From the NCBI GenBank assembly GCA_017934185.1, contig JAGBJY010000052.1, forward strand, positions 1-64,000: a stretch of 64,000 bases of DNA. Direction: 5' to 3'. Shown here one piece after another: positions 1 through 64,000 of this stretch. Each line of letters opens with the position of its first letter. Position 1 is the first letter of the stretch. Below the pieces are notes generated by a model, which was not told the DNA's origin, searched no databases, and was given only the letters and a program-made list of their open reading frames with translations. The DNA is from Bacteroidales bacterium (lineage in GTDB: Bacteria > Bacteroidota > Bacteroidia > Bacteroidales > UBA932). A program made the translations under genes and the position numbers.

Positions 1-162
1 AGTCAATATTCAACTAACCTCACTGATAAACAGTGGCAAGTTATCGAAAAAATCATTAATCCGCAAGAAAGACAGCGTAAACATCAACTCCGGGAAATCA
101 TGAACGCCATCCTCTACATCAACAAGACCGGCTGTCAGTGGATGGCAAGGAGGCCAAGTTAA
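1..162 (+). pseudogene. IS5-family transposase N-terminal fragment
   Basis: Frame 1 is open from the window edge and reads like the N-terminal domain of IS5-type transposases (DUF4096 type). It has LTDKQWQVIEKII, then REIMNAILYINKTGCQWM. Homology stops at about base 144, after the GCQW motif, and the frame ends at TAA 160-162. The DDE catalytic part is absent, so this is a remnant. The start lies outside the window. The downstream sequence belongs to an unrelated gene, so base 144 is an insertion or rearrangement joint, or a contig-edge artefact. Confidence 0.7.
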
Positions 163-497
163 CCGCCCAGAACTGGTCCCGGCTAGGAGCCGTCTCCCTC
201 GATACCGCTTTAAGGGATATAACCGACCTGGTAGAAAAGGGCATCTTGTCCCCTTATCCCGGCAGGATGCGAAAGGTAGAATATGCTATCAATTATGTGA
301 AGGCCGATGATTTCTTAAAGCATTTCCAGAACGTTCGGGTTGACGCGGGAGCAAGAGGCTACTATCTCGCTGCCCTCTACGATGACACCGAAGTTCGGGA
401 ACGGATTTCAGACCTTGACTATGAGCAGTTTGCCTCCGGAAACCTGTCCGCCTCCGATCTGGTTCACAAATACATGGCATATCTTTCGGCCCTGTAA
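138..497 (+). pseudogene. Fic-like protein C-terminal remnant
   Basis: This open frame of 119 codons starts at a GTG that lies inside the transposase fragment, so the start is probably not genuine. Residues 8-45 resemble the winged-helix tail of Fic/DOC proteins (LGAVSLDTALRDITDLVEKGIL), in which an HTH follows the Fic core. No HPFxxGNG Fic motif is present because the upstream part is missing. The rest is hydrophilic and helical and I do not recognise it. It is most likely the surviving 3' end of a gene cut by the insertion sequence. The family assignment rests only on the HTH-like stretch. Confidence 0.4.
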
Positions 498-506
498 TGA
501 CAGTGG

Positions 507-1277
507 CTACAGCCGGTCAATGTCGGCCCAGCCGAAGCGGGCGGGATAGAGCCAGGCGTGGGAGGTGTGCTCCATGACGCCATAGTCCAGGGACACCTTG
601 GGGCATTCGGCGTAGGCTTTTTCCAGCCAGAGGGAATTGCCGATGTTCTCGCGCCAGCCGCGGAAAAGCTCCGTGACTTCCGGGAGGTAGGTTTCCATTT
701 CGGCGGTGATGGTGGCGGCTTTCCAGATGAAGATACCGCTGTTCCAGAAGAATTCGCCGGTGCGGATGAACACCTCGGCCAGCTCGGCCGACGGCTTCTC
801 CGTGAAAGTCTTCACCTGCAGGGGGCCGGCCATCAGATGGGCGTTGCGGCCCTCCTTCACCTGAATGTAGCCGAAGTTCACGTCCGGACTCTTGGGAACA
901 ATGCCCAGGGTCATGAGCACGTCATTCTCCTCCACATAATCGAAGGCCTCCGAAATGGTGCGGGCAAAGAGGGATTCATCGCGGATGACAAGGTCGCAGG
1001 GCGTGGCCACAATCACGGCCTCCGGGTCCCGCACTTGCAGCGTATAGGCCGCCAGGGCCATACAGGGGGCGGTTTTGCGGGCCATGGGCTCCAGAAGGAG
1101 GTTTTCCGGCAGCAGCTGAGGCAACGCGCGGCGGGCGTCCTGCCCATAGCGGGCCAGGGTGACCACCAGGATGTTTTCTTTGGGGAGCACCGGAAGGAAG
1201 CGCTCATAGGTATCCTTGAGCTGTTTCAGGGAGCCGGTGCCATCGGCCATAATGACGCAGTAGCGGTGGCTGTTCAT
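507..1277 (-). CDS. degenerate ManC-like mannose-1-phosphate guanylyltransferase
   Basis: The 256-residue protein matches nucleotidyltransferases of the GDP-mannose pyrophosphorylase family through most of its length: PKENILVVT, LLEPMARKTAPCMALAAY, DVLMTLGIVPKSP, FGYIQVKEG, EKPSAELAEVF, FFWNSGIFIWK and SLDYGVMEH. Two parts are wrong. The N-terminal nucleotide-binding signature (GGxGTRLWPxSR...PKQ) is shrunk to MADGTGSLKQ, deleting most of the catalytic loop. The C-terminus stops at GWADIDRL, where active enzymes read GWSDLGxW and continue for about 100 residues. Normal length is about 350. It lies 11 bases after yraN and looks like the last gene of the aspS operon. It is probably inactive or repurposed. 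The truncation faces the transposase scar. Confidence 0.7.
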   Translation of the reverse strand: MNSHRYCVIMADGTGSLKQLKDTYERFLPVLPKENILVVTLARYGQDARRALPQLLPENLLLEPMARKTAPCMALAAYTLQVRDPEAVIVATPCDLVIRDESLFARTISEAFDYVEENDVLMTLGIVPKSPDVNFGYIQVKEGRNAHLMAGPLQVKTFTEKPSAELAEVFIRTGEFFWNSGIFIWKAATITAEMETYLPEVTELFRGWRENIGNSLWLEKAYAECPKVSLDYGVMEHTSHAWLYPARFGWADIDRL

Positions 1278-1288
1278 AGTTTCAAGTG

Positions 1289-1663
1289 TTAGAAATACAT
1301 GGGAATCCAGGCCTGGGGGAAGTAACGGAGCTTGGTCTCGGGCCCGTCAAAAACAACAGAGACAATGTCAAAAAACACTTCCCCTCCCTGAATGTGGTTC
1401 TTATGCAAATACTGTAGGGCGGCAGCCGATATGCGCTTCTGCTTCACGGGGTTCACCTGGTCCGCCAGCGTGCTGGTAACCGGGGCCGTGCGGGCTTTCA
1501 CCTCCACGAAATGCACCCCGTCCGGAGCCTCGGACACAATGTCCAGTTCCAGGTGGCCGGCCCGCCAGTTGCGGTCCAGAATCTGATGCCCGCGGGACTG
1601 GAGGAAATCGCAGGCCAACTGCTCCCCTTCGCTCCCTATCCTGCTGTTAGATTGTACGTTCAT
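1289..1663 (-). CDS. YraN family (UPF0102) nuclease-fold protein
   Basis: This 124-residue protein has the UPF0102/YraN fold, related to restriction-endonuclease and Holliday-junction-resolvase nucleases. Visible features are GSEGEQLACDFLQSRGHQILDRNWRAG near the N-terminus and the PD-(D/E)xK-like core HLELDIVSEAPDGVHFVEVKAR, followed by the usual KQKRISAAALQYL helix. The frame is open further upstream only from a TTG. ATG 1663 fits the family start and sits 13 bases after the mutS2 stop. Family function is not established; a DNA-processing role is commonly assumed. Its place behind mutS2 is consistent with that. Confidence 0.9.
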   Translation of the reverse strand: MNVQSNSRIGSEGEQLACDFLQSRGHQILDRNWRAGHLELDIVSEAPDGVHFVEVKARTAPVTSTLADQVNPVKQKRISAAALQYLHKNHIQGGEVFFDIVSVVFDGPETKLRYFPQAWIPMYF

Positions 1664-1676
1664 TAAGGTTTTAGTT

Positions 1677-4187
1677 TTAGTCAAAGCTTACCACGGTGAC
1701 GCCGGAACCTCCGTACTGGATGTGCTCGTCGGCAGCCGTTTTCACGCCGGGGACCGTGCGTAGGTATTTCTGGATTTCCTCGCGCAGGGCGCCCGTCCCT
1801 TTTCCGTGCAAAATTCGGACCGATGGAACACCCAACATGATGGCATCGTCAATATAACGCATCACAATCTCCAGGGCATCGGCCACCCGCTCCCCGCGCA
1901 CGTCCAGTTCCGTAGTGAAGCGGGCCTTGCGCTCTGCGATGCCGGTGTCGTACACCTGGCGGGGACGCTCCGAGGGCGCCTTGGCCACGGCCTTGTACTC
2001 TGCGGCCGTTATGCGTTCTACGCGGTCCAGGGGCTGTTTTGTAACCACATTCCCCACAATCACAGACACCGCCTTGGTGCTCACCTTGGATACCTCCCCC
2101 ACCATGCCGGTGTCTTTGATGCGCACCTTTTCTCCCACTTTGAGGGGGGCGCTGCGGAAGGCGGCCCGCTGGCGCTCCTCGGCCTCCTTCTGCTCCTGCT
2201 GCTGCAGGCTTTCCCCGCCCCGGCGCTTCTTGCGGGCTATTTCCCGCTCCTTGCGCTCCTGGACGGTTTTCAGTTTCTTGTCAATATAGGCATCCCGGCG
2301 GCCACGCCCTTCGGCCAGGGCACCCAGGAAGCCTTGCAGCTCGGCGCGGGCCTGCTGGGTTTCGCTCTTGTCGGCCTGGGACTCGCGGATGGTGCGGATG
2401 GTGGCCTCCACCTGTTTGTTGGCGCTGCGGATAATGCGCTCGGCCTCCTCCTTGGCCTCGTCGATGATTTTGCGGCGCAGCTCCTTCACCTCCTCCAGCT
2501 CTTTCTCGTACTTGTCCGTGAGGCCTTCCAGGGTTTTGTCTGCGGCCTTTACGCGGGTGAGTTTCTCGTCCAGCTGGCGGCGGCTGCGGGCAATTTTGCG
2601 AAGGTTGCGCTCGATGCCCACGTACTGCTCGCCGGCGCGCTGCTCGGCATCGTGGACCAGCGCCTCCGGAAGGCCCCTCTTCCGGGCCAGCTCCAAGGCA
2701 AAGGAAGAGCCGGGAAGGCCGGTTTCCAGCACAAAGAGGGGCGCCACGGTGGCTGCGTCAAACTGCATGGCGCCGTTCACAACGCCGCTTTCCTCATTGG
2801 CGGCGTACAGTTTCAGGTTGGTATAGTGCGTGGTAATCACGCCATAAGCGCCGCGCCCGTCCAGCTCATGCAGGATGGCCTCGGCAATGGCTCCGCCGGC
2901 GGCCGGCTCTGTTCCGGAGCCGAATTCGTCAATCAGCACCAGCGTCCTGCCATCGGCCACCCGCAGCATTTCCTTCATGTCGGAGAGGAAAGAGCTGTAG
3001 GTGGAGAGGTCGTTTTCCAGGGACTGGTCGTCGCCGATGGATACCATAATGCGGTCAAACACAGGCAGTTCCGACACCTCCGAAGTGGGCACCGGCATGC
3101 CCCACTGGAACATGTACTGCAGCAGGCCCACCGTCTTGAGACACACGCTCTTGCCGCCGGCATTGGGGCCGGAAATGAGCAGAATCCGCTTGTGCGGCGT
3201 AAGGCTCACCGTAAGTGGCACAATGGACTTTTTCTCTTTGCGGAGGCTCTTTTCCAGCAGCGGGTGGCGGGCCTTTCTCAGATGCAGCGACCCATCCTCC
3301 GACAGCACCGGCATGCCGGCAATGTAGTCCAGGGCCACCTGCGCCTTGGCCATGTTAAAGTCCAGTTCGCCCACAAACGTGGCGCCCTGGATCAGTTCCG
3401 GAACAAAAGGACGCAGAAACTCCGCAAACTCATAGAGGATGCGGGCAATTTCGCGGTTCTGGGCAAAGTAGAGTTCGGAAATCTCGTTCTGCAGGGCCAC
3501 AATCTCCGCCGGCTCCATGAAGGTGGTCTTGCCGGTGGCCGATTCATCGTACACAAAACCCTGGAAAGCCCTTTTCTTGGCCGATGCCACCGGAATGAGC
3601 ATCTTCCCGTCGCGGATAACCACCGAGGCATCGGCATCGGCCAGGCCTTCCTGCTGAGCCTGCCTCAGGAGCACATTCATCCGCTTGGACACATTGATTT
3701 CCTTGTCCTTGATGCTGCGGCGGATGCGGTACAGCTCGTCGGTCGCGGTGTCCTTGATTTCCCCGTGGCGGTCCAGGATGCCGTCAATGCGGCTGATGAC
3801 CTCGGCCGGGGCCGATATGCCCGCCGCCAGGTGCTGAAGATTGGGGTAAATGCCCTCCTTCACCGTATGGAAAAAATGCAGCGCCTTCCGGAGGGTTTCC
3901 AGCAGCGTGCGCAGCTTTCCAAGGGACAGCAGGTCGATGGACGCATTCCCCCCGATGGGCTCCAGGAAAGGAATGGCGTCAATGTAGCCGGAGGTGGGGA
4001 AGTTCTCCTCAAACATGAGGATGAGGCGCATCTCGTCCGTGAGGAGCTGCCGGCGGTGAATCTCCGCGCCGTCGGTTGAGAAGTCCTCGCCGGCCACCCT
4101 GGCGGCGGCATAATCCGTAGAGCAGCGGGCCTGGATGGACTCGCGCACTTTGTCAAATCCCAGCTTTGCCTCCAGCCTCCCGCTCAT
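1677..4187 (-). CDS. mutS2: endonuclease MutS2
   Basis: An 836-residue MutS2. It has the MutS core and clamp but no mismatch-recognition domain. The ABC-type ATPase has Walker A GPNAGGKSVCLKTVG near residue 340, a Q-loop/signature region, and Walker B LVLIDEFGSGTEP near 420. A long charged coiled coil spans about 510-640. The C-terminal Smr nuclease domain (about 760-836) has LDVRG and HGKGTG. Family members suppress homologous recombination or act on stalled ribosomes. ATG 4187 shares one base with the cdaA stop (TGATG), so the genes are translationally coupled. A GTG codon just upstream could also serve. Confidence 0.95.
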   Translation of the reverse strand: MSGRLEAKLGFDKVRESIQARCSTDYAAARVAGEDFSTDGAEIHRRQLLTDEMRLILMFEENFPTSGYIDAIPFLEPIGGNASIDLLSLGKLRTLLETLRKALHFFHTVKEGIYPNLQHLAAGISAPAEVISRIDGILDRHGEIKDTATDELYRIRRSIKDKEINVSKRMNVLLRQAQQEGLADADASVVIRDGKMLIPVASAKKRAFQGFVYDESATGKTTFMEPAEIVALQNEISELYFAQNREIARILYEFAEFLRPFVPELIQGATFVGELDFNMAKAQVALDYIAGMPVLSEDGSLHLRKARHPLLEKSLRKEKKSIVPLTVSLTPHKRILLISGPNAGGKSVCLKTVGLLQYMFQWGMPVPTSEVSELPVFDRIMVSIGDDQSLENDLSTYSSFLSDMKEMLRVADGRTLVLIDEFGSGTEPAAGGAIAEAILHELDGRGAYGVITTHYTNLKLYAANEESGVVNGAMQFDAATVAPLFVLETGLPGSSFALELARKRGLPEALVHDAEQRAGEQYVGIERNLRKIARSRRQLDEKLTRVKAADKTLEGLTDKYEKELEEVKELRRKIIDEAKEEAERIIRSANKQVEATIRTIRESQADKSETQQARAELQGFLGALAEGRGRRDAYIDKKLKTVQERKEREIARKKRRGGESLQQQEQKEAEERQRAAFRSAPLKVGEKVRIKDTGMVGEVSKVSTKAVSVIVGNVVTKQPLDRVERITAAEYKAVAKAPSERPRQVYDTGIAERKARFTTELDVRGERVADALEIVMRYIDDAIMLGVPSVRILHGKGTGALREEIQKYLRTVPGVKTAADEHIQYGGSGVTVVSFD

Positions 4188-5008
4188 CACTTGCTTTCCT
4201 CCTTAGTGGCCATGACGGCGCCCAGATACTGACGTAACTCCTTCATATCCTTTACGGTATGAATTTCTCCGCCCCGCACGAAAGAAACGTTGCCCGTTTC
4301 TTCCGACACCACCAGAATATCGGCGTCCGTATCTTCCGACAGGCCGATGGCCGCACGGTGCCGCATCCCGTAATGGGCGGGAATGTCCGTGCGGCTCGAC
4401 ATGGGGAGCTGGCAGCGCGCAGCCTCAATGTGGTCGCCCACAATGATCATGGCGCCGTCGTGCAGGGGAGAATTCTTGAAGAAGATGTTCATGATGAGCC
4501 GGCGGTTGATTTCCGCGTCAAAGCGGTCGCCGGTGGCCGCATATTCGGCCAGGCTGTTCTTGTGCTGGATCACAATGAGGGCGCCGGTTTTTTCGGCCGA
4601 CATGGCACGCACGGCCTCGGCCAGTTCCTCCACGCTGGTATCGGCCATCTGCTCTTCCTTGATGCCCAGAAGGCGGTTGAAGAGCTGGCCCGTGCGCCGG
4701 GTAAGACCGCTGGTGACGGCCAGGCGGTTGAGCATGTGGCGGATTTCCGGCTGGAAAATGATAATCACCGCCAGGATACCCACATCCAGCAGGGCTCCCA
4801 GCAGGGCGCTCATCATGCGCATGTTCAGGGCATTCACCACCACCTGCACGATGAGCACCATCACCAGCACCAGGACAATATTGAGCACCGTGGAGTCCCC
4901 GCGGACGCTTCGGATGAGGAAATAGATGATCACGGCCACCATTAAGATGTCCAGGACATCGGCCCATCCGAAGCTGAGGAATCCGAATATGCCCAATACC
5001 TTGGTCAT
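4187..5008 (-). CDS. cdaA: diadenylate cyclase CdaA
   Basis: A 273-residue membrane diadenylate cyclase making c-di-AMP from two ATP. Three N-terminal membrane segments (VLDILMVAVIIYFLI, VLNIVLVLVMVLIVQVVV, VGILAVIIIFQPEI) precede a DAC domain. Its two signature motifs are intact: DGA in LHDGAMIIVGD near residue 183 and RHR in GMRHRAAIGLSE near 213. Length is typical of the CdaA/DacA class. It sits in a run with rubrerythrin upstream and mutS2 overlapping downstream. The usual Firmicutes partners CdaR and GlmM are not adjacent. c-di-AMP normally controls osmolyte and cell-wall homeostasis. Confidence 0.95.
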   Translation of the reverse strand: MTKVLGIFGFLSFGWADVLDILMVAVIIYFLIRSVRGDSTVLNIVLVLVMVLIVQVVVNALNMRMMSALLGALLDVGILAVIIIFQPEIRHMLNRLAVTSGLTRRTGQLFNRLLGIKEEQMADTSVEELAEAVRAMSAEKTGALIVIQHKNSLAEYAATGDRFDAEINRRLIMNIFFKNSPLHDGAMIIVGDHIEAARCQLPMSSRTDIPAHYGMRHRAAIGLSEDTDADILVVSEETGNVSFVRGGEIHTVKDMKELRQYLGAVMATKEESK

Positions 5009-5014
5009 GGACGA

Positions 5015-5557
5015 TTAATAGTTCTCGGCCTTAATCTGGAAATAGCTCTGGGCGTGGTCGCACACAGGGCAAATCTTGGGGGCCTTCTTGCCTACCACGA
5101 TGTGGCCGCAGTTGGAGCACTGCCAGATGCAGTCGCCGTCGCGGGAGAACACCAGCTCTTTCTCTACATTCTCAAGGAGCTTGCGGTAGCGCTCCTCGTG
5201 CTCTTTCTCGATGGCGCCCACCATCTTGAACTTGGCGGCAATTTCCGGGAAGCCTTCTTCCTTGGCCTCGGCGGCCATGCGGTCGTACATGTCGGTCCAT
5301 TCGAAGTTCTCGCCTTCGGCGGCAGCCTTGAGGTTCTCGGCAGTGGTGGGGATGGCGCCGCCGCAGAGATATTTGAACCAAATCTCGGCGTGTTCTTTTT
5401 CGTTGGCAGCAGTCTCTTCAAAGATGTTGGCTATCTGTACATAGCCTTCCTTGCGGGCCTTGGAAGCGAAGTAAGTGTACTTGTTACGGGCCTGGGATTC
5501 ACCGGCAAAAGCCTCCTGGAGGTTCTTTTCGGTCTTGGTTCCTTTCAGATCTTTCAT
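5015..5557 (-). CDS. rbr: rubrerythrin
   Basis: A 180-residue peroxide-reducing di-iron protein of anaerobes. The N-terminal four-helix ferritin-like domain carries the expected Glu and ExxH ligands ([46 protein letters not shown]). The C-terminal rubredoxin-like knuckle holds one Fe through CSNCG and CPVCDH. Length and domain order are standard. It starts 19 bases after aspS and ends 6 bases before cdaA, so it is probably co-transcribed with both. Oxidative-stress protection of the cytoplasm is the likely role. Confidence 0.95.
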
Positions 5558-5576
5558 TGTTGTTAAGTGTTAAAAA

Positions 5577-7349
5577 TTATTCTGTTTTGAGATTCAGGGC
5601 AATTTGGAGTTCGTCCAGCTGGACCTGGTCAATCTGGGACGGGGAGTCAATCATCACGTCGCGGCCCTGGTTGTTCTTGGGGAAGGCAATGTAGTCGCGG
5701 ATGGTGTCCTGACCGCCCATGAGGGCGCACACGCGGTCAAAGCCGAAGGCCAGACCGCCGTGCGGCGGAGCGCCGAACTTGAAGGCGTTGATGATGAAGC
5801 CGAACTTGTATTCCGCCTCTTCGGGGCCGATGCCCAGCACTTCGAACATGCGCGTTTGCATGTCGGCGTTGTGGATACGGATGCTGCCGCCGCCCAGCTC
5901 ATTGCCATTGAGGACAAAGTCGTAGGCGTTGGCGCAGACGCGCTCCAGGTCTTCTTTCTTGTTGGAATAGAACCAGTTCTCGTGCTCCGGCTTGGGGGCG
6001 GTGAAGGGATGGTGCATGGCGTAGAAACGCTGGGTTTCGTCGTCCCATTCGAGGAGCGGGAAGTCCACAATCCACAGCGGGGCAAACTCCTTGGGATTCC
6101 TGAGGCCCAGGCGGCCGCCCATCTCCAGGCGCAGCACGCCCAGCATGGTCTGGACCTTGCGCTTGGAAACCCCGCTCATTACCAGCATAAGGTCGCCGGC
6201 TTTGGCCTCGGCCTTGGCGGCCAGGGCTGCCAGGTCTTCTGGGGCATAGAACTTGTCGATGGAGCTCTTGAAGCTGCCATCGGCATTCACTTTCACGTAA
6301 ATAAGGCCCTTGGCACCCACCTGCGGGCGTTTTACCCATTCGGTTAGCTCATCAATCTGCTTGCGCGTGTACTCCGCGGCACCGGGAACGCAGATGGCGC
6401 CAATGTAAGCGGCATCGTCCAGCACGCTGAAGCCCTTGCCCTTGGCCACGTCCGTGAGCTCATGGATGGTCATGCCAAAACGCACGTCCGGCTTGTCGGA
6501 GCCGTAGTTGTCCATGGCATCGTACCAGCTCATGCGAGGGAGCGGATTCGGGATTTCCACATCCAGGACGTTCTTGAACAGGGTTCTCATCATGCCCTCG
6601 AAGGTGTTCAGGACGTCTTCCTGCTCCACGAAGGACATTTCGCAGTCTATCTGGGTGAATTCGGGCTGACGGTCGGCGCGGAGGTCTTCGTCGCGGAAAC
6701 AGCGCACAATCTGGAAGTAGCGGTCGTAACCGGCTACCATCAGGAGCTGCTTGAAGGTCTGGGGGCTCTGCGGCAGGGCGTAGAACTGACCGGGATTCAT
6801 GCGGGAGGGCACCACAAAGTCACGGGCGCCTTCCGGGGTGCTCTTGATGAGGTACGGGGTCTCAATTTCCATGAAGCCGTTGGCGTCCAGGTAATTGCGC
6901 ACCTCATGGGCCACCCGGTGACGGAGGGCCAGGGCCCTCTGCAACGGTCCGCGCCTGAGGTCCAGATAACGGTACTTGGCCCGGAGGTCCTCGCCGCCGT
7001 CGCTCTCTTCCTCAATGGTGAAGGGCGGGGTGACGCTCTTGTTCAGAATGTTGATTTCCGAAACCTTAATCTCAATGTCTCCGGTGGGCATTTTGGCGTT
7101 CTTCGCCTGGCGCTCCACCACTTCGCCTTTCACCTGGATTACGAATTCACGGCCCAGGGAAGTGGCCGTTTCCACCAGCGCTGCGGGGGCATCGGCCTCC
7201 ACTACCAGCTGCGTGATTCCGTAACGGTCCCTTAAATCGATGAAAGTCATGCCGCCCAGTTTGCGGGCTTTCTGTACCCAGCCGGCCAGGGTAACCTGCT
7301 GTCCCTTATTCTCAATGCGGAGCTCGCCGCACGTTTTGGTTCTGTACAT
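5577..7349 (-). CDS. aspS: aspartyl-tRNA synthetase
   Basis: A 590-residue bacterial-type class IIb synthetase charging tRNA-Asp. It has an N-terminal OB-fold anticodon-binding domain ([23 protein letters not shown]), motif 2 ([16 protein letters not shown]), a GAD insert, motif 3 ([15 protein letters not shown]), and the characteristic tail [16 protein letters not shown]. The frame extends two codons upstream to a TTG. ATG 7349 is preferred because the -7 box at 7372-7379 then leaves a short leader. It appears to be the first gene of the aspS-rbr-cdaA-mutS2-yraN-manC-like operon. Confidence 0.97.
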
Positions 7350-7371
7350 AGTCAATGTTCTAATTAGCTTA

Positions 7372-7379
7372 CAAAGTTA
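7372..7379 (-). promoter_or_regulatory. Bacteroidetes -7 box for the aspS operon
   Basis: On the minus strand the box reads TAACTTTG, matching the TAnnTTTG consensus, 22 bases before the aspS ATG. No clear TTTG -33 box sits 19-20 bases upstream. Confidence 0.55.
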
Positions 7380-7420
7380 GCAAAAAAACATGTAAAAAAG
7401 GAACTCCGCAGGGCTCCGGT

Positions 7421-7455
7421 GCAAAAGGTCGGCTTTAAGGCGGCAGACCTTTTGC
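7421..7455. repeat. 35-bp hairpin unit, copy 1
   Basis: A perfect 10-bp inverted repeat (GCAAAAGGTC / GACCTTTTGC) bounds a 35-bp unit in the gap between aspS and secDF. The second unit at 7496-7530 has the same ends and the same total length but a different centre. It could help end secDF transcription or be a small repeated palindrome. Confidence 0.75.
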
Positions 7456-7495
7456 GCGAAATCGGCCATAGAGAGCTGCTGGCCCCATTATACAT

Positions 7496-7530
7496 GCAAA
7501 AGGTCGGACCCTTTTGATCCGACCTTTTGC
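7496..7530. repeat. 35-bp hairpin unit, copy 2; possible secDF terminator
   Basis: A 13-bp perfect stem (7496-7508 with 7518-7530) closes a 9-base loop. It lies about 28 bases beyond the secDF stop on the minus strand, so it could act as the secDF terminator, although no long T tract follows. Its arms extend those of the unit at 7421-7455. Confidence 0.7.
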
Positions 7531-7557
7531 ACTAGAGAGGGTTTGAGACCCTTCTTC

Positions 7558-10500
7558 TTATTTCTTTTCAGCCTTCTTGGCGCGGCTCATGGTGGCGTCG
7601 TACATGATGGGCGTACCAATCATGATGGAGGCGTAGGTGCCGATGATAACACCCAGGCACAGGGCCACAGCCAGACCCCTGATGCTCTCACCACCCCAGA
7701 TAGCGATGGCAATCATGGGGAGGAGGGTGGACATGGAGGTGTTCACGGTACGGGTGAGGGTGGCGTTGAGGGCGGTGTTCACCGTGGTGCGGAAGTCGTC
7801 CTTAGGGTGCAGGCCCCGCTGCTCACGGATACGGTCGAAGATAACCACGTTATCGTTGATGGCGTAACCGATGATGGTCAGGATGGCCGCGATGAAGGTC
7901 TGGTCCACGTCCAGGTTGAACGGCAGGATACCGTTGAACAGGGAGAAGAAGCCAATCACGATGAGGGCGGTGTGGGCCAGGGACACAACACCACCGAGGC
8001 CCCAGGTCCAGCCCTTGAAGCGGAAGGCGATGTAGGCGAAGATGGCCACGAGGGCCAGGAACACGGCGATGAAAGCGCTGCGGGTAATGTCGCGGGCAAT
8101 GGTAGGACCTACCTTGTCGGAGGAGATGATACCATTGGGGTTCTCCAGGGTGGAGGTGAAGTCGCTGAGCTGGATATCCTCGGCGTAGAAGGCCTTGAGG
8201 GCATTGTACAGGAGGCCTTCAATCTCGGCGTCCACCTCGGTGCTTTCGCTGTCGTTCTTGTACTGGGTGGTAATCTTCATCTGGGAGTCGCCACCGAACT
8301 GCTTCACCTCAACGGAGTACTGGTCGATGCCGGCTGCGCGGGCTGCCTCCTCGAAGGTGGCCTCCACGGAAGCGCGGACATCCTCGGCGGTGACGCTCTT
8401 GTCAAAACGCACGACATAGGTACGGCCGCCGGTGAAGTCTACACCGTAGCTGAAGCCCTTGAAGGCGATGGACAGGATGGAAATCACGATAAGGGCACCG
8501 GAGATGGTGTAAGACCATTTCTTGAGGGAAATGAAGTCAATCTTGGTGTTCTTGAGGAAGTTCTGGGTGAACTTGTTGGACAGGGTCACGGTCTTGCCTC
8601 TCTGGATACGGTCATCAAAGATGATGCGCGTAATGAAGATGGAGGTAAGGACGGAGGTGATGATACCGATGATGAGGGTGGTGGCAAAGCCCTGCACAGG
8701 ACCGGAACCAAAGATGTAGAGGATGATACCGGTGATGAGGGTGGTAATCTGACCGTCGATGATGGCGCTGTAAGCGTTCTTGTAACCGTCATGCACGGCC
8801 AGGGAGAAGCCCTTGCCGGCGGAGAGTTCTTCCTTGATGCGCTCGTAGATAATCACGTTGGCGTCCACGGCCATACCCAGGGTCAAGACCAGACCGGCGA
8901 TACCGGGCAGGGTAAGGACGGCGCCGAAGCTCACCAGGACACCGAACAGCAGGAGTACGTTGCACAGAAGAGCCACATCGGCAATGACGCCGGCGCCCTG
9001 GTAGAAGAATACCATGTAAATGAGCACCAGGCAGAAGGCGATGATGAAGGAGATGAGACCGGCACGGATGGAGGCGGAACCCAGGGAAGGACCCACAACC
9101 TGCTCCTGAATGATGGTGGCAGGGGCGGGGAGCTTACCGGATTTGAGCACGTTGGCAAGGTCTTCGGCTTCCTGAACGTCGAAGTTACCGGTAATTTCGG
9201 AGCTGCCGCCGGTGATTTCGGTGTTCACGGTAGGATAGGAATATACCAGGCCGTCCAGGACGATAGCTACCTGCTTGCCGATGTTGTCCTTGGTGAGGCG
9301 GGCCCACACGGAGGCACCTTCGGCATTCATGGTCATGGACACGGAAGGGGCACCGTTGCCGCCCTGCTGGGCACCGTTGAAGTTCACGCGGGCGTCGGTG
9401 ACCACACCGCCGTCCAGCGGAGCCTTACCGTCACGGGAGTTCACCTTGATGGCCACCAGCTCATAGAGGTTGGCGCCCTTCACAAGCTCCGTGGGCTTGA
9501 CGGACCACAGGCCGCGGAAACCGGCGGGAAGGACATCGGCCGCCATGGACAGATACTGGTTCACGGTGGTGGTGTCTACACCGGCGGCAAAGCCCAGGCA
9601 GGCATTGTTCCAACCGGAAGGAGAGAGCACCTGGAAGAGGGGGTTGGCCACGGCGGTGCTGTCGCCCAGGTTGCTAAGAATCTCGCTCACGCGCGCATCC
9701 ACGGCATAGAGGTCTACCTCATTGCCCTGGAAAGTGGGCCAGAATTCGAGGGAGGCGGTACCCTGGAGGAGCTTGCGCACACGTTCGGGGTCCTTCACGC
9801 CCGGCAGTTCGATGAGAATCTTGCCGGAAGAACCCACCTGCTGGATGTTGGGCTGGGTAACACCGAAGCGGTCGATACGGTTGCGGAGCACGTTGAAGGA
9901 ATTGTCAACGGCGCTCTTGGCCTCGCTGCGGATGACGGAGACAACCTCTGCGTTGGTGGCATCGTTGGACACTTTGTCACGAAGCTCGTAGGTGGCGAAA
10001 ATCTCGGCCAGGCGGCGCTGGGGAGCCACCTGATTCCAGGCAGCCTCAAACAGGCCGATGAAATCCTGGCTGGAATTCACGTTGTTCTCCTTGGCCTGGG
10101 CAAGCGCTGCCACGAAGTCAGGGTCGGTGCTGTTGCCGGAAAGGGCCTTCACCAGGTCTTCCAGCTGAACCTGCAGCATCACGTTCATACCACCCTTGAG
10201 GTCCAGACCCAGGTTGATTTCCTTTTCCTTGACGCTCTTGTAGGTGTAGCCGAGGTATACTTTCTCGTTGCTTACAGAGTCAATGTAGGCTCTGTTTCTG
10301 ATGGCAGCTACGGAGTCCTGCACAAACTCGCGGACTTCGGCGGCCACATTGTTAGATTCGACAAACTGCAGGGACTGCTCCTGGGCATATTTGGCGGCCT
10401 TGCTCTCCTGGATGCGGGTTACCGCGGTGAAGGAGAGCTGCCAAATGCTGGCGATAGCGAGCAGAATAGCTACGAATCTGATCCAACCTTTGCTTTGCAT
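7558..10500 (-). CDS. secDF: fused protein translocase subunit SecDF
   Basis: A 980-residue fusion of SecD and SecF, the proton-driven partner of SecYEG that pulls exported proteins across the inner membrane. The SecD half has the GLDLKGG motif after the first membrane segment, a long periplasmic P1 region, and the helix signature GMAVDANVIIYERIKEEL. The SecF half begins near residue 630 with VDFTGG and contains GYAINDNVVIFDRIREQ. About twelve membrane helices are expected in two groups of six. The fusion is the normal Bacteroidetes arrangement. The C-terminus is Lys-rich (RAKKAEKK). Confidence 0.97.
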   Translation of the reverse strand: MQSKGWIRFVAILLAIASIWQLSFTAVTRIQESKAAKYAQEQSLQFVESNNVAAEVREFVQDSVAAIRNRAYIDSVSNEKVYLGYTYKSVKEKEINLGLDLKGGMNVMLQVQLEDLVKALSGNSTDPDFVAALAQAKENNVNSSQDFIGLFEAAWNQVAPQRRLAEIFATYELRDKVSNDATNAEVVSVIRSEAKSAVDNSFNVLRNRIDRFGVTQPNIQQVGSSGKILIELPGVKDPERVRKLLQGTASLEFWPTFQGNEVDLYAVDARVSEILSNLGDSTAVANPLFQVLSPSGWNNACLGFAAGVDTTTVNQYLSMAADVLPAGFRGLWSVKPTELVKGANLYELVAIKVNSRDGKAPLDGGVVTDARVNFNGAQQGGNGAPSVSMTMNAEGASVWARLTKDNIGKQVAIVLDGLVYSYPTVNTEITGGSSEITGNFDVQEAEDLANVLKSGKLPAPATIIQEQVVGPSLGSASIRAGLISFIIAFCLVLIYMVFFYQGAGVIADVALLCNVLLLFGVLVSFGAVLTLPGIAGLVLTLGMAVDANVIIYERIKEELSAGKGFSLAVHDGYKNAYSAIIDGQITTLITGIILYIFGSGPVQGFATTLIIGIITSVLTSIFITRIIFDDRIQRGKTVTLSNKFTQNFLKNTKIDFISLKKWSYTISGALIVISILSIAFKGFSYGVDFTGGRTYVVRFDKSVTAEDVRASVEATFEEAARAAGIDQYSVEVKQFGGDSQMKITTQYKNDSESTEVDAEIEGLLYNALKAFYAEDIQLSDFTSTLENPNGIISSDKVGPTIARDITRSAFIAVFLALVAIFAYIAFRFKGWTWGLGGVVSLAHTALIVIGFFSLFNGILPFNLDVDQTFIAAILTIIGYAINDNVVIFDRIREQRGLHPKDDFRTTVNTALNATLTRTVNTSMSTLLPMIAIAIWGGESIRGLAVALCLGVIIGTYASIMIGTPIMYDATMSRAKKAEKK

Positions 10501-10574
10501 TTTGTTATAGTTTTAAAATATTATTTCCATAATATGCTACCCGGCATCTAAAGACACCACGGCAAAATAGGCTG

Positions 10575-10582
10575 CAAATTTA
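10575..10582 (-). promoter_or_regulatory. Bacteroidetes -7 box for secDF
   Basis: The minus strand reads TAAATTTG (consensus TAnnTTTG), leaving an AT-rich leader of about 70 bases before the secDF ATG. Confidence 0.5.
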
Positions 10583-10647
10583 CGATTTTTTTCTGATTTA
10601 CGAACTTTCTCACAACTATTTCTTAATTTTGCAGGCTAAATCATCCT

Positions 10648-12240
10648 ATGAACTGCGCACGTGGAATCCTATCCGGCCTGCTGCTGGCGGCCGCCGTCAC
10701 GATGCAGGCCCAAAACAGCCTGGACCGTCCGGTGCCCCTTACCATGCCCGTTCCTTCCACGCATCTGTCGGCCCAGGGCGCCCTCCGGAAGGCCGACAGC
10801 CTGCACCTGGCGTACAGCTTTGAAGAGGCGCTGGGCCTGTACCTCTCCGTGGGCGAGGAAGAAAAAGCCCGGGCCGCACAGAATGCACTGAACATGACTG
10901 AGTTCTGCGCCGCCCCGCACGTAGTGGCCCGCCAGCGCCTGTCCCGCAAGGATTTCTTCCTTTTCTACCCGCTCAAGCCGCAGGGCTGGCGCCCCTCCCC
11001 CAATCCGCTGGATTCCCTGGGGGGATACCCCACTTACGCGCCCAAGGGGGCCGATGCCATCCTGTACTCGGCCCGCGACCGCGCCGGAACGCGCAGCCTT
11101 TTTGTCACAGAAGACCTGGACAGCCTGTGGCGGGCCCCGCGCCTGCTGGGAGAATCGCTCCTTTCCACCGGCAGCGAGATTTTCCCCATGCTTTCGCCGG
11201 ACGGGAAAACGCTGTATTTCGCCTCCGACGGGCTGTACGGCATGGGCGGCTTTGACCTGTATGCATCGGCCTGGGACGAGGAAACCGCCAGCTGGGGCGA
11301 CCCTGTGAACATGGGCTTTCCCTACAGCTCGCCGGGCGACGATTTTCTCCTGATGGACACGGACGACGGGCAGTACACGCTCTTTGCCTCCAACCGCGAC
11401 TGCTCCCCCGACAGCGTTTACGTATATGTACTGGAAACGGCCGGCTCCCGCGACAGGAAACCCGTGAGAAACCACCGGGAACTGCAGCGCCTGGCGCATC
11501 TGATGCCGGTGACCGACCTCACCCGCATTGACAACCGGGGCGCGGCGCCGGAAGAGCCCGTGGGAAACGCCAATACGCGCCTTTACAAGCGCAAAATGGA
11601 CGAAGCCCGGGCCCTCAGGGATTCCATCTACCGCCACGAGAAGGCGCTGGACCAGCTGCGGGAGGCCCTGAGCGAGTCGCCGGACCTGACGGCCGACATC
11701 ACCGCCCACATCCGCGACCGGGAGGCGGCCCTGGAGCCGCTGAGGAAGCTGCTGGAAGAGGTGAACCTGGAAATCCGCCTGGTGGAACAGTCCTTCCTGC
11801 AAAGCGGCGTGGCGGCATCGGCTTCGGCGGCGGAACGCGAAGTGGTGGGGGCCGGCCAGAGCTATACCTTCTCCAAACACGCCATGGGCCCCAAACTCAA
11901 AATGAAAGTGAGCCGATATGCGGTGTCGCCTTCGTTCCGCATCATGCCCATGGGGCGGTTTGCCCAGGACAACACCTTGCCGCCCGGCGTGGTGTACCAG
12001 ATTGAATTCCTTTCCTCGCCGCGCCACGTCTCGGTGGACGACCTCGCCGGCCTCTCCCCCGTGTACGAGCGCCTGTCGTCATCCCTTCGCTACACCTACT
12101 CCGTGGGCCTGTATGCCCGCTATGCGGAGGCCCTGCTGGACTTGAACACCGTGCGCTGCCTGGGCTTCCTAGAAGCCCGCATCACCGCCTACCGCGACGG
12201 AAAAGCCATTCCGGTGCGCATCGCCGTGCAGGAGGAATAA
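10648..12240 (+). CDS. exported TPR/PD40 propeller protein with SPOR-like tail
   Basis: A 530-residue exported protein. Residues 1-22 are a signal peptide ending MQAQ. A TPR-like helical segment follows (AYSFEEALGLYLSVGEEEKA). The centre has PD40/WD40-like beta-propeller repeats, clearest in SEIFPMLSPDGKTLYFASDG. A coiled-coil stretch lies at about 310-380. The last 90 residues (VVYQIEFLSSP..., FLEARITAYRDGKAIPV) resemble the SPOR-like ends of Bacteroidetes envelope proteins. PD40-TPR proteins in this phylum are often periplasmic or linked to peptidoglycan. The exact role is unknown. A -7-like TAATTTTG lies about 17 bases upstream of the ATG. Confidence 0.75.
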   Translation: MNCARGILSGLLLAAAVTMQAQNSLDRPVPLTMPVPSTHLSAQGALRKADSLHLAYSFEEALGLYLSVGEEEKARAAQNALNMTEFCAAPHVVARQRLSRKDFFLFYPLKPQGWRPSPNPLDSLGGYPTYAPKGADAILYSARDRAGTRSLFVTEDLDSLWRAPRLLGESLLSTGSEIFPMLSPDGKTLYFASDGLYGMGGFDLYASAWDEETASWGDPVNMGFPYSSPGDDFLLMDTDDGQYTLFASNRDCSPDSVYVYVLETAGSRDRKPVRNHRELQRLAHLMPVTDLTRIDNRGAAPEEPVGNANTRLYKRKMDEARALRDSIYRHEKALDQLREALSESPDLTADITAHIRDREAALEPLRKLLEEVNLEIRLVEQSFLQSGVAASASAAEREVVGAGQSYTFSKHAMGPKLKMKVSRYAVSPSFRIMPMGRFAQDNTLPPGVVYQIEFLSSPRHVSVDDLAGLSPVYERLSSSLRYTYSVGLYARYAEALLDLNTVRCLGFLEARITAYRDGKAIPVRIAVQEE

Positions 12241-12247
12241 AAAAATA

Positions 12248-12278
12248 TTTGGGGTTTGCTTAAAAAGTTGTATATTTG
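12248..12278 (+). promoter_or_regulatory. full Bacteroidetes promoter for tRNA-Ser
   Basis: TTTG at 12248-12251, a 19-base spacer and TATATTTG at 12271-12278 match the -33/-7 consensus of Bacteroidetes sigma-ABfr promoters. The tRNA starts 45 bases downstream. Confidence 0.8.
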
Positions 12279-12322
12279 CAGTCCCGCTTGAGAAGAGCGG
12301 ACGTTTCAAAAGCTTTAAGCCC

Positions 12323-12411
12323 GGAGGGGTGGGTGAGTGGCTGAAACCAGCAGTTTGCTAAACTGCCGTACGGGTTATTCTGTACCACGAGTTCGAATCT
12401 CGTCCCCTCCG
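12323..12411 (+). tRNA. tRNA-Ser (anticodon GCU)
   Basis: An 89-base class II tRNA. The acceptor stem pairs GGAGGGG (12323-12329) with CCCCTCC (12404-12410), followed by discriminator G. The anticodon loop at 12355-12361 has GCT at 12357-12359, closed by GCAGT/ACTGC. A long variable arm (about 12367-12388) and the T loop GTTCGAATC confirm serine type. It reads AGC/AGU codons. CCA is not encoded. Confidence 0.96.
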
Positions 12412-12413
12412 CT

Positions 12414-12447
12414 AAATGCCTCCTGCAAGTGCACAGAGGCATTTTTT
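12414..12447 (+). terminator. rho-independent terminator after tRNA-Ser
   Basis: A 9-bp stem (12414-12422 AAATGCCTC with 12436-12444 GAGGCATTT) and a run of Ts to 12447. It starts two bases after the tRNA and also lies in the leader of the next gene. Confidence 0.85.
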
Positions 12448-12467
12448 GTAACAATAAACCAAAGCCC

Positions 12468-13298
12468 ATGAAAAAACTACTGGTCCTCCTGAGCCTTCTG
12501 CTCCTTAGCGTATCGGCCCAATCGCAAGGCATCCTCAAGCGCTTCGACGCCCCCGAAAAGGGGCACACCACCTTTATCCCCAAGGGTTGCCGTTCCCTGG
12601 GTATCACCGGCAGCTACCGCCAACTGAAAGTGGGAGGTGAGACCGCCAATGACGGATTCTCCATCCTGTCGTTCCTCAACGTGGGTGACGGTTCCGTCCG
12701 CATGTGGGAAGTGGCCCCCAACTTCCAATACTTTATTGCCGACGACCTTTCCCTGGGCGTACGCCTGGATTACAATGGTTATAATGTAGACACCGACCTC
12801 AAACTGGACCTCCGGGACATCCTGGACGATGACTCCAACTTCCAGATTACCTCCCGCCACATGGTCCACCACGCCTGGGGTGCTTCCACCTATGTAAGAA
12901 AATACCTGTCCTTCTTCGGGAGCAAACTCTTCGGCGTCTTCGGCGAAGCCCGCCTGTACGGCAATTACGGCATCACCAATTCCTTCCCTTATGACAAGGA
13001 CGGCGTGGCCAAAGAGCACAAAAACCGCAATTCCCGCGGCCTCCAGGCCGGTCTGAAACTGGGCGCCGGCGGCGCCTTCCGCTTCCGCGACGGCAGCACC
13101 ATCTTCCTGTGCATTCCTTTCGCACAGATTGGTTTCAACTACACCTGGCAGAAAAAGGAACGCGGCGTGGACAGCCAGGGAGCGGTCCTTACCAACGACG
13201 CCCGCATGTCCTCTTTCAACATTGCAAGAAATATTGACTTCCTGAGCTTACAGGTAGGGTACTCCCGCTTTATCAATCGCCCTAAGAAGCATCGCTAG
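12468..13298 (+). CDS. outer-membrane beta-barrel protein
   Basis: A 276-residue exported protein with a signal peptide (MKKLLVLLSLLLLSVSAQS). Alternating amphipathic strands typical of small outer-membrane barrels follow, for example LSLGVRLDYNGYNVDTDL, LFGVFGEARLYGNYG, GLQAGLKLGAGGAFRFRDG and IDFLSLQVGYSRF near the C-terminus. ATG 12468 is chosen because the signal peptide starts there. The longer frame from 12429 would run through the terminator loop. The gene ends 4 bases inside the converging gene. Function unknown. Confidence 0.75.
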   Translation: MKKLLVLLSLLLLSVSAQSQGILKRFDAPEKGHTTFIPKGCRSLGITGSYRQLKVGGETANDGFSILSFLNVGDGSVRMWEVAPNFQYFIADDLSLGVRLDYNGYNVDTDLKLDLRDILDDDSNFQITSRHMVHHAWGASTYVRKYLSFFGSKLFGVFGEARLYGNYGITNSFPYDKDGVAKEHKNRNSRGLQAGLKLGAGGAFRFRDGSTIFLCIPFAQIGFNYTWQKKERGVDSQGAVLTNDARMSSFNIARNIDFLSLQVGYSRFINRPKKHR

Positions 13299-13954
13299 AG
13301 GCTTTCCAGGATATTGACTTCCACCGGAACCAGGAGAGGGCTCTGTGCCATTTCCTGGGGATTGGTGCCGGGTACGCCCTGGGGAATATCCACGCCCATG
13401 CGGCCGAACAGGCGCACCCAGTAGTCGGGGTAATTGCCATCGGCATCTTTCCAGTTCATGGGAGACTCTTCAAAAAGATAGGCGCCCTCCGGGGAGAGGT
13501 AGCTGTCGCGCACCAGTTCCGAGCAGTACTGGGCGCCGTTGCCCGGGGCAAAAAGGCTGTCGTAGGGCTGTCCGCACAAGGCCCGGGCATGGGCCACAGC
13601 GTCCGGGGCCTCAACGGTGAGGCGCTTTACCAGAAAAACGGGATAGTCGCCGCTGCGAAGGCGAAAGTCGCTCACAAAACTTTGCAGGGAATGGCGGGAA
13701 GTCCCCCGCTTCATGGTGGCGTCAATCACATAAACGGAGTCCGGCGCCACATCCACAATGGCCACGTGAATGAGGTTCAGCTTGCCGTCCCCGGTAGCGG
13801 CGGCAATGGCGCTGTCCATGCTGTCCCCCGACTGATAATCGAAGGGGAGCCCTACAAAAATGAGGTCTCCGGAGCGGAGGCTTTCTTGGGCGGGACCGCA
13901 GGCCGACAACAAGAGGAGAGAAGCGGCAAAAAATACACTGAACAAACCTTTCAT
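13295..13954 (-). CDS. YiiX/YebB-like papain-fold hydrolase lipoprotein
   Basis: A 219-residue predicted lipoprotein (lipobox LLLSAC). It has the permuted NlpC/P60-like fold of the YiiX/YebB group. The signature is SGDLIFVGLPFDYQSGDSMDSAI at the N-terminus, the catalytic His in LIHVAIVD, and the catalytic Cys in AQYCSELVRDSYL. In permuted papain-like enzymes His precedes Cys, as here. Relatives are thought to cleave amide or ester bonds in the cell wall or on lipids. Substrate unknown. It diverges from the phosphodiesterase gene and overlaps the preceding barrel gene by 4 bases. Confidence 0.8.
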   Translation of the reverse strand: MKGLFSVFFAASLLLLSACGPAQESLRSGDLIFVGLPFDYQSGDSMDSAIAAATGDGKLNLIHVAIVDVAPDSVYVIDATMKRGTSRHSLQSFVSDFRLRSGDYPVFLVKRLTVEAPDAVAHARALCGQPYDSLFAPGNGAQYCSELVRDSYLSPEGAYLFEESPMNWKDADGNYPDYWVRLFGRMGVDIPQGVPGTNPQEMAQSPLLVPVEVNILESL

Positions 13955-14071
13955 GCCGCAAAAATAACAAATTTACGCCAAATCTCCCAAATCCCGGGCC
14001 GATCACTGGAAGTAGGGGTCTTGTCTTTCATGGTAAAGCGTTCGCTGCAAACAGAATGCCGAACACTTCTC

Positions 14072-14102
14072 TTTGAAAATAGAAAGATTATTGCCAAATT
14101 TG
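14072..14102 (+). promoter_or_regulatory. promoter of the phosphodiesterase gene
   Basis: TTTG at 14072-14075, a 19-base spacer and CAAATTTG at 14095-14102 (consensus TAnnTTTG with T-to-C at the first base), 22 bases before ATG 14125. Confidence 0.6.
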
Positions 14103-14124
14103 TAGATTGATAGCAAGGACAACT

Positions 14125-15333
14125 ATGCGAAAAACTCTTCTCCTTTTGGCAGTGCTCCTTACAGCGGCCTGCGCAAGCCCCAAACGGGACAATTACACCG
14201 TTATCATCTCCCTGGACGGCAGCCGATGGGATTATGCCGACTACTACGACATGCCCTTCTTCGACTCCCTGGCCACCGTGGGCGTAAAAGCCCGGATGGA
14301 GCCGTCCTTCCCCTCCTCCACCTTCCCCAACCACTACACCATGGTCACGGGCCTGGTGCCGGATCACAACGGACTGGTAAACAACAGTTTCTGGGATCCC
14401 GAGCGGCAGTACAAATACTCCATGGGAGACAGCTCCTGCCGTTACGACCCCCACTATTACCTGGGCGAACCCATCTGGGTAACCGCACAGAAACAGGGCG
14501 TCAAATGCGGCGTCGTGTACTGGGTGGGCGGCGACATCAAAATCTGCGACACCTACCCCACCTACTGGCGCAAATGGGACGAGGAGCCCCACTGGACCTT
14601 TGACGAGCGGGCCGATGAGATTGTGCGCCTGATGAGCCTCCCAGAGAAGGAGCGTCCCCGCCTGGTGATGGGCTATTTTGACGAGCCCGACCACACGGGG
14701 CACGTGTACGGGCCCATCTCCGTGGAAACCAAGGCCATGGCCGAAGAAATGGACCGCCGCATGCATGCGCTCTATCTCCGGCTGAAAGCCCTGCCTTACG
14801 GAAACAAAATCAACTTCATCCTGGTGGGCGACCATGGCATGACCCAGGTCTCCCCCCAAAGGCTCATCGTCCCCACCTCCGTGGTGCCGGAAGCCTGGGT
14901 GGAACACTTCACCTCCGACAATCCCACCAGCATATACGCCAAGGAAGGCTACGTGGACAGCCTCTACAACAGACTCAAGGAAGTGGAGCACATCCGCGTC
15001 TGGAAACACGGCGAAGTGCCCGAGTACCTGAATTACGGCACCTCCAACCGCCTGGGAGACCTGATCGTTTGCCCGGACTTGGGCTGGCAGTTCAACTTCA
15101 CCCCTTCCCGCAACAACGGCCGGCACGGCTACGACTGCAAAGAACCCGACATGATGGTTGCCTTCCGCGCCGTGGGCCCGGATTTCAAGGCAGGGTACGA
15201 CGCCCCTTTCACCGAGGGCGAACCTTCCTCCTTCCGCAACATCGACCTTTATCCCATGCTCTGCGAACTGCTGGGCATCAAGCCCGCCCCCGTGGACGGC
15301 AAACTGGAACGCATCAAAAAAATCCTGAAATAA
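14125..15333 (+). CDS. NPP-type alkaline phosphatase superfamily lipoprotein
   Basis: A 402-residue nucleotide pyrophosphatase/phosphodiesterase-like enzyme. It begins with a lipoprotein signal (LLLLAVLLTAACAS). Metal-site and nucleophile motifs are in place: ISLDGSRWDY, nucleophile Thr in FPSSTFPNHYTMVTGL, DEPDHTGHVYGP, VGDHGMTQVS and NNGRHGYD. This is the bacterial ENPP-like family that hydrolyses phosphodiester or pyrophosphate bonds of nucleotides or lipids in the periplasm. ATG 14125 is preferred over an in-frame TTG at 14107 because of the signal peptide. It lies 3 bases before the NagB-like fusion gene. Confidence 0.9.
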   Translation: MRKTLLLLAVLLTAACASPKRDNYTVIISLDGSRWDYADYYDMPFFDSLATVGVKARMEPSFPSSTFPNHYTMVTGLVPDHNGLVNNSFWDPERQYKYSMGDSSCRYDPHYYLGEPIWVTAQKQGVKCGVVYWVGGDIKICDTYPTYWRKWDEEPHWTFDERADEIVRLMSLPEKERPRLVMGYFDEPDHTGHVYGPISVETKAMAEEMDRRMHALYLRLKALPYGNKINFILVGDHGMTQVSPQRLIVPTSVVPEAWVEHFTSDNPTSIYAKEGYVDSLYNRLKEVEHIRVWKHGEVPEYLNYGTSNRLGDLIVCPDLGWQFNFTPSRNNGRHGYDCKEPDMMVAFRAVGPDFKAGYDAPFTEGEPSSFRNIDLYPMLCELLGIKPAPVDGKLERIKKILK

Positions 15334-15336
15334 ACT

Positions 15337-17262
15337 ATGGCCAAGCATTTCACCCTTCCCTATGAAGGCGGGCTCATTGACAAAAACCTGCCCGCCGGCA
15401 TCCTGCATACCTACGAAAGAATTTGGACGCACGTATACCCGGAATCCCGGCCGGCCTCCTATGCCATTGCCGATATCATCGTAGACGCCATCAACGCCCA
15501 TACCGGCGGCCTGTTCCGCCTGGGGCTCACCACCGGTGCCACACCCAAGTCCCTGTACAACGAACTCACCCGCCGTTACGAGGCCGGCAAGGTGTCTTTC
15601 AAGAACGTGGAGGTGGTTTCCATCGACGAGTATTACCCTTCTTCCGGCAACGAGATGCAGAGCCGCAACCATCGGCTCCACGAGGCCCTGCTGGACAAGG
15701 TGGACATCAAGAAAGAGAATATCCACATCCCCGACGGTACGGTTCCCCAGGAAGAGCTGGGCGAATACTGCGCCCGCTTTGACGCCCTGGCCCGCGGGCT
15801 GGACCTGCTGGTGGTGGGCATCGGCGAAAAAGGCCAGGTGGGCTTCAACGAAGCCGGCTCCAATGAAAAGACCCGCACCCGCGTAGTACGCCTCTCCTAC
15901 AACTCCCGCAAGCGCCAGAGTGCCAACTTCAACCACGACCTGGCCGCCACCCCGGACAAAGCCATCACCCTGGGCCTGGGCACCATGCTCAGCGCCAAGA
16001 AGATTATCCTCATGGCTTGGGGCGAAGACAAGGCCCAGGCCGTGAAAGACATTGCCGAAGGCCCCGTGACCACCGACTGTCCCGCTTCCCTGCTGCAGGA
16101 GCACGACCACATTTCCTTCTACGTGGACGAAACGGCCGCCAGCCTCCTCACCCGCAGCGTGGCGCCCTGGCTGGTGGGTCCCTGCGACTGGCAGCCCAAG
16201 TTTGTGCGCAAAGCCGTGGTGTGGCTGTGCGAGGTTACCGGAAAACCCATCCTCAAGCTCACGGAAAAGGACTACCTGAACAACGGCCTCAGCGAACTGC
16301 TGGAGCAGAAAGGCAAGTTTGACAAGATTAACATCGACGTATTCAACGACCTCCAGCACACTATCACCGGCTGGCCCGGCGGCAAACCCAACGCCGATGA
16401 CAGCACCCGTCCGGTATCGGCCACCCCGTTCCCCAAGACGGTCCTCATTTTCTCCCCGCACCCGGATGACGATGTCATTTCCATGGGCGGCACCTTCATC
16501 CGCCTGGCCTCCCAGGGTCACGACGTGCACGTGGCGTACCAGACCTCCGGCAATGTGGCCGTGCATGACGACGTGGTGCTCCAGCACATGGATGCCGCCT
16601 TCCAGCTGGGTTTTGCCGATGAGTTTGACAAGGTGAAGAAACTGGTGGAGAGCAAGCGTCCCGGCGAGCCCGAACCCCGGCCGCTGCTGGAGTTGAAGGG
16701 CGCCATCCGCCGCAGCGAAGCCCGCGGCGCCGTGCGTTCCTTCGGCCTCAACGACAACACCAACGCCCATTTCCTGAACCTCCCGTTCTATGAGAGCGGC
16801 GGCATCAAGAAGAATCCCCGCACCCAGGCCGATGTAGACATTATCAAGGAACTCATCGCCCGGCTCAAGCCCCACATGATTTTCATGGCCGGAGACCTGG
16901 CCGACCCGCACGGCACCCACCGCGTGTGCACCGAGGCCGCCCTGGATGCCATGGAGCAGCTCAAGGCTGAGGGCAACGACTGGATTGCCGACACCCACGT
17001 GTGGCTGTACCGCGGCGCCTGGATGGAGTGGGAGCTGGGCCGCGTGGACATGGCCGTTCCGCTGAGCCCCGACGAGGTGGTGATGAAGCGTCACGCCATC
17101 TTCCGTCACCTCTCCCAGAAAGACATCGTGCCCTTCCCCGGTGAAGACCCGCGCGAGTTCTGGCAGCGGGCCGAAGAGCGCACCCAGAACACCGCCCGCC
17201 TCTACGACGCCCTGGGCATGGCCGAATACCAGGCAATTGAAGTATTCCTTAAACTGTATTAA
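15337..17262 (+). CDS. NagB-like / PIG-L deacetylase fusion protein
   Basis: A 641-residue two-domain protein of the kind annotated in Bacteroides as a putative glucosamine-6-phosphate deaminase-like protein. Residues about 30-270 are a NagB/SIS-like sugar-isomerase domain. Its catalytic loop reads GIGEKGQVGFNEAG where active NagB has G-x-D-G-H-I-A-F-N-E-P, so the Asp and His needed for ring opening are gone. Residues about 365-640 are a PIG-L/LmbE deacetylase domain with HPDDD and a second His cluster in ADPHGTHR, so zinc binding looks intact. A GlcNAc-type deacetylase paired with true NagB downstream would make chemical sense; this is inference. Confidence 0.85.
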   Translation: MAKHFTLPYEGGLIDKNLPAGILHTYERIWTHVYPESRPASYAIADIIVDAINAHTGGLFRLGLTTGATPKSLYNELTRRYEAGKVSFKNVEVVSIDEYYPSSGNEMQSRNHRLHEALLDKVDIKKENIHIPDGTVPQEELGEYCARFDALARGLDLLVVGIGEKGQVGFNEAGSNEKTRTRVVRLSYNSRKRQSANFNHDLAATPDKAITLGLGTMLSAKKIILMAWGEDKAQAVKDIAEGPVTTDCPASLLQEHDHISFYVDETAASLLTRSVAPWLVGPCDWQPKFVRKAVVWLCEVTGKPILKLTEKDYLNNGLSELLEQKGKFDKINIDVFNDLQHTITGWPGGKPNADDSTRPVSATPFPKTVLIFSPHPDDDVISMGGTFIRLASQGHDVHVAYQTSGNVAVHDDVVLQHMDAAFQLGFADEFDKVKKLVESKRPGEPEPRPLLELKGAIRRSEARGAVRSFGLNDNTNAHFLNLPFYESGGIKKNPRTQADVDIIKELIARLKPHMIFMAGDLADPHGTHRVCTEAALDAMEQLKAEGNDWIADTHVWLYRGAWMEWELGRVDMAVPLSPDEVVMKRHAIFRHLSQKDIVPFPGEDPREFWQRAEERTQNTARLYDALGMAEYQAIEVFLKLY

Positions 17263-17263
17263 T

Positions 17264-18058
17264 ATGAAAATCATCATCCGAGACAACGCCAAGGCCGGTT
17301 CCCTCTGGGCCGCCCACTATATTGCCGCCAAAATCAACGAGAAGGCAGCCCGCACCAGCGAGCCCTTCGTGATTGGCCTTTGCACCGGGTCCACGCCCAT
17401 CGAAACTTACGCCGAGCTCATCCGCATGGTGAAAGCCGGGGAGGTTTCCTTCAAGAACGTGATTTCCTTCAACATGGACGAGTATGTGGGCCTGCCGGTA
17501 GAGCATCCGGAAAGCTACCACAGCTTCATGCACCGCTACCTCTTTGACCACATTGACCAGAAGCCGGAGAACATCCACATCCTGGACGGCAACGCCCCGG
17601 ACGTGGAGGCTGAATGCGCTGCCTACGAGAAAGCCATCGAGGACGCCGGCGGCTTTGACCTCTTCCTGGGCGGCGTGGGCGAAGACGGCCACATTGCCTT
17701 CAACGAGCCCTTCTCCTCCTTATCTTCGCGTACGCGTGTAGTGACCCTCACCCAGGACACCCGCGAGGTGAACGCCCGTTTCTTCGGCGGAGACCCTTCG
17801 GCCGTCCCTGCCCAGGCCCTTACCGTGGGCGTGGCCACCGTGCTGTCGGCCCGCGAGGTGGTGATTCTGGCTTTCGGCTCCAAGAAAGCGCGCGCCCTTC
17901 AGGCCGCCATCGAAGGGCCGATGTCCCACTACTGCACCCTCAGCGGCCTGCAGAACCATCCCGCCGGCACCATCGTCTGCGACGAAAGCTCCATCGGCGA
18001 GGTAAAGGTTTCCAGCTACCGCTACTTCAAGGCTGTTGAGGCCGCGGAGAACTGCTGA
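17264..18058 (+). CDS. nagB: glucosamine-6-phosphate deaminase
   Basis: A 264-residue NagB, converting glucosamine-6-phosphate to fructose-6-phosphate and ammonia. Key motifs are intact: LCTGSTPIETYAEL, NMDEYVGL with the proton-transfer Asp, and GEDGHIAFNEP with the catalytic His and Glu. It starts one base after the upstream fusion gene, so both are co-expressed, and it carries what that protein lacks. A terminator follows. Length is normal for the family. Confidence 0.96.
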   Translation: MKIIIRDNAKAGSLWAAHYIAAKINEKAARTSEPFVIGLCTGSTPIETYAELIRMVKAGEVSFKNVISFNMDEYVGLPVEHPESYHSFMHRYLFDHIDQKPENIHILDGNAPDVEAECAAYEKAIEDAGGFDLFLGGVGEDGHIAFNEPFSSLSSRTRVVTLTQDTREVNARFFGGDPSAVPAQALTVGVATVLSAREVVILAFGSKKARALQAAIEGPMSHYCTLSGLQNHPAGTIVCDESSIGEVKVSSYRYFKAVEAAENC

Positions 18059-18084
18059 ACTCGCTGAAAATCAAGCACTTCTGT

Positions 18085-18117
18085 AAAAACGGTACCGATT
18101 TTTTCGGTGCCGTTTTT
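18085..18117 (+). terminator. terminator after nagB
   Basis: A 14-bp stem (18085-18098 with 18104-18117, one G-U pair) closes a 5-T loop and ends in a T run. It separates nagB from the peroxide-response cluster. Confidence 0.85.
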
Positions 18118-18172
18118 GCGTAAACGCCTGAGAGATTGCGTTTTAGCGCACAGCTGCAAAAAATTTTTCAAA

Positions 18173-18188
18173 ATATCGCTCGCGATAT
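18173..18188. promoter_or_regulatory. 16-bp palindrome, candidate operator
   Basis: ATATCGCTCGCGATAT contains a perfect 7-bp inverted repeat around TC. It lies 14 bases upstream of the -7 box of the ferritin-like gene, where a repressor or activator would act. The OhrR-type regulator in this cluster is the obvious candidate ligand, though this palindrome differs from classical Ohr boxes. Confidence 0.5.
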
Positions 18189-18201
18189 AAATTTTTTGTT
18201 G

Positions 18202-18209
18202 TACCTTTG
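18202..18209 (+). promoter_or_regulatory. -7 box of the peroxide-response cluster
   Basis: TACCTTTG matches TAnnTTTG, 41 bases before ATG 18250. No good TTTG -33 box is present at the right distance, which would fit a regulated promoter. Confidence 0.6.
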
Positions 18210-18249
18210 CATCGTGAACGATATAAATAAACACAAAATACAAAGCATT

Positions 18250-18705
18250 ATGAACGCACAAAACTCCATTCAGATTCTACAGGCCTATGCTACCGGCCTC
18301 AGCGCACAGTCCCGCCAGCACAAGGTGCAGAGCCAGGTTTTCGCTTCAATGGGCCTTGGGAAACTGGCCGAAAAGTACAACGAACATTCCGTAGAGGAAG
18401 CCGGATGGGTGGAAAAATTCATCGACCGCATCATCGACCTTGGCGGAGAAGCCAAAGTGGAAGCCGCTCCTGAGCAGAAAATCTACAAAGACGTGGTGGA
18501 ATTCCTGAAGGCCGATTTGGCCGTTTCCGTAAAGGAAGTGCCGGTGCTGGGCCAGGTAACCCTCTCCCTCGCCGAAGACCTTACCACCTACGACCTCATG
18601 AAAGGCTACTACCAGGACGAAGAAGAAGACATGTACTGGATGCAGGAGCAACTGGACCTCATTGAACTCATCGGCCTGCAGAACTGGCTCGTAAAACAAT
18701 TATAA
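18250..18705 (+). CDS. bacterioferritin-like protein lacking the ferroxidase site
   Basis: A 151-residue four-helix protein clearly homologous to bacterioferritin (LGKLAEKYNEHSVEEAGWVEKFIDRI, EFLKADLAVSVKEV, DEEEDMYWMQEQLDLIELIGLQNWL). Compared with E. coli Bfr numbering, Glu51 and Glu127 remain. Glu18 is Leu, His54 Trp, Glu94 Ser and His130 Asp, and the haem ligand Met52 is Ala. It therefore should not build a standard di-iron centre or bind haem in the usual way. It could be a structural ferritin subunit or a DNA-protection protein. The frame is open upstream, but ATG 18250 follows the promoter. Glutathione peroxidase begins at its stop codon. Confidence 0.75.
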   Translation: MNAQNSIQILQAYATGLSAQSRQHKVQSQVFASMGLGKLAEKYNEHSVEEAGWVEKFIDRIIDLGGEAKVEAAPEQKIYKDVVEFLKADLAVSVKEVPVLGQVTLSLAEDLTTYDLMKGYYQDEEEDMYWMQEQLDLIELIGLQNWLVKQL

Positions 18706-19319
18706 TGAAAAAGGTATTACTCGCGGCGCTGCTGGGCCTTATTGGCCTTGCCGCCACCGCACAAAACGAACAAGACATGGCAAGTATTTACGATTTCAAA
18801 ACCCTGAACAACAAGGGTGCGGAAGTTTCCTTCAAGGATTACGAAGGCAAGGTGCTCCTCATTGTGAACACCGCTTCCAAGTGTGGCTTTACCCCGCAGT
18901 ACGACGGCCTGGAGGCCCTGTACCAGAAATACAAGGACCAGGGGCTGGTGGTCATCGGCTTCCCCTGCGACCAGTTTGCCGGCCAGGAGCCCGGCGGCAA
19001 TGAGGAAATTGCCGAATTCTGCCGCCTCAACCACGGCGTGACCTTCCCCCTGATGGCCAAGACCGAGGTGAACGGAGAAAATGAAGAACCCGTTTTCACC
19101 TTCCTGAAAGCCAAGGCCACCACGGAGGAGTACATCGGCCTCAAGGCCAAGGCCACCGGCAAAATGCTCAAGGGCATCAGCAAGACCTACCGAAAGGAAA
19201 GCGACATCCGCTGGAACTTCACCAAGTTCCTGGTGTCCCGCGACGGCGCCACTGTCAAGCGCTTCGCCCCCACCACGGAGCCTTCCGACTTTGAGAAAGA
19301 CGTAGAAGAAATGCTTTAA
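18705..19319 (+). CDS. exported glutathione peroxidase
   Basis: A 204-residue thiol peroxidase of the GPx family. The N-terminus is a likely signal peptide (MKKVLLAALLGLIGLAATAQ), suggesting periplasmic action. The peroxidatic Cys lies in NTASKCGFTPQY, a second conserved Cys in GFPCDQFAGQEPG, and the conserved Trp in DIRWNFTKFLV. Cys rather than selenocysteine implies thioredoxin-type reduction. The ATG overlaps the preceding stop (TAATG), so it is coupled to the ferritin-like gene. An OhrR-like regulator follows after 3 bases. Confidence 0.92.
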   Translation: MKKVLLAALLGLIGLAATAQNEQDMASIYDFKTLNNKGAEVSFKDYEGKVLLIVNTASKCGFTPQYDGLEALYQKYKDQGLVVIGFPCDQFAGQEPGGNEEIAEFCRLNHGVTFPLMAKTEVNGENEEPVFTFLKAKATTEEYIGLKAKATGKMLKGISKTYRKESDIRWNFTKFLVSRDGATVKRFAPTTEPSDFEKDVEEML

Positions 19320-19322
19320 GCA

Positions 19323-19757
<435 letters not shown>

Positions 19758-19773
19758 GGGCTCAGTGCAAACC

Positions 19774-22296
19774 ATGGACATTATGCACAGATTCTTAGCT
19801 TTAGTTTTGGCAGGTGCGCTGCTGCTGTCTTGCAGTGAGCCGCATTTTATCCGGGACGCTTCTTTCCGCCGTACGGTGGAAAGCGATTACCAAGAGCGCA
19901 GGAACGCGCAGGACGGGGCCTTGCAACCGTTTATGGCGCTGCCTCAGGGGCTCTCGGCCCAGGAGCGGGAAGCCCTGGAGTTTCTCTATGCCTACATGCC
20001 CCTTGCCGATGTAACAGACTACAGCACAGACTTTTACCTTGAGAATGTGCGGGCATCCCTGGCCCTTAAAGACCGCTGGGGCGTGCCGGAGCGGGAGTTT
20101 CGGCATTTTGTGCTGCCGCTGAGGGTGAACAACGAGCCGCTGGACAGCGCCCGCCTGGTGTTTGCCCGGGAGCTGCGGCCCCGCATCGAAGGCCTGAGCA
20201 TGGAGGAGGCCATCCTGGAAGTGAACCACTGGTGCCATGAGAAAGTGACTTACCAGCCTTCGGACGCCCGGACATCGGCCCCCCTGGCGCTGGTGAAAAA
20301 CGCCCTGGGCCGATGTGGCGAGGAATCCACCTTCTGCGTCACCGCCCTCAGGAGTGTGGGCATCCCCGCCCGCCAGGTGTACACCCCGCGCTGGGCCCAC
20401 ACCGACGACAACCACGCCTGGGTGGAAGCCTGGGCCGATGGAAAATGGTACTTCCTGGGGGCCTGTGAGCCCGAACCGGTGCTGAACCTGGGCTGGTTCA
20501 ACGCCCCGGCCTCCCGCGCCATGCTCATGCACACCAAGGTGTTCGGCAAGTACGACGGCCCCGAAGAAGTGGTGCTGGAAAGCCCCAACTACACAGAGGT
20601 AAACCTCATTGACAACTACGCCCAAACCGCCCGCATAGAATTTAAGGTGGTAGATGCCGCCGGAGCGCCTGTAGAAGGCGCCCGCGTGGATTTCTGCATC
20701 TACAACTACGCAGAGTTCTACCCCGCCGTCACCAAATATGCCGATGCCGACGGCCGTACCTTCCTGAGCGCCGGAAAAGGCGACATGCTCATCTGGGCCT
20801 CGCTGGACGGCGCTTTCGGCTATGGCCGATGCTCCTTCGGCAAAGACAAGGAGGTAACCATCACCCTTTCCTGCCCTTCTGAGCCTCTTTCCTTCCTCAT
20901 GGTCCCTCCCCCGGAAAAGGCAAGGATCCCCGAAGTGGCCCCGGAACTTCAGGCGCTCAATGCGCAGCGTTTTGCCCGCGAAGACTCCCTCAGGCATGCT
21001 TATGAGGCCAGCTTCCGCACTGAGGACCCCGTGCTGCAACGCGCCCGCGGCAATTGGAAAACCCTGGAAGCGTATCTGGCCGCCGGTGGCAAGCCGGAAG
21101 TACTGGAAGCCCTGAGTACCAAAGACTTCCACGACATTACTCCGGAGATTTTGCAGGACTACTCCTCGGCATCGGCCTTCCTGGGAGCCCGCGTGGAGAA
21201 TGAGTTCCTCACGCCCTTCTACGGCTATTTTCGGGAGTATTTCCACGTAAAGCTGAACACCCCGGAAGCGGTGGTCCGGTGGGTACGGGACAGCATCACC
21301 GTCCTTGACGACCCCAAGGCCTGGAACATCGCCATGAGCCCCCGGGGCGTATACGAAAGCCGCATGGCCCTGCCCCGCAGCCGGGATATTTTCTACGTGT
21401 CCCTCTCCCGCGCCCTGGGCTTTGAGGCGCAGAAAGACCCCGTAACCGGCAAAATCCAGTACAAAAAGGAAGGCCAGTGGTGGGATGTAGACTTTGAGGG
21501 AAAAAACCAAGCCGAACAAGCACCCAAGGGGCTTTTGAAACTGTCTTATAAGCCATCGGCCAGCGTAGGGAACCCCAAGTATTACTCCCATTTTACGCTG
21601 TCCCGAATCAGCGGCGGCAGGCCCCGGCTCCTTACCTTTGACGAAGGCGAAGTGGATATGGGCGGCGGCGTAGACTGGGAGCATGTGTTCAAGGACGGCT
21701 TCCCCCTGGACGAAGGCCGCTACCTCCTGGCGTCCGGAAATCGCCTCTCGGATGGCTCTGTGCCCGTTTCTATGCGCTTTACAACAGTAGAAGAAGGGAG
21801 GGAGACAGTGGTGCCCCTTGTTCTGGGAGAAAGCGCCGGCGCCGTCCCTGTCATCGGCGCCCTGGATGCCGAAAGTATCATCCGGGCCGATGGAAAAGAG
21901 GTCTCGGTGCTGTCCCAAGTGGGCCGGGGCTTCTATGCGCTGGGGCTTCTGGAGCCCGGAAAAGAACCCACCAACCACGCCCTGAGGGACCTTGCAGCCG
22001 CCCGCGAACAGCTGGAAGCCTGGGGTCGGCCCATCCTGCTGCTCTGCTCCTCCCAGGAGGCCCTGGACCGTCTCCTGAAAGAAAAGGCTGAAGGCCGATA
22101 TGGCCAGCTGCCCGCCACGGTACGCTTTGGGGTAGACAGCGGCAGCGTCCGCAGTGCCCTTGTGAGCGGCCAGCAGCTATCCGGCCGTCTGCCCCTGGTG
22201 GTCCTCGCCGACAGCTTCAACCGCCTCTTCTTCTGCTCTGAAGGCTATACCATCGGCCTGGGAGAACTGCTGGCCGGCACCGCCGTCCGGCTATAG
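19774..22296 (+). CDS. transglutaminase-like domain lipoprotein
   Basis: A large lipoprotein of about 840 residues (lipobox LLLSCS). Residues about 100-250 form a transglutaminase-like/papain-fold domain with catalytic Cys in LGRCGEESTFCV and His in DDNHAWVEAW, then GKWYFLGACEPEP. A carboxypeptidase-regulatory-like beta domain follows (EFKVVDAAGAPVEGARVDF), then long mixed regions. Such proteins are common in Bacteroidales surface or periplasmic peptide processing. The start may be ATG 19774 or 19783; the latter gives a tighter signal peptide. The 3' end overlaps the converging regulator gene by 6 bases. Confidence 0.8.
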   Translation: MDIMHRFLALVLAGALLLSCSEPHFIRDASFRRTVESDYQERRNAQDGALQPFMALPQGLSAQEREALEFLYAYMPLADVTDYSTDFYLENVRASLALKDRWGVPEREFRHFVLPLRVNNEPLDSARLVFARELRPRIEGLSMEEAILEVNHWCHEKVTYQPSDARTSAPLALVKNALGRCGEESTFCVTALRSVGIPARQVYTPRWAHTDDNHAWVEAWADGKWYFLGACEPEPVLNLGWFNAPASRAMLMHTKVFGKYDGPEEVVLESPNYTEVNLIDNYAQTARIEFKVVDAAGAPVEGARVDFCIYNYAEFYPAVTKYADADGRTFLSAGKGDMLIWASLDGAFGYGRCSFGKDKEVTITLSCPSEPLSFLMVPPPEKARIPEVAPELQALNAQRFAREDSLRHAYEASFRTEDPVLQRARGNWKTLEAYLAAGGKPEVLEALSTKDFHDITPEILQDYSSASAFLGARVENEFLTPFYGYFREYFHVKLNTPEAVVRWVRDSITVLDDPKAWNIAMSPRGVYESRMALPRSRDIFYVSLSRALGFEAQKDPVTGKIQYKKEGQWWDVDFEGKNQAEQAPKGLLKLSYKPSASVGNPKYYSHFTLSRISGGRPRLLTFDEGEVDMGGGVDWEHVFKDGFPLDEGRYLLASGNRLSDGSVPVSMRFTTVEEGRETVVPLVLGESAGAVPVIGALDAESIIRADGKEVSVLSQVGRGFYALGLLEPGKEPTNHALRDLAAAREQLEAWGRPILLLCSSQEALDRLLKEKAEGRYGQLPATVRFGVDSGSVRSALVSGQQLSGRLPLVVLADSFNRLFFCSEGYTIGLGELLAGTAVRL

Positions 22297-23790
22297 ACCG
22301 GACGCCGTACGGTAGGCCGACGGAGACATGCCGTACTGCTCCTGGAACAAACGATAGAAGGTGGACCGGCCGCCAAAGCCGGCATCTTCGCCGATGGCCT
22401 GGATTGAAAGGTCCGGCCGTCCGGACAGGGCTTCGGCCGCCCAGCGCAGACGATAATGGTTGATGAATCCGCTTACCGTGAAGCCGCTGCATTGCCGGAT
22501 GGCATCGGACAGATAGGTGCGGTTGGTTCCCAGGCGGGCACTGAGCTCGTCCCGGCCCAGCTTGGGGTTTTGGAAGAGCTGCTCGTCGTGCATGAGCCCC
22601 AAAAGCGAGGCATACAGGCGCTCCTCCGGGGTTTGGGGCTCCTGGGAAAGATGCTGCTCGGAGGCCTCCTCGGCATGGATTTCCTCCCGAGAAGCCTTGT
22701 ACAGCATGCGGTTCTTGCGGCGCAGAATGCGGGCATAGAAGAGGCTGCCAAGGGCTATGGCGGCCAGCAGGACAAGCACCAGCGTTAGGAACGCCATCCG
22801 CTGACGGGCTGCCGCGTTCTCCTGCTTTAACTCATTGAGCTGGAAGCGTTTGGTAAGCTCGTTGAGCTGCTCATTGGTCAGGTGCACCTGGGCAGAATCG
22901 TTCTCGGCCGCATAAAGCCGGTAATTGTCCACCGCCAGCGCCAGGTCTCCGTTGTCTTTCTGGAAATCGGCCAGGGCAAGGCGGTGCTGGGCCGCTTTGG
23001 CATAATTCCCGTTGCGCAACTGCCGCTGCACCAAGGTGTCCAACAGGGCATAGGCCGCCTCCTTCCGGCCATCCTGCTGCTCAAACTGGGCCACAGCTGT
23101 ATAAATCATCTCGTCCTGGCTGGGGTCGTTGATGATGGCGGCGTAGTGAAGCAGCGTATCCTTCAGGGGACGGGCCTCCTCCATGCGCCCCAAGCGCTGC
23201 AGGAGCACAAAGCGGTATCGGCTCTGTTTCAGGCGGTTGGGAACAGAAAGTTTGCCGTTCTTTCGCTCTATCTTCTCCAGGATAAAAGCGGTGGAGTCGT
23301 TCATCCCGAGGCCTTTTTCCAATTCATTCAGGTTCATGGCCACGGCCTGAAGGTTCAGCCCCGCCCTGAGCGCCCTGCCGTTTTCTCCCAGGGCCGACAG
23401 CTCCCGGAAAGCCCGCCGATAGTGCCCTTCGGCCTCCTGCGGCTGGCGGTTTCCCAGATACAGCTGGCCGAAGCAAAACTCCGTGATGGCGGTACCCAGC
23501 GGCCGCCCGCCAGCCTGCGAGGACATCTCCTCCAGCGTGGCTACGGCCTCATCGTACAGCCCCCACATCTGCTGCCGCTCAAAGAGGGAGGCATAAGCAT
23601 CAAAAAGCTGTTTCTCCGAGCCGTTTTCCAGGTGGAAATCTACCAGAGACCGGCTCTCGGCCAATACGCCGTCCTTGTCACCGGCCATGAAAAGTTCATA
23701 CATCTTGGCCCTCCGGAGGGAATCCTCCTGGCGCACCTGCTGCGGCGACAAGGCCAGCAGCCAAAACAAAGCGGCGAAAAACAGTTTCAT
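22291..23790 (-). CDS. membrane TPR-AraC family transcriptional regulator
   Basis: A 499-residue one-protein sensor-regulator typical of Bacteroidales. It has a signal peptide or membrane start, periplasmic TPR-like helices (about 30-300), one membrane segment near 320-345 (FLTLVLVLLAAIALGSLFY) and a C-terminal AraC DNA-binding domain (about 395-499). Both AraC helix-turn-helix units are visible: LSARLGTNRTYLSDAIRQ and IQAIGEDAGFGGRSTFYRLFQEQYG. ATG 23790 is used; the frame's first possible codon upstream is TTG. It probably reads an envelope signal. The target is unknown, and the converging transglutaminase gene is the nearest candidate. Confidence 0.85.
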   Translation of the reverse strand: MKLFFAALFWLLALSPQQVRQEDSLRRAKMYELFMAGDKDGVLAESRSLVDFHLENGSEKQLFDAYASLFERQQMWGLYDEAVATLEEMSSQAGGRPLGTAITEFCFGQLYLGNRQPQEAEGHYRRAFRELSALGENGRALRAGLNLQAVAMNLNELEKGLGMNDSTAFILEKIERKNGKLSVPNRLKQSRYRFVLLQRLGRMEEARPLKDTLLHYAAIINDPSQDEMIYTAVAQFEQQDGRKEAAYALLDTLVQRQLRNGNYAKAAQHRLALADFQKDNGDLALAVDNYRLYAAENDSAQVHLTNEQLNELTKRFQLNELKQENAAARQRMAFLTLVLVLLAAIALGSLFYARILRRKNRMLYKASREEIHAEEASEQHLSQEPQTPEERLYASLLGLMHDEQLFQNPKLGRDELSARLGTNRTYLSDAIRQCSGFTVSGFINHYRLRWAAEALSGRPDLSIQAIGEDAGFGGRSTFYRLFQEQYGMSPSAYRTASGL

Positions 23791-23857
23791 GTACAAAAAT
23801 ACACATTTTTGCGGATTTCAAACAGGCTTTCGCGCAGAGAGGCCTATTGCCGCTATT

Positions 23858-24140
23858 GCCGTATTGACACGCCGAAGCCGTTCAAGGCCGATTCTGTGTC
23901 CACACGGCAATGAAATGGCCCCCTTTTGGCCGAAATCGCGGCCGTGTTGACAAGAAAAAGGCGTTTCCTAACGTCGGCTGGTCAACACGGCAAGCAAAAA
24001 GCGGAGAGCCTGTCGCAGGGTCTCCGCTTTGCAGATCAGGACAAATGGATAAAACCTGATTTAGGGTCTGTATAGGGAAAATCAATGGCAAAGAACCAGA
24101 CAACAAGTATTCTTTGAATCGTGTTGTTCCTATATCAGGC
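23858..24140. repeat. cluster A of 51-bp inverted-repeat units
   Basis: This fills most of the 396-base gap 23791-24186. It holds unit 23858-23908 (ends GCCGTATTGACAC / GTGTCCACACGGC) and unit 23941-23991 (perfect 11-bp ends GCCGTGTTGAC / GTCAACACGGC), each exactly 51 bp and 32 bases apart. A terminator-like hairpin follows at 23997-24030 (AAAGCGGAGA stem). About 60 bases of sequence shared with the 35.0-kb cluster come next. At 24085-24131 (minus strand) there is a decayed copy of the 5' end of the secreted-protein gene family found at 24187-25421. Cluster B is at 32.6 kb and C at 34.9-35.4 kb. Confidence 0.85.
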
Positions 24141-24186
24141 AACTGTACGACTGTTATTGAACAGATGGGCAATACATTCAATTCAA

Positions 24187-24770
24187 TTATTTAAATGTTA
24201 GCAAAAGATTATTGGAGAAGTCGTAAGGGATATAGGGGACATCTTGTTTCTGAGAATAACACCATCCTGTTATAACACCATTGCTCACACTAATCCAGAG
24301 TTGCTCATATTCCTCCTCATAAATGACGTAACAATCGTCATTATCTTGAAAACCGTAATAGTTCCGTTGCTGTTTCAGGTTGTTACCCGGCTTCCCTCTT
24401 CCGTATTTCGTTGCAGAAAAATCGATGGCTTGAAGTTTAGAAAACATGTCGCCTACCCTGATTCCTCCATCAAGGACATCCGGAATGACGACGAAATCAG
24501 AAGAATTTGTGGAAAAGCCTTCAACATAATAGGTTGTTTCAGAGATTCTATTCATTGAGACAATAAAGCTATTATACGCATATAGCAATCTACCATATAG
24601 TCTGAATACTCTGATCCATCAAGGTTTTTCTCTAAAGGCTCTCCGTATGCGCTGATAATCTCATCCGGTGTTTTCCCGGAAAACCACTTAAGATTTCGCT
24701 GGGCATACATTGGAGCAAAGGCAATGACAAAGAACCAAAATGCTAGTATTCTTCGACTCCTGTTGTTCAT
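24187..24770 (-). pseudogene. frameshifted secreted-protein paralogue
   Basis: This is a near copy of the intact gene at 24870-25421. The first part (24552-24770) reads MNNRSRRILAFWFFVIAFAPMYAQRN with a signal peptide, then WFSGKTPDEIISAYGEP and ends after DYMVDCYMR. The rest continues in another frame (YNSFIVSMN..., YVIYEEEYEQLWISVSNG) to 24187. Aligning codons with the intact copy shows one missing base near 24578 (CG- for CGG). Restoring it gives about 193 residues. It is a true pseudogene or a sequencing error. The start context is shared with remnants at 24.1 and 34.95 kb. Confidence 0.8.
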
Positions 24771-24869
24771 ATATTGTGCCCCTTATTAAGTTATTAAAGA
24801 AGATGGCTGGGATTATCGTATGGCAATAAGGGTTAAGTAAAGGCGTTTCATATTAAGCACTTCGCGCGA

Positions 24870-25421
24870 CTATAGCAGTCGATTAGAAAAGTCGTAAGGA
24901 ATGTAAGGGCAATCTTGTTGTTGCAAATAACACCATCCGGTTATCACTCCATTGCTCACACTAATCCAGATTTGCACAAATTCCTCTTCATAAATGACGT
25001 ATTTTTCGTCATTCTCCTGAAAGCCAAAAGAACAATGAAACGGTTTTAGGCGATTACCAGGTTTTCCTCTTCCATATTTCGTTGATGAAAAATCAACGGC
25101 TTGAAGTTTGGAGAACGAGCCTCCCACCTGAATTCCTCCATCAAGGACATCTGGAATGACCACAAAATCAGAAGAATTTGTGGCAAAACTCTCCACAGAA
25201 TAGTTTGATTCGAAACTATTATTCATCGAGATAACAAAACTATTATACCGCAAATAACAGTCAACCATATGCTCCGCTCCCTCAAGATCTTTTTCCAAAG
25301 GCTCACCATATATGCGGATAATCTCATCCGGTGTTTTCCCGGAAAACCACTTAAGATTTCGCTGGGCATACACTGGAGCAAAAGCTACAGTAAATAATAA
25401 TAGAACAAGTATTTTTTTCAT
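24870..25421 (-). CDS. small secreted protein, BamE/SmpA-like pattern
   Basis: A 183-residue exported protein. It has a signal peptide MKKILVLLLFTVAFAPVYAQ, then WFSGKTPDEIIRIYGEPLEKDLEG and a C-terminal YVIYEEEFVQIWISVSNGVITGWCY. The pattern (a helix with GKTPDEIxxxYGEP, then strands ending in a VxNGxxxGW strand) recalls the SmpA/BamE and inhibitor-like fold; this is inference from motif shape only. It starts one base after the M23 peptidase stop, so the two are co-expressed. A frameshifted paralogue lies downstream and truncated copies occur at 24.1 and 34.95 kb. It could be a partner or inhibitor of the peptidase. Confidence 0.7.
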   Translation of the reverse strand: MKKILVLLLFTVAFAPVYAQRNLKWFSGKTPDEIIRIYGEPLEKDLEGAEHMVDCYLRYNSFVISMNNSFESNYSVESFATNSSDFVVIPDVLDGGIQVGGSFSKLQAVDFSSTKYGRGKPGNRLKPFHCSFGFQENDEKYVIYEEEFVQIWISVSNGVITGWCYLQQQDCPYIPYDFSNRLL

Positions 25422-25422
25422 A

Positions 25423-27186
25423 TCAGTCACAAATAATATCATTAATTCTCCCTCGGGTTGTATTGATAGTATTCACATCAATACTCCCATTTATATAATC
25501 AGCAGGATTAACCCACCGGCCGTTAAGTTTTACCCCAAGGTGCAAATGCTTATACGGAACATTATATGCATTGCCGGTTCTTCCCGTATAACCAATTAAA
25601 TCTCCCTGGTAGACCACATCGTTGATGGCGTACGGCGAGCCGGTACGCGGATTAATCGCAATAGGCGTGCCATAATTAAGATGAGCATATTGTACAATGA
25701 ACGAAGATCCGTTATCTAGAGTTGTCTTTATACGTAATTCATTACCAAATCCCCCATTACTACTCCCAGAATCAGGGATATTAGGACAATCAGAGAAAAC
25801 AGACAGAATCACCCCCGAATACATCGCAAATATGGGAGTCCCTTCCGTTGCAAGCAGGTCAATTCCTTGATGCCTTTTGGGATTACCATCCTCGTCCTTC
25901 CTTGTCATACCAAATGTCCCACCTTTATAGTTCCCCCAAGTATTGCTCGAGGCTATTTTCATGTTAATCAGTGGATTGGTAATCATCCTGGTCGAATCCG
26001 TGCAAGGCCGAGTCTGCTCATAATAAGCTGTGGATACCATGTCTGCATTAACTTGAACCATAAAACTGTCCGTTTTCCTGTCAGAGAAAGTACCTGTCCA
26101 GTAAGAGAAATCTTTAAGCCGGGAAACGCCGTCTGACCTTACATAGGACGGGGCTACGGCAACATAAGACCCCTTAACGAAATCCTGGCAGGTTTCCGGG
26201 TTGATGCTGGCGCTGACTTGAACCGTCTGCGAGCCTCCACTCTGCCCGGGATAACTACCGATCTCATTGAGAGACATTCTTATGTCATCAGGACAGTTTG
26301 TCGAAACGCGAATCCTGTATTTAAGCTCCATTGGCCGAATATCCGGACCATCATTATTCCTGTCATCATGAATTTGATAATGGCCCCCACCGGAACCGCT
26401 TCCGCCGCCCACGCCGGGATTGGACCCGGAACCTCCGCCTCCAGGCGAAGAACCGTAACACCAGGCTGGATTGATCCAACCGACATAGGCAATGCAAACT
26501 GATGGATCAAGAATTTCATTATCCCCATCCTTTGTTGGGATATTTTCAAACACTGTGACATAGCATAGGTTTTCCGGGAGATAAGTTTCGCCTTCCTCCG
26601 TTGGCAAGCCTGAAAGTATCAAGCCGTTTCTATACAGATGTGTTTCCAGAAGATTACCGTACAAATCAGAGAACAATACGACGCCCGTATAATTGGGTCT
26701 GTCAATAAAGCTGAACTCCGGAAATGCCTCAGAATAAGATTTCTCTGTAATTAAAGTGGCAACATACAGGTCGGTAAACCCTGTCCCCGGTTCCGACAAG
26801 CGGATAAGATACTTTTTAATGATGGTTGCCAGTTCGGAAGAGTAGTCCAGGCTTAGACTGAAACTGGCCTTGTGGCCGACACTGTCAAGCCTGAAAGGAA
26901 TCTGCTCATAAACAAGATTCTGAGCCGTAACGGTTTGGATATTGGTTGTATCCAGTAATGATTCTAAAGAAACCTCCTCCGAAGCGGCTCTTGTCAAGGG
27001 CCGATCCAGAATATTGCCCTTTACAGACGCAAATAATGCCAGCCGATGTTGTGGAACAAAAATCTCTGAGAATTCCTTATCTGTAATCTCTCGCTCGAGA
27101 GTGACGGGGGCTTGATTCTCCGCTTTCTGGCAAGACGCAGACAGCAAAAGCGATAAACAAAGTGAAAATGAAAGATTGATTCTCAT
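25423..27186 (-). CDS. M23 family metallopeptidase lipoprotein
   Basis: A 587-residue predicted lipoprotein (LLLSASCQ). A long N-terminal region of about 230 residues is unrecognised. A Gly/Ser linker lies at about 240-265, then a beta-rich domain (YRIRVSTNCPDDIRMSL...). The C-terminal LytM/M23 domain has complete zinc-site motifs: HQGID (His439, Asp443), YAH (His502) and HLH (His547, His549). M23 enzymes cut peptidoglycan cross-bridges or peptide chains. An intact active site on a lipoprotein suggests wall remodelling or attack on other cells. GC content is lower than flanking core genes. Two partner-like paralogues follow directly. Confidence 0.85.
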   Translation of the reverse strand: MRINLSFSLCLSLLLSASCQKAENQAPVTLEREITDKEFSEIFVPQHRLALFASVKGNILDRPLTRAASEEVSLESLLDTTNIQTVTAQNLVYEQIPFRLDSVGHKASFSLSLDYSSELATIIKKYLIRLSEPGTGFTDLYVATLITEKSYSEAFPEFSFIDRPNYTGVVLFSDLYGNLLETHLYRNGLILSGLPTEEGETYLPENLCYVTVFENIPTKDGDNEILDPSVCIAYVGWINPAWCYGSSPGGGGSGSNPGVGGGSGSGGGHYQIHDDRNNDGPDIRPMELKYRIRVSTNCPDDIRMSLNEIGSYPGQSGGSQTVQVSASINPETCQDFVKGSYVAVAPSYVRSDGVSRLKDFSYWTGTFSDRKTDSFMVQVNADMVSTAYYEQTRPCTDSTRMITNPLINMKIASSNTWGNYKGGTFGMTRKDEDGNPKRHQGIDLLATEGTPIFAMYSGVILSVFSDCPNIPDSGSSNGGFGNELRIKTTLDNGSSFIVQYAHLNYGTPIAINPRTGSPYAINDVVYQGDLIGYTGRTGNAYNVPYKHLHLGVKLNGRWVNPADYINGSIDVNTINTTRGRINDIICD

Positions 27187-27204
27187 GTAACAGATTTTGG
27201 GTGT

Positions 27205-29880
27205 TTATTGATTCACTATGCTCCATCCGCCAGGAACCGTTCCGGCAGGCCAGGAGACGCCTGCTTTGCGGGTGAGGGTGCCGGAGGCGGCGGTGCCGTC
27301 CAGCCAGCCGTCCACATTGCCCATCACGGGAGGCTCCACCTCATAGTCGCTCAGGCGCGGGTTGGTCCCCAGGCAGGTGACCGCTTGCAGGGCGGTGCAG
27401 TCCCGGAACATGTAACTGTAGCAATGGGGAACCAGCGTTGCCGCATTCAGCGCCGGGGCCGACGTGAGGGAGGTGCAGTAGTCGAACATGTTCATGTAAC
27501 AGCCTTCGGCAAGGGTTGTGGCAGGAAGGGCGGGTGTGCTTTCCAGCGCGGTGCAGCCCTGGAACATGCCGCTGTAGCACCCGGGGGCAAGCGTAGTGGC
27601 CGGGAGGGCTGGCGCCTGCGTGAGGGCGGTGCAGTTCGCAAACATTCCCGCGTAGCACCCTTCGGCCAGGCTTGTAGCAGGCAGCGCCGGGGTTTTTGTC
27701 AAAGCCGTGCAGTCCATGAACATTCCTTCATAACAGCGTTCGCCCAGCGTGGTGGCTCCCAGCGTGAGTTCCAGCGAGGGATGCATGCGGATGGGATTGG
27801 GAATGCGGTTGTAGCTTGCATCAAACGCCTGGCTTACAAAGAGTTCCCTGAGTGCAAAGGGCTCCATGGCCGTTACGTTGGGGTAATTGCTGCTGCTCAC
27901 CAGCGAACAGATGTCGCCATAGGCGTAATAGGGGTGGCTGCCATAGATGTGGGTGTCCAGGTAAGAGGCCCCGCCGGCGCCGGCGTACACCGGGTTGTCT
28001 CCCCAGAGACGTACCTTGTCTCCGGCCGATACCGGAATGATGATGGGGTCCTGGTTGGAGGTGGTGGCCGATGCCATCGAGGCACTCTTGCCCCAGGTAA
28101 TGCGCAGATGCTGCGGGTTGTCAATGGTAAAGGTTCCATCCTCAATGGCTTCCAGCGTGAGGGGCTCTTTGTCGTAGCTCCAGCCGGCAGGGATGCCGTG
28201 ATCGCCGACAGGCCACGAGGCGTCGGGGTGTTTGATGAAAACACCTGTGGAAGGAACTCTTTCTACCCAGGAGTGCGTAGCGGCATTCTCTCCCAGATTG
28301 GAGGTGGCGTAACAGGTGATTTGCTTAAGATTGAAACAGGCATTGAACATTCCCCGATAGGCATGGTACCCCGGATTGGCGGCAGGAAGAACAGGAGAGG
28401 CTTCCAGCGCCACACAGCCATCAAACATTCGGTAATACGCAGATGCGGGAACCGTCGTGGCGGGAAGGATGCCGGGCGCTTTTTTCAATCGGTCGCAATA
28501 GCCGAACATCATATAATAAGGCGACCAGTATTCTCTGGCACTAGTAGCATAAGGACCTCCAGAAAGGGTTGTGGCCGGGAGTTCCGGAGCTTCTGTCAGA
28601 TTGTCGCAATTAAAAAACATCAAAGCATAGGCACCCTTTTTCACCGTGGTGGCCGGAAGTTCCAGTTTCTTTTCAGGGTGGTTGTACAAATTGCTGTTCT
28701 GGTAGAACAACATCAAGAACGCAAACTCTTCCACCGTCTGCAGGAAGGGATTCTGCTCCGGACGCATGTAGTATTCAAAATCTATAAGGCTCATGATATT
28801 GCCGTACAGATAGACAGGGGAGCTGCATTTTATCTGTGTCTGCTGCGTAGGCGTGGACCAATAGCGGTTTCCGGTGGTGAGTTTTCCGCCCAGCAGCAGC
28901 TTGTCCCCCGCCTTCACGGGTATTTCTATGGGGTCGCCGCCCTTGACGTTGGAATTGACGGCGCTGTTGTTCACCCCTTCAAAACCATAGTACAGCGAGC
29001 GCCCGAAGGGGTTCTCTATGGTCACGATGCCGTCTTCCAGCGCCTCCAGGGTAAGGGGCGCTGCCAGGGGGTTGTACTTGCTCAGCTGCACGGTAGTCTT
29101 GTAGCACTTGCCGTTTTCCAGGGCCGCCGTCTTGGTCCCCTCGTAAATGTCGCCGCTTTCGGTCTCGGCCGTGAAGGTATATCGAATCTTTTCATCAAAG
29201 CCGCAATTGGGGATGGCAATGTAAAAACTGGTCCCCGGCTCGTCCGGGACCACCGTAACGGGATATTCCTCCTGATAGAGGGTATATGCGGTGACGGCGA
29301 GCCTTACAATCCCCTCGGTAGAGGCTGTCGCATAGGAAAAATCGAACTTGGTAATGCTCTGTGCGCTTTCAAAATCGGCATCGGAGCAGGCAAGGATGCG
29401 AACGGGATAGTAGGTGTCAATGCTTGTAATTTCCACCGTAGCAACGGCATAGTCATGGTTCTTTGAGATATCCTCGACTGTGCCTTTCTGGGCGGTGAAC
29501 GCCATGGCATTTTCCGGCATTTCCGGATATACCAGGATGAGCGGTTCTCCTGTGTAATAATTGCCGGAAATGTCCCCCGTAAGCCTGGTTCGGTTACTTC
29601 CGGTGGTTTGCGGGTACAAGGTTCCCACTTTTTCCAGGCCGCTCGAATTTGGAGAATAAACGGAAACCTTGTCCGAGCCGCTCCAGAAAAAGCTGAGATA
29701 ATTCCCGTCCAGCGCGAGCGCTTTGGTGTCTTCCCCGGCACCTTTGGTGGCGTCTACGGTGAGCGTCCAGGTTTTGCTTTCTTCGGCTTTTGCCGGGATA
29801 GCAGGCTCTTCAGGCGCCATTTCTTTGGCACAAGACAGGGCGGTCAGAAGAAGGACCGCAGCAAAGAGATGCTTTTTCAT
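27205..29880 (-). CDS. fimbrillin-like/BspA-type leucine-rich surface lipoprotein
   Basis: An 891-residue lipoprotein (LLLTALSCAK). Residues about 25-270 resemble fimbrillin/Mfa-like N-terminal domains: KTWTLTVDATKG, FFWSGSDKVSVYSP, then beta strands ending YKTTVQLSKYN. Two related modules (LTLEALEDGIVTIENP and LTLEAIEDGTFTIDNP) follow, each trailed by BspA-type leucine-rich repeats. The clearest run is near the C-terminus: repeats of about 23 residues of the form ALPATTLAEGCYxxMFxxCTAL. The end reads VSWPAGTVPGGWSIV. Likely a surface adhesin. Its ATG overlaps the stop of the microprotein gene upstream (ATGA), so they are coupled. Confidence 0.8.
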   Translation of the reverse strand: MKKHLFAAVLLLTALSCAKEMAPEEPAIPAKAEESKTWTLTVDATKGAGEDTKALALDGNYLSFFWSGSDKVSVYSPNSSGLEKVGTLYPQTTGSNRTRLTGDISGNYYTGEPLILVYPEMPENAMAFTAQKGTVEDISKNHDYAVATVEITSIDTYYPVRILACSDADFESAQSITKFDFSYATASTEGIVRLAVTAYTLYQEEYPVTVVPDEPGTSFYIAIPNCGFDEKIRYTFTAETESGDIYEGTKTAALENGKCYKTTVQLSKYNPLAAPLTLEALEDGIVTIENPFGRSLYYGFEGVNNSAVNSNVKGGDPIEIPVKAGDKLLLGGKLTTGNRYWSTPTQQTQIKCSSPVYLYGNIMSLIDFEYYMRPEQNPFLQTVEEFAFLMLFYQNSNLYNHPEKKLELPATTVKKGAYALMFFNCDNLTEAPELPATTLSGGPYATSAREYWSPYYMMFGYCDRLKKAPGILPATTVPASAYYRMFDGCVALEASPVLPAANPGYHAYRGMFNACFNLKQITCYATSNLGENAATHSWVERVPSTGVFIKHPDASWPVGDHGIPAGWSYDKEPLTLEAIEDGTFTIDNPQHLRITWGKSASMASATTSNQDPIIIPVSAGDKVRLWGDNPVYAGAGGASYLDTHIYGSHPYYAYGDICSLVSSSNYPNVTAMEPFALRELFVSQAFDASYNRIPNPIRMHPSLELTLGATTLGERCYEGMFMDCTALTKTPALPATSLAEGCYAGMFANCTALTQAPALPATTLAPGCYSGMFQGCTALESTPALPATTLAEGCYMNMFDYCTSLTSAPALNAATLVPHCYSYMFRDCTALQAVTCLGTNPRLSDYEVEPPVMGNVDGWLDGTAASGTLTRKAGVSWPAGTVPGGWSIVNQ

Positions 29881-30020
29881 AGCAGATCCCCCCATTCATT
29901 GTCGATAAACATGCCATAGTCTTCCCTGTTGCCGGAGGCTTGCAGCACGGCGTTCTCACAGTGGAGAACCAGGGTTTCGGCCCAGGGGGCCACGTAGGTG
30001 ATTTTCTTTTGCATATCCAT
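29877..30020 (-). CDS. fimbrillin-linked microprotein (47 aa)
   Basis: A short gene encoding MDMQKKITYVAPWAETLV... and ending NEWGDLL. It has no signal peptide. The motif (Y)VAPxxExLxLxxExAVLQASG resembles small ORFs that recur beside fimbrillin-type genes in Bacteroidales; function unknown. Support: its stop overlaps the lipoprotein ATG, it sits behind a recognisable promoter, and a similar microprotein lies at 36883-37023. In-frame ATGs exist at 30029, 30020 and 30014. 30020 is chosen because ATGGATATG is also the start of the lipoprotein gene at 35528, whose upstream region is homologous. Confidence 0.65.
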   Translation of the reverse strand: MDMQKKITYVAPWAETLVLHCENAVLQASGNREDYGMFIDNEWGDLL

Positions 30021-30030
30021 TTTTGCCATT

Positions 30031-30110
30031 GTTTCTGCTGCAAAGATGGCATCAATGACGCAGACACGCGTCCCAAGGTCGCAAAAGATTGTTCCAAATC
30101 CGCAAAACCC
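30031..30110 (-). promoter_or_regulatory. duplicated promoter with 21-bp tandem direct repeats
   Basis: On the minus strand two TTTTGCG repeats (30107-30101 and 30086-30080) are exactly 21 bases apart, each followed by a TTGGxAC core. Then comes TCTGCGT...GATG, a -7-like box CATCTTTG (30048-30041) and GCAGCAGAAAC. The same layout and much of the sequence recur at 35439-35516. The 21-base period resembles dimer-binding sites of LytTR-type regulators; no such regulator is in the window. Confidence 0.65.
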
Positions 30111-30116
30111 TCTGTA

Positions 30117-31388
30117 TCAGGCAGAAAGGGTGAAGCTGTGCCGAAGCCCGTGGGGCGGGACATTATCGGCCCGGATGGTCCCGCCATGCAGCCGTACGGC
30201 CTCCCGCACAATGGAAAGGCCCAGGCCTGTGCCGCCCATTTCCCGGCTCCGGCCTTTGTCGGTGCGGAAAAAGCGGTCGTACAGATGGGGGAGGCTGTCC
30301 TCGGGGACGCCGGGGCCGTTGTCGGCAAAGGAGAATTGCCAAAAAGTCCCTTCCTTTTTGGCCTGCAACGTGACGGTGCTCCCCTCTCCGGCATAGCGGA
30401 GGGCGTTGTCGGTCAAATTGCGGAAAAGGCCATAGAGGAGCTTGGCATCTCCTGTCATCGGCATCGTTTCCGGCAGGCTGCACTCCCACAGCATCTGCTT
30501 TTCTTTAAAAGCGCCCAGGGAATCCTCCTGCACCTGGCCGATGATTTCCCTTAAATCCAGCCGCTCCCGCCGGATGGGCCTCTGAGCGGCATCCAGGGTC
30601 CCCAGGTCTTCCATGAGGTCGGTGATCCTGCGGGTAAGCGCCCAGCTTCGGTCGATGAACTGGCGGCGGGTTTCCTCCGGCAGCTCCGGATGCTCATGGA
30701 GCGTCTCCAGATAGGCGCGGATGCCGGAAAGCGGGGTTTTGAGCTCGTGGGAAATGTTCTGCGTAAGTTCGCGCTGCATCTCAAGGTTTTCCCGGTCCTG
30801 CATCTGTTGCAACAGGGCCGATGTCTTCCGGGTAAAGCGGAAAAGCACCACCACCAGCACCAGCACCAGGAGGGCGGCGAACCACAGGAAGGAGGAATCG
30901 GCCTTGAGCGCCTTGGGAAGGGTGTCGTCGTAAGGGAGCGCGGCGCGGATGATGAGCTCCTGTGCGGGGATATAGGTGGCCGAGTAGAAGTACTCCTGCT
31001 CAACGGTACGGCTCACCCGGTCCAGGTCGTAGCCGCTTCCGTCCTGAAGCGCTTCCCGGATTTCCTTGCGGTCCCGATGGTCGCTCAGGTAGGGGTAATC
31101 TTTGCTGCAGTTGTCGTAGAGGACATAACCCCGCGGGTCTATGATGGTGAGCCGGAGGGCGGGAAGCGGATGCCTCCGGAGATACTGCGCCAGGCTGTCT
31201 TCCTGCAGGGGCATGGATTGCAGCGCATCGCCCAGCGCGGTGTTATAGTCCTGCAGCTGCCGGTTCAGGAGGGCAATCTTGAACGCCTTTTCCCGCCGGG
31301 CCTGGTACAGAAGAAAACAGCTGGCAAAAGCCAGGAAAAGGGCAATGATGCTGAGGAACAGCTTGCTGCTGAAACTAAGCTTCTTCAT
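30117..31388 (-). CDS. sensor histidine kinase
   Basis: A 423-residue inner-membrane sensor kinase. It has an N-terminal membrane helix (LFLSIIALFLAFASCFLLY), a periplasmic domain of about 110 residues, and a second helix (WFAALLVLVLVVVLF). The HisKA H-box is SHELKTPLSGIRAYLETL, and the HATPase has RNLTDNALRYAG (N box), FADNGPGVPEDS (G1) and GGTGLGLSIVREA (G2). It follows the response regulator, whose stop overlaps the kinase start. An in-frame ATG at 31400 would add four residues. The signal is not evident, and the divergent PepSY-like secreted protein is a likely target. Confidence 0.92.
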   Translation of the reverse strand: MKKLSFSSKLFLSIIALFLAFASCFLLYQARREKAFKIALLNRQLQDYNTALGDALQSMPLQEDSLAQYLRRHPLPALRLTIIDPRGYVLYDNCSKDYPYLSDHRDRKEIREALQDGSGYDLDRVSRTVEQEYFYSATYIPAQELIIRAALPYDDTLPKALKADSSFLWFAALLVLVLVVVLFRFTRKTSALLQQMQDRENLEMQRELTQNISHELKTPLSGIRAYLETLHEHPELPEETRRQFIDRSWALTRRITDLMEDLGTLDAAQRPIRRERLDLREIIGQVQEDSLGAFKEKQMLWECSLPETMPMTGDAKLLYGLFRNLTDNALRYAGEGSTVTLQAKKEGTFWQFSFADNGPGVPEDSLPHLYDRFFRTDKGRSREMGGTGLGLSIVREAVRLHGGTIRADNVPPHGLRHSFTLSA

Positions 31389-32055
31389 AACAATAACCAT
31401 GTCCGGGCCGGGTTACGATACAATGGGCATAAGGGGCAAGTTTTTTACGGAGCCGGGTAATGCCCACATCCACCGTCCGGCCGATGACAATGACGCCGTC
31501 CGGCCAGGCATAATCCAGCAGCTGGTCCCGGGAGTATACCGCCCCCGGGTGCGCCATGAGTAGCTCCAGGATAAGAAATTCCGTCCGGGTGAGCGGGACG
31601 GCTTTTCCGTCTACCAGCAGCTGCTTTCCCCGCTTGTCCAGGACAAGCCCGCCCTGGCCGGGGCTCCTTTCGGCCTGCCTGTGGCCACGCCGAAGCACCG
31701 CCTGGGCCCTCAGCAACAGCTCCTGCACCGAGAAGGGCTTGGTTACATAGTCGTCCACCCCTATGCGCAGTCCGTCAATAATGTCTTCGCGCGCGTTTTT
31801 AGCGGTAAGGAAGATGATGGGAATATCGGCCGTTGCCGGGTTGTCCTTCAGCAGCATGGCCATCTTCAGACCCGACATGCCGCCCAGCATCACATCCAGG
31901 ATGATAAGGCCAATGCCGCTCAGGTCTTTGGCCAGGGCCTGTTCGGCCGATGTCGCCGTCTCCACCCCGAATCCCCCGGAGGCAAAGTTGAAGCGGAGGA
32001 TATCCAGGATATCCTGCTCATCATCTACCAGCAAAACTGTTGTCGTGTTATCCAT
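31375..32055 (-). CDS. OmpR/PhoB-family response regulator
   Basis: A 226-residue regulator. The receiver domain has the acidic pocket LLVDDEQDI, phospho-acceptor Asp in LIILDVMLGGMSG near residue 55, the Thr in FLTAK and Lys in YVTKPFSV. A C-terminal winged helix (about 130-226) ends in the transactivation loop and wing typical of OmpR/PhoB. It is co-transcribed with the histidine kinase (13-25 bp overlap). It diverges from the PepSY-like gene at 32176. The shared 120-base gap holds ATATTGTAACAA-type AT-rich sequence where it may bind. Confidence 0.93.
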   Translation of the reverse strand: MDNTTTVLLVDDEQDILDILRFNFASGGFGVETATSAEQALAKDLSGIGLIILDVMLGGMSGLKMAMLLKDNPATADIPIIFLTAKNAREDIIDGLRIGVDDYVTKPFSVQELLLRAQAVLRRGHRQAERSPGQGGLVLDKRGKQLLVDGKAVPLTRTEFLILELLMAHPGAVYSRDQLLDYAWPDGVIVIGRTVDVGITRLRKKLAPYAHCIVTRPGHGYCYEEA

Positions 32056-32146
32056 ATCCAGTGCAAAAATGGAATAATTCGTCCAATTTTACAAGAGTGA
32101 AACAATATTGTAACAAGGGTGTATCGGATGGGTAACCCGGTCGGCC

Positions 32147-32154
32147 TATCTTTG
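32147..32154 (+). promoter_or_regulatory. -7 box of the PepSY-like gene
   Basis: TATCTTTG (consensus TAnnTTTG) lies 21 bases before ATG 32176. The -33 position lacks TTTG, as expected for an activated promoter. AATATTGTAACAA lies further upstream at about 32104-32116. Confidence 0.6.
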
Positions 32155-32175
32155 CACCGAGAAAATTTTTATGCC

Positions 32176-32604
32176 ATGAAAAACCCTTTGAAACTTTTCC
32201 TTGCAAGCCTGATGCTTCTGCTGCCCGCCCTGGCCCATGCCGATGGCCGGGTAATTCCCTATGAGAAACTGCCCGCCGAAGCCAAAAGCTTCATTGCCGA
32301 GTATTTCCCGTCGGCCAAGGTGCTTCAAGTGACGGCCGAGTGGGACGAATACGAAGTGCTGCTATCTGACCGCGTCCAGCTGGAGTTCAACCGCAGCGGC
32401 CTCTGGAAAAAAATCAAATGCAAAACAGACGGGGTTCCGCAGGCCGTCATTCCCTCCCGCATTGTGTCCTATTTCCAGACCCACTTCCCCGAGTACCTTA
32501 TTCTTCAGATTGAGCGGAGCCGATGGGGCTACGAAGTGGAAACCCGGGAAGGACTGGAATTTGAATTCGACAAAAACTGCAATTTTATCCGGATTGACGA
32601 CTAA
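32176..32604 (+). CDS. periplasmic PepSY-like (DUF2874) protein
   Basis: A 142-residue exported protein with a signal peptide (FLASLMLLLPALAHA). Two tandem PepSY-like units follow, of the type Pfam places in PepSY-like/DUF2874: LPAEAKSFIAEYFPSAKVLQV...WDEYEVLLSDRVQLEFNRSG, then IPSRIVSYFQTHFPEYLILQIE...YEVETREGLEFEFDKNC. In Bacteroidales these proteins often sit next to a two-component system, as here, and are strongly regulated outputs. Biochemical role unknown. The stop codon is directly followed by repeat cluster B. Confidence 0.85.
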   Translation: MKNPLKLFLASLMLLLPALAHADGRVIPYEKLPAEAKSFIAEYFPSAKVLQVTAEWDEYEVLLSDRVQLEFNRSGLWKKIKCKTDGVPQAVIPSRIVSYFQTHFPEYLILQIERSRWGYEVETREGLEFEFDKNCNFIRIDD

Positions 32605-32790
32605 AAGCAACCTGCGACAGGCTCTCCGCTTTTTGCTTGCCGTGTTGACCAGCCGACGTTAGGAAACGCCTTTTTCTTGTCAACACGGCCACGATTTTGG
32701 CCAAAGGGGGCCATTTCATTGCCGTGTGGACACAAAATCGGCCGCCGTAGAGCTGCGCGTGTCGACACGGCAATTATGTGATTTGCTGCG
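32605..32790. repeat. cluster B of 51-bp inverted-repeat units
   Basis: Inverted relative to cluster A, it begins right after the PepSY-like stop with the right half of the AAGCGGAGA hairpin. Two units follow: 32639-32689 (perfect 11-bp ends GCCGTGTTGAC / GTCAACACGGC, same core as in A and C) and 32721-32771 (ends GCCGTGTGGACAC / GTGTCGACACGGC). Both are 51 bp, 31 bases apart. The rest of the gap to 32874 shows nothing recognisable. Confidence 0.85.
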
Positions 32791-32874
32791 TGGTGTAAAA
32801 CTTGACGGACACAGGGCCGCTTCCGCTGATTACATAATGGGACCTTAGATTCTAGGTGTCTACAATGTTTCTCG

Positions 32875-33462
32875 TCAAAAAATCCATTGCTGATATAGGG
32901 ATACATCCGGAGTGTCAGCCGACAAGATTTTTTCTTTCAAACGAGACTTTCGCGTGTAATAGTTGCTGGAAGACATGCCGGTAATCATACAAATCAAAGT
33001 AGCATCGAATCCAAGGATTAGAAATACAAGGAACTGATAATCATCATCTTTTAATCTATTGACATTACGCCGAAGAGACGTCATAATCCCTCCGGTTCTT
33101 TGGTCGATAAACAACTCTCTTTCTGCTTGCCAGTCTTTGGATGAGAAAAAAGCCAATTGATGCTCAAGTCTTTGTATATACTGTTCCCTGGCCGTTTTTT
33201 CATCTTTTAATACGATTGCCCGCTCCAGGCAATTTCTGATTTCAGAGAACTGTTCACGATACATAAGCCGGCAATCCCTCTGTAATTGAAGTATTCGCTC
33301 ATCTTGACGTTTTGCATCTTCTTCCAAAGTTTCTTTAAGGCGGTTCAATTCTATGATTTGCGCTTGCAATTTCTGGTCACGTAGCCGATAGGCCAGCGTA
33401 ACAGCTATCAAAAAGATGCTGGCGGTTATGAATAGCATTAAAAATAGCAGGGAATGTGACAT
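32875..33462 (-). CDS. membrane coiled-coil HTH protein, truncated TPR-regulator type
   Basis: A 195-residue AT-rich gene. It has an N-terminal membrane helix (LLFLMLFITASIFLIAVTLAY), a coiled coil (about 30-100), and a C-terminal segment (DDYQFLVFLILGFDATLICMITGMS, then YYTRKSRLKEKI). That end matches the C-terminal helix-turn-helix of Bacteroidetes TPR-containing membrane regulators (DUF6377-like). Those proteins normally have about 300 more N-terminal TPR residues, so this one looks like a minimal or N-terminally truncated member. It diverges from the AT-rich cassette at 33693 and may control it. Recognition of the HTH is by pattern only. Confidence 0.6.
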   Translation of the reverse strand: MSHSLLFLMLFITASIFLIAVTLAYRLRDQKLQAQIIELNRLKETLEEDAKRQDERILQLQRDCRLMYREQFSEIRNCLERAIVLKDEKTAREQYIQRLEHQLAFFSSKDWQAERELFIDQRTGGIMTSLRRNVNRLKDDDYQFLVFLILGFDATLICMITGMSSSNYYTRKSRLKEKILSADTPDVSLYQQWIF

Positions 33463-33654
33463 TTTATTCTTACAAATGAGATTGAAAAAGTGGGGAAAAA
33501 CAATCTGAAAATCATTGACTTAGTGTTGCCTGTAAGATTCTCCATCTTACCGCAAGCAATAAACCGTTAATTGTTAGTAAGTTACACCGGACATTAAGCA
33601 TTAATATGTAAGACAATAAACACGAGATTCATCTTTGTACCGCTCATTTTCGGA

Positions 33655-33662
33655 TATCTTTG
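33655..33662 (+). promoter_or_regulatory. -7 box of the AT-rich cassette
   Basis: TATCTTTG matches TAnnTTTG. TTTG at 33634-33637 gives a 17-base spacer, slightly short. The first gene starts 31 bases downstream. Confidence 0.55.
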
Positions 33663-33692
33663 CGCTTACAAAAATACTTAAAATCAAAATTT

Positions 33693-34111
33693 ATGCAAAA
33701 CACAAAAACTACTATCCTTCTCATTCTTGCGATTGCGCTATCCTGTTTGTCTTGTTCCAAAGCAAAGCACCAAGACTCGTCCTTTTTAGATAGCGACGCC
33801 GCATTGTTGTCTAAACTTCAGTCGTATAATGAAAACTTTCTTCTCAGGAATTGAAAACACTTTTATCGGATATCTATTGGGGCGTTGACAATACAGCGAT
33901 TGATCTGTCGATTTCAGACGCTGTAGTGAGTATGTTCTTAGATGCGTATACCATGATTTCTGAAGACTCCGTTTTAGAGATTGCTAACGACTATGTTGAA
34001 ATCATATCCGATTCCCATGCCCTATCTGTAGAGGAAGAACGGGAGGTATATTCCGCACTGTCTGTCGCGGTAAATACAACTTATTATTGGTCTCAGCGTT
34101 TAGGCAGATGA
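33693..34111 (+). pseudogene. lipoprotein gene split by a frameshift
   Basis: The first frame (33693-33854) encodes a lipoprotein signal (LLILAIALSCLSCSKA) and stops after KLQSYNENFLLRN. The second frame (33851-34111) continues naturally as ELKTLLSDIYWGVDNTAIDLSISDAVVSMFLDAYTMISED, ending YYWSQRLGR. Reading the alternative frame near 33838-33850 gives SSQELKTLL, so one indel there joins the two into about 140 residues. The first frame is too short and lacks a fold alone. No homologue recognised. GC content is far below the core. It may be a mutation, a sequencing error, or less likely programmed frameshifting. Confidence 0.6.
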
Positions 34112-34476
34112 AACTCATCACGTTTATTAACGACACTGTGACGGATTATTTCTTGACGGTGCTTTTTCTGCTGCTGTTGAAATCCAACAGCGCAGAGAAT
34201 TGTTTCCCATTACTGTCAACGGTCTATTTGGTCGCGGCGGCAATTATTCTCATTATAATTGTTGTATACACCGCTAAAACGAACAGATTAAAAACGCCCA
34301 AGCATGGTTACTTGTTCAATTCCGTTTTTATGGGACTCATTCCCATCCTTCTCCTCCAAAAAGAGAGCATAACGGAAGTCCATACTCCTGTAATAATAAT
34401 AGTCGTGGAGATTATCGCTTTGCTGTTTGCAATAGGTGGAATTCTTCCTATATTTGTGAGAGATGATAAACAATAG
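34108..34476 (+). CDS. small polytopic membrane protein (122 aa)
   Basis: Hydrophobic protein with about four membrane helices: FLTVLFLLLLK, VYLVAAAIILIIIVVY, SVFMGLIPILLLQK and VIIIVVEIIALLFAIGGILPIFV. ATG 34108 overlaps the upstream stop (ATGA), so translation is coupled. It overlaps the next gene by 14 bases. No family recognised. The three-gene layout (lipoprotein plus two small membrane proteins) in an AT-rich island suggests a transferred cassette; function unknown. Confidence 0.65.
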   Translation: MKLITFINDTVTDYFLTVLFLLLLKSNSAENCFPLLSTVYLVAAAIILIIIVVYTAKTNRLKTPKHGYLFNSVFMGLIPILLLQKESITEVHTPVIIIVVEIIALLFAIGGILPIFVRDDKQ

Positions 34477-34843
34477 TTGGCTAAGATATCTGGAAGACCG
34501 CACTTTGCTTCTCTTTGCGGAAGGTGGCGTCTTTTTCTTTGTGGTTGCCACACTGATTTCTGAACTGTCCGAAGTTCTCTTCTGGATATGTATAACAATT
34601 GCAGCTATTTGTGAACTTTTGTCAATAGTCCGTTTCGTTTTATTAATCAAGAAGTATCGCGCTGTCAATGTGAACAAATTCCCAAGTTTTCTGACTTTGT
34701 GGCAATTCTTGTTTTTAGGTTTTTTCTATTTATCCAAGAGTCATGACAGCCTGCGTAAGTGGATGGCTATCGGATTAATAGCTGTATCTGTCATCTATGT
34801 TGTCGTTTTGGTGAATAAAATGATAAAAGAAAGGGATTATTAG
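34463..34843 (+). CDS. small polytopic membrane protein (126 aa)
   Basis: A second membrane protein of the AT-rich cassette. About four helices are visible: LLFAEGGVFFFVVATLI, VLFWICITIAAICELLSIV, FLTLWQFLFLGFFYL and WMAIGLIAVSVIYVVVLV. A positively charged tail (NKMIKERDY) suggests a cytoplasmic C-terminus. It overlaps the previous gene by 14 bases. No family recognised. Codon use is AT-rich like its neighbours. Confidence 0.65.
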   Translation: MINNSWLRYLEDRTLLLFAEGGVFFFVVATLISELSEVLFWICITIAAICELLSIVRFVLLIKKYRAVNVNKFPSFLTLWQFLFLGFFYLSKSHDSLRKWMAIGLIAVSVIYVVVLVNKMIKERDY

Positions 34844-34929
34844 CCATAAGGCCTGTATTCCGACTGCACGCGGAGGTACTCTCGCCTGCCGGTTACGTTC
34901 CCCCGTAGTGGAACATAATGAATCTATAA

Positions 34930-35429
34930 CTTAATAAGGGGCACAATATATGAACAACAGGATTCGAAGAATACTAGCATTCTGGTTCTTTGCTATTGTT
35001 TTTCCTATACAGCCCTTAAATCAGGTTTTATCCATTTGTCCTGATCTGCAAAGCGGAGACCCTGCGACAGGCTCTCCGCTTTTTGCTTGCCTTGCCGCCG
35101 ATCCGCAAAACTGGCCATATACGTCCTGCAAATGTATCGGCGGCAGCCATTTCGGCTTTTTTCGCCCAAGACCTTGCCGCCGATCCGCAAAACCGCCATT
35201 CTGTGCGTTGTAACGGTATCGGCGGCCATTCGCTGGAACTGGGCGCCTTCGCCTCAGCCTGGACTACGTCCTACACTGACCACGTGGCCAGCCGTGTTGA
35301 CCAGCCGACGTTAGGAAACGCCTTTTTCTTGTCAACACGGCCACGATTTTGGCCAAAGGGGGCCATTTCATTGCCGTGTTGACACGCGCAGCTTCCCGAT
35401 GGCCGATTATGTGTCCACACGGCAAGAGA
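34930..35429. repeat. cluster C: gene remnant plus four 51-bp inverted-repeat units
   Basis: This occupies the 684-base gap 34844-35527. It begins with the shared leader TTAATAAGGGGCACAATATA and a remnant of the secreted-protein 5' end. Next are the sequence block shared with cluster A and the AAAGCGGAGA hairpin (35050-35082). Four units follow, each exactly 51 bp: 35094-35144 and 35176-35226 (ends GCCGCCGAT / ATCGGCGGC, same first 18 bases, different centres), then 35291-35341 and 35373-35423 (GCCGTGTTGAC-type ends). Gaps are 31, 64 and 31 bases. The last unit is inverted relative to its relatives in A and B. The stretch 34844-34929 shows nothing recognisable. Confidence 0.85.
34950..35010 (+). 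pseudogene. 5' remnant of the 24-kb secreted-protein family
   Basis: ATG 34950 and the next 16 or so codons (MNNRIRRILAFWFFAIV) closely match the start of the frameshifted gene at 24770 on the opposite strand, including the upstream TTAATAAGGGGCACAATATA. Homology then breaks into the repeat block. It is only the signal-peptide end of the gene. Confidence 0.75.
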
Positions 35430-35438
35430 CTGACGTCT

Positions 35439-35516
35439 TTTTGCGCTTACGGGACAAGGTTTTGCGCACTTGGGACAAGGGTCTGCGTTTCGATGACCAT
35501 TTTTGCAGCAGAAACC
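35439..35516 (+). promoter_or_regulatory. duplicated promoter with 21-bp tandem direct repeats
   Basis: Two copies of a TTTTGCGC..GGGACAAGG element (GGGACAAGG at 35451-35459 and 35472-35480) are 21 bases apart. They are followed by GTCTGCGT, GATGACC, a -7-like box CATTTTTG (35498-35505) and GCAGCAGAAAC. The arrangement is homologous to 30031-30110 on the other strand. The lipoprotein ATG is 23 bases beyond the -7 box. Confidence 0.65.
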
Positions 35517-35527
35517 CAAAAACAGAA

Positions 35528-36880
35528 ATGGATATGAAAAAGTATTTGACTTTTTTTGTGGCACTTGCCGCCTTTGTTTCCTGCCAGAAGGAAAACACAC
35601 TTGACCAGCCCTTCCCCACCACCGGCATTCCGGTTACCTTTGAACTTACCGCAACACAGGACAATGCCGGCACCATCACCAAAGCCCGCAAGACCGAATG
35701 GACGGCCGGCGATGTCATCTACGTGTTTTTGGAGCAGTTATCCGCTCCTTTTCATGTGCAGATGCATTATGACGGCACTTCCTGGACAAGCAAGGCCATG
35801 AACGGACTCAGCGAAATTCCGTCAACGGATCTTGGCCTGTCCGAAAAGGATATGGGGTTTATGCGCGCGGTTTATTACCCCTTTCACAGTAACCCTGTGG
35901 CCATAGAAACTTCCTATGGGGCCGATTTTTCCGTCCGCTTCCAAAACGGCTACCCGGACAGCTATTATCTTACGGCCCAGCTCATCTATGAAGTGCGTGA
36001 TGGGAAGGTGTCCGGCGCTTTTGACATGCGTATCCCGGATGAGTTCGTCCAGTTTTGGATTGAGGACGCAGCAGCCGATACCGCCCGGCAGGTGCGGCTG
36101 TACAACGAAGTGATTCTGCCAGAAAGAGTAGAGGGTGTTTATTTCAATTCCGGCTATGGTTCAGGAATCGTTGGCGGCCCCACCAACCCGGGCGCCCCGT
36201 ACCTGACCGGCTATCCTTACGAGGGTGGATGGCTATTCAGCGGAATAATCAACGACGCTTACCTCGACAACCTTTTGGAACCGTGTTACGTTTTTGGAAA
36301 AGCGGAAATGACGCTGGACTCTGAGGGGAATGCCATAGATATGGAAATGGAAACCCTCTTTGTGGAACACAGGAACATTCATAGCTTGGACGCCATTATC
36401 CTGCCCCCTTGGGGAAGTGCTCGCTGGCAGCCTTTCGGCCCCGGAAAAACCGTTGAGTTCCATGGCGACCACTGGCAAACCGTCAATTATGGAGTGGACC
36501 TGATGCGGAATTATTTCCTGGGTGGTTCTGATTTTGATTTTAATACGGCCAATAGCCTTGGCCTTTACCTTCCTTCAAAGGACCAGTGGCGCAACCTCCT
36601 CCCTCTTGGATCTTTGGACCCTCACGTTTATCAAATAAAATTCTATGGCGATTACTGCCTCGTTGTTATATTCGATCTTATAGAAGGAAAGCACTTGATT
36701 TTCCCTGACGCTGTCTATTGGACTTCAACAGATCTCGTCGGATCAGATGAGGCGATAAGCGTGCATGTATGGTATTGGGCATTCAACCCGCAGCTACGGG
36801 AACGGAGATTTCAAATACGCGCCCTTGCCGGCCCCACCGACCCTGTCCTGAATACTTTTAACCCGGAGATTGTATATTAG
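35528..36880 (+). CDS. fimbrillin-like surface lipoprotein with FISUMP-like end
   Basis: A 450-residue lipoprotein (FFVALAAFVSCQKE). The N-terminal domain resembles fimbrillin/Mfa-like proteins: IPVTFELTATQ, TEWTAGDVIYVFL, and later GKVSGAFDMRIPDEFVQFWIED. The C-terminal part (LGLYLPSKDQWRNLLPLG..., AVYWTSTDL, FQIRALAG) matches the pattern of FISUMP-type ends. Probably a pilus subunit or surface adhesin. ATG 35528 or 35534. A microprotein gene follows after 2 bases. Its promoter region is a duplicate of the one at 30.0 kb. Confidence 0.75.
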   Translation: MDMKKYLTFFVALAAFVSCQKENTLDQPFPTTGIPVTFELTATQDNAGTITKARKTEWTAGDVIYVFLEQLSAPFHVQMHYDGTSWTSKAMNGLSEIPSTDLGLSEKDMGFMRAVYYPFHSNPVAIETSYGADFSVRFQNGYPDSYYLTAQLIYEVRDGKVSGAFDMRIPDEFVQFWIEDAAADTARQVRLYNEVILPERVEGVYFNSGYGSGIVGGPTNPGAPYLTGYPYEGGWLFSGIINDAYLDNLLEPCYVFGKAEMTLDSEGNAIDMEMETLFVEHRNIHSLDAIILPPWGSARWQPFGPGKTVEFHGDHWQTVNYGVDLMRNYFLGGSDFDFNTANSLGLYLPSKDQWRNLLPLGSLDPHVYQIKFYGDYCLVVIFDLIEGKHLIFPDAVYWTSTDLVGSDEAISVHVWYWAFNPQLRERRFQIRALAGPTDPVLNTFNPEIVY

Positions 36881-36882
36881 CC

Positions 36883-37023
36883 ATGGAAAGAAAGCAAGTC
36901 TACCTGGTACCGGGTTGTGTGTTGTACGAGCTTCAACTGGAAGCTGTCATTGCCGCCAGCGGAGACCCCGCCGCATTGGAGCCCCCCGTATTCAATGGCT
37001 TCGGGACGGAGACGCTGTGGTAA
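36883..37023 (+). CDS. fimbrillin-linked microprotein (46 aa)
   Basis: ATG 36883, two bases after the lipoprotein stop, opens a 46-codon gene ending TAA 37021-37023. It reads MERKQVYLVPGCVLYELQLE, then AVIAASGDPAALEPP, FNGFGTETLW. It shares with the 29.9-kb microprotein a YxxP start, a hydrophobic alternating stretch, an Ala-Val-x-x-A-S-G core and an acidic/aromatic tail. No signal peptide. Function unknown. Confidence 0.6.
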   Translation: MERKQVYLVPGCVLYELQLEAVIAASGDPAALEPPVFNGFGTETLW

Positions 37024-37042
37024 GCGGCGAAAACCGATGGCG

Positions 37043-38197
37043 CTAGAACGTAAACCGATAACCGAAGGTAAGGTCAAAGGAGCAGGGGTGCAGGCTGTAG
37101 TAGCTCTCCACGTCGCCGCCATTGGGGATGTGCCAGCTGAAGCCGGGCTGCAGGAAAAGGGCGCCGTAGCGGAACAGCTGGTACTGCACGCCGGCGCCTG
37201 CCGTAAGCGACCAGCGGAGGTCTTTCACGGAAGGGAACTGCTGTGACTCGGAGGCCTGCTGCTCGCCGATAAAGGCCCGGGTGTTGAGCCGGGAACCCAC
37301 GGCGGTCTCAAAGAGCGCTCCGGCACTGACAAACACGCTTAAGCGCTTCCATTCCAGGGCGTTGAACTGCATTTGCAAAGGGACCCCCAGATAATAAAGG
37401 TGGCGGGTGGCATAGGTGACCGTGTTGCCGGAGGTAGTGGCGTAGTCGGAACGCAGCGCCGTGTAAGTGAGGCCGGAGCCCACGCTCCAACGGGGCGCGA
37501 AAGCATAGCTGACGCCCAGGCTCAGCCGTAAGCTTTGCCGATGTGAGCCCTCCGTGGTGCTGGGCCGGTTGCGGCTGAGCATGGGGACGGTGGGCGAAGG
37601 GGAGTCGGCCTTGGTGTCCATGCCGGGGCTGTAAGGAATGCCGTAGCCACTGGAAAGGCTGGCCGCCTGCGCCAGGTAAGCGCCCGTGGAAAGCTGCAGC
37701 TCCACCCGCTTTCTCCGTGATTTAGTACGGGCTTTGGGCTTTTCAGTGAAAGAATCCGGCACTTCGGTGAACGTTTGAGGCTCGTTTTGCTCACGGATGG
37801 GCTGCTCAGGCACATTGGTGAGCGTTTCGGGCTTGTTTTGCTCACGAACGGGCTGTTCTGGAGCTTCGGTGAACGTTTGGGGCTCGTTTTGCTCACGGAC
37901 GGGCTCCGCGGCCGTTTCGGTGAGCGTTTCGGCCAGGACCTCTCCGGGGACGACAGAGGGGACCTCTCCAGGGACGACGGAGGACACAACAGAAGGCTCC
38001 ACGGCAACGGGGCGCCACAGGAACGCGGCAAGAGCCACCGCGGCGGCAGCTACAAGGCCACCGGCGGCATACAGCCAGGGGGCAAAGCGCCTTTTCGGCA
38101 AAGCGCCGGCACGGACTGCGTCCCACAGCCCCTCCGGTGCCGCTTCCTCATACCCTTCCATCAGGGAAGGAAGCTTGTCTGTCCATTTCTCACTCAT
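37043..38197 (-). CDS. anti-sigma-like N-terminus fused to outer-membrane beta barrel
   Basis: A 384-residue protein. Residues 1-38 (WTDKLPSLMEGYEEAAPEGLW) look like a short cytoplasmic anti-sigma segment. A membrane helix lies at about 40-62. A Pro/Glu-rich linker contains three 17-residue repeats (residues 99-149). The C-terminal 220 residues form an outer-membrane barrel domain (LRLSLGVSYAFAPRWSVGSGLTYT, YYLGVPLQMQF, FDLTFGYRFTF). The start overlaps the ECF sigma gene end by 8 bases, as expected for an anti-sigma factor. A single chain linking cytoplasm, inner membrane and outer-membrane barrel is plausible but unproven. Confidence 0.75.
   Translation of the reverse strand: MSEKWTDKLPSLMEGYEEAAPEGLWDAVRAGALPKRRFAPWLYAAGGLVAAAAVALAAFLWRPVAVEPSVVSSVVPGEVPSVVPGEVLAETLTETAAEPVREQNEPQTFTEAPEQPVREQNKPETLTNVPEQPIREQNEPQTFTEVPDSFTEKPKARTKSRRKRVELQLSTGAYLAQAASLSSGYGIPYSPGMDTKADSPSPTVPMLSRNRPSTTEGSHRQSLRLSLGVSYAFAPRWSVGSGLTYTALRSDYATTSGNTVTYATRHLYYLGVPLQMQFNALEWKRLSVFVSAGALFETAVGSRLNTRAFIGEQQASESQQFPSVKDLRWSLTAGAGVQYQLFRYGALFLQPGFSWHIPNGGDVESYYSLHPCSFDLTFGYRFTF
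37751..37903 (-). repeat. three 51-bp coding tandem repeats
   Basis: Within the anti-sigma/barrel gene, three 17-codon units encode variants of P-(V/I)-REQN-x-P-x-T-(F/L)-T-x-x-P-x-x. They form the periplasmic linker, and unit number could vary by slippage. Confidence 0.8.
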
Positions 38198-38768
38198 GTT
38201 CCTTGATATACAAATTGATTTTCTTGGCTAAAACGGCCCTGGCGCGGAAAAACTGCGAGGCCGATGAATCTTCCTTGATGCCCAGGAGCCGGGCTATTTC
38301 CCGGTGCGGCATTCCCTCAAATACAAAGAGGTTAAAGACCGTCCTGTAGCCGTCCGGCAGCTCCCGGATAAAGCCCTGCAGTACAGCGGGAGGCACTTTT
38401 TCCAGCGTACCCACCTCCTCTTCCGGCACATCCGGCAAGTCTTCCACCCTCCGCAGGCGGCCTTGGGCGCGGAGCCACTTGAGCGCCCGGTTCACGGCAA
38501 TGCGGCTGGCCCAGGCCTTGAGGCTGCCCTCGCCGCGGTATTCAAAGCGGCGGGCGGCATCGAACATTTGCAGGAAAGCATCCTGGAGGATGTCCTTGAC
38601 ATCGGCACGGTCCGGGACATAACGGGAACACACCGCCGTCAGAAAGCCGGAATAACGCTCATAGAAGAGGCGCATGCCTTCCGGGCTCTGCCTGCGGAGC
38701 TGCTCCACCAGGTCCCGTTCACTGACGGTTTCTGAAGCGGAAGTTTTTTGAGGCGTCCTCTCCGTCAA
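38190..38768 (-). CDS. ECF-type RNA polymerase sigma factor
   Basis: A 192-residue sigma-70 family protein. Region 2 is DLVEQLRRQSPEGMRLFYERY, then DVKDILQDAFLQMFDAARRF and AWASRIAVNRALKWLR. Region 4 is LPDGYRTVFNLFVFEGMPHREIARLLGI with KEDSSASQFFRARAVL. The only plausible start that keeps region 2 whole is TTG 38768, which places the first 50 bases inside the NigD-like gene. A GTG at 38708 would clip region 2. The sigma and anti-sigma-like genes overlap. This three-gene set is an envelope-stress-type regulatory unit. Confidence 0.9.
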   Translation of the reverse strand: MTERTPQKTSASETVSERDLVEQLRRQSPEGMRLFYERYSGFLTAVCSRYVPDRADVKDILQDAFLQMFDAARRFEYRGEGSLKAWASRIAVNRALKWLRAQGRLRRVEDLPDVPEEEVGTLEKVPPAVLQGFIRELPDGYRTVFNLFVFEGMPHREIARLLGIKEDSSASQFFRARAVLAKKINLYIKEHE

Positions 38769-39372
38769 GGTTTTTCCAGTTAAGCGTAAGGGTTACGTAA
38801 TCCCCTTGCGTAGATGGTAAGTCGTTGATGTCAAAGTAAATAAGGGAATCGGCCCGGCGAAGGGCCTCGTCCCCGTTGCGCTGGTGCACCAGCGTGAGCT
38901 CATAAGGGTTTTCGGGGTTGAGGCGGGTGAGCACCAGCAGCTGGTGCGGGGTGTGTCCGTCTCCCCACCAGGCCGAATAGTGCACGGTAAGAAAACCGTC
39001 CTCAACGCTGGTCATCCAGTCTTCCAGGACCTCCACGCCGTCAGAAACCGCCGTTTCCGGAAGCGCGTCCCCGCTTACGGTGCCCTGCTCCAGGGCGTCG
39101 TACCACTGTACCGTGCAGCCGGTCATGTCCGGGCTCAGGAGGAGGCCGCATACAATACGCCGAAGGCCCGTATAAGGCTCCGCGAAATTGCTGGGGTACA
39201 CGCGCGTGTCGTCGTCCAATTGGAAGAAGGTGGTGCCATCGGCATCCTGCTTCACGGTCACGATGGCCTTGACCTCTGCGGGAGCGTCGTCACGGGAGGG
39301 TCCCTCCCACGGGCCTTTGCTGCAGCCGGCCACCGTGCCCGCCAATACTAATATGTAAAATAGACGTTTCAT
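38719..39372 (-). CDS. NigD-like lipoprotein
   Basis: A 217-residue lipoprotein (LVLAGTVAGCSK). It has the two-domain pattern of NigD-like proteins: an N-terminal part with TTFFQLDDDTRVYPSNF, then VEVLEDWMTSVEDGFLTVHYSAWWGDG, LNPENPYELTLVHQRNGD, YFDINDLPSTQGDYVTLTLNWKNLDGE. These surface or periplasmic lipoproteins were named from a Bacteroides gene cluster; the role is unclear. Start ATG 39372 is set by the signal peptide. The 3' end overlaps the sigma factor gene by 50 bases, so the lipoprotein, sigma and anti-sigma genes are likely co-transcribed. Confidence 0.75.
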   Translation of the reverse strand: MKRLFYILVLAGTVAGCSKGPWEGPSRDDAPAEVKAIVTVKQDADGTTFFQLDDDTRVYPSNFAEPYTGLRRIVCGLLLSPDMTGCTVQWYDALEQGTVSGDALPETAVSDGVEVLEDWMTSVEDGFLTVHYSAWWGDGHTPHQLLVLTRLNPENPYELTLVHQRNGDEALRRADSLIYFDINDLPSTQGDYVTLTLNWKNLDGEDASKNFRFRNRQ

Positions 39373-39490
39373 TACCAATCTGTAAATCCTTTTTGGGGTA
39401 AATCTTGCACGAAAATAGGAAAAATCTGCCGTTTCCATGCAAGTTTTTGCCGCAAAGGGATTATATTCACGGAACAAAAACAGAAACGAG

Positions 39491-40972
39491 ATGAAAATCA
39501 AAAGCCTTTTTTCCCTCCTGCTCTGCCTTGGCGCAGTAGCCTGCAGCGTGGGCGCTTACGATTCTTTCAGCCTGCCGGGCGATGCCTACGTAACCAACAA
39601 AGACGCCGGCATGATGGGAGAAGTGCCCCCTTCCGGCGGCGACAGCTTTGACACCATCGTGGAGAATCCCTTTGTGAAGGTGGCCGATGCCCCTTCCTCC
39701 TCCTTCTCCGTAGATGCCGACGGGGCTGCCTACGCCTATATGCGCAGCTGCCTTAACAGCGGATACCTGCCGGGCCGGCATTCCGTGCGCATAGAGGAAT
39801 ACCTGAACTACTTTACCTTTGATTATGCCGACCCTGCGGGAGAAGAAACCCTGGCCATCAATGCCGAGGTGGGCCCTTGCCCGTGGAAACCGGAGCACCT
39901 CCTGTTAAGGCTGGGGCTTAAGGGAAAGTCCCTTCAGGAGAGCGAAATCCCCGCCGCCAATTACATCCTTTTGGTAGACGTTTCCGGCTCCATGAGTGGA
40001 GTGGACCGCATTGAGCTTCTGAAAACCGGCCTGGTGAACATGGTGGAATACATGCGCCCGCAAGACAGGGTGGCCATTATCACCTACTCCGGCAGCGTTA
40101 AGAAACTGCTGGAATCTACCCTGGTTTCCGAAGGGAAAGCCGACATCCAAAACGCCATCAAGGCGCTGTATGCCAGCGGGGCCACCGCCGGCGGCGAGGC
40201 CATGAAGATGGCCTATGAAGAGGCGGCCGAGCATTACATCGAGGGCGGCAACAACCGCATCGTCATGTGCACGGACGGCGACTTCAATGTGGGCGTTTCC
40301 TCCACGGAGGCCCTGGTAGAGATGGTGGAAAGCTATCAGGACAAGGGCATCTACCTGAGTATCATGGGCTTTGGCCGCGGAAACTATCAGGACAGCCGCA
40401 TGGAAAACCTCTCCAGCCACGGCAACGGCACCTATACTTATATAGACTCGGAGGAAGAGATGATGAAGGTGTTCGTACAGGAGCGCAGCCATTTCTGCAC
40501 CGTGGCCAACGACACCAAGTGCCAGGTGCGCTTTAACGCCGAAACGGTGGACAGCTACCGGCTCATCGGCTACGAAAATCGCGTCATGTCCAGCGAGGAG
40601 TTTGAAGACAGCAAGAAGGATGCGGGAGAGATTGGCGCCGGACAAACCGTCACTGCCCTATATGAACTCATTATGAAGGAAGGCCTTTCTGACAGCTTTT
40701 CTGTGGGCGCTTTTGAAGCCCGCTACAAACTTTCCTTAAAAGACGAGGAAAGCCGTTCCCTCACCCAGACCCTTGCCTCCGGTGACGTTCTTACCGACAA
40801 TTTCAATTTCGCCTCTGCGGTGGCGGCCTTCGGCCTCACGCTGCTGGACTCTGAGTACAAGGGCGAAGCTTCCATCGGCCTGGCCTACGATTTGGCCAAA
40901 ACCGCGGTGGGCTTTGACCCAGGCGGATATCGCGCCGGTTTCCTAAGGCTCCTGGAAGCCGCCAAGAAATAA
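39491..40972 (+). CDS. YfbK-like von Willebrand factor A lipoprotein
   Basis: A 493-residue lipoprotein (LLCLGAVACS). The N-terminal von Willebrand-like domain (SFSVDADGAAYAYMRSCLNSG, YLNYFTFDY) precedes a VWA domain with the metal site DVSGSMSG near residue 162, Thr in YASGATAGGEAM and Asp in VMCTDGDFNVG. A C-terminal DUF3520-like part has QTVTALYEL and FAAAVAAFG-type helices (FASAVAAFGLTLLDS). Homologues bind ligands through a divalent cation on the cell surface or periplasm. Start 39491 is set by the signal peptide. It diverges from the NigD-like gene. A terminator follows. Confidence 0.9.
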   Translation: MKIKSLFSLLLCLGAVACSVGAYDSFSLPGDAYVTNKDAGMMGEVPPSGGDSFDTIVENPFVKVADAPSSSFSVDADGAAYAYMRSCLNSGYLPGRHSVRIEEYLNYFTFDYADPAGEETLAINAEVGPCPWKPEHLLLRLGLKGKSLQESEIPAANYILLVDVSGSMSGVDRIELLKTGLVNMVEYMRPQDRVAIITYSGSVKKLLESTLVSEGKADIQNAIKALYASGATAGGEAMKMAYEEAAEHYIEGGNNRIVMCTDGDFNVGVSSTEALVEMVESYQDKGIYLSIMGFGRGNYQDSRMENLSSHGNGTYTYIDSEEEMMKVFVQERSHFCTVANDTKCQVRFNAETVDSYRLIGYENRVMSSEEFEDSKKDAGEIGAGQTVTALYELIMKEGLSDSFSVGAFEARYKLSLKDEESRSLTQTLASGDVLTDNFNFASAVAAFGLTLLDSEYKGEASIGLAYDLAKTAVGFDPGGYRAGFLRLLEAAKK

Positions 40973-40973
40973 T

Positions 40974-41010
40974 AAAAACGCTGGTCGAAGTGCTTCGGCC
41001 AGCGTTTTTT
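40974..41010. terminator. bidirectional terminator
   Basis: Stem AAAAACGCTGG / CCAGCGTTTTT, extended by CGAAG/CTTCG with one G-U pair, flanked by A and T runs. It serves both the VWA gene and the converging EF-G2 gene. Confidence 0.85.
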
Positions 41011-41026
41011 GTAAGAGAAGGGATGC

Positions 41027-43165
41027 TTAGTCTTCTTCCTGCTCCTGGGCGGCGTATTCGGCCAGCAGCTTGGTCTGGACCTCGGCCGGAACCTGGACGT
41101 ACTCGGCGAACTTCATCTGGAAGGTGGCGGAGCCGCCGGTGAGGGAACTCAGGATGGTGGAGTAGCGGTAGAGCTCGGCCAGCGGAACGCGGGCGTGGAG
41201 TACGGTGAAGCCCTTGTCCATATCCTGGTTCATAATCATGCCGCGACGGGTGTTGAGGTCGCTCATGCAAGGACCCACATACTCGTTGGGGGTGATGATG
41301 TCCACATTGTAGATGGGCTCCAGAATCTTGGGACCGGCATTGCGGAAGGCCTCCTTGAAGGCGTTGCGGCCGGCGATGATGAAGGCAATTTCCTTGGAGT
41401 CCACGGGGTGCATCTTACCGTCGTACACATACACGCGGATGTCACGGGCGTAGGAGCCGGTGAGCGGGCCTTCTTCCATCTTGGACTTGATACCCTTCAA
41501 GATAGCGGGCATGAAGGAAAGGTCGATGGAACCACCCACAACGCAGTTGTAGAATTCCAGCTTGCCACCCCATTCGAGGTCGGTGATGTCCTGGCTCTTG
41601 AAGTTGAAGATGACGTCTTTGCCGTCAATCTTGAAGTTCTTGGGCGCTTCCTGGCCTTCTACGTAAGGGCAGACCAGCAGATGAACTTCACCGAACTGAC
41701 CGGCGCCGCCGGACTGTTTCTTGTGACGGTACTGGGCGGTGGCAATCTTGGTGATGGTCTCACGATAAGGCACCTTGGGGGCGTAGAACTCCACGTTCTG
41801 CTTGAACTCGCTGGTGAGTCTCCACTTCACGTAGTTGATGTGCTGCTCGCCCATGCCGGAAAGGATGGTCTGACGCAGTTCCTTGGAGTATTCCACGATG
41901 ATGGTGGGATCCTGGGCGGCAATCTTGTTCAGGGCGTCGCCTACCTTGGCTTCGTCGTTCTTGTCCACGGCCTTCACGGCGCAGCGGTACTTGGCATCCG
42001 GGAACACCATGTGCTTGAAGGCTTCCACGCCGCTCTGGGCCAGGGTGACGTCCGTCTTGCCGGCCTTGAGCTTCATGACGCAGCCAATGTCACCGGCGCT
42101 GATGGAGGCAACTTCCTCCTTCTTGCTTCCGGCCACGGCGTAGATGGCGGAGAGGCGCTCGCTGTTGCCCGTTTCGGGGTTCACCAGATCTGCGCCCTTG
42201 TTCAGAGTACCGCTCATCACCTTGAAGTAAGAAACTTCACCGAGGTGCTGCTCTACGGAAGTCTTGAAGATGAAAAGGGCCACGGGACCGGCAGGGTCGC
42301 ACTTTACGGTGCCGCCGTCAATGGTGGGCTCTTCCTTTCCTTCCGGAGAAGGAACTACGTTCACGATGAACTCCATGAGGCGCTTTACGCCGATGTTTTC
42401 CTTGGCGGCGGTGCAGAACACGGGGATGGTCTCTCCCTTCAGGATGCCGGCGCGGAGACCCTCGCGGATTTCGTCGGTGGAGAGTTCCATGGTCTCGAAG
42501 AATTTCTCCATCAGAGCGTCGGAGCCCTCGGCGGCCTTCTCCATGAGTTCGGCGCGCAGTTCTTCGGCCTCATCGGCATAAGCGGCAGGGATTTCCTGCT
42601 CTTCGTTCTTGCGGTTGTAGAACTTCATGGTGATTACATCCACAAAGCCTTCCAGGCCCACTCCGGGATTCACGGGGAACTGGCAAAGGACAGCCTTCTT
42701 GCCGAATTCCTCGGAGATGGCGCTGCGCACACCGTCCCAATTGGCTTTGTCGTGGTCCAGCTGGTTCACGGCGATGACCATGGGGATGCCGTACTGGTCG
42801 GCGTAACGGGCGAACAGGGTGGTTCCCACCTCAATGCCGGCGGTACCGTTCATCACCATCACGGCGGCTTCCACCACCTTGAAGGCGGAGAGGGCGCCAC
42901 CGGAGAAGTCGTCCGAGCCGGGAGCGTCAATGAAGTTGATCTTGGTGCCGCCGAACTCTGCGTACAGCGGAGTGGCGTTGATGGACTTCTGGTTGGTCTG
43001 CTCGAACTCGGTGTTGTCGGACACGGTGTTCTTGTCTTCTACGCTGCCGCGGCGGTCAATGACTTTGCCTTCGAAAAGCATAGCCTCGGACAGGGTGGTC
43101 TTACCACTGCGCGGAGCACCGATGAGAACGATGTTGCGGATGTTTTTTGTAGTGTAAGTTTTCAT
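41027..43165 (-). CDS. EF-G2-like elongation factor G paralogue
   Basis: A 712-residue translational GTPase of the EF-G fold with all five domains. Compared with canonical EF-G, G1 is GAPRSGKTT (intact Walker A), the switch I RGIT is replaced by KSIN, and G3 reads DAPGSDDF instead of DTPGHVDF, so the catalytic His is Ser. G4 is NQLD rather than NKxD. These changes match the Bacteroides EF-G2 class, reported to support translocation without GTP hydrolysis during starvation and gut colonisation. Domain IV/V motifs (GGAGQFGEVHLLV, NEYVGPCMSDLNTRRG) are conserved. The main fusA must lie elsewhere. Confidence 0.9.
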   Translation of the reverse strand: MKTYTTKNIRNIVLIGAPRSGKTTLSEAMLFEGKVIDRRGSVEDKNTVSDNTEFEQTNQKSINATPLYAEFGGTKINFIDAPGSDDFSGGALSAFKVVEAAVMVMNGTAGIEVGTTLFARYADQYGIPMVIAVNQLDHDKANWDGVRSAISEEFGKKAVLCQFPVNPGVGLEGFVDVITMKFYNRKNEEQEIPAAYADEAEELRAELMEKAAEGSDALMEKFFETMELSTDEIREGLRAGILKGETIPVFCTAAKENIGVKRLMEFIVNVVPSPEGKEEPTIDGGTVKCDPAGPVALFIFKTSVEQHLGEVSYFKVMSGTLNKGADLVNPETGNSERLSAIYAVAGSKKEEVASISAGDIGCVMKLKAGKTDVTLAQSGVEAFKHMVFPDAKYRCAVKAVDKNDEAKVGDALNKIAAQDPTIIVEYSKELRQTILSGMGEQHINYVKWRLTSEFKQNVEFYAPKVPYRETITKIATAQYRHKKQSGGAGQFGEVHLLVCPYVEGQEAPKNFKIDGKDVIFNFKSQDITDLEWGGKLEFYNCVVGGSIDLSFMPAILKGIKSKMEEGPLTGSYARDIRVYVYDGKMHPVDSKEIAFIIAGRNAFKEAFRNAGPKILEPIYNVDIITPNEYVGPCMSDLNTRRGMIMNQDMDKGFTVLHARVPLAELYRYSTILSSLTGGSATFQMKFAEYVQVPAEVQTKLLAEYAAQEQEED

Positions 43166-43236
43166 CTGTATTATTAATTATTTTTGCTAATTCTTAACGC
43201 AGTCTGCAAATATAAGGATTTTTCGGGCAAAAACAA

Positions 43237-43244
43237 TATATTTG
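43237..43244 (+). promoter_or_regulatory. -7 box of rnhB
   Basis: TATATTTG matches the consensus exactly. It lies only 4 bases before the GTG at 43249, so the transcript would be nearly leaderless, or translation starts at TTG 43261. Confidence 0.55.
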
Positions 43245-43248
43245 TAAG

Positions 43249-43863
43249 GTGAAACCGAAGTTGAAACCTTATCTGTTGCCCGGCCGGAGAGAGGCCGGCT
43301 GCGACGAAGCCGGCCGCGGACCGCTGGCGGGGCCGGTGTATGCCGCCGCCGTGATTCTGCCACCCCACTTTCATCATCCGCTGCTGAACGACTCCAAACA
43401 AATGACGGAAAAGGCCCGCGAGGAGCTCCGGAGCGTTATTGAGGCCGAGGCGGTGGCCTGGGCGGTGGAGGCGGTATCGGCCGAAGAAATTGACCGCCTG
43501 AACATTCTCTGGGCCTCGGTCACCGGCATGCAGCGGGCGGTGCTGCGCCTGGACCCCCGCCCCGATTTTCTCCTGGTGGACGGCAACAAATTCCGTCCGT
43601 TCGAGGGTTTCGGCTTCAAAGATTTCCAGACCGTGGTGCACGGAGACGCCACTTATGCCAGCATTGCCGCCGCCTCGGTGCTGGCCAAGACCTGGCGCGA
43701 CGAGTTCATGCGGAAACTGGCCCTGGAATACCCCCTGTACGGCTGGGAGCGGAACTTCGGCTACCCTACGCCGGAGCACATTGAGGCCATCCGCCGCTAC
43801 GGATACACCCCCTGGCACCGAAAATCTTTCCATGTAAAAGAGTTGGAGCCTTCCCTTTTCTGA
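43249..43863 (+). CDS. rnhB: ribonuclease HII
   Basis: A 200-204-residue RNase HII that removes ribonucleotides from DNA. The active-site motif AGCDEAGRGPLAGPVYAAAVIL supplies the Asp-Glu pair. Further acidic residues lie in FLLVDGNKFRPF and VHGDATYASIAAASVLAKTWRD. The end GWERNFGYPTPEHIEAIRRYGYTPWHRKSF is typical. No ATG precedes the motif: the start is GTG 43249 or TTG 43261. The strong -7 box just upstream favours the later codon. The stop overlaps the promoter of the S46 peptidase. Confidence 0.93.
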   Translation: MKPKLKPYLLPGRREAGCDEAGRGPLAGPVYAAAVILPPHFHHPLLNDSKQMTEKAREELRSVIEAEAVAWAVEAVSAEEIDRLNILWASVTGMQRAVLRLDPRPDFLLVDGNKFRPFEGFGFKDFQTVVHGDATYASIAAASVLAKTWRDEFMRKLALEYPLYGWERNFGYPTPEHIEAIRRYGYTPWHRKSFHVKELEPSLF

Positions 43864-43864
43864 T

Positions 43865-43872
43865 TATCTTTG
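43865..43872 (+). promoter_or_regulatory. -7 box of the S46 peptidase
   Basis: TATCTTTG starts two bases after the rnhB stop and lies 17 bases before ATG 43890, which argues for 43890 over the ATG at 43881. Confidence 0.55.
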
Positions 43873-43889
43873 TAAAAAATATGGTTTTC

Positions 43890-45977
43890 ATGAAACGAAT
43901 CTTTGCCCTGATGGCCGCGCTGGCCGTCACTTTAAGCGCCGCAGCCGATGAAGGCATGTGGCTGCTGCCCCTCCTTAAACAGATGAACGGAAAAGACCTG
44001 AAGGCCGCGGGCTGCCGTCTCACGCCGGAAGAAATCTACTCCATCAACAAGACTTCGCTGAAAGACGCCATCGTGCACTTTGGCGGGGGCTGCACCGGAG
44101 AGATGATATCGGCCCAGGGCCTTTTGGTGACCAACCACCACTGCGGATACAGCAGCATCCAGGCCCTCTCCACCGACGAGCACAACTACCTCATGGACGG
44201 CTTCTGGGCCAAATCCATGGCCGAAGAAATCCCCTGCCCGGGCCTAAGCGTCACCTTCCTGGTGTCCATTGAAGATGTTACCGGCGTAGTGGAAAAAGCG
44301 GAGAAAAAGGACGGGGTCATCAAAAAGCTGGAGGCCGATGCTGCCGCCGCCAACCCCGGCTGCCGCGCCGAAGTGGAGAGTTTCTACAACGACAACCTCT
44401 ACTACCTTACCGTTTACCGCACCTATACGGATGTGCGTTTTGTGGGGGCGCCCCCGGCATCCATGGGTAAGTTCGGCGGAGAGACCGACAACTGGATGTG
44501 GCCCCGCCACACCTGCGACTTCTCCATGTTCCGCGTGTATGCCGGAGCGGACAACATGCCCGCCGCCTACAGCCCGGAGAATGTGCCTTACAAGCCCGCC
44601 AGGAGCCTGAAGATTGCCACCAAGGGTGTTAAGGAGAACGACTACGCCATGATTATGGGCTACCCTGGTAGCACCCAGCGCTACCAGACCGCCGCCCAGC
44701 TGGAGCAGATGATTGCCACCAACCGTATCCGCATCGACGCCCGCACCGTGCGCCAGGACCTCATGTGGGAAGCCATGTGCGCCGACCCTTCCGTGCAGCT
44801 GAAGTATGCCAACAAGTACGCCGGCAGCGCCAACGGCTGGAAGAAGTGGCAGGGGGAGGAACTGGCCTTCCGGAACCTCAACATCATCGGCCGGGAAAAA
44901 GAGAAAGAGGCCGCGCTGAAAGCTTGGATTGAGGCTTCGCCGGAGCGCAAGGCCCTCTACGGCACCCCCATTGAGGACATTGACGCCCATGTGAGCAAGA
45001 ACCTTGCTGACAACCAGGCGGTTACGCTGCTCTCCGAAGCCCCCTACCGCATTGAGCTGGTGGGCCTGTATGCCAATGTAATGAACCTCTATGGACGGGA
45101 ACTCCAGAAAGACACCAACGCCACCTTCGCCAGCGTGCTCCCCCGCCTGAGCCGCGCCTACCGGGATTATGTGGTGGAGCTGGACCGCAAAGAGGCCGTG
45201 GCCCTGCTGGAATTCTACCGCAAGAACGCCAAGCCCGAAGATTACCTGCAAATTGCCGGTGAGGAAGATTTTGCCACCCTGGATATCCCGGCTTACGTAG
45301 AGAAACTCTTCAACAGTAGCATCTTCACTTCTGAGGAGAAGCTTCAGGACGCTACGCCCGAAAAGATTTTCACCGACCCTGTTGCCGCCCTCTACGGCGC
45401 CATCACCACGCCGCTGATGGCTCGCTACCAGAAGCTGTACCGGACTGTCCCTGAGTCCTACAACAAGGCCCGCAAGAACTTCACCGCCGCCCTCATGGAG
45501 TGGCAGAAAGGCAAGGCCATCTATCCGGACGCCAACTCCACCATGCGCCTCACCTACGGCAATGTACTGCCCTACAGCCCCAAGGACGCCCTGGTGTACA
45601 AGTACTACACCTCCGCAGCCGGCGTACTGGAGAAAGAAAATCCCGAAGACCCCGAATTCATTGTGCCCGCCAAAGTGCATGAGCTGCTGGTGGCCGGAGA
45701 TTATGGCCGCTGGGCCGATGCCGACGGCACCCTCCACACCTGCTTCCTTACCAACAACGACATCACCGGCGGCAACTCCGGCTCCCCTGTGCTGGATGCC
45801 AAGGGCAATCTCATCGGCCTGGCCTTTGACGGCAACTGGGAGAGCATGAGCTCCGATGTGATGTTCGAGCCCCAGCTCCAGCGCTGCATCTGCGTGGATA
45901 TCCGCTACGTGCTGTGGATGGTGGAGAAGGTGGGCGGCGCCACCAATATCATCAGCGAACTTACCTTCGCTAAATAA
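43890..45977 (+). CDS. dpp7: S46 dipeptidyl-peptidase, DPP7-like
   Basis: A 695-residue exported serine peptidase of family S46, releasing dipeptides from extracellular oligopeptides in the periplasm. It has a signal peptide (IFALMAALAVTLSAAA), catalytic His in TNHHCGY, Asp in the DFSMFRVYAGADN region and Ser in GGNSGSPVLDAKG. The specificity residue 18 after the catalytic Ser is Gly (FDGN). That is the residue of DPP7 (hydrophobic P1) rather than DPP11, which has Arg and prefers Asp/Glu. ATG 43890 is preferred over 43881 because of the promoter position. Confidence 0.93.
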   Translation: MKRIFALMAALAVTLSAAADEGMWLLPLLKQMNGKDLKAAGCRLTPEEIYSINKTSLKDAIVHFGGGCTGEMISAQGLLVTNHHCGYSSIQALSTDEHNYLMDGFWAKSMAEEIPCPGLSVTFLVSIEDVTGVVEKAEKKDGVIKKLEADAAAANPGCRAEVESFYNDNLYYLTVYRTYTDVRFVGAPPASMGKFGGETDNWMWPRHTCDFSMFRVYAGADNMPAAYSPENVPYKPARSLKIATKGVKENDYAMIMGYPGSTQRYQTAAQLEQMIATNRIRIDARTVRQDLMWEAMCADPSVQLKYANKYAGSANGWKKWQGEELAFRNLNIIGREKEKEAALKAWIEASPERKALYGTPIEDIDAHVSKNLADNQAVTLLSEAPYRIELVGLYANVMNLYGRELQKDTNATFASVLPRLSRAYRDYVVELDRKEAVALLEFYRKNAKPEDYLQIAGEEDFATLDIPAYVEKLFNSSIFTSEEKLQDATPEKIFTDPVAALYGAITTPLMARYQKLYRTVPESYNKARKNFTAALMEWQKGKAIYPDANSTMRLTYGNVLPYSPKDALVYKYYTSAAGVLEKENPEDPEFIVPAKVHELLVAGDYGRWADADGTLHTCFLTNNDITGGNSGSPVLDAKGNLIGLAFDGNWESMSSDVMFEPQLQRCICVDIRYVLWMVEKVGGATNIISELTFAK

Positions 45978-46004
45978 GCGACCGTTTTCGCTTCTTTGCA
46001 TGCT

Positions 46005-47066
46005 ATGAACAAAAACGAAGTCTATCAATGGCTGCTGGAAGTGCAGCACCCGGCCCAGGAAGAGAAAAACGTAGTGGAACTGGGCCTGGTTCAGGAGATT
46101 GAGCTGGCCGATGGCAGCATCAAGGTCACCCTGGGCTTTCCCAAGCGCCCGGATCCGCTGAAAAACTACCTTATAGGTGCCGTGCGGGCATGCATTTATC
46201 GGCATGCCCCCGGCGGCACGGAAATAACGGTGGAAAGCGTGGTGAAAGAGCCCGCCAAACCGGCCCCTAAAGGCCCTCAGTTCAACCTTGAGCAGCTGCG
46301 GGAGGTGCGCAACATCATTGGCGTAGCCTCCGGAAAAGGCGGCGTGGGCAAGAGCACCGTGGCCGTGAATCTGGCCGTGGCGCTGGCCCGCCTGGGTTAC
46401 CGCGTGGGCCTGGCCGATGCCGACGTCTACGGCCCCTCCGTCCCCACCATGACCGCCACCGAGGACGCCGTAATAGAAATGGAAGGCGAATCCGAGGAAA
46501 ACAGCCTCTTTGTCCCGGTGGAAAAGTACGGGGTGAAATGGCTCTCCGTTGGCCACGTATCGCCTGAAGGTCAGGCGCTTATCTGGCGCGGGCCCATGGC
46601 CTCCACGGCCCTCAAACAGATTATCCTGCAAACCCTGTGGGGTCCGCTGGACTTTCTTCTCATAGACATGCCTCCGGGCACCGGCGACATCCACATTTCC
46701 CTGGTGGGCGACATTCCCATGACCGGCGCCGTCATTGTTACCACGCCCCAGACCGTGGCCCTTGCCGACGTACTTCGCGGCGTGAACCTGTTCCGCAACC
46801 CGCAGGTGGACAAACCCATCCTGGGCCTCATTGAAAACATGGCCTGGTTCACCCCCGCCGAGCATCCCGAGGAGAGATATTACCTCTTCGGCAAGGACGG
46901 AGGCGCGCAGATGGCCAGCCAACTGGACATTCCTTTCCTGGGCCAGATTCCCCTGGTGCAGAGCATAAGAGAAGGGGCCGATGCCGGTGAGCCCGTAGCC
47001 CTTGGCACCCGCCCCGATTCCCTTGCCTTCCTGGAACTGGCCCGCAAACTGGCCTCGGCCGTATAA
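46005..47066 (+). CDS. mrp: Mrp/ApbC-type Fe-S carrier ATPase
   Basis: A 353-residue P-loop ATPase that loads or carries Fe-S clusters. The N-terminal MIP18/DUF59 domain (NEVYQWLLEVQHPAQEEKNVVELGLV) precedes the deviant Walker A SGKGGVGKST near residue 110, LADADVYGPSVP, and LLIDMPPGTGDIHISL. The cluster-binding CxxC of classical Mrp is missing: the region reads ENMAWFTPAEHPEERYYLFG. That is a familiar Bacteroidetes variant and implies another way of holding the cluster. A deformylase gene follows after 10 bases. Confidence 0.93.
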   Translation: MNKNEVYQWLLEVQHPAQEEKNVVELGLVQEIELADGSIKVTLGFPKRPDPLKNYLIGAVRACIYRHAPGGTEITVESVVKEPAKPAPKGPQFNLEQLREVRNIIGVASGKGGVGKSTVAVNLAVALARLGYRVGLADADVYGPSVPTMTATEDAVIEMEGESEENSLFVPVEKYGVKWLSVGHVSPEGQALIWRGPMASTALKQIILQTLWGPLDFLLIDMPPGTGDIHISLVGDIPMTGAVIVTTPQTVALADVLRGVNLFRNPQVDKPILGLIENMAWFTPAEHPEERYYLFGKDGGAQMASQLDIPFLGQIPLVQSIREGADAGEPVALGTRPDSLAFLELARKLASAV

Positions 47067-47076
47067 CGCTGCAAGC

Positions 47077-47754
47077 ATGAATAACGCGTTGAAAATGAGC
47101 GGCCGGATGCTGTTGCCGGTCCTTGTCTGCCTGGCCCTGGTGGCCGGCTTTCTGCTGTGGGGCAATTCCCGCGCCTGGACTTCGTGGGAAAGGGCGGTTA
47201 TCGAAAAGTCCGATTCCGTGATGTACGTGTGCGTGATGCCCGAGGACAGTGTTTTCCTGCGCAGACCATCGGCCGATTTGGGTCCCCGGGAGCTGCGGTC
47301 CAAGGAACTCAAAACCCTTTTGGACAAGATGCGCCGTACGCTCACGGACCCTTCGCAGGACGGGGTGGGCATCGCCGCTCCGCAGCTGGGCATTAACCGC
47401 CGCATTATCCTGGTGATGCGCTACGACAAGCCCGGACAGCCCATAGAGCCTTACCTGAACATCCGCGTGGACAGCCTGCTGGGTACGCCTGTTCCCGGGC
47501 CGGAGGGCTGCCTTTCCCTGCCGCCTTACCGGGGCATGGTGCGCCGGGCTCCGCGTGTGCAGATTTCCTACCTCCGTCTCGACGGAACCCCCGTTACCGA
47601 ACAGGTGGAGGGCTATTCGGCCGTTATTTTCCAGCACGAATGCGACCACCTGGACGGCATCCTTTACATTGACCGGGCCGATACGGTGTATGTCAATGAA
47701 AACTGGGCTGCGGAGCGCAAAGGTTTTGATTACAGCCGCCCGGAGTGGTGGTGA
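47077..47754 (+). CDS. def: membrane-anchored peptide deformylase
   Basis: A 225-residue peptide deformylase with all three zinc motifs: GVGIAAPQ, EGCLSLP and QHECDHLDG. Unusually, residues about 10-30 form a hydrophobic segment (MLLPVLVCLALVAGFLLWG), then a linker before the catalytic domain, so the enzyme should be exported or anchored with its active site outside the cytoplasm. Standard deformylase is cytosolic and about 180 residues. It lies between the Mrp gene and mutS. It may act on N-formyl peptides released outside, or be a different amidase. The start is supported by spacing to mrp. Confidence 0.85.
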   Translation: MNNALKMSGRMLLPVLVCLALVAGFLLWGNSRAWTSWERAVIEKSDSVMYVCVMPEDSVFLRRPSADLGPRELRSKELKTLLDKMRRTLTDPSQDGVGIAAPQLGINRRIILVMRYDKPGQPIEPYLNIRVDSLLGTPVPGPEGCLSLPPYRGMVRRAPRVQISYLRLDGTPVTEQVEGYSAVIFQHECDHLDGILYIDRADTVYVNENWAAERKGFDYSRPEWW

Positions 47755-47773
47755 GAATAATCATATTTTTTCG

Positions 47774-47781
47774 TATCTTTG
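47774..47781 (+). promoter_or_regulatory. -7 box of mutS
   Basis: TATCTTTG matches TAnnTTTG, 6 bases before ATG 47788, implying a very short or absent leader. Confidence 0.55.
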
Positions 47782-47787
47782 CTTACT

Positions 47788-50412
47788 ATGGCAAAAATAG
47801 CGGAAGATACTCCTCTTATCAAACAATTCTTCGAAGTGAAGGCACAACACCCGGAAGCCCTGCTGCTGTACCGGGTGGGAGACTTTTATGAGAGCTACTC
47901 CGACGATGCCGTAACCGCATCCCGCGTGCTGGGCCTGGTCCTTACCAAGAAATCCAACGGGGACAAAGGCCCCATCCCCATGGCCGGTTTTCCGCATCAC
48001 GCCATAGAGGGCTATCTTACCAAGCTGGTGCGTGCCGGCTTCAAGGTGGCCATCTGCGACCAGCTGGAAGACCCTAAGCTCACGAAGAAACTGGTGAAAC
48101 GCGGTGTGACAGAGATTGTTACGCCGGGCATCTCCTTCGGCGAGGGCATGCTGGAACAAAAGGAAAACAATTACCTTTGCGGCCTCACCGTGGAAAAAGA
48201 CCAGTGCGGCGCCGCCTTCCTGGATGTGTCCACCGGAGAGTTCCGGCTTTCCCAGGGGTCGCTGGAGTACATCGGCACGCTGCTGGGGTCCCTCAAACCC
48301 AAGGAACTGGTGGTGCAGCGCGGTTATGAAAAGGGCCTCAAGGAACGTTTCGGGGACTATTATACCACTTCCATCGACGAATGGGCCTTTGTGTATGATG
48401 CCGCCGTTGAGCGCCTGAAGCGCCAATTGCAGGTGGACAGCCTCAAGGGCTTTGCCATAGAACCTTATCCCCTGGGCATTTGCAGCGCCGGCGCCCTGCT
48501 GGTGTACCTGGAGCAGACCCAGCACACGGGCCTGAAAAACATCTGCACCGTGGGCCGCATCGACGAGGCCCGCTTCGTGTGGATGGACCGCTTCACGCTG
48601 CGCAACCTGGAAGTATTCCAAAGCGCCTCCGGATCCGATGGCGTTTCGCTGGTTCAGACCCTGGACAAGTGTTCCAGCCCCATGGGAGCCCGTATGCTCC
48701 GCTCCTGGCTGGCCATGCCCATCCTGGACCTCAAGGAGCTGAGTGCCCGCTACGATGTGGTGCAGTACTTTGTGGAAAATCCTGAAATCCTGCAAGATAC
48801 GCAGATGGACCTGGGCAAGTTGGGGGATGTGGAGCGCATTCTGGGCCGCATTGCCACCGGCAAGGCCTTCCCGCGGGAAGTGATGCAGCTGAGCCGCGGC
48901 CTGGCCCTGGCCGGGCCCATCAAAGAGCGGCTGCAGGGCACTGAGGCCCTGGTCAAACTGCTGCGGGGCCTGCGCAATTGCGGCGCCCTTCTCAAGGAAA
49001 TCCAGCGCGTCATGGACCCGGAACCGGCCATCCAGATTGGCAAGGGGCCGGTTATTGCAGCGGGAGTGGACGGGGAACTGGATGAACTGCGCGCCCTGTC
49101 GGCCGGCGGAAAAGATTACCTGCTGCAAATGCAGCAGCGGGAGGCCGAAAGAACGGGCATCGCCTCGCTGAAGATAGCCTACAACAATGTTTTCGGCTAT
49201 TACATAGAGGTGCGCAACATGTACAAAGACCAGGTGCCGCCGGAGTGGATCCGCAAACAGACCCTGGTAAATGCCGAGCGCTACATCACCGAAGAACTCA
49301 AGCAGTACGAGGAAAAGATCCTGACGGCCGAAGACCGCATATACGCCATTGAATCAAGGATTTACGCAGAGCTCATTGCCCGCATCCAGCAGCAGATTCC
49401 GGACATCCAGACAAACAGCCGCATCCTTGCGAAGCTGGACGTGCTGGCGGGGTTTGCAGAGCAGGCCGCCGAGCGGCATTACTGCCGGCCGCAGATGAAC
49501 GAAGGCAAGGCCCTGGACATCAAGCAAGGCCGGCATCCCGTCATAGAAACCCTCATGCCTGCCGGCGAGGAGTACGTTCCCAACGACGTCCACCTGGACA
49601 CGGACAAGCAGCAGATTATCATCCTCACCGGTCCCAACATGGCTGGTAAGAGTGCCCTGCTGCGCCAGACTGCCCTCATTGTGCTCATGGCCCAGTGCGG
49701 CTCCTTTGTCCCGGCCGACGAGGCGCAGATTGGCTGGTTTGACAAGCTGTTCACCCGCGTGGGCGCCACAGACAATATCTCCCGCGGCGAATCTACCTTC
49801 ATGGTGGAAATGCTGGAAACAGCCATGATTCTCAACAATTTATCGGCCCGTTCCTTGGTGCTCCTGGATGAAATCGGCCGCGGAACCTCCACTTACGACG
49901 GCATGTCCATTGCCCGGGGCATCGTGGAGTATATCCACGAGTACGGCAAGGGCGCCAAAACGCTGTTTGCCACCCATTATCACGAGCTCAACGACCTGGA
50001 GGGCCTTTTCCCGCGCGTGAAGAACTTCCACGTCACCGTAAAGGAAGTGGGCCGGGAAGTGATTTTCCTCCGCAAAATCAAAGAAGGCGGCACGGCGCAC
50101 AGCTTCGGTATCCACGTAGCCCGTATGGCGGGCATGCCGGCGCCCGTGCTGGAAAGCGCCGAACGCACGCTGAAGGCGCTGGAAAACAGCGAAAAATTAG
50201 GGGTAATCGGCGCCTTGACCCCTGTGAGACCACACAATACCAAGGAGGGACACGTAGAAAAGGACGGCTCCATCCAGCTAAGCATGTTCCAGCTGGACGA
50301 CCCGCTGCTGGAGAGCCTGCGGGAGAGCCTGCGCGAGTCCGACCTCAACAACATGACGCCCCTCCAGGCCTTTGACCTGCTGCGCGCCATGAAGGAGGAG
50401 TTGGGATTATGA
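47788..50412 (+). CDS. mutS: DNA mismatch repair protein MutS
   Basis: An 874-residue MutS. Domain I has the mismatch-reading Phe-x-Glu in VGDFYESY. Connector, lever and clamp domains follow. The ATPase has Walker A TGPNMAGKSALLRQ, then STFMVEMLETA, Walker B LVLLDEIGRGTSTYDG and the H-loop FATHYHEL. A C-terminal tail (LSMFQLDDP...) ends the protein. Length and domain order are normal. The promoter at 47774 and the overlap with the next gene (ATGA) suggest co-expression with the glycosyltransferase. Confidence 0.97.
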   Translation: MAKIAEDTPLIKQFFEVKAQHPEALLLYRVGDFYESYSDDAVTASRVLGLVLTKKSNGDKGPIPMAGFPHHAIEGYLTKLVRAGFKVAICDQLEDPKLTKKLVKRGVTEIVTPGISFGEGMLEQKENNYLCGLTVEKDQCGAAFLDVSTGEFRLSQGSLEYIGTLLGSLKPKELVVQRGYEKGLKERFGDYYTTSIDEWAFVYDAAVERLKRQLQVDSLKGFAIEPYPLGICSAGALLVYLEQTQHTGLKNICTVGRIDEARFVWMDRFTLRNLEVFQSASGSDGVSLVQTLDKCSSPMGARMLRSWLAMPILDLKELSARYDVVQYFVENPEILQDTQMDLGKLGDVERILGRIATGKAFPREVMQLSRGLALAGPIKERLQGTEALVKLLRGLRNCGALLKEIQRVMDPEPAIQIGKGPVIAAGVDGELDELRALSAGGKDYLLQMQQREAERTGIASLKIAYNNVFGYYIEVRNMYKDQVPPEWIRKQTLVNAERYITEELKQYEEKILTAEDRIYAIESRIYAELIARIQQQIPDIQTNSRILAKLDVLAGFAEQAAERHYCRPQMNEGKALDIKQGRHPVIETLMPAGEEYVPNDVHLDTDKQQIIILTGPNMAGKSALLRQTALIVLMAQCGSFVPADEAQIGWFDKLFTRVGATDNISRGESTFMVEMLETAMILNNLSARSLVLLDEIGRGTSTYDGMSIARGIVEYIHEYGKGAKTLFATHYHELNDLEGLFPRVKNFHVTVKEVGREVIFLRKIKEGGTAHSFGIHVARMAGMPAPVLESAERTLKALENSEKLGVIGALTPVRPHNTKEGHVEKDGSIQLSMFQLDDPLLESLRESLRESDLNNMTPLQAFDLLRAMKEELGL

Positions 50413-51692
50413 AGCGCGTCCTCATCATCGCCTACTACTGGCCGCCGTCCGGAGGGTCGGGGGTGCAGCGTTGGGTGAAGTTTGTGAAGTACCTGCCAGC
50501 CGAGGGTTGGGAGCCCGTGGTTTTTGCGCCTCTGGGGGCCGATTATCCTTCGCTGGACCCGTCGTTTGAAGCCGAAGTGCCGGCTTCGGTGGAAGTGCTG
50601 CGCGGCCCCATCCGGGAGCCTTATGCCGCTTACCGCAAGCTCACGGGGGCTAAAAGCACCCAGGTGACGGAGATTTCTTCCGGCAAAAAAACCTGGAAAC
50701 AGAAGCTTTCCCTCTGGGTAAGGGCCAACTGTTTTGTGCCGGATCCGCGGGTGGCTTGGGTAAAACCCAGTGTGAAGCTTTTGCGTAAATACCTGGCCGA
50801 ACATCCCGTAGACGCCCTTGTGACCACGGGGCCGCCGCATTCGGTGCACCTGATTGGCCAGAAACTTCACAAGGAACTGGGCATTCCCTGGATTCCGGAT
50901 TTCCGGGACCCCTGGAGCAAAATGTACTACCTGAAGTATTTGCCCATGACCGGCGGGACGTGGCGGAAACTGCGGGCCTTGGAAAAAGGCGTTCTGGAAA
51001 GCTGCAGCACCGTTTTGGCCTGCACCCCGCTTATGCAGGAAGACTTTAGGGCCCTGACCGCGACGCCCGTAGCGTGCATCACCAACGGCTACGACGAGGA
51101 AGATTTCACCGGCCCTGCCCCGGAAGGAGACGGCCACTTTAACCTGGTACACACCGGTCTTTTTGCGGCCGACGGCAACCCCTTCGCGCTTTGGAAAGTG
51201 CTGGGAGAAATGGTGAAGGCCGATGCGGCCTTCCGGCAAGCCCTTCGCATCCGCCTGGTGGGAAAAGTGGACCGGGAGGTAGTGGAAGCCATTGCCGCGG
51301 CAGGCTTGGAAGCCGTGCTATTGGGGCCGCAGAACCATGCCAGGGCCGTGACGGAGCAGCGGTCGGCCACACTGCTGCTGCTGCCGCTTCGCAACGACCC
51401 TCAGTACAGGCCCATCCTGCCGGGCAAACTCTTTGAGTACCTGGCCGCCAGGCGCCCGGTGCTGGGCATTGGCCAGACGGATGGGGCCATGGCGCGGGTG
51501 CTGTCGGCCACAGGGGCGGGCGCAACGGTGGATTGGGAAGACGAGGCCGCCATTCGTGCTTTTTTGGCCGATGCCTGGCAGCAGTTCCGCAGCGGCGGCA
51601 TTCCTGCCACCAGCGGCGACATCGGCCCGTATTCCCGCCGCGCCACGGCGCATCAGCTGGCGTCCCTGCTGGACCGGGTGTCGCAGGGGTGA
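50409..51692 (+). CDS. GT4-like glycosyltransferase
   Basis: A 427-residue GT-B fold glycosyltransferase. The N-terminal domain opens with RVLIIAYYWPPSGGSGVQR and contains LVTTGPPHSVHLIG and PWIPDFRDPWSK. The C-terminal domain has the donor-binding segment GKLFEYLAARRPVLGIG. Similar enzymes add sugars in surface polysaccharide or glycoprotein pathways; donor and acceptor cannot be told. Its ATG overlaps the mutS stop. It precedes a YfhO membrane protein by 16 bases, which also points to envelope glycosylation. Confidence 0.85.
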   Translation: MKRVLIIAYYWPPSGGSGVQRWVKFVKYLPAEGWEPVVFAPLGADYPSLDPSFEAEVPASVEVLRGPIREPYAAYRKLTGAKSTQVTEISSGKKTWKQKLSLWVRANCFVPDPRVAWVKPSVKLLRKYLAEHPVDALVTTGPPHSVHLIGQKLHKELGIPWIPDFRDPWSKMYYLKYLPMTGGTWRKLRALEKGVLESCSTVLACTPLMQEDFRALTATPVACITNGYDEEDFTGPAPEGDGHFNLVHTGLFAADGNPFALWKVLGEMVKADAAFRQALRIRLVGKVDREVVEAIAAAGLEAVLLGPQNHARAVTEQRSATLLLLPLRNDPQYRPILPGKLFEYLAARRPVLGIGQTDGAMARVLSATGAGATVDWEDEAAIRAFLADAWQQFRSGGIPATSGDIGPYSRRATAHQLASLLDRVSQG

Positions 51693-51708
51693 CGGTAGAA
51701 TAAAGATT

Positions 51709-54273
51709 ATGAGAAAAGACCTTATAAAGAAACTTGGCATTGCCCTGGGGGCGATTGCGCTTTTTCTGGCCCTGAGCTACGGTTTTGTTCCGCAGGTGCT
51801 GGAGGGAAAAATTGTGAACCAGAGCGACATTTCCGGCTATGTGGGCATGTCGCATGAGATGACTCAGTGGAACAAGGCACATCCCGACAACCCTACTTAC
51901 TGGACCGACAGCATGTTTGGCGGCATGCCCACCACCGCTATCTCTACGCAGAACAAAGGCGACTATACGCAGTGGATTTACGATGCGCTGCTCACCGGAA
52001 AACGCCCGGCCACGTATCTGTTCATTGCGCTGCTGGGGGCCTTCCTGCTGTTTCTGGCCCTGGGGGTGAGCTGGCCGCTGGCCCTTGGCGGGGCCGTTGC
52101 CGTGGCCTTCTGCAGCTACAATTTCCAGATTATCCAGGTGGGACACAACACCAAGATGCAGGCCATTGCCTTCATGCCCTGGGTGCTGGCGGCGCTGGTG
52201 TTTACGTACCGCAGTGCTTACGGCGGGGAGGAGCCCCTCCGCTCCGCGTCGCTTCGCGACCCTGTCCGGGCAAATGCTCCGCGGAGGGGCTCCTCCCTGC
52301 CGAAGGTCCTCCTGGGCGCCGTGCTCTTTGGCCTGGCGCTTAGCATGCAAATCAAGGCCAACCACCAGCAAATCACTTATTATCTGGGCCTTATGGTGCT
52401 GCTGTACGGTGTGGTGGAATTGGTGCAGGCCCTCCGCAGCAAGGCCTGGAAGCCCTTCCTTACGGCATCGGCCCTGCTGCTGGTGCTGGGCAGCGCCGGC
52501 ATCGCCACCAATGTGAACAAGCTGCTGCCGCTGGCCAAATACACTCCCAATACCATGCGGGGCGGCTCTGAGCTTTCCGGGGCCGGGAACGACAAAGGCC
52601 TGGACCTGGATTATGCCACTTCCTGGAGCTACGGCTGGGAAGAACTGCCCAACCTCATGATTCCCAATTTCAACGGAGGGGCATCGGCCGGAGCCATGAA
52701 TCCGGAGAAGTCGGAGACCATCAAGCTCCTCAGGCGCGCCGGACAGAAAAACCTCAAGGAAACCGCCAAGGCGCTGCCGCTGTACTGGGGGCCGCAGCCT
52801 TTTACCGCCGGGCCCATGTACATGGGGGCCATCACGGTGTTCCTGTTCCTGCTGGGGCTGTTCCTGTATAAAGGCAAGGAAAAATGGTGGCTGCTGACGG
52901 CGGTAATCCTGGCCGTTCTCATGGCGGTGGGCAACCACTTTATGGCTTTTACCGCTTTCTGCTTTAAGTATTTACCGCTTTATAACAAGTTCCGGACGGT
53001 GTCCATGGCGCTGGTGGTGCTACAAATGGCCCTGCCCATGCTGGGCTTCCTGGTGCTGGACGGCATTGTGAAGGAGCGCTACCCCAAAAAAGACTTCCTG
53101 AAGGCCTTCTGGTGGGCCCTGGGCCTCAGCGGCGGCTTCTGCCTGGTGGCTTATCTGGCGCCCGGCCTCTTCGGCACCTTCACCAGCGACGCCGACGCCC
53201 AGATGCAGGACGTGCTGGCAGAGGCCCTCATCGCCGACCGCATTGCCCTTTTCCGGGCCGATGCCCTGCGCTCCCTGGCCCTTATTGCCGCCTCGGCAGG
53301 GCTGCTCCTTTGGGGATATCAGCGTCCCAAGCACAAATGGATTGCCGCCGGAGGCATTTGCATCCTTCTGGCAATCAACCTGTTTGCAACGGGAAAGCGC
53401 TACCTCAACGCCGACCATTTCACTTCTCCCAAAGACTTCAACAAACCCTTTGCCGAGCGTCCGGCCGACCAGATGATCAAGGCCGATGAAGCCCCGTCCT
53501 ACCGCGTTCTGGACCTCACGGTGAACGTTTTCAATTCTTCCATCCCGTCGTACCATCACAAGAGCGTGGGCGGCTATTCCCCCGCCAAGCTGCAGCGCTA
53601 CCAAGACCTTATCGAGCGCTATCTCACCCCGGAAATCAACAACCTGTACAAGCAGCTTGGAAGTGCCGAAGACCTCATGGCCGTAGCCGATTACATGGCC
53701 GCCGGCACCCCGGTACTGAACGCGCTGAACACCCGCTACGTAGTACTGGACGGCAATTATCCGCCGCTGGTGAACGACAGCGCCTTTGGACCGGCGTGGT
53801 TTGTGGATTCCGCAGTGGTGGCGGACACCCCGGACGAAGAGATTGCGCTGCTGGGCAGCGTGGACCTGAAACGGCAGGCGGTGCTGGGAGATGGCCGGTC
53901 GCTGCCGGCCATGACCGGAGGGAACGTCATCCCCGGCTCGACCGGGGATCTCATCGAGTTAAGCTCCTACGCCCCCAACGAGCTGCGTTACAAGTACTTG
54001 GCAGGGCGTGACAGGCTGGCGGTTTTCAGCGAAATCTGGTACCCGAACGGCTGGACGGCCACGGTGGACGGGGAGCCCCTGGAGCTGCTGAGGGCCGACT
54101 GGACCCTCCGCGCGGCCCTTCTGCCCGCCGGAGAGCACGAAGTGGTGATGCGCTTCCTGCCGGAGAGCTACCGCACCGGCGCCGCCATCTCCCGCTGGAC
54201 TTCCATCGGCCTGCTGCTCCTGCTGGTTCTTGCCCTGGGCGGCACCCTTGTTATCGGCGGCGGTAAACGGTAA
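51709..54273 (+). CDS. YfhO family membrane protein
   Basis: An 854-residue polytopic protein with about twelve membrane helices and a large C-terminal extracytoplasmic domain, as in the YfhO/GT-C-like family linked to glycosylation of cell-surface polymers. The first loop (YWTDSMFGGMPT) and the late AVFSEIWYPNGWTATVDGE stretch are characteristic. Two palindromic DNA elements are carried in frame: 52226-52297 inserts a hydrophilic stretch (GGEEPLRSASLRDPVRANA) between helices, and 53929-53949 encodes NVIPGSTGDLIE. ATG 51709 follows the upstream stop by 16 bases. The 3' end overlaps folA by 23 bases. Confidence 0.88.
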   Translation: MRKDLIKKLGIALGAIALFLALSYGFVPQVLEGKIVNQSDISGYVGMSHEMTQWNKAHPDNPTYWTDSMFGGMPTTAISTQNKGDYTQWIYDALLTGKRPATYLFIALLGAFLLFLALGVSWPLALGGAVAVAFCSYNFQIIQVGHNTKMQAIAFMPWVLAALVFTYRSAYGGEEPLRSASLRDPVRANAPRRGSSLPKVLLGAVLFGLALSMQIKANHQQITYYLGLMVLLYGVVELVQALRSKAWKPFLTASALLLVLGSAGIATNVNKLLPLAKYTPNTMRGGSELSGAGNDKGLDLDYATSWSYGWEELPNLMIPNFNGGASAGAMNPEKSETIKLLRRAGQKNLKETAKALPLYWGPQPFTAGPMYMGAITVFLFLLGLFLYKGKEKWWLLTAVILAVLMAVGNHFMAFTAFCFKYLPLYNKFRTVSMALVVLQMALPMLGFLVLDGIVKERYPKKDFLKAFWWALGLSGGFCLVAYLAPGLFGTFTSDADAQMQDVLAEALIADRIALFRADALRSLALIAASAGLLLWGYQRPKHKWIAAGGICILLAINLFATGKRYLNADHFTSPKDFNKPFAERPADQMIKADEAPSYRVLDLTVNVFNSSIPSYHHKSVGGYSPAKLQRYQDLIERYLTPEINNLYKQLGSAEDLMAVADYMAAGTPVLNALNTRYVVLDGNYPPLVNDSAFGPAWFVDSAVVADTPDEEIALLGSVDLKRQAVLGDGRSLPAMTGGNVIPGSTGDLIELSSYAPNELRYKYLAGRDRLAVFSEIWYPNGWTATVDGEPLELLRADWTLRAALLPAGEHEVVMRFLPESYRTGAAISRWTSIGLLLLLVLALGGTLVIGGGKR
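52226..52297. repeat. 72-bp palindromic element inside the YfhO gene
   Basis: A 17-bp perfect inverted repeat (52226-52242 with 52281-52297; arms GGGAGGAGCCCCTCCGC) surrounds 38 bases. It is in frame and encodes a charged loop between hydrophobic helices, which looks like an inserted repeat tolerated by the protein. Confidence 0.8.
53929..53949. repeat. REP-like palindrome inside the YfhO gene
   Basis: ATCCCCGG-N5-CCGGGGAT, in the context GTCATCCCCGG...CCGGGGATCTC, is the form of a widespread bacterial repetitive palindrome. Here it is read in frame (VIPGSTGDLIE). Confidence 0.65.
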
Positions 54274-54745
54274 ATTCGAAGGGGTAGCCGGTTTCGGGGT
54301 CCACGTGCGTTTCGGAGCGGGATTCTTCTTCCCAGACCTCCGGGTCGATGACGGGGAAGAAAACGTCGGCATCCGGGAGGACGGTGTGCACGTGCGTGAT
54401 ATAGAGCCGGTCCATCTCGGGCAGGGCCGCCCTGTACACGGAGGCTCCTCCCATGACAAAGCATTTCTCCGCACCGGTGGCCTCGGCCGCTGCATAAGCC
54501 TCATCAAAGGAATACACGCAGCAGGCTTCCGGGATGTCCTCTCCGCCCAGGTTCAGGACAATATTCTTGCGCCCGGGAAGCGGCCGGAAGGGCAGGGAAA
54601 AGTACGTGGTGCGTCCCATGATGACGGGATAGCCCTTGGTGGTGGCTTTGAAATATTTCAAGTCTTCCGCGATGTGCCACGGAAGTTGGTTTTTGATGCC
54701 GATGCCGTAGTTGTCGGCAATGGCTACTATGAGGCATTTTTCCAT
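54251..54745 (-). CDS. folA: dihydrofolate reductase
   Basis: A 164-residue DHFR reducing dihydrofolate with NADPH. Motifs: VAIADNYGIGIKNQLPWHIAEDLKYFK (active-site Trp and Asp/Glu region), VIMGRTTYFSLPFRPLPGRKNIVL, FVMGGASVYRAAL and the C-terminal DPETGYPFEFTVY. ATG 54745 follows the thyA stop by one base, so the pair is an operon: ThyA makes dihydrofolate and FolA recycles it. An upstream extension would run into thyA. The 3' end overlaps the converging YfhO gene. Confidence 0.95.
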   Translation of the reverse strand: MEKCLIVAIADNYGIGIKNQLPWHIAEDLKYFKATTKGYPVIMGRTTYFSLPFRPLPGRKNIVLNLGGEDIPEACCVYSFDEAYAAAEATGAEKCFVMGGASVYRAALPEMDRLYITHVHTVLPDADVFFPVIDPEVWEEESRSETHVDPETGYPFEFTVYRRR

Positions 54746-54746
54746 A

Positions 54747-55541
54747 TTAAACGGCAACGGGGGCTTTGATGGAAGGCCAGGGGTCGTAGCCCTCCAGGGT
54801 GAAATCTTCGTACTTGAAGTCAAAGAGGGACTTGACCTCAGGGTTAAGGACCATGCGGGACAGGGGACGCGGCTCCCGGGAAAGTTGCAGGGCCACCTGT
54901 TCGAAATGATTGCTGTACAGGTGCGTGTCGCCCGTTGTATGGATGAACTCGCCGGGCTGCAGGCCGCACACCTGCGCCATCATCAGGGTGAGCAGCGCAT
55001 AGGAGGCGATATTGAACGGCACCCCCAGGAACACGTCGGCGCTGCGCTGATACAGCTGGCAGGAGAGTTTCCCCTCCGCCACATAGAACTGAAAAAGGCA
55101 GTGGCAGGGCGGCAGGGCCATCCGGTCCACCTCGCCGGGGTTCCAGGCGCACACCAGCATGCGGCGGGAGTCCGGATTGTGCTTTATTTGGTCGATAACC
55201 ATCGAAAGTTGGTCGATAGCCCTTCCATCCGGAGCCGGCCAAGCGCGCCACTGATGCCCGTAAACCGGGCCCAGGTCTCCGTTTTCATCGGCCCATTCGT
55301 CCCAGATGCTCACGCCGTGCTCTTGCAGGTAGCGTACGTTGGTGTCGCCGGCAATGAACCAGAGGAGTTCATAGATGATGGACTTGAGATGGAGCTTTTT
55401 GGTGGTAAGGAGGGGGAAACCCTCGGCCAGGTTGAAGCGCATCTGGTAGCCGAACACGCTCTGCGTGCCCGTTCCGGTGCGGTCGCCCCGCATGACACCG
55501 TGCTCCCGGATATGTCTAAGAAGGTCTAAGTACTGTTGCAT
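54747..55541 (-). CDS. thyA: thymidylate synthase
   Basis: A 264-residue ThyA making dTMP from dUMP and methylene-tetrahydrofolate. Motifs: [45 protein letters not shown], catalytic Cys in [13 protein letters not shown], dUMP-binding [20 protein letters not shown] and [15 protein letters not shown] 55541 begins [15 protein letters not shown] as in E. coli ThyA; the longer open frame upstream is not coding. It diverges from the NSS transporter. Confidence 0.97.
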
Positions 55542-55562
55542 ACTGCAAAAATACGAATCTAT

Positions 55563-55593
55563 TTTGAATTCAGTGCTATTTTTGTTTTCTTTG
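55563..55593 (+). promoter_or_regulatory. promoter of the NSS transporter
   Basis: TTTG at 55563-55566, a 19-base spacer and TTTCTTTG at 55586-55593 (one mismatch to TAnnTTTG), 20 bases before ATG 55614. Confidence 0.6.
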
Positions 55594-55613
55594 CAAAAGT
55601 AGTAAGTGTATTC

Positions 55614-56966
55614 ATGAAAGAAAGAGAACATTTCGGTAGCCGGGCTGCCGTTATCATGGCCCTTGCAGGGTCGGCCATCGGCCTGGGCAACATCTGGCGT
55701 TTCCCTTATATGGTGGGCGAGCATGGCGGCGCCGCCTTCATCATCGTGTACCTGGCGGCCAGCCTTTTCCTGGCGCTTCCCATCTTTTTTGCCGAATCCA
55801 TCATCGGCCGAAGCGGCGGCTCCAACACCTACGGGTCCATGCAAAAACTAGCCCCCGGAACCGGCTGGAAGTGGTTGGGCCTGCTGACTATAATATCTCC
55901 CATCATCATCCTCAGCTACTACTCCGTGGTGGGCGGCTGGTCGGTGGAATACCTTTTCAAGGCACTGGCCTTCGATTTTTCCGGCAGCGATGCCCGCATC
56001 GAGGGCTTCTTCGGCCGCTTCATCTCCTCCGTATGGGAACCCATCATTGCGCATACCGTCTTCATCGGTGCGGTGGCCGGCGTGGTGCTGGGCGGGGTGA
56101 AAAAAGGCATCGAGAAGTTTACCAAAATCACCATGCCCCTCCTCTTTTTCCTGATTCTGGTGCTGGTGGTTTATTCGCTGCTGCTGCCCGGGGCCGGCGA
56201 AGGCGTGCGCTATCTGGTGAAGCCCGATTTCTCCAAACTGGACGTGCAGGCCGTTGCGGCCGCCATGGGACAGGCGTTTTTCTCCCTGTCGTTGGGCGTG
56301 GGCACCGTCCTCACCTATGCCTCCTACATGAAGGCCGATGAGAATATTTTCGCCTCCGGCCTGGGAACGGCGGCGGCCGATTTGTTCTTCGCCGTCCTGG
56401 CTGGCTTTGCCATTATGCCGGCCGTGTTCGCAGCGGGCATCGCCCCGGGCGCCGGACCGGGCCTGGTCTTCGAAACCCTGCCCTACATTTTCAACCACAT
56501 GAGCCTCTGGGCTTCCTGGGTGGGCGCCCTCGTGGCCATTGTCTTCTTTTTCACCATCCTGGTGGCGGCGCTCACATCGGCCATTTCCATAATGGAAGTG
56601 GGGGTGGCCTACCTGGCCGAAGAAAAAGGACGCTCCCGCAAAAAGGCCGTGCTGGAAATCACGTTGTTCGCCTGGGTGGTGGGCGTGCTGTGCAGCCTCT
56701 CCTTCGGGCCGCTGGCCGGGGTACAGCTGCTGGGAAACTCCATCTTTGACTTCCTGGACAAGCTCTGCTCCAACTGGCTGCTGCCGCTGGGCGGCCTGCT
56801 CTTTACCCTCTTCGTGGGCTGGAAAATGAGCAAAGCCTCTGTCCGTGAGGAATTTACCAACAAAGGAAAGCGCAATACCCGCGTTTTTGGCCTGGTCTAT
56901 TTCCTCATGCGCTTCGTGGCGCCCATCGGCATTGTGATTGTCTTTTTCACCAATCTGCTGCTTTAG
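55614..56966 (+). CDS. sodium-dependent transporter (NSS/SNF family)
   Basis: A 450-residue neurotransmitter:sodium-symporter-like protein. Helix 1 has the sodium and substrate-site signature [25 protein letters not shown], starting about residue 18. About eleven to twelve helices follow, with [19 protein letters not shown] as helix 6. Bacterial relatives import amino acids such as tryptophan or leucine, coupled to Na+; the substrate cannot be assigned. It ends 4 bases inside the converging gene at 56963. Confidence 0.9.
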
Positions 56967-59900
56967 ATATCCACGCTGAAAATCAGGCGCGCAGACCAGG
57001 GGCTTGACTGACCGGAGCGGGCATACCAGCTGCCGCCCAGATAGTCTACAGAGACGCCCAGGGTAATGTTGTAAGCAAAGATAAGAATCTGATTGAAGTT
57101 GCCGCTGATGTCCACACCGGCGCTCCAAAGATGCTCGCTGCGGCCCAATCCGGTAAAGTCCCCGTGCGGAGACAAGAGGAAATTCTTCACGTACAGAAGG
57201 CCCGGCAGCGAGATATCGCCCACATAAACGGGGATGGCATAGTCGGCCGATACCTTCCATTGGAAGGGGAATGCACGGCCCACACTCGTCTGGGCCATGG
57301 TTTCAAAGCCGCGCGGCAGCGTATTCACGGCCAATTCGCCAAAGCGCGAACCGTCCTGCAGGAGCTGCTGCTGGACCATGGCCGTGAGCCGAAGCCCCTG
57401 CGTGCGCACCACGCCCGGCAAATAACCGTAGGCATAGCCGTAAACATTGGGGGCAAAATACTGCGTAATGCCCGGCCGGAGGTTGGCGCCCGCTTCCAGG
57501 CCGACACCCCAGCGCGGATAAACGGCACTCCGGGCCTTGGGGCGCATCCAATAGCCGCGAAGGGCCACGCCCAGGCGCTGCATGGGCACGCTCTCAGGCT
57601 CACTGACCGCCGACAGATGATAGCGTGCCGCCCCTTCCGTGCCGCCGGGGTCTTCCATGAAATCCACGGGGCCGCGGGCAAAAAGATGGTTGCTGAGGCT
57701 GTAGCGAAACTGCGGGGTAAAGCCGTACAGCATGCCGCAGCGGGAGAACTGCCAGGGGATGTACACCCGCAGGGAGCCATTCACAAACGGCTCCTTCCTA
57801 AGGGCCGTATTCACAGAGACGTTGCCGGAGGACACGCCAAAGCGCCGAAGCACAAAAAACTGCTGCGCCGCCTGGTCTCCTGCGTCCAACTTGAATTCAA
57901 AAATGGGAAGCCAGCCGGAATAGGTGGTCCTGAGATGGAAGGCGTTGCGCCAGGCGCCCTTGCGGTCGGGGTCCCGGTGGATACCATAACCCAACACGCC
58001 GGAGAAAGTGCTTAAAGTATTCTGGAAGAAGCCCGTAAGCCCCAGCGAAGCATACTCATAGGTAAAGTCAAAGGAGTCCTTGACAATGGCATCCCCATCC
58101 AGATACAGCGGCAGCCAGGAATGCAGGCTGGTGTGCCCCAGTTTGCTGTAACGCTTGGGAGCCGAGAACGCCACCGCCTGCGCAAAGTCCGGCTGGGGGC
58201 CCAAAGAGGCTTCCTGCTCCCGCAGTTTGTCCTCGATGGGATGGGGCGCCAATTGAGAAAACTCCGCCTCACGGGGCTGCAAGTCCGATTCTTCCACACT
58301 GAAGAGCATTTTTCCCTGGAGGGTTTGTGAAGTGCAGTACAGCAGTTCCCCTGCCCGGCAAAAATCCGAGGCGCCATAGCGGGTGGCCGTGAGCTGCACC
58401 AGGCGGCCGGTGGAGGGCTCATAGCGGTACAGCTCATTCACGCCGCTACGGTCCGACACCCATTCCAAGGCCCCGTCGTGGCTCCCGAAATTCACCACCT
58501 TCTGAGCCGATGGTGCCAGTTTCTGCCGCCACTCGTTTCCCTCCCAGTGCATCCAGAGGCCATATCCCTCCGGCCCGATGCCCAGGGCATAGAGGGCACC
58601 GTCCAGCCAGGCCGTCTCCGTGAACTGCACCCCGGAAGGGACGCCCCAGTCTTCGCTGATTTCTCCGCTGTCCGGGCTCATCACCAGCACGGTCTGGGAG
58701 CCGTCCGTACGGTATTCTATCACCGCCATACAGGAGCCGTCATCGGCCACTTGCGGCGAATAATAACGCTTTCCGGAAACAAGGGTGCACACTTTGTTCC
58801 GGCGCACATCGTAATAGCAGAGGGCCGAAGAGCCCGACAGCGACCAGCGCGGGTCCCGCCGCGTTTCTGACCAGTAAATGCGCCCGCGCGTAGCGTCATA
58901 GGAAAGCTGTGAGGAGTGCGCGCCTATGGAATGCTTCCTGACCGCGCGCCCCTCTGTAATCTCCACAAGCTCAGCGGGATACAGATAACCGGAGCGCACG
59001 GCGAAGAGCCTTCCACCGGCCCAGACAGGGTTCTGGTAATCTACCGGGAAAGACTCCTCGGCCGTTACCGGGGTGAGCGTAAGGAAGGGTCCGCGTTCCC
59101 GGGCCGATGCCTGCCAGACCTCGTTGAAACTGTCCATCAGCAGCGGAAAGGCGTTTTTGAATTTCTTCTGACCGGTGACCGCCTTGATGACCCGATGGAA
59201 ACTGCCGGGGGTAAATGGCAGGGGATGGTGCAGCGAGCGCTCGATGACCTCTTTGGTAAACAGCGGATTATCTGTAAGATAGCGGCCGCCGGCAATGCCC
59301 ATGTAGCTGATTTTGTAAAGGTCCGGCGTGAATTTCTTGTAGGAGCCGAAGTACCAGTGATTCCAGCTGCGGTAGTCGCCCTGGTCCAGCGCCACCTGGA
59401 TGTAATTGAGAAAATCGGCCGTATAGGCACGTGTGCCGCGGTTCAGACCCGTTTCGGCCGCCACGGCATCGCCTTCGCCCATGGAAGAATCAAAGTACAG
59501 CGCCCAGCCCAGGGCGTTCCACGCCTGCCCCACAATATAGGGAAAAGGTTTCATGAAGCCTTTGGCCGATAACTGGAGCTGCGCCTGGTGCCGGGGCTCG
59601 TGGGAGGCCAGCTGCACCGGCCAGGGCACAGGGTCGGCGCCGTAAGCGTCCGGCATGGTATAGAGGTCCATCCGCCAGGGCGCACAGACCATGGAGCCGT
59701 TGGAATAGGGATAATGCGTATGCAGCACCACCGGCATCCTCCGGCGCCTTCCTTCGCCGGGGACCTCCCCAATGCTCCTTCCCAGTGGCTGGCGGAACTG
59801 CTCCAGCAACGTCCCGTAAACGCGGGCCAGGGAATCGGCACCCTTAGGGTAAACTATTTCATAATGAGACGTTTGAACGCTATACCAGCGCAGGTGGCCA

Positions 59901-59986
59901 GGGTCGTCGCCGGTCAGGAAAAACTGGGCATGGAGCGGTAGCGTGCAAAGGGTGCACAGGAGGAGGGCCAGGAAGGATTTTCGCAT
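56963..59986 (-). CDS. gluzincin-like / beta-propeller / outer-membrane barrel protein
   Basis: A 1007-residue exported protein with a signal peptide (LALLLCTLCTLPLHAQ). Residues about 30-300 look like a gluzincin metallopeptidase: HEPRHQAQ fits HExxH near residue 129, with a possible third ligand Glu in GDAVAAETGLN. About 330-620 is a propeller-like region with repeats such as GRIYWSETRRDPRW and DDGSCMAVIEYRT. The last 350 residues form a barrel-like domain (RVYIPWQFSRCGMLYGFTPQFRYSL, ITLGVSVDYLGGSWYARSG) ending in Ile after alternating strands. Likely an outer-membrane peptidase or assembly factor. It follows the thioredoxin-like gene by 8 bases. Confidence 0.75.
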   Translation of the reverse strand: MRKSFLALLLCTLCTLPLHAQFFLTGDDPGHLRWYSVQTSHYEIVYPKGADSLARVYGTLLEQFRQPLGRSIGEVPGEGRRRRMPVVLHTHYPYSNGSMVCAPWRMDLYTMPDAYGADPVPWPVQLASHEPRHQAQLQLSAKGFMKPFPYIVGQAWNALGWALYFDSSMGEGDAVAAETGLNRGTRAYTADFLNYIQVALDQGDYRSWNHWYFGSYKKFTPDLYKISYMGIAGGRYLTDNPLFTKEVIERSLHHPLPFTPGSFHRVIKAVTGQKKFKNAFPLLMDSFNEVWQASARERGPFLTLTPVTAEESFPVDYQNPVWAGGRLFAVRSGYLYPAELVEITEGRAVRKHSIGAHSSQLSYDATRGRIYWSETRRDPRWSLSGSSALCYYDVRRNKVCTLVSGKRYYSPQVADDGSCMAVIEYRTDGSQTVLVMSPDSGEISEDWGVPSGVQFTETAWLDGALYALGIGPEGYGLWMHWEGNEWRQKLAPSAQKVVNFGSHDGALEWVSDRSGVNELYRYEPSTGRLVQLTATRYGASDFCRAGELLYCTSQTLQGKMLFSVEESDLQPREAEFSQLAPHPIEDKLREQEASLGPQPDFAQAVAFSAPKRYSKLGHTSLHSWLPLYLDGDAIVKDSFDFTYEYASLGLTGFFQNTLSTFSGVLGYGIHRDPDRKGAWRNAFHLRTTYSGWLPIFEFKLDAGDQAAQQFFVLRRFGVSSGNVSVNTALRKEPFVNGSLRVYIPWQFSRCGMLYGFTPQFRYSLSNHLFARGPVDFMEDPGGTEGAARYHLSAVSEPESVPMQRLGVALRGYWMRPKARSAVYPRWGVGLEAGANLRPGITQYFAPNVYGYAYGYLPGVVRTQGLRLTAMVQQQLLQDGSRFGELAVNTLPRGFETMAQTSVGRAFPFQWKVSADYAIPVYVGDISLPGLLYVKNFLLSPHGDFTGLGRSEHLWSAGVDISGNFNQILIFAYNITLGVSVDYLGGSWYARSGQSSPWSARLIFSVDI

Positions 59987-59994
59987 AGCGGGAA

Positions 59995-60945
59995 TCAGTA
60001 CTGCGCCAGGGCGCTAAGAACACGCTCCGGAAGGGCATCCTTCAGCAGGACCACCTTATCGGCATCCAGTAGATAGAGGGAAGGCAGGGCCCTCACACTG
60101 TACAGGCGGTCGGTGCGGATGGTGTAAGTGGGGTCGTAGCCGTTGATCCAATCCTTGGGATAGTCGGCAATGCCGGCCTTCCAGAGCTCGATATCCTCGT
60201 CAATGTAAATGTCCACCACTTTCAGGGCGCCCTCGCCGATGAGGGCTTTCACCGAAGGGGTGTTTTCCATTTGCTGCACCAGTTCCTTGCAGGCATGGCA
60301 GTCCGGATGGCCGAAAATAAGGAGGGTCCGCCAGGCTTTGATGCTGTAGAGCGTGCGGCGCTTTCCGGCGCTGTCAATGAAGCTAAAATCGGCCGCAGGA
60401 GTGCCTGTACGGTTCATTTGGCAGGTCTGGGCATCCCAGCGGCAGGCCATCCTGAGGGACTCCTCCGTAAGCGGGGATACGGCCAGGCCCTCGGCAAAGG
60501 GCAGGTACAGGTCTTCGCTCCTTACCGGAGAGTTGGGGTCAAAGAAGTAACGGGTGACAAGGGCCGATACCTCCTTGTACACAATGCCCTCCGGATGGGC
60601 CGCCTGGAAACTTTCCAGCCTCCCAAAACAGGCCGACATGGCCTTCTGCCCCTCACCCAGCGGCATTTCCTCCAGCATGGAGGCAAAAAGCCCCACCTGC
60701 TCCTCCACCTTCACTGCTGCTACACCGTTGATGGTAAGGGAATCACAAGCATAGAGCTGCGTGGTGTCGCAGAAACGGTCCCAGAAATGCTGCGCAATCC
60801 ACTGCAGGCGCTGCTGGGGCTCCGTTATCATCATGGGCACCTCCGCCATGGGAAAATCCCGGACAGAAGGCGCTACTGCGGCCTTTTTGGGACCGCAGCT
60901 GAGCAGCAGGGGCAGCAGCAGTAGCAGAAGAACGGTTTTTCTCAT
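59995..60945 (-). CDS. DUF5106-type thioredoxin-like lipoprotein
   Basis: A 316-residue lipoprotein (LLLLPLLLSCGPKK). The N-terminal half is helical and matches the DUF5106 pattern (WIAQHFWDRFCDTTQLY...). The C-terminal half is a thioredoxin-like domain with active-site CHAC in LLIFGHPDCHACKELVQQ and a cis-Pro-like segment VRALPSLYLLDAD. It probably does periplasmic thiol-disulfide exchange. It is tightly packed with galM upstream (stop and start adjacent). Confidence 0.82.
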   Translation of the reverse strand: MRKTVLLLLLLPLLLSCGPKKAAVAPSVRDFPMAEVPMMITEPQQRLQWIAQHFWDRFCDTTQLYACDSLTINGVAAVKVEEQVGLFASMLEEMPLGEGQKAMSACFGRLESFQAAHPEGIVYKEVSALVTRYFFDPNSPVRSEDLYLPFAEGLAVSPLTEESLRMACRWDAQTCQMNRTGTPAADFSFIDSAGKRRTLYSIKAWRTLLIFGHPDCHACKELVQQMENTPSVKALIGEGALKVVDIYIDEDIELWKAGIADYPKDWINGYDPTYTIRTDRLYSVRALPSLYLLDADKVVLLKDALPERVLSALAQY

Positions 60946-61995
60946 TTACCGCGCGTCAAAAACCCAGATAATGGCCTCTTCCAGCACTTCGCCGCGGCGG
61001 AGCACCGTGGAGGGGAAGCCGGGCTGGTTGGGGGAATCGGGGCAGTGCTGGCACTCGATGGCCACGGCGTCGTAGTCCTCATACTCCTTGCCGGATTTTC
61101 CCTGCGGGCAGCCTTTGAGCCAGTTGCCGGTGTAAACCTGGACCGCCGGCTGGGTGGTGAGCACCTCCAGATGACGGCCGCTCACGGCGCCCCAAAGGTC
61201 GGCGGCCGTAGTGAGCTGGCCGGGCATGGCACCGTCAATGAGGTAGCAGTTGTCATAGCCCTTGCCGTATTTGAGGGCCGGGAAATCGGCCCGGATGTCC
61301 TGGCCGATGGTTTTGGCCTCCACGAAATCCATGGGGGTGCCGGCCACATCCTCGGCGCTGCCCAGCGGAATCAGGGTTTCGTCCGTAGGAAGCCACTGGG
61401 AGGCATTGAGTTCCAGGCGGTGGTCCAGCACGGAACCGCTGCCGTCGCCGTCCAGGTTGAAGTACACATGGTTGGTGAGGTTCACTACGGTGGGCTTGTC
61501 GGTGACGGCCGTAAGGATGAGTTTGAGGGAATTGTCCTCGCCCCAGCTGTAATGGGCCACCACTTTCAAGTTGCCGGGGAAACCGGCTTCGCCGTCTTCG
61601 GAGAAGTACATGAACTCCACGGCATCTCCCTCTATGCGGCTGTCCCAAACCTGGTTCTGGAAGCCCTCAGGGCCGCCATGCAGGTGGTTGGGGCCGTTGT
61701 TCACGGGAAGGCTGTACTCCACGCCGTCCAGGGTGAATTTACCCTTGGCGATACGGTTGGCGTATCGGCCGGGAATTTTTCCGGAGCAGGGGCCGTCGGC
61801 AAAATAATCCAGGGCGTTTTTATAGCCCAGGACCACATCGGAGAGCTTGCCGTCTTTGTCCGGCACAACGATGGACACAATGCCTGCGCCCACGCTGCAA
61901 AGTTCCACATAAGCGCCGGAAGCGTTGGTAAGGGTGTATTTAAGGATTTCTTTTCCTTGGGGGGAGATGCCCCAGACTTGTTGGGTGATTGCCAT
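60946..61995 (-). CDS. galM: aldose 1-epimerase (galactose mutarotase)
   Basis: A 349-residue GalM interconverting alpha and beta anomers of galactose. Typical pieces: PGRYANRIAKGKFTLDGVEY, NNGPNHLHGGPEGFQNQVW (catalytic His region), VNLTNHVYFNLDG (second His), and the C-terminal IECQHCPDSPNQPGFPS with the catalytic Glu. It works with galK, two genes upstream, in the Leloir pathway. No signal peptide, so cytoplasmic. The start is 3 bases from the CpXC gene end. Confidence 0.95.
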   Translation of the reverse strand: MAITQQVWGISPQGKEILKYTLTNASGAYVELCSVGAGIVSIVVPDKDGKLSDVVLGYKNALDYFADGPCSGKIPGRYANRIAKGKFTLDGVEYSLPVNNGPNHLHGGPEGFQNQVWDSRIEGDAVEFMYFSEDGEAGFPGNLKVVAHYSWGEDNSLKLILTAVTDKPTVVNLTNHVYFNLDGDGSGSVLDHRLELNASQWLPTDETLIPLGSAEDVAGTPMDFVEAKTIGQDIRADFPALKYGKGYDNCYLIDGAMPGQLTTAADLWGAVSGRHLEVLTTQPAVQVYTGNWLKGCPQGKSGKEYEDYDAVAIECQHCPDSPNQPGFPSTVLRRGEVLEEAIIWVFDAR

Positions 61996-61997
61996 AA

Positions 61998-62612
61998 TTA
62001 ACCTATGAATTTTGATAGCCAGGCGGCATCCACGGTGGCAAAACCGGGTGCCGGATGAATGGACGGATTCCGGGAAAGGATGCCCCGGGCGTCTTCGTAA
62101 ACATGAAAGCCGATGTTGAGCACCTGCATCTGCCCCTTGAGCGGAAGCGCCATCACCAGCTCATTGTCGGCCCCCTCCATGCGGAGGAAGCGCAGGGGCG
62201 CATCCAGGGCTTCGGGGTTTTTCTGGGCCAGTTCGTGGCGGGTCACCCATTTGCACACTTCCATCACCGTGTCTTCCAGACCGGCGTCGTGGAGGTTCAC
62301 TTTCTCCACCAGGTCACCCACTTCCCGCACCAGGCGGAAGGTGTAGCCTTCCAGGTCCTTGACGGCATCGGCCACCGCCTGAGGCGGCTCCTGCCCTCCC
62401 GGAAGCAGCCAAACCATGAGTTTGGCGTCCGGGTCGTGGTAAAGGGTCTGGTAGCGGAGGAGGTTGCGGGTTCCGCAGTAGGGGCACTCCCACACGAATA
62501 ACGAGCCGTCCTTGACCCGGGCTTTGAGCTCCGGATCAAGGGCGACGTTGATGCTCTCGTGCAGGGAAACCTCCGTGGGCCGATGGCAGTTACTACAGTT
62601 TGCGGGCGCCAT
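61998..62612 (-). CDS. CpXC domain protein
   Basis: A 204-residue protein with an N-terminal CpXC zinc-binding domain: NCSNCHRP near residue 6 and ECPYCGTRN near residue 42, four cysteines in two CxxC knuckles. The rest (DAKLMVWLLPGG, FRLVREVGDLVEKVNLHDAGLEDTVMEV) is the usual helical C-terminal part. Function is unknown in the family. It lies between galK and galM and its start overlaps the galK end by 20 bases, so it is co-expressed with galactose genes. Confidence 0.85.
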   Translation of the reverse strand: MAPANCSNCHRPTEVSLHESINVALDPELKARVKDGSLFVWECPYCGTRNLLRYQTLYHDPDAKLMVWLLPGGQEPPQAVADAVKDLEGYTFRLVREVGDLVEKVNLHDAGLEDTVMEVCKWVTRHELAQKNPEALDAPLRFLRMEGADNELVMALPLKGQMQVLNIGFHVYEDARGILSRNPSIHPAPGFATVDAAWLSKFIG

Positions 62613-63738
62613 CGGAGATTACTACGTTATAAACCTTGGGGGCGTGGCCGAATTTCTGGGTGAATTCCTTCACGGCGGTGTCTACGAAGACGTCGTAAAG
62701 CTCGTTCTTCACCAGGTTGATGGTGCAGCCGCCAAAGCCGCCGCCCATGACGCGGGAGCCGGTGACGTCCATCTTGCGGGCCAGTTTGTTCAGGAAGTCC
62801 AGTTCTTCGCAGGACACCTCGTACAGGCGGCTGAGGCCGAAGTGGGTCTGGTACATCATTTCACCCACGGTCTCATAGTCGTCGCGCTCCAGGGCGTCGC
62901 ACACATCCAGCACGCGCTGAACTTCACCAATCACATATTCGGCGCGGAGGAAGTCTTCCTGGGAAATCTCCTCGCGCACTTCGTCCAGCCACAAGCGCTT
63001 GGCATCGGAGAGGAATTCCACTTCCGGATGGTTCTTGCGGATGGCGGCGGCCGCCTTCTCGCAGGATTCACGGCGCTTGTTATAGGCGCTGGAGGCCAGT
63101 TCGTGCTTTACGCAGGAGTCGATGAGCACCACGCGGTAGCCGTCCGGATGGAAGGGGAAATACTTGTATTCGCCGGTTTTGCAGTTCAGGCGCATGAGGG
63201 CGCCGTGCTTGCCGAAGATGGAAGCAAACTGGTCCATGATGCCGCACTTGACGCCGCAATAATTGTGCTCTGTGCTCTGGCCGATGCGGGCCAGCTCAAA
63301 CTTGTCAATCTTATTGTTGTTGAAAAGGTCGTTGATGGCAAAGGCGAAGGTGCTTTCCAGGGCAGCGGAAGAGCTGAGGCCGGCACCGGCAGGAACATCG
63401 CCGGAAAAAACGGCATCGAAGCCTTCCACCTTGCCGTCGCGCTTGAGCACTTCGCGGCAAACGCCAAAGACGTAACGGGCCCACTGCTGCTCAGGCTTGT
63501 CTTCTTCCTGCAGGCCGAATTGCACCTTTTCGTCAAAATCCAGGGAGAACACGTTCACTTTGTCGGTTCCGTTGGGCCTGATGGCCGCCATGATGCCAAA
63601 ATTGATGGCTCCGGGGAACACGTAACCGCCATTATAGTCCGTATGTTCACCAATGAGGTTGATACGGCCGGCCGAAGCATACACCTGTGCGCCTTCACCG
63701 AAGAGCGCTTTGAACTTTGCAAGAATTTTGTCTTTCAT
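62593..63738 (-). CDS. galK: galactokinase
   Basis: A 381-residue GHMP kinase phosphorylating galactose at C1. Motifs: GRINLIGEHTDYNGGYVFPGAI (galactokinase signature), VPAGAGLSSSAALESTFAFA (ATP loop), the catalytic Asp in CGIMDQFASIFG, and the C-terminal MGGGFGGCTINLV. It has its own promoter and appears to lead the galK-CpXC-galM-DUF5106-peptidase run. UDP-linked steps (galT, galE) are not in the window. Confidence 0.96.
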   Translation of the reverse strand: MKDKILAKFKALFGEGAQVYASAGRINLIGEHTDYNGGYVFPGAINFGIMAAIRPNGTDKVNVFSLDFDEKVQFGLQEEDKPEQQWARYVFGVCREVLKRDGKVEGFDAVFSGDVPAGAGLSSSAALESTFAFAINDLFNNNKIDKFELARIGQSTEHNYCGVKCGIMDQFASIFGKHGALMRLNCKTGEYKYFPFHPDGYRVVLIDSCVKHELASSAYNKRRESCEKAAAAIRKNHPEVEFLSDAKRLWLDEVREEISQEDFLRAEYVIGEVQRVLDVCDALERDDYETVGEMMYQTHFGLSRLYEVSCEELDFLNKLARKMDVTGSRVMGGGFGGCTINLVKNELYDVFVDTAVKEFTQKFGHAPKVYNVVISDGARKL

Positions 63739-63770
63739 ATCTGTGTGTTATTAGTTTTTCTGTTATCATA

Positions 63771-63802
63771 CAAATATAACTATTCTTTCACATTTAGCCA
63801 AA
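63771..63802 (-). promoter_or_regulatory. promoter of galK
   Basis: On the minus strand TTTG (63802-63799), a 20-base spacer and TATATTTG (63778-63771) match the Bacteroidetes consensus. The galK ATG is 33 bases further. The -33 box lies inside the 3' end of the upstream gene. Confidence 0.7.
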
Positions 63803-64000
63803 TGGGACAGTGGTCGGAAACGCCGCCCAGGTAGCGCGGCCCGGAATAGGTTCGGAGGGGTTTCTCCCCGGAAAAAGCCTTGTCGGGGGCCATCAGGAAG
63901 GGGATTCGCACAATTTTCATGGCCGATGTCCTTACCTGAGGCGAAACGAAAAACAGATCGATGAGTTCCCATTTTCCTTGATACTTGATGGTCCCTTCCC
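63780..64000 (-). CDS. endonuclease/exonuclease/phosphatase family, C-terminal fragment
   Basis: Only the last 73 codons are in the window; the 5' end lies beyond base 64000. The visible protein reads KWELIDLFFVSPQVRTSAM, then YLGGVSDHCPIWLNVKE. The final SDH preceded by a Gly-Gly-x turn is the catalytic His motif of the exonuclease III/DNase I-like EEP fold. Substrate (DNA, nucleotide or lipid phosphate) cannot be told from this part. Confidence 0.7.
   Translation of the reverse strand, partial: EGTIKYQGKWELIDLFFVSPQVRTSAMKIVRIPFLMAPDKAFSGEKPLRTYSGPRYLGGVSDHCPIWLNVKE

Follow-up and report, generated by a model that had tools for sequence, protein, structure and literature searches.

RAYT/REP systems (REPtron, BIME, REPIN; TnpA-Y1 class 2) are described as a Y1 HuH gene with palindromes on one or both sides; the palindromes are repeated elsewhere in the genome, often in pairs, and each gene has its own family (PMC2817692, PMC6006769). 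REP palindromes are given as 20-40 bp long (PMC3733652) with a GT[AG]G foot (PMC2817692, PMC6006769), and RAYTs are described as domesticated transposases that are vertically inherited (PMC8049555). Quentin et al. 2018 reported subclasses 2.1 and 2.3 of TnpA-Y1 class 2, long proteins with extra C-terminal domains and median lengths of 238 and 325 aa, without REP-like sequences; for their survey they used Pfam Y1_Tnp (E 0.01) as the starting profile (PMC6006769). Subclass 2.6 is described from Bacteroidetes, with atypical structures, repeats without a GT[AG]G consensus, a median length of 179 aa and the motif YIH[QN]NP (PMC6006769, Table 1). TIRtrons (TIRYT) are described as tyrosine transposase genes flanked by non-GTAG-REP repeats, some of which are also found elsewhere (PMC3733652).

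We analysed a stretch of 64,000 nucleotides (the window) from a draft Bacteroidales genome. The palindromes found here, like those of RAYT/REP systems, adjoin a gene in related genomes and recur elsewhere, often in pairs. However, they are 51/52 bp long, their arms enclose a conserved core of about 29 nt, they have no GT[AG]G foot, and the Pfam Y1_Tnp match is absent from the six proteins scanned. The protein is long, as in subclasses 2.1 and 2.3, but here REP-like sequences accompany it; its length of about 310 aa and its motif R[NQ]G[LF]HH differ from those of subclass 2.6. From TIRtrons, going by their description, the system is set apart by flanking repeats that are palindromes of near-constant length lying in arrays.

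Results

Length and layout of the units in the window's genome

Eight inverted-repeat units of exactly 51 bp had been noted in the window; all eight were present at those positions, each measuring 51 bp, with gaps of 32, 31, 31, 64 and 31 bases between neighbors (Table). The reverse complement of the unit starting at 23941 was identical to the units starting at 32639 and 35291. These three were one sequence lying in a segment that had been duplicated (96-99% over 72-100 nt) and were therefore not independent copies. Nothing reached the gathering score when positions 20000-38000 were searched with Rfam.

Table. Palindromic units and spacers in the window
Feature	Coordinates	Strand	Remarks
Type-1 51-bp palindrome unit	23858..23908	.	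One mismatch vs type-1 pattern; R1 E 6e-5
32-bp spacer	23909..23940	.	
Type-1 51-bp unit	23941..23991	.	11-bp perfect arms
Type-1 51-bp unit	32639..32689	.	Pattern match
31-bp spacer	32690..32720	.	
Type-1 51-bp unit	32721..32771	.	Pattern match
Type-2 51-bp unit	35094..35144	.	GCCGCCGAT arms
31-bp spacer	35145..35175	.	Within 133-bp type-2 pair
Type-2 51-bp unit	35176..35226	.	Pattern match
Type-1 51-bp unit	35291..35341	.	Pattern match
31-bp spacer	35342..35372	.	
Type-1 51-bp unit	35373..35423	.	Pattern match
Third palindrome family, 35 bp	7421..7455	.	
Third palindrome family, 35 bp	7496..7530	.	

In the 2.13-Mb genome, the pattern GCCGTGTNGAC-N29-GTCNACACGGC, with at most two mismatches, had 32 forward matches, compared with none for its reversed control, indicating that the type-1 pattern did not arise by chance. 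When the gap was left free (spans of about 37-67 bp allowed), 25 of 29 forward type-1 matches were 51 bp and the other four 52 bp; all 18 type-2 matches were 51 bp, and the controls gave none. The preference for 51 bp that had been proposed was thus seen genome-wide. Copies were spread over many contigs. Spacers within arrays were mostly 31 bp, giving a period of 82/83 bp, and pairs (unit-31-unit) measured 133 bp. Most units (47/52) lay outside the deep interior of frames of at least 150 aa, defined by 250 bp on both sides, and 5/52 lay inside; these were open frames, not called genes. None of the 104 feet of these units had the GT[AG]G that marks canonical REPs. A hairpin stem inside the core was considered and dropped because covariation of core stems was not clear.

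No Y1 transposase gene was found in the window, as originally stated: a PF01797 search gave three in the genome, on contigs C22, C25 and C39, and a Pfam scan of other window genes covered 10 near the clusters. Palindromes of other families lay near all three Y1_Tnp genes, which ruled these genes out as cognate enzymes of the 51-bp units. One such palindrome belonged to a third family, all nine copies of which were exactly 35 bp; it lay about 200 bp from the C22 gene, a within-genome parallel to the 51-bp units that adjoin a RAYT-like gene in relatives.

A RAYT-like gene adjoins the units in relatives

Comparison of the genes around arrays revealed a gene of about 310 aa next to the units in related genomes. 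It was the gene common to most array loci (6 of 20 relative loci); other common genes spanned two or three loci each, several of them syntenic. A protein search of named assemblies yielded 31 loci of this gene. As described for RAYTs, the gene was flanked by its palindromes, with units within 500 bp in 26/31 loci and on both sides in 12/31; leaving out the six contigs on which the gene had first been noticed by way of arrays gave 21/25. Within 500 bp of the gene, unit density was 2.76 matches per kb, vs 0.00-0.61 in farther 500-bp bins. By contrast, none of 31 control loci of ordinary Y1 transposases had units nearby, six of these loci coming from unit-bearing genomes and most from genomes without units.

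In four of six genomes examined (G062, G019, G028 and G078), the arms of nearly all other units matched those beside the gene, as with 47 of 54 units in G062; other arms were carried by two of five counted units in G005 and 5 of 11 in G061. One gene locus (L172) had type-1 arms with spacers of 41-42 bp instead of 31. The same gene neighbors were kept within some species groups (e.g., L097, L113 and L116; L155 and L160).

Over 101 genomes, seven had both gene and units, four units only, two the gene only and 88 neither (p 6e-7), with a cut-off of 450 bits set after the scores were seen and with five of the seven "both" genomes having supplied seed proteins. Co-occurrence across whole genomes was weak when the seed genomes were dropped (p 0.019, and 0.15 when G061 was also left out). 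A profile search found no strong gene match in the unit-bearing genomes G034, G075 and G106; its matches also included homologs at 225-345 bits. The window's own draft genome, 85.8% complete, had no close homolog; its only genes matching the RAYT-like profile were the Y1 genes on C22 (54.6 bits) and C25 (35.6 bits).

Alignment with hhalign against Y1/HuH (RAYT-type) proteins gave a probability of 99.4% and E 3.8e-21 over 269 columns, in which the HuH and Tyr motifs coincided. The RAYT-like proteins have STH[VAF]H and Y[IV]xR[NQ]G where Y1_Tnp-positive proteins have NHVH and YxxxNP; by this alignment, the protein has the HuH motif and the predicted catalytic Tyr of Y1 transposases that mark a RAYT. 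The Tyr motif was Y[IV]xR[NQ]G[LF]HH in the 27 proteins of the A4 alignment and departed from the Y---NP given for TnpA-Y1 class 2 (PMC6006769). None of six RAYT-like proteins (one of them partial) matched Y1_Tnp in Pfam at E≤1, so that the profile from which the 2018 survey began misses all six even at that level, and none of five matched REP_Tyr_transpos in NCBIfam at E≤1. These scans returned only chance matches of other kinds, at E 0.14-0.19. The two matches of a PDB sequence search with A4 were neuraminidases (E 0.8) and were attributed to chance; an AlphaFold model from the 27 sequences was poor (pLDDT 48, pTM 0.29) and was set aside.

Arms and core across the genus

The family, common to several related species of gut bacteria, was detected with a covariance model in 11 of the 101 genomes of the genus, and matches per genome varied strongly (57 in G000, 48 in G062 and 1 in G094). 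Two arm families kept the fixed span, as did ten other genomes. Arms varied among species, largely with compensation: 33 cells were altered on both sides vs 8.6 in shuffles, and 95.7% were paired. Of the five measures of covariation, two (pairs with changes on both sides; further pair types) were no higher than in shuffles.

The core was common to both arm types. With a type-1 core profile, all 17 of the distinct type-2 cores outscored shuffles (p≤0.05); with a type-2 profile, so did 28/28 type-1 cores. Fixed ends with variable cores, as originally described, held for type-1 arms within the window's genome; between species the arms changed, and the core was shared across arm types. Among more distant palindromes, core similarity exceeded shuffles in all four L129 sequences (p 0.002 or less), and nine sequences from L124, L128, L133, L141, L144 and L167 gave p 0.060-0.77. 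The two L124 sequences in this test turned out to be spacers with facing arms, and one 35-bp sequence from the window's genome had too short a core. Protein distance tracked core distance (Mantel r 0.29) as much as arm distance (r 0.27), so arm-specific coevolution with the protein was dropped.

At one orthologous site of close species (L149/L153), unit number differed, two against one, and comparison of L154 with L158 revealed a relic. No clean empty site was found, and L113/L116 was uninformative. Between L105 and L148 there was a rearrangement with a break near arrays. A search of viral contigs gave 26 stretches that fitted a pattern, and a relative was encoded in none of them.

Discussion

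The position of the units beside the ~310-aa gene, together with its alignment to Y1/HuH proteins, makes this look like a RAYT/REP-like system. In our view, a divergent family of single-strand DNA nucleases of the RAYT type (Y1, HuH) most probably has these units as its REP-like elements. Since they sit beside the enzyme gene in relatives, the 51-bp palindromes are probably small mobile targets of this adjoining transposase-like enzyme, whose action on them we infer. The original suggestion, that a Y1 (RAYT) transposase moves palindromes resembling REP/BIME elements, was of the right kind: in relatives the units adjoin a divergent HuH gene that is RAYT-like. The units lack the canonical foot.

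In a single-stranded unit, the 9-11 bp arms would pair to form a hairpin whose loop of about 29 nt holds the conserved core. The enzyme may recognise arms and core, cut at or near the foot and then rejoin, and pairs could thereby move to new sites. Tandem arrays would lengthen through recombination or slippage between adjacent units. A fixed span would be expected if one protein must hold arms and core in register. The copies in the window's species seem to be orphans, the gene having been lost or being absent from the draft.

An unlikely reading, though the best of the alternatives, is a domesticated RAYT-like regulator that binds the units, as DNA operators (dyads) or as RNA hairpins, but no longer moves them. 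The neighbors retained by the gene in some species groups agree with this, as do the vertical inheritance and domestication described for RAYTs (PMC8049555), and a duplex dyad explains the arm symmetry as well as a hairpin does. However, a single genome has copies on many of its contigs, their counts differ widely between species, and unit number varies at orthologous sites of close species, all of which calls for amplification at some point. Spread of an ordinary inverted repeat by segmental duplication and unequal crossing-over, with no enzyme, is very improbable: three window units do stem from one duplicated segment and the 82-bp arrays resemble tandem duplication, but copies on many contigs, a span fixed in two arm families and ten other genomes, and the local association with one gene family speak against it. 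That the units serve a tyrosine or serine recombinase as recombination sites (invertible segments or integron attC-like) is hardly credible, even though paired units read as inverted and the L105/L148 rearrangement breaks near arrays, since the RAYT-like gene is the one that most array loci have in common; this argument is weak, as the comparison covered which genes are shared, whatever their family.

Within the RAYT/REP-like reading, we tentatively propose a further possibility: an unclassified Y1 HuH branch, found here in one genus, may use two-part palindromes with a core of about 29 nt common to the close branch and exchangeable 9-11 bp arms as a species code. The arms would have been swapped repeatedly (two types occur in the window's genome) while the span stayed near 51 bp, so that recognition would be by geometry and core, not by a GT[AG]G guide.

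If true, the RAYT/REP world would extend to a long HuH protein missed by family databases, in contrast to the long subclasses known so far (2.1 and 2.3), which are said to be without REP-like repeats (PMC6006769). With arms that vary naturally on a common core, at near-constant span, repeat recognition and maintenance by domesticated transposases would become directly testable.

Palindromic units in the window and across the genome

The eight units fell at the positions of the original prediction (Table) and each spanned 51 bp (8/8); the gaps, predicted as 31-32 bases with one of 64, measured 32, 31, 31, 64 and 31 bases. The units at 23941, 32639 and 35291 were a single identical sequence within a duplicated segment. 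The three clusters were linked by 72-107-nt repeats with 92-99% identity, and the repeats connecting clusters 1 and 3 contained a 33-bp terminator-like hairpin. Further duplications and a type-2 pair beyond the window are listed in the Table; a Pfam scan of two small ORFs in the tandem duplication gave no matches at E 0.001.

Table. Coordinates of the units and associated features (window positions unless a contig or locus is named)
Feature	Location	Details
Cluster 1 units	23858-23908, 23941-23991	51 bp
Cluster 2 units	32639-32689, 32721-32771	51 bp
Cluster 3 units	35094-35144, 35176-35226, 35291-35341, 35373-35423	51 bp
Inverted segmental duplication around clusters 1 and 3	23975-24081 vs 34999-35105	107 nt, 92%, with 33-bp terminator-like hairpin
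Tandem duplication	24211-25416	~670 bp, ~80% identity
Type-2 pair, same contig beyond the window	C48:76795-76927	
Third palindrome family, 35 bp	7421-7455, 7496-7530	two of nine copies
R1 matches at locus L123	1351-1481, 2986-3116	E 0.002-0.05, span 48
Homolog loci with matched palindromes	L124, L128, L129, L132, L133, L135, L141, L144	

The window covers positions 1-64000 of contig C48 in the own genome (2.13 Mb, 62 contigs, 85.8% complete), where the type-1 pattern with up to 2 mismatches gave 32 forward matches and the control none. The original prediction had set a preferred 51-bp length genome-wide as its check, and this preference was found: with length left free at ~37-67 bp, the span was 51 bp in 25/29 forward type-1 matches (52 bp in the other 4/29) and in 18/18 type-2 matches. 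Type-1 units were arrayed every 82 (83) bp on contigs C2 (6 units), C24 (4), C35 (3) and C34 (5), and some arrays lay near contig ends (e.g., C2:309, C24:154, C46:350). Among type-2 units, 133-bp pairs (unit-31-unit) were commoner than singles, and the two units of a pair are read as mutually inverted because of their core orientation.

The arms of the two types were unrelated and the core was common to both. A type-1 core profile scored 17/17 distinct type-2 cores over shuffles (p<=0.05), and the converse profile scored 28/28 type-1 cores over shuffles, in a test slightly favoured by orienting units of both types together beforehand. One end of the spacer, GGCCGATTTCYTT, was also common to both types as judged by eye.

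Distribution in relatives and arm covariation

An exact search for type-1 arms in 60 other genomes (36 of the same genus) found none. R1, a covariance model built from 27 sequences of the 51-bp unit, matched in 11/101 genomes of the genus, with 57 matches in the own genome, 48 in G062 and 1-12 in the rest, some places being matched on both strands. Spans were 51/52 bp almost throughout and neighbouring units stepped by 82/83 bp. Across an order-wide sample (247 genomes, E 0.001), R1 matched the own genome only. The protein profile A4 (27 RAYT-like proteins) matched 0/247 at E 1e-20, which says little because the sample held one other genus member and no known positive.

Arms varied from species to species. 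Covariation was measured on 21 units, namely 16 gene-flanking units from relatives and five of the eight window units, leaving out the 10 loci for which a 52-bp unit had been chosen. The 11 arm pairs were 95.7% paired, a value that leans upward because the relatives' units came from a model containing these pairs. Arm cells altered on both sides numbered 33, against a shuffled mean of 8.6 and 2-8 for slid partners. Neither the pairs with two-sided change (6 vs 4.8) nor the further pair types (12 vs 9.8) were outstanding in these 21 units.

A RAYT-like gene beside the units

When ORFs around arrays were compared, a RAYT-like gene with a ~310-aa product recurred at 6/20 fetched relative loci, ~200 bp or less from a unit in five and 867 bp in L116; other genes common to array loci were found at 2-3 loci each. 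A protein search with five family members yielded 31 loci from named Bacteroidales or Bacteroidia assemblies, whose titles, where they state a source, give goat, deer, dairy cattle or water buffalo. Units lay within 500 bp of the gene in 26/31 loci, downstream in all and also upstream in 12; without the six contigs already known from the array comparison, the linkage was 21/25. The loci with no unit in 500 bp were L167 (in-frame stop; 53-bp palindromes ~680 and ~830 bp away, one on each side), L170, L171, L173 (closest unit on the upstream side, at 912 bp) and L177 (gene truncated at the edge of its contig). Over 130 places at gene loci the span was 51 bp in 69 and 52 bp in 57. Neighbour gaps were exactly 31 in 59/72 and 41-42 in 9/72, all of the latter in L172. 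The control of 31 ordinary Y1_Tnp loci (L040 left out), only six of them from unit-bearing genomes, gave no R1 match at E 0.1.

Over 101 genomes, assumed to be an identical set in both searches, gene and units were both present in 7, units only in 4, gene only in 2 and neither in 88 (p 6e-7); dropping the five seed genomes raised p to 0.019, and dropping G061 as well raised it to 0.15. The two "gene only" genomes, G110 and G119, are softer than they look: smaller searches found four R1 matches, two pairs 83 bp apart, at the G110 gene locus (L123) and a single weak match (E 0.09) at that of G119 (L125). The 48-bp pairs of L123, near a gene homolog, are possibly a shorter-span branch of the unit family.

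Arm type agreed with the gene-adjacent units in G019 (14/14), G028 (3/3), G078 (3/3) and 47/54 units of G062 (one of the 54 is probably false), and was mixed in G005 (2/5 differed) and G061 (5/11 differed); these counts include the gene-adjacent units, and overlapping loci count some places twice.

Identity of the protein

Pfam (six proteins of the family) and NCBIfam (five) gave chance matches only and no Y1 match. An hhalign comparison of the family with five of the genus's Y1-type proteins, including two from the own genome with Pfam Y1_Tnp over cut-off, gave 99.4% (E 3.8e-21, 269 columns) and placed MSTHVH on LMSNHVH and YILRNGLHH on YVQANPVAA. Profile A3, built from five family proteins, reached the own Y1 gene on contig C22 (E 9e-15). 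By this alignment and the A3 match, the ~310-aa protein is homologous to RAYT-type HuH proteins but carries a distinct signature. In Quentin et al. 2018 (PMC6006769), the class 2 Tyr motif is Y---NP, most of subclasses 2.2, 2.4, 2.5, 2.7 and 2.8 have GT[AG]G feet, and subclasses 2.1 and 2.3, whose proteins are long, are listed without REP-like sequences. In contrast to the GT[AG]G-footed subclasses described there, own units carried GT[AG]G at 0/104 feet. A limited literature search, from which no wider absence is claimed, returned no paper joining RAYT with Bacteroidales, nor palindromic repeats, Bacteroidales and tyrosine transposase together; two papers combined REP, Bacteroidetes and RAYT.

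Palindromes at other Y1 genes

One member of a 35-bp palindrome family was located ~200 bp away from the Y1 gene on contig C22 of the own genome; all nine copies in this genome were exactly 35 bp with 28-58 allowed. Matched palindromes within one locus occurred at 8/24 further homolog loci (L123-L146; counted without a shuffled control, L126 uncounted). In L124 (G094), the listed 53-bp palindrome was the 31-bp spacer with facing arms, and the units had CCGCGTTGCG-type arms, a span of 53 and a weak R1 match (E 0.05-0.08); the match in L129 was also weak. Within the genus, ordinary Y1/RAYT genes at L025, L041, L044, L054, L058, L060 and L064 had their own palindromes of ~30-50 bp nearby, and 78/101 genomes of the genus had a PF01797 match.

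Turnover and proposed mechanism

No cognate gene was found in the own draft genome (85.8% complete); that of the window's species may be lost or lie within the missing 14%. Orthologous sites of close species differed in unit number (two vs one; two vs a relic), which is evidence of turnover but not of insertion. By BLAST coordinates only, the species of L105 and L148 differed by ~5.9 kb between the gene-plus-array and a second array, suggesting an array-mediated rearrangement.

The units have a near-fixed span, covarying arms, a shared core and linkage to the gene. By analogy with RAYT/REP, the enzyme would recognise the unit as a hairpin on single-stranded DNA, cut at the unit foot and mobilise the units.
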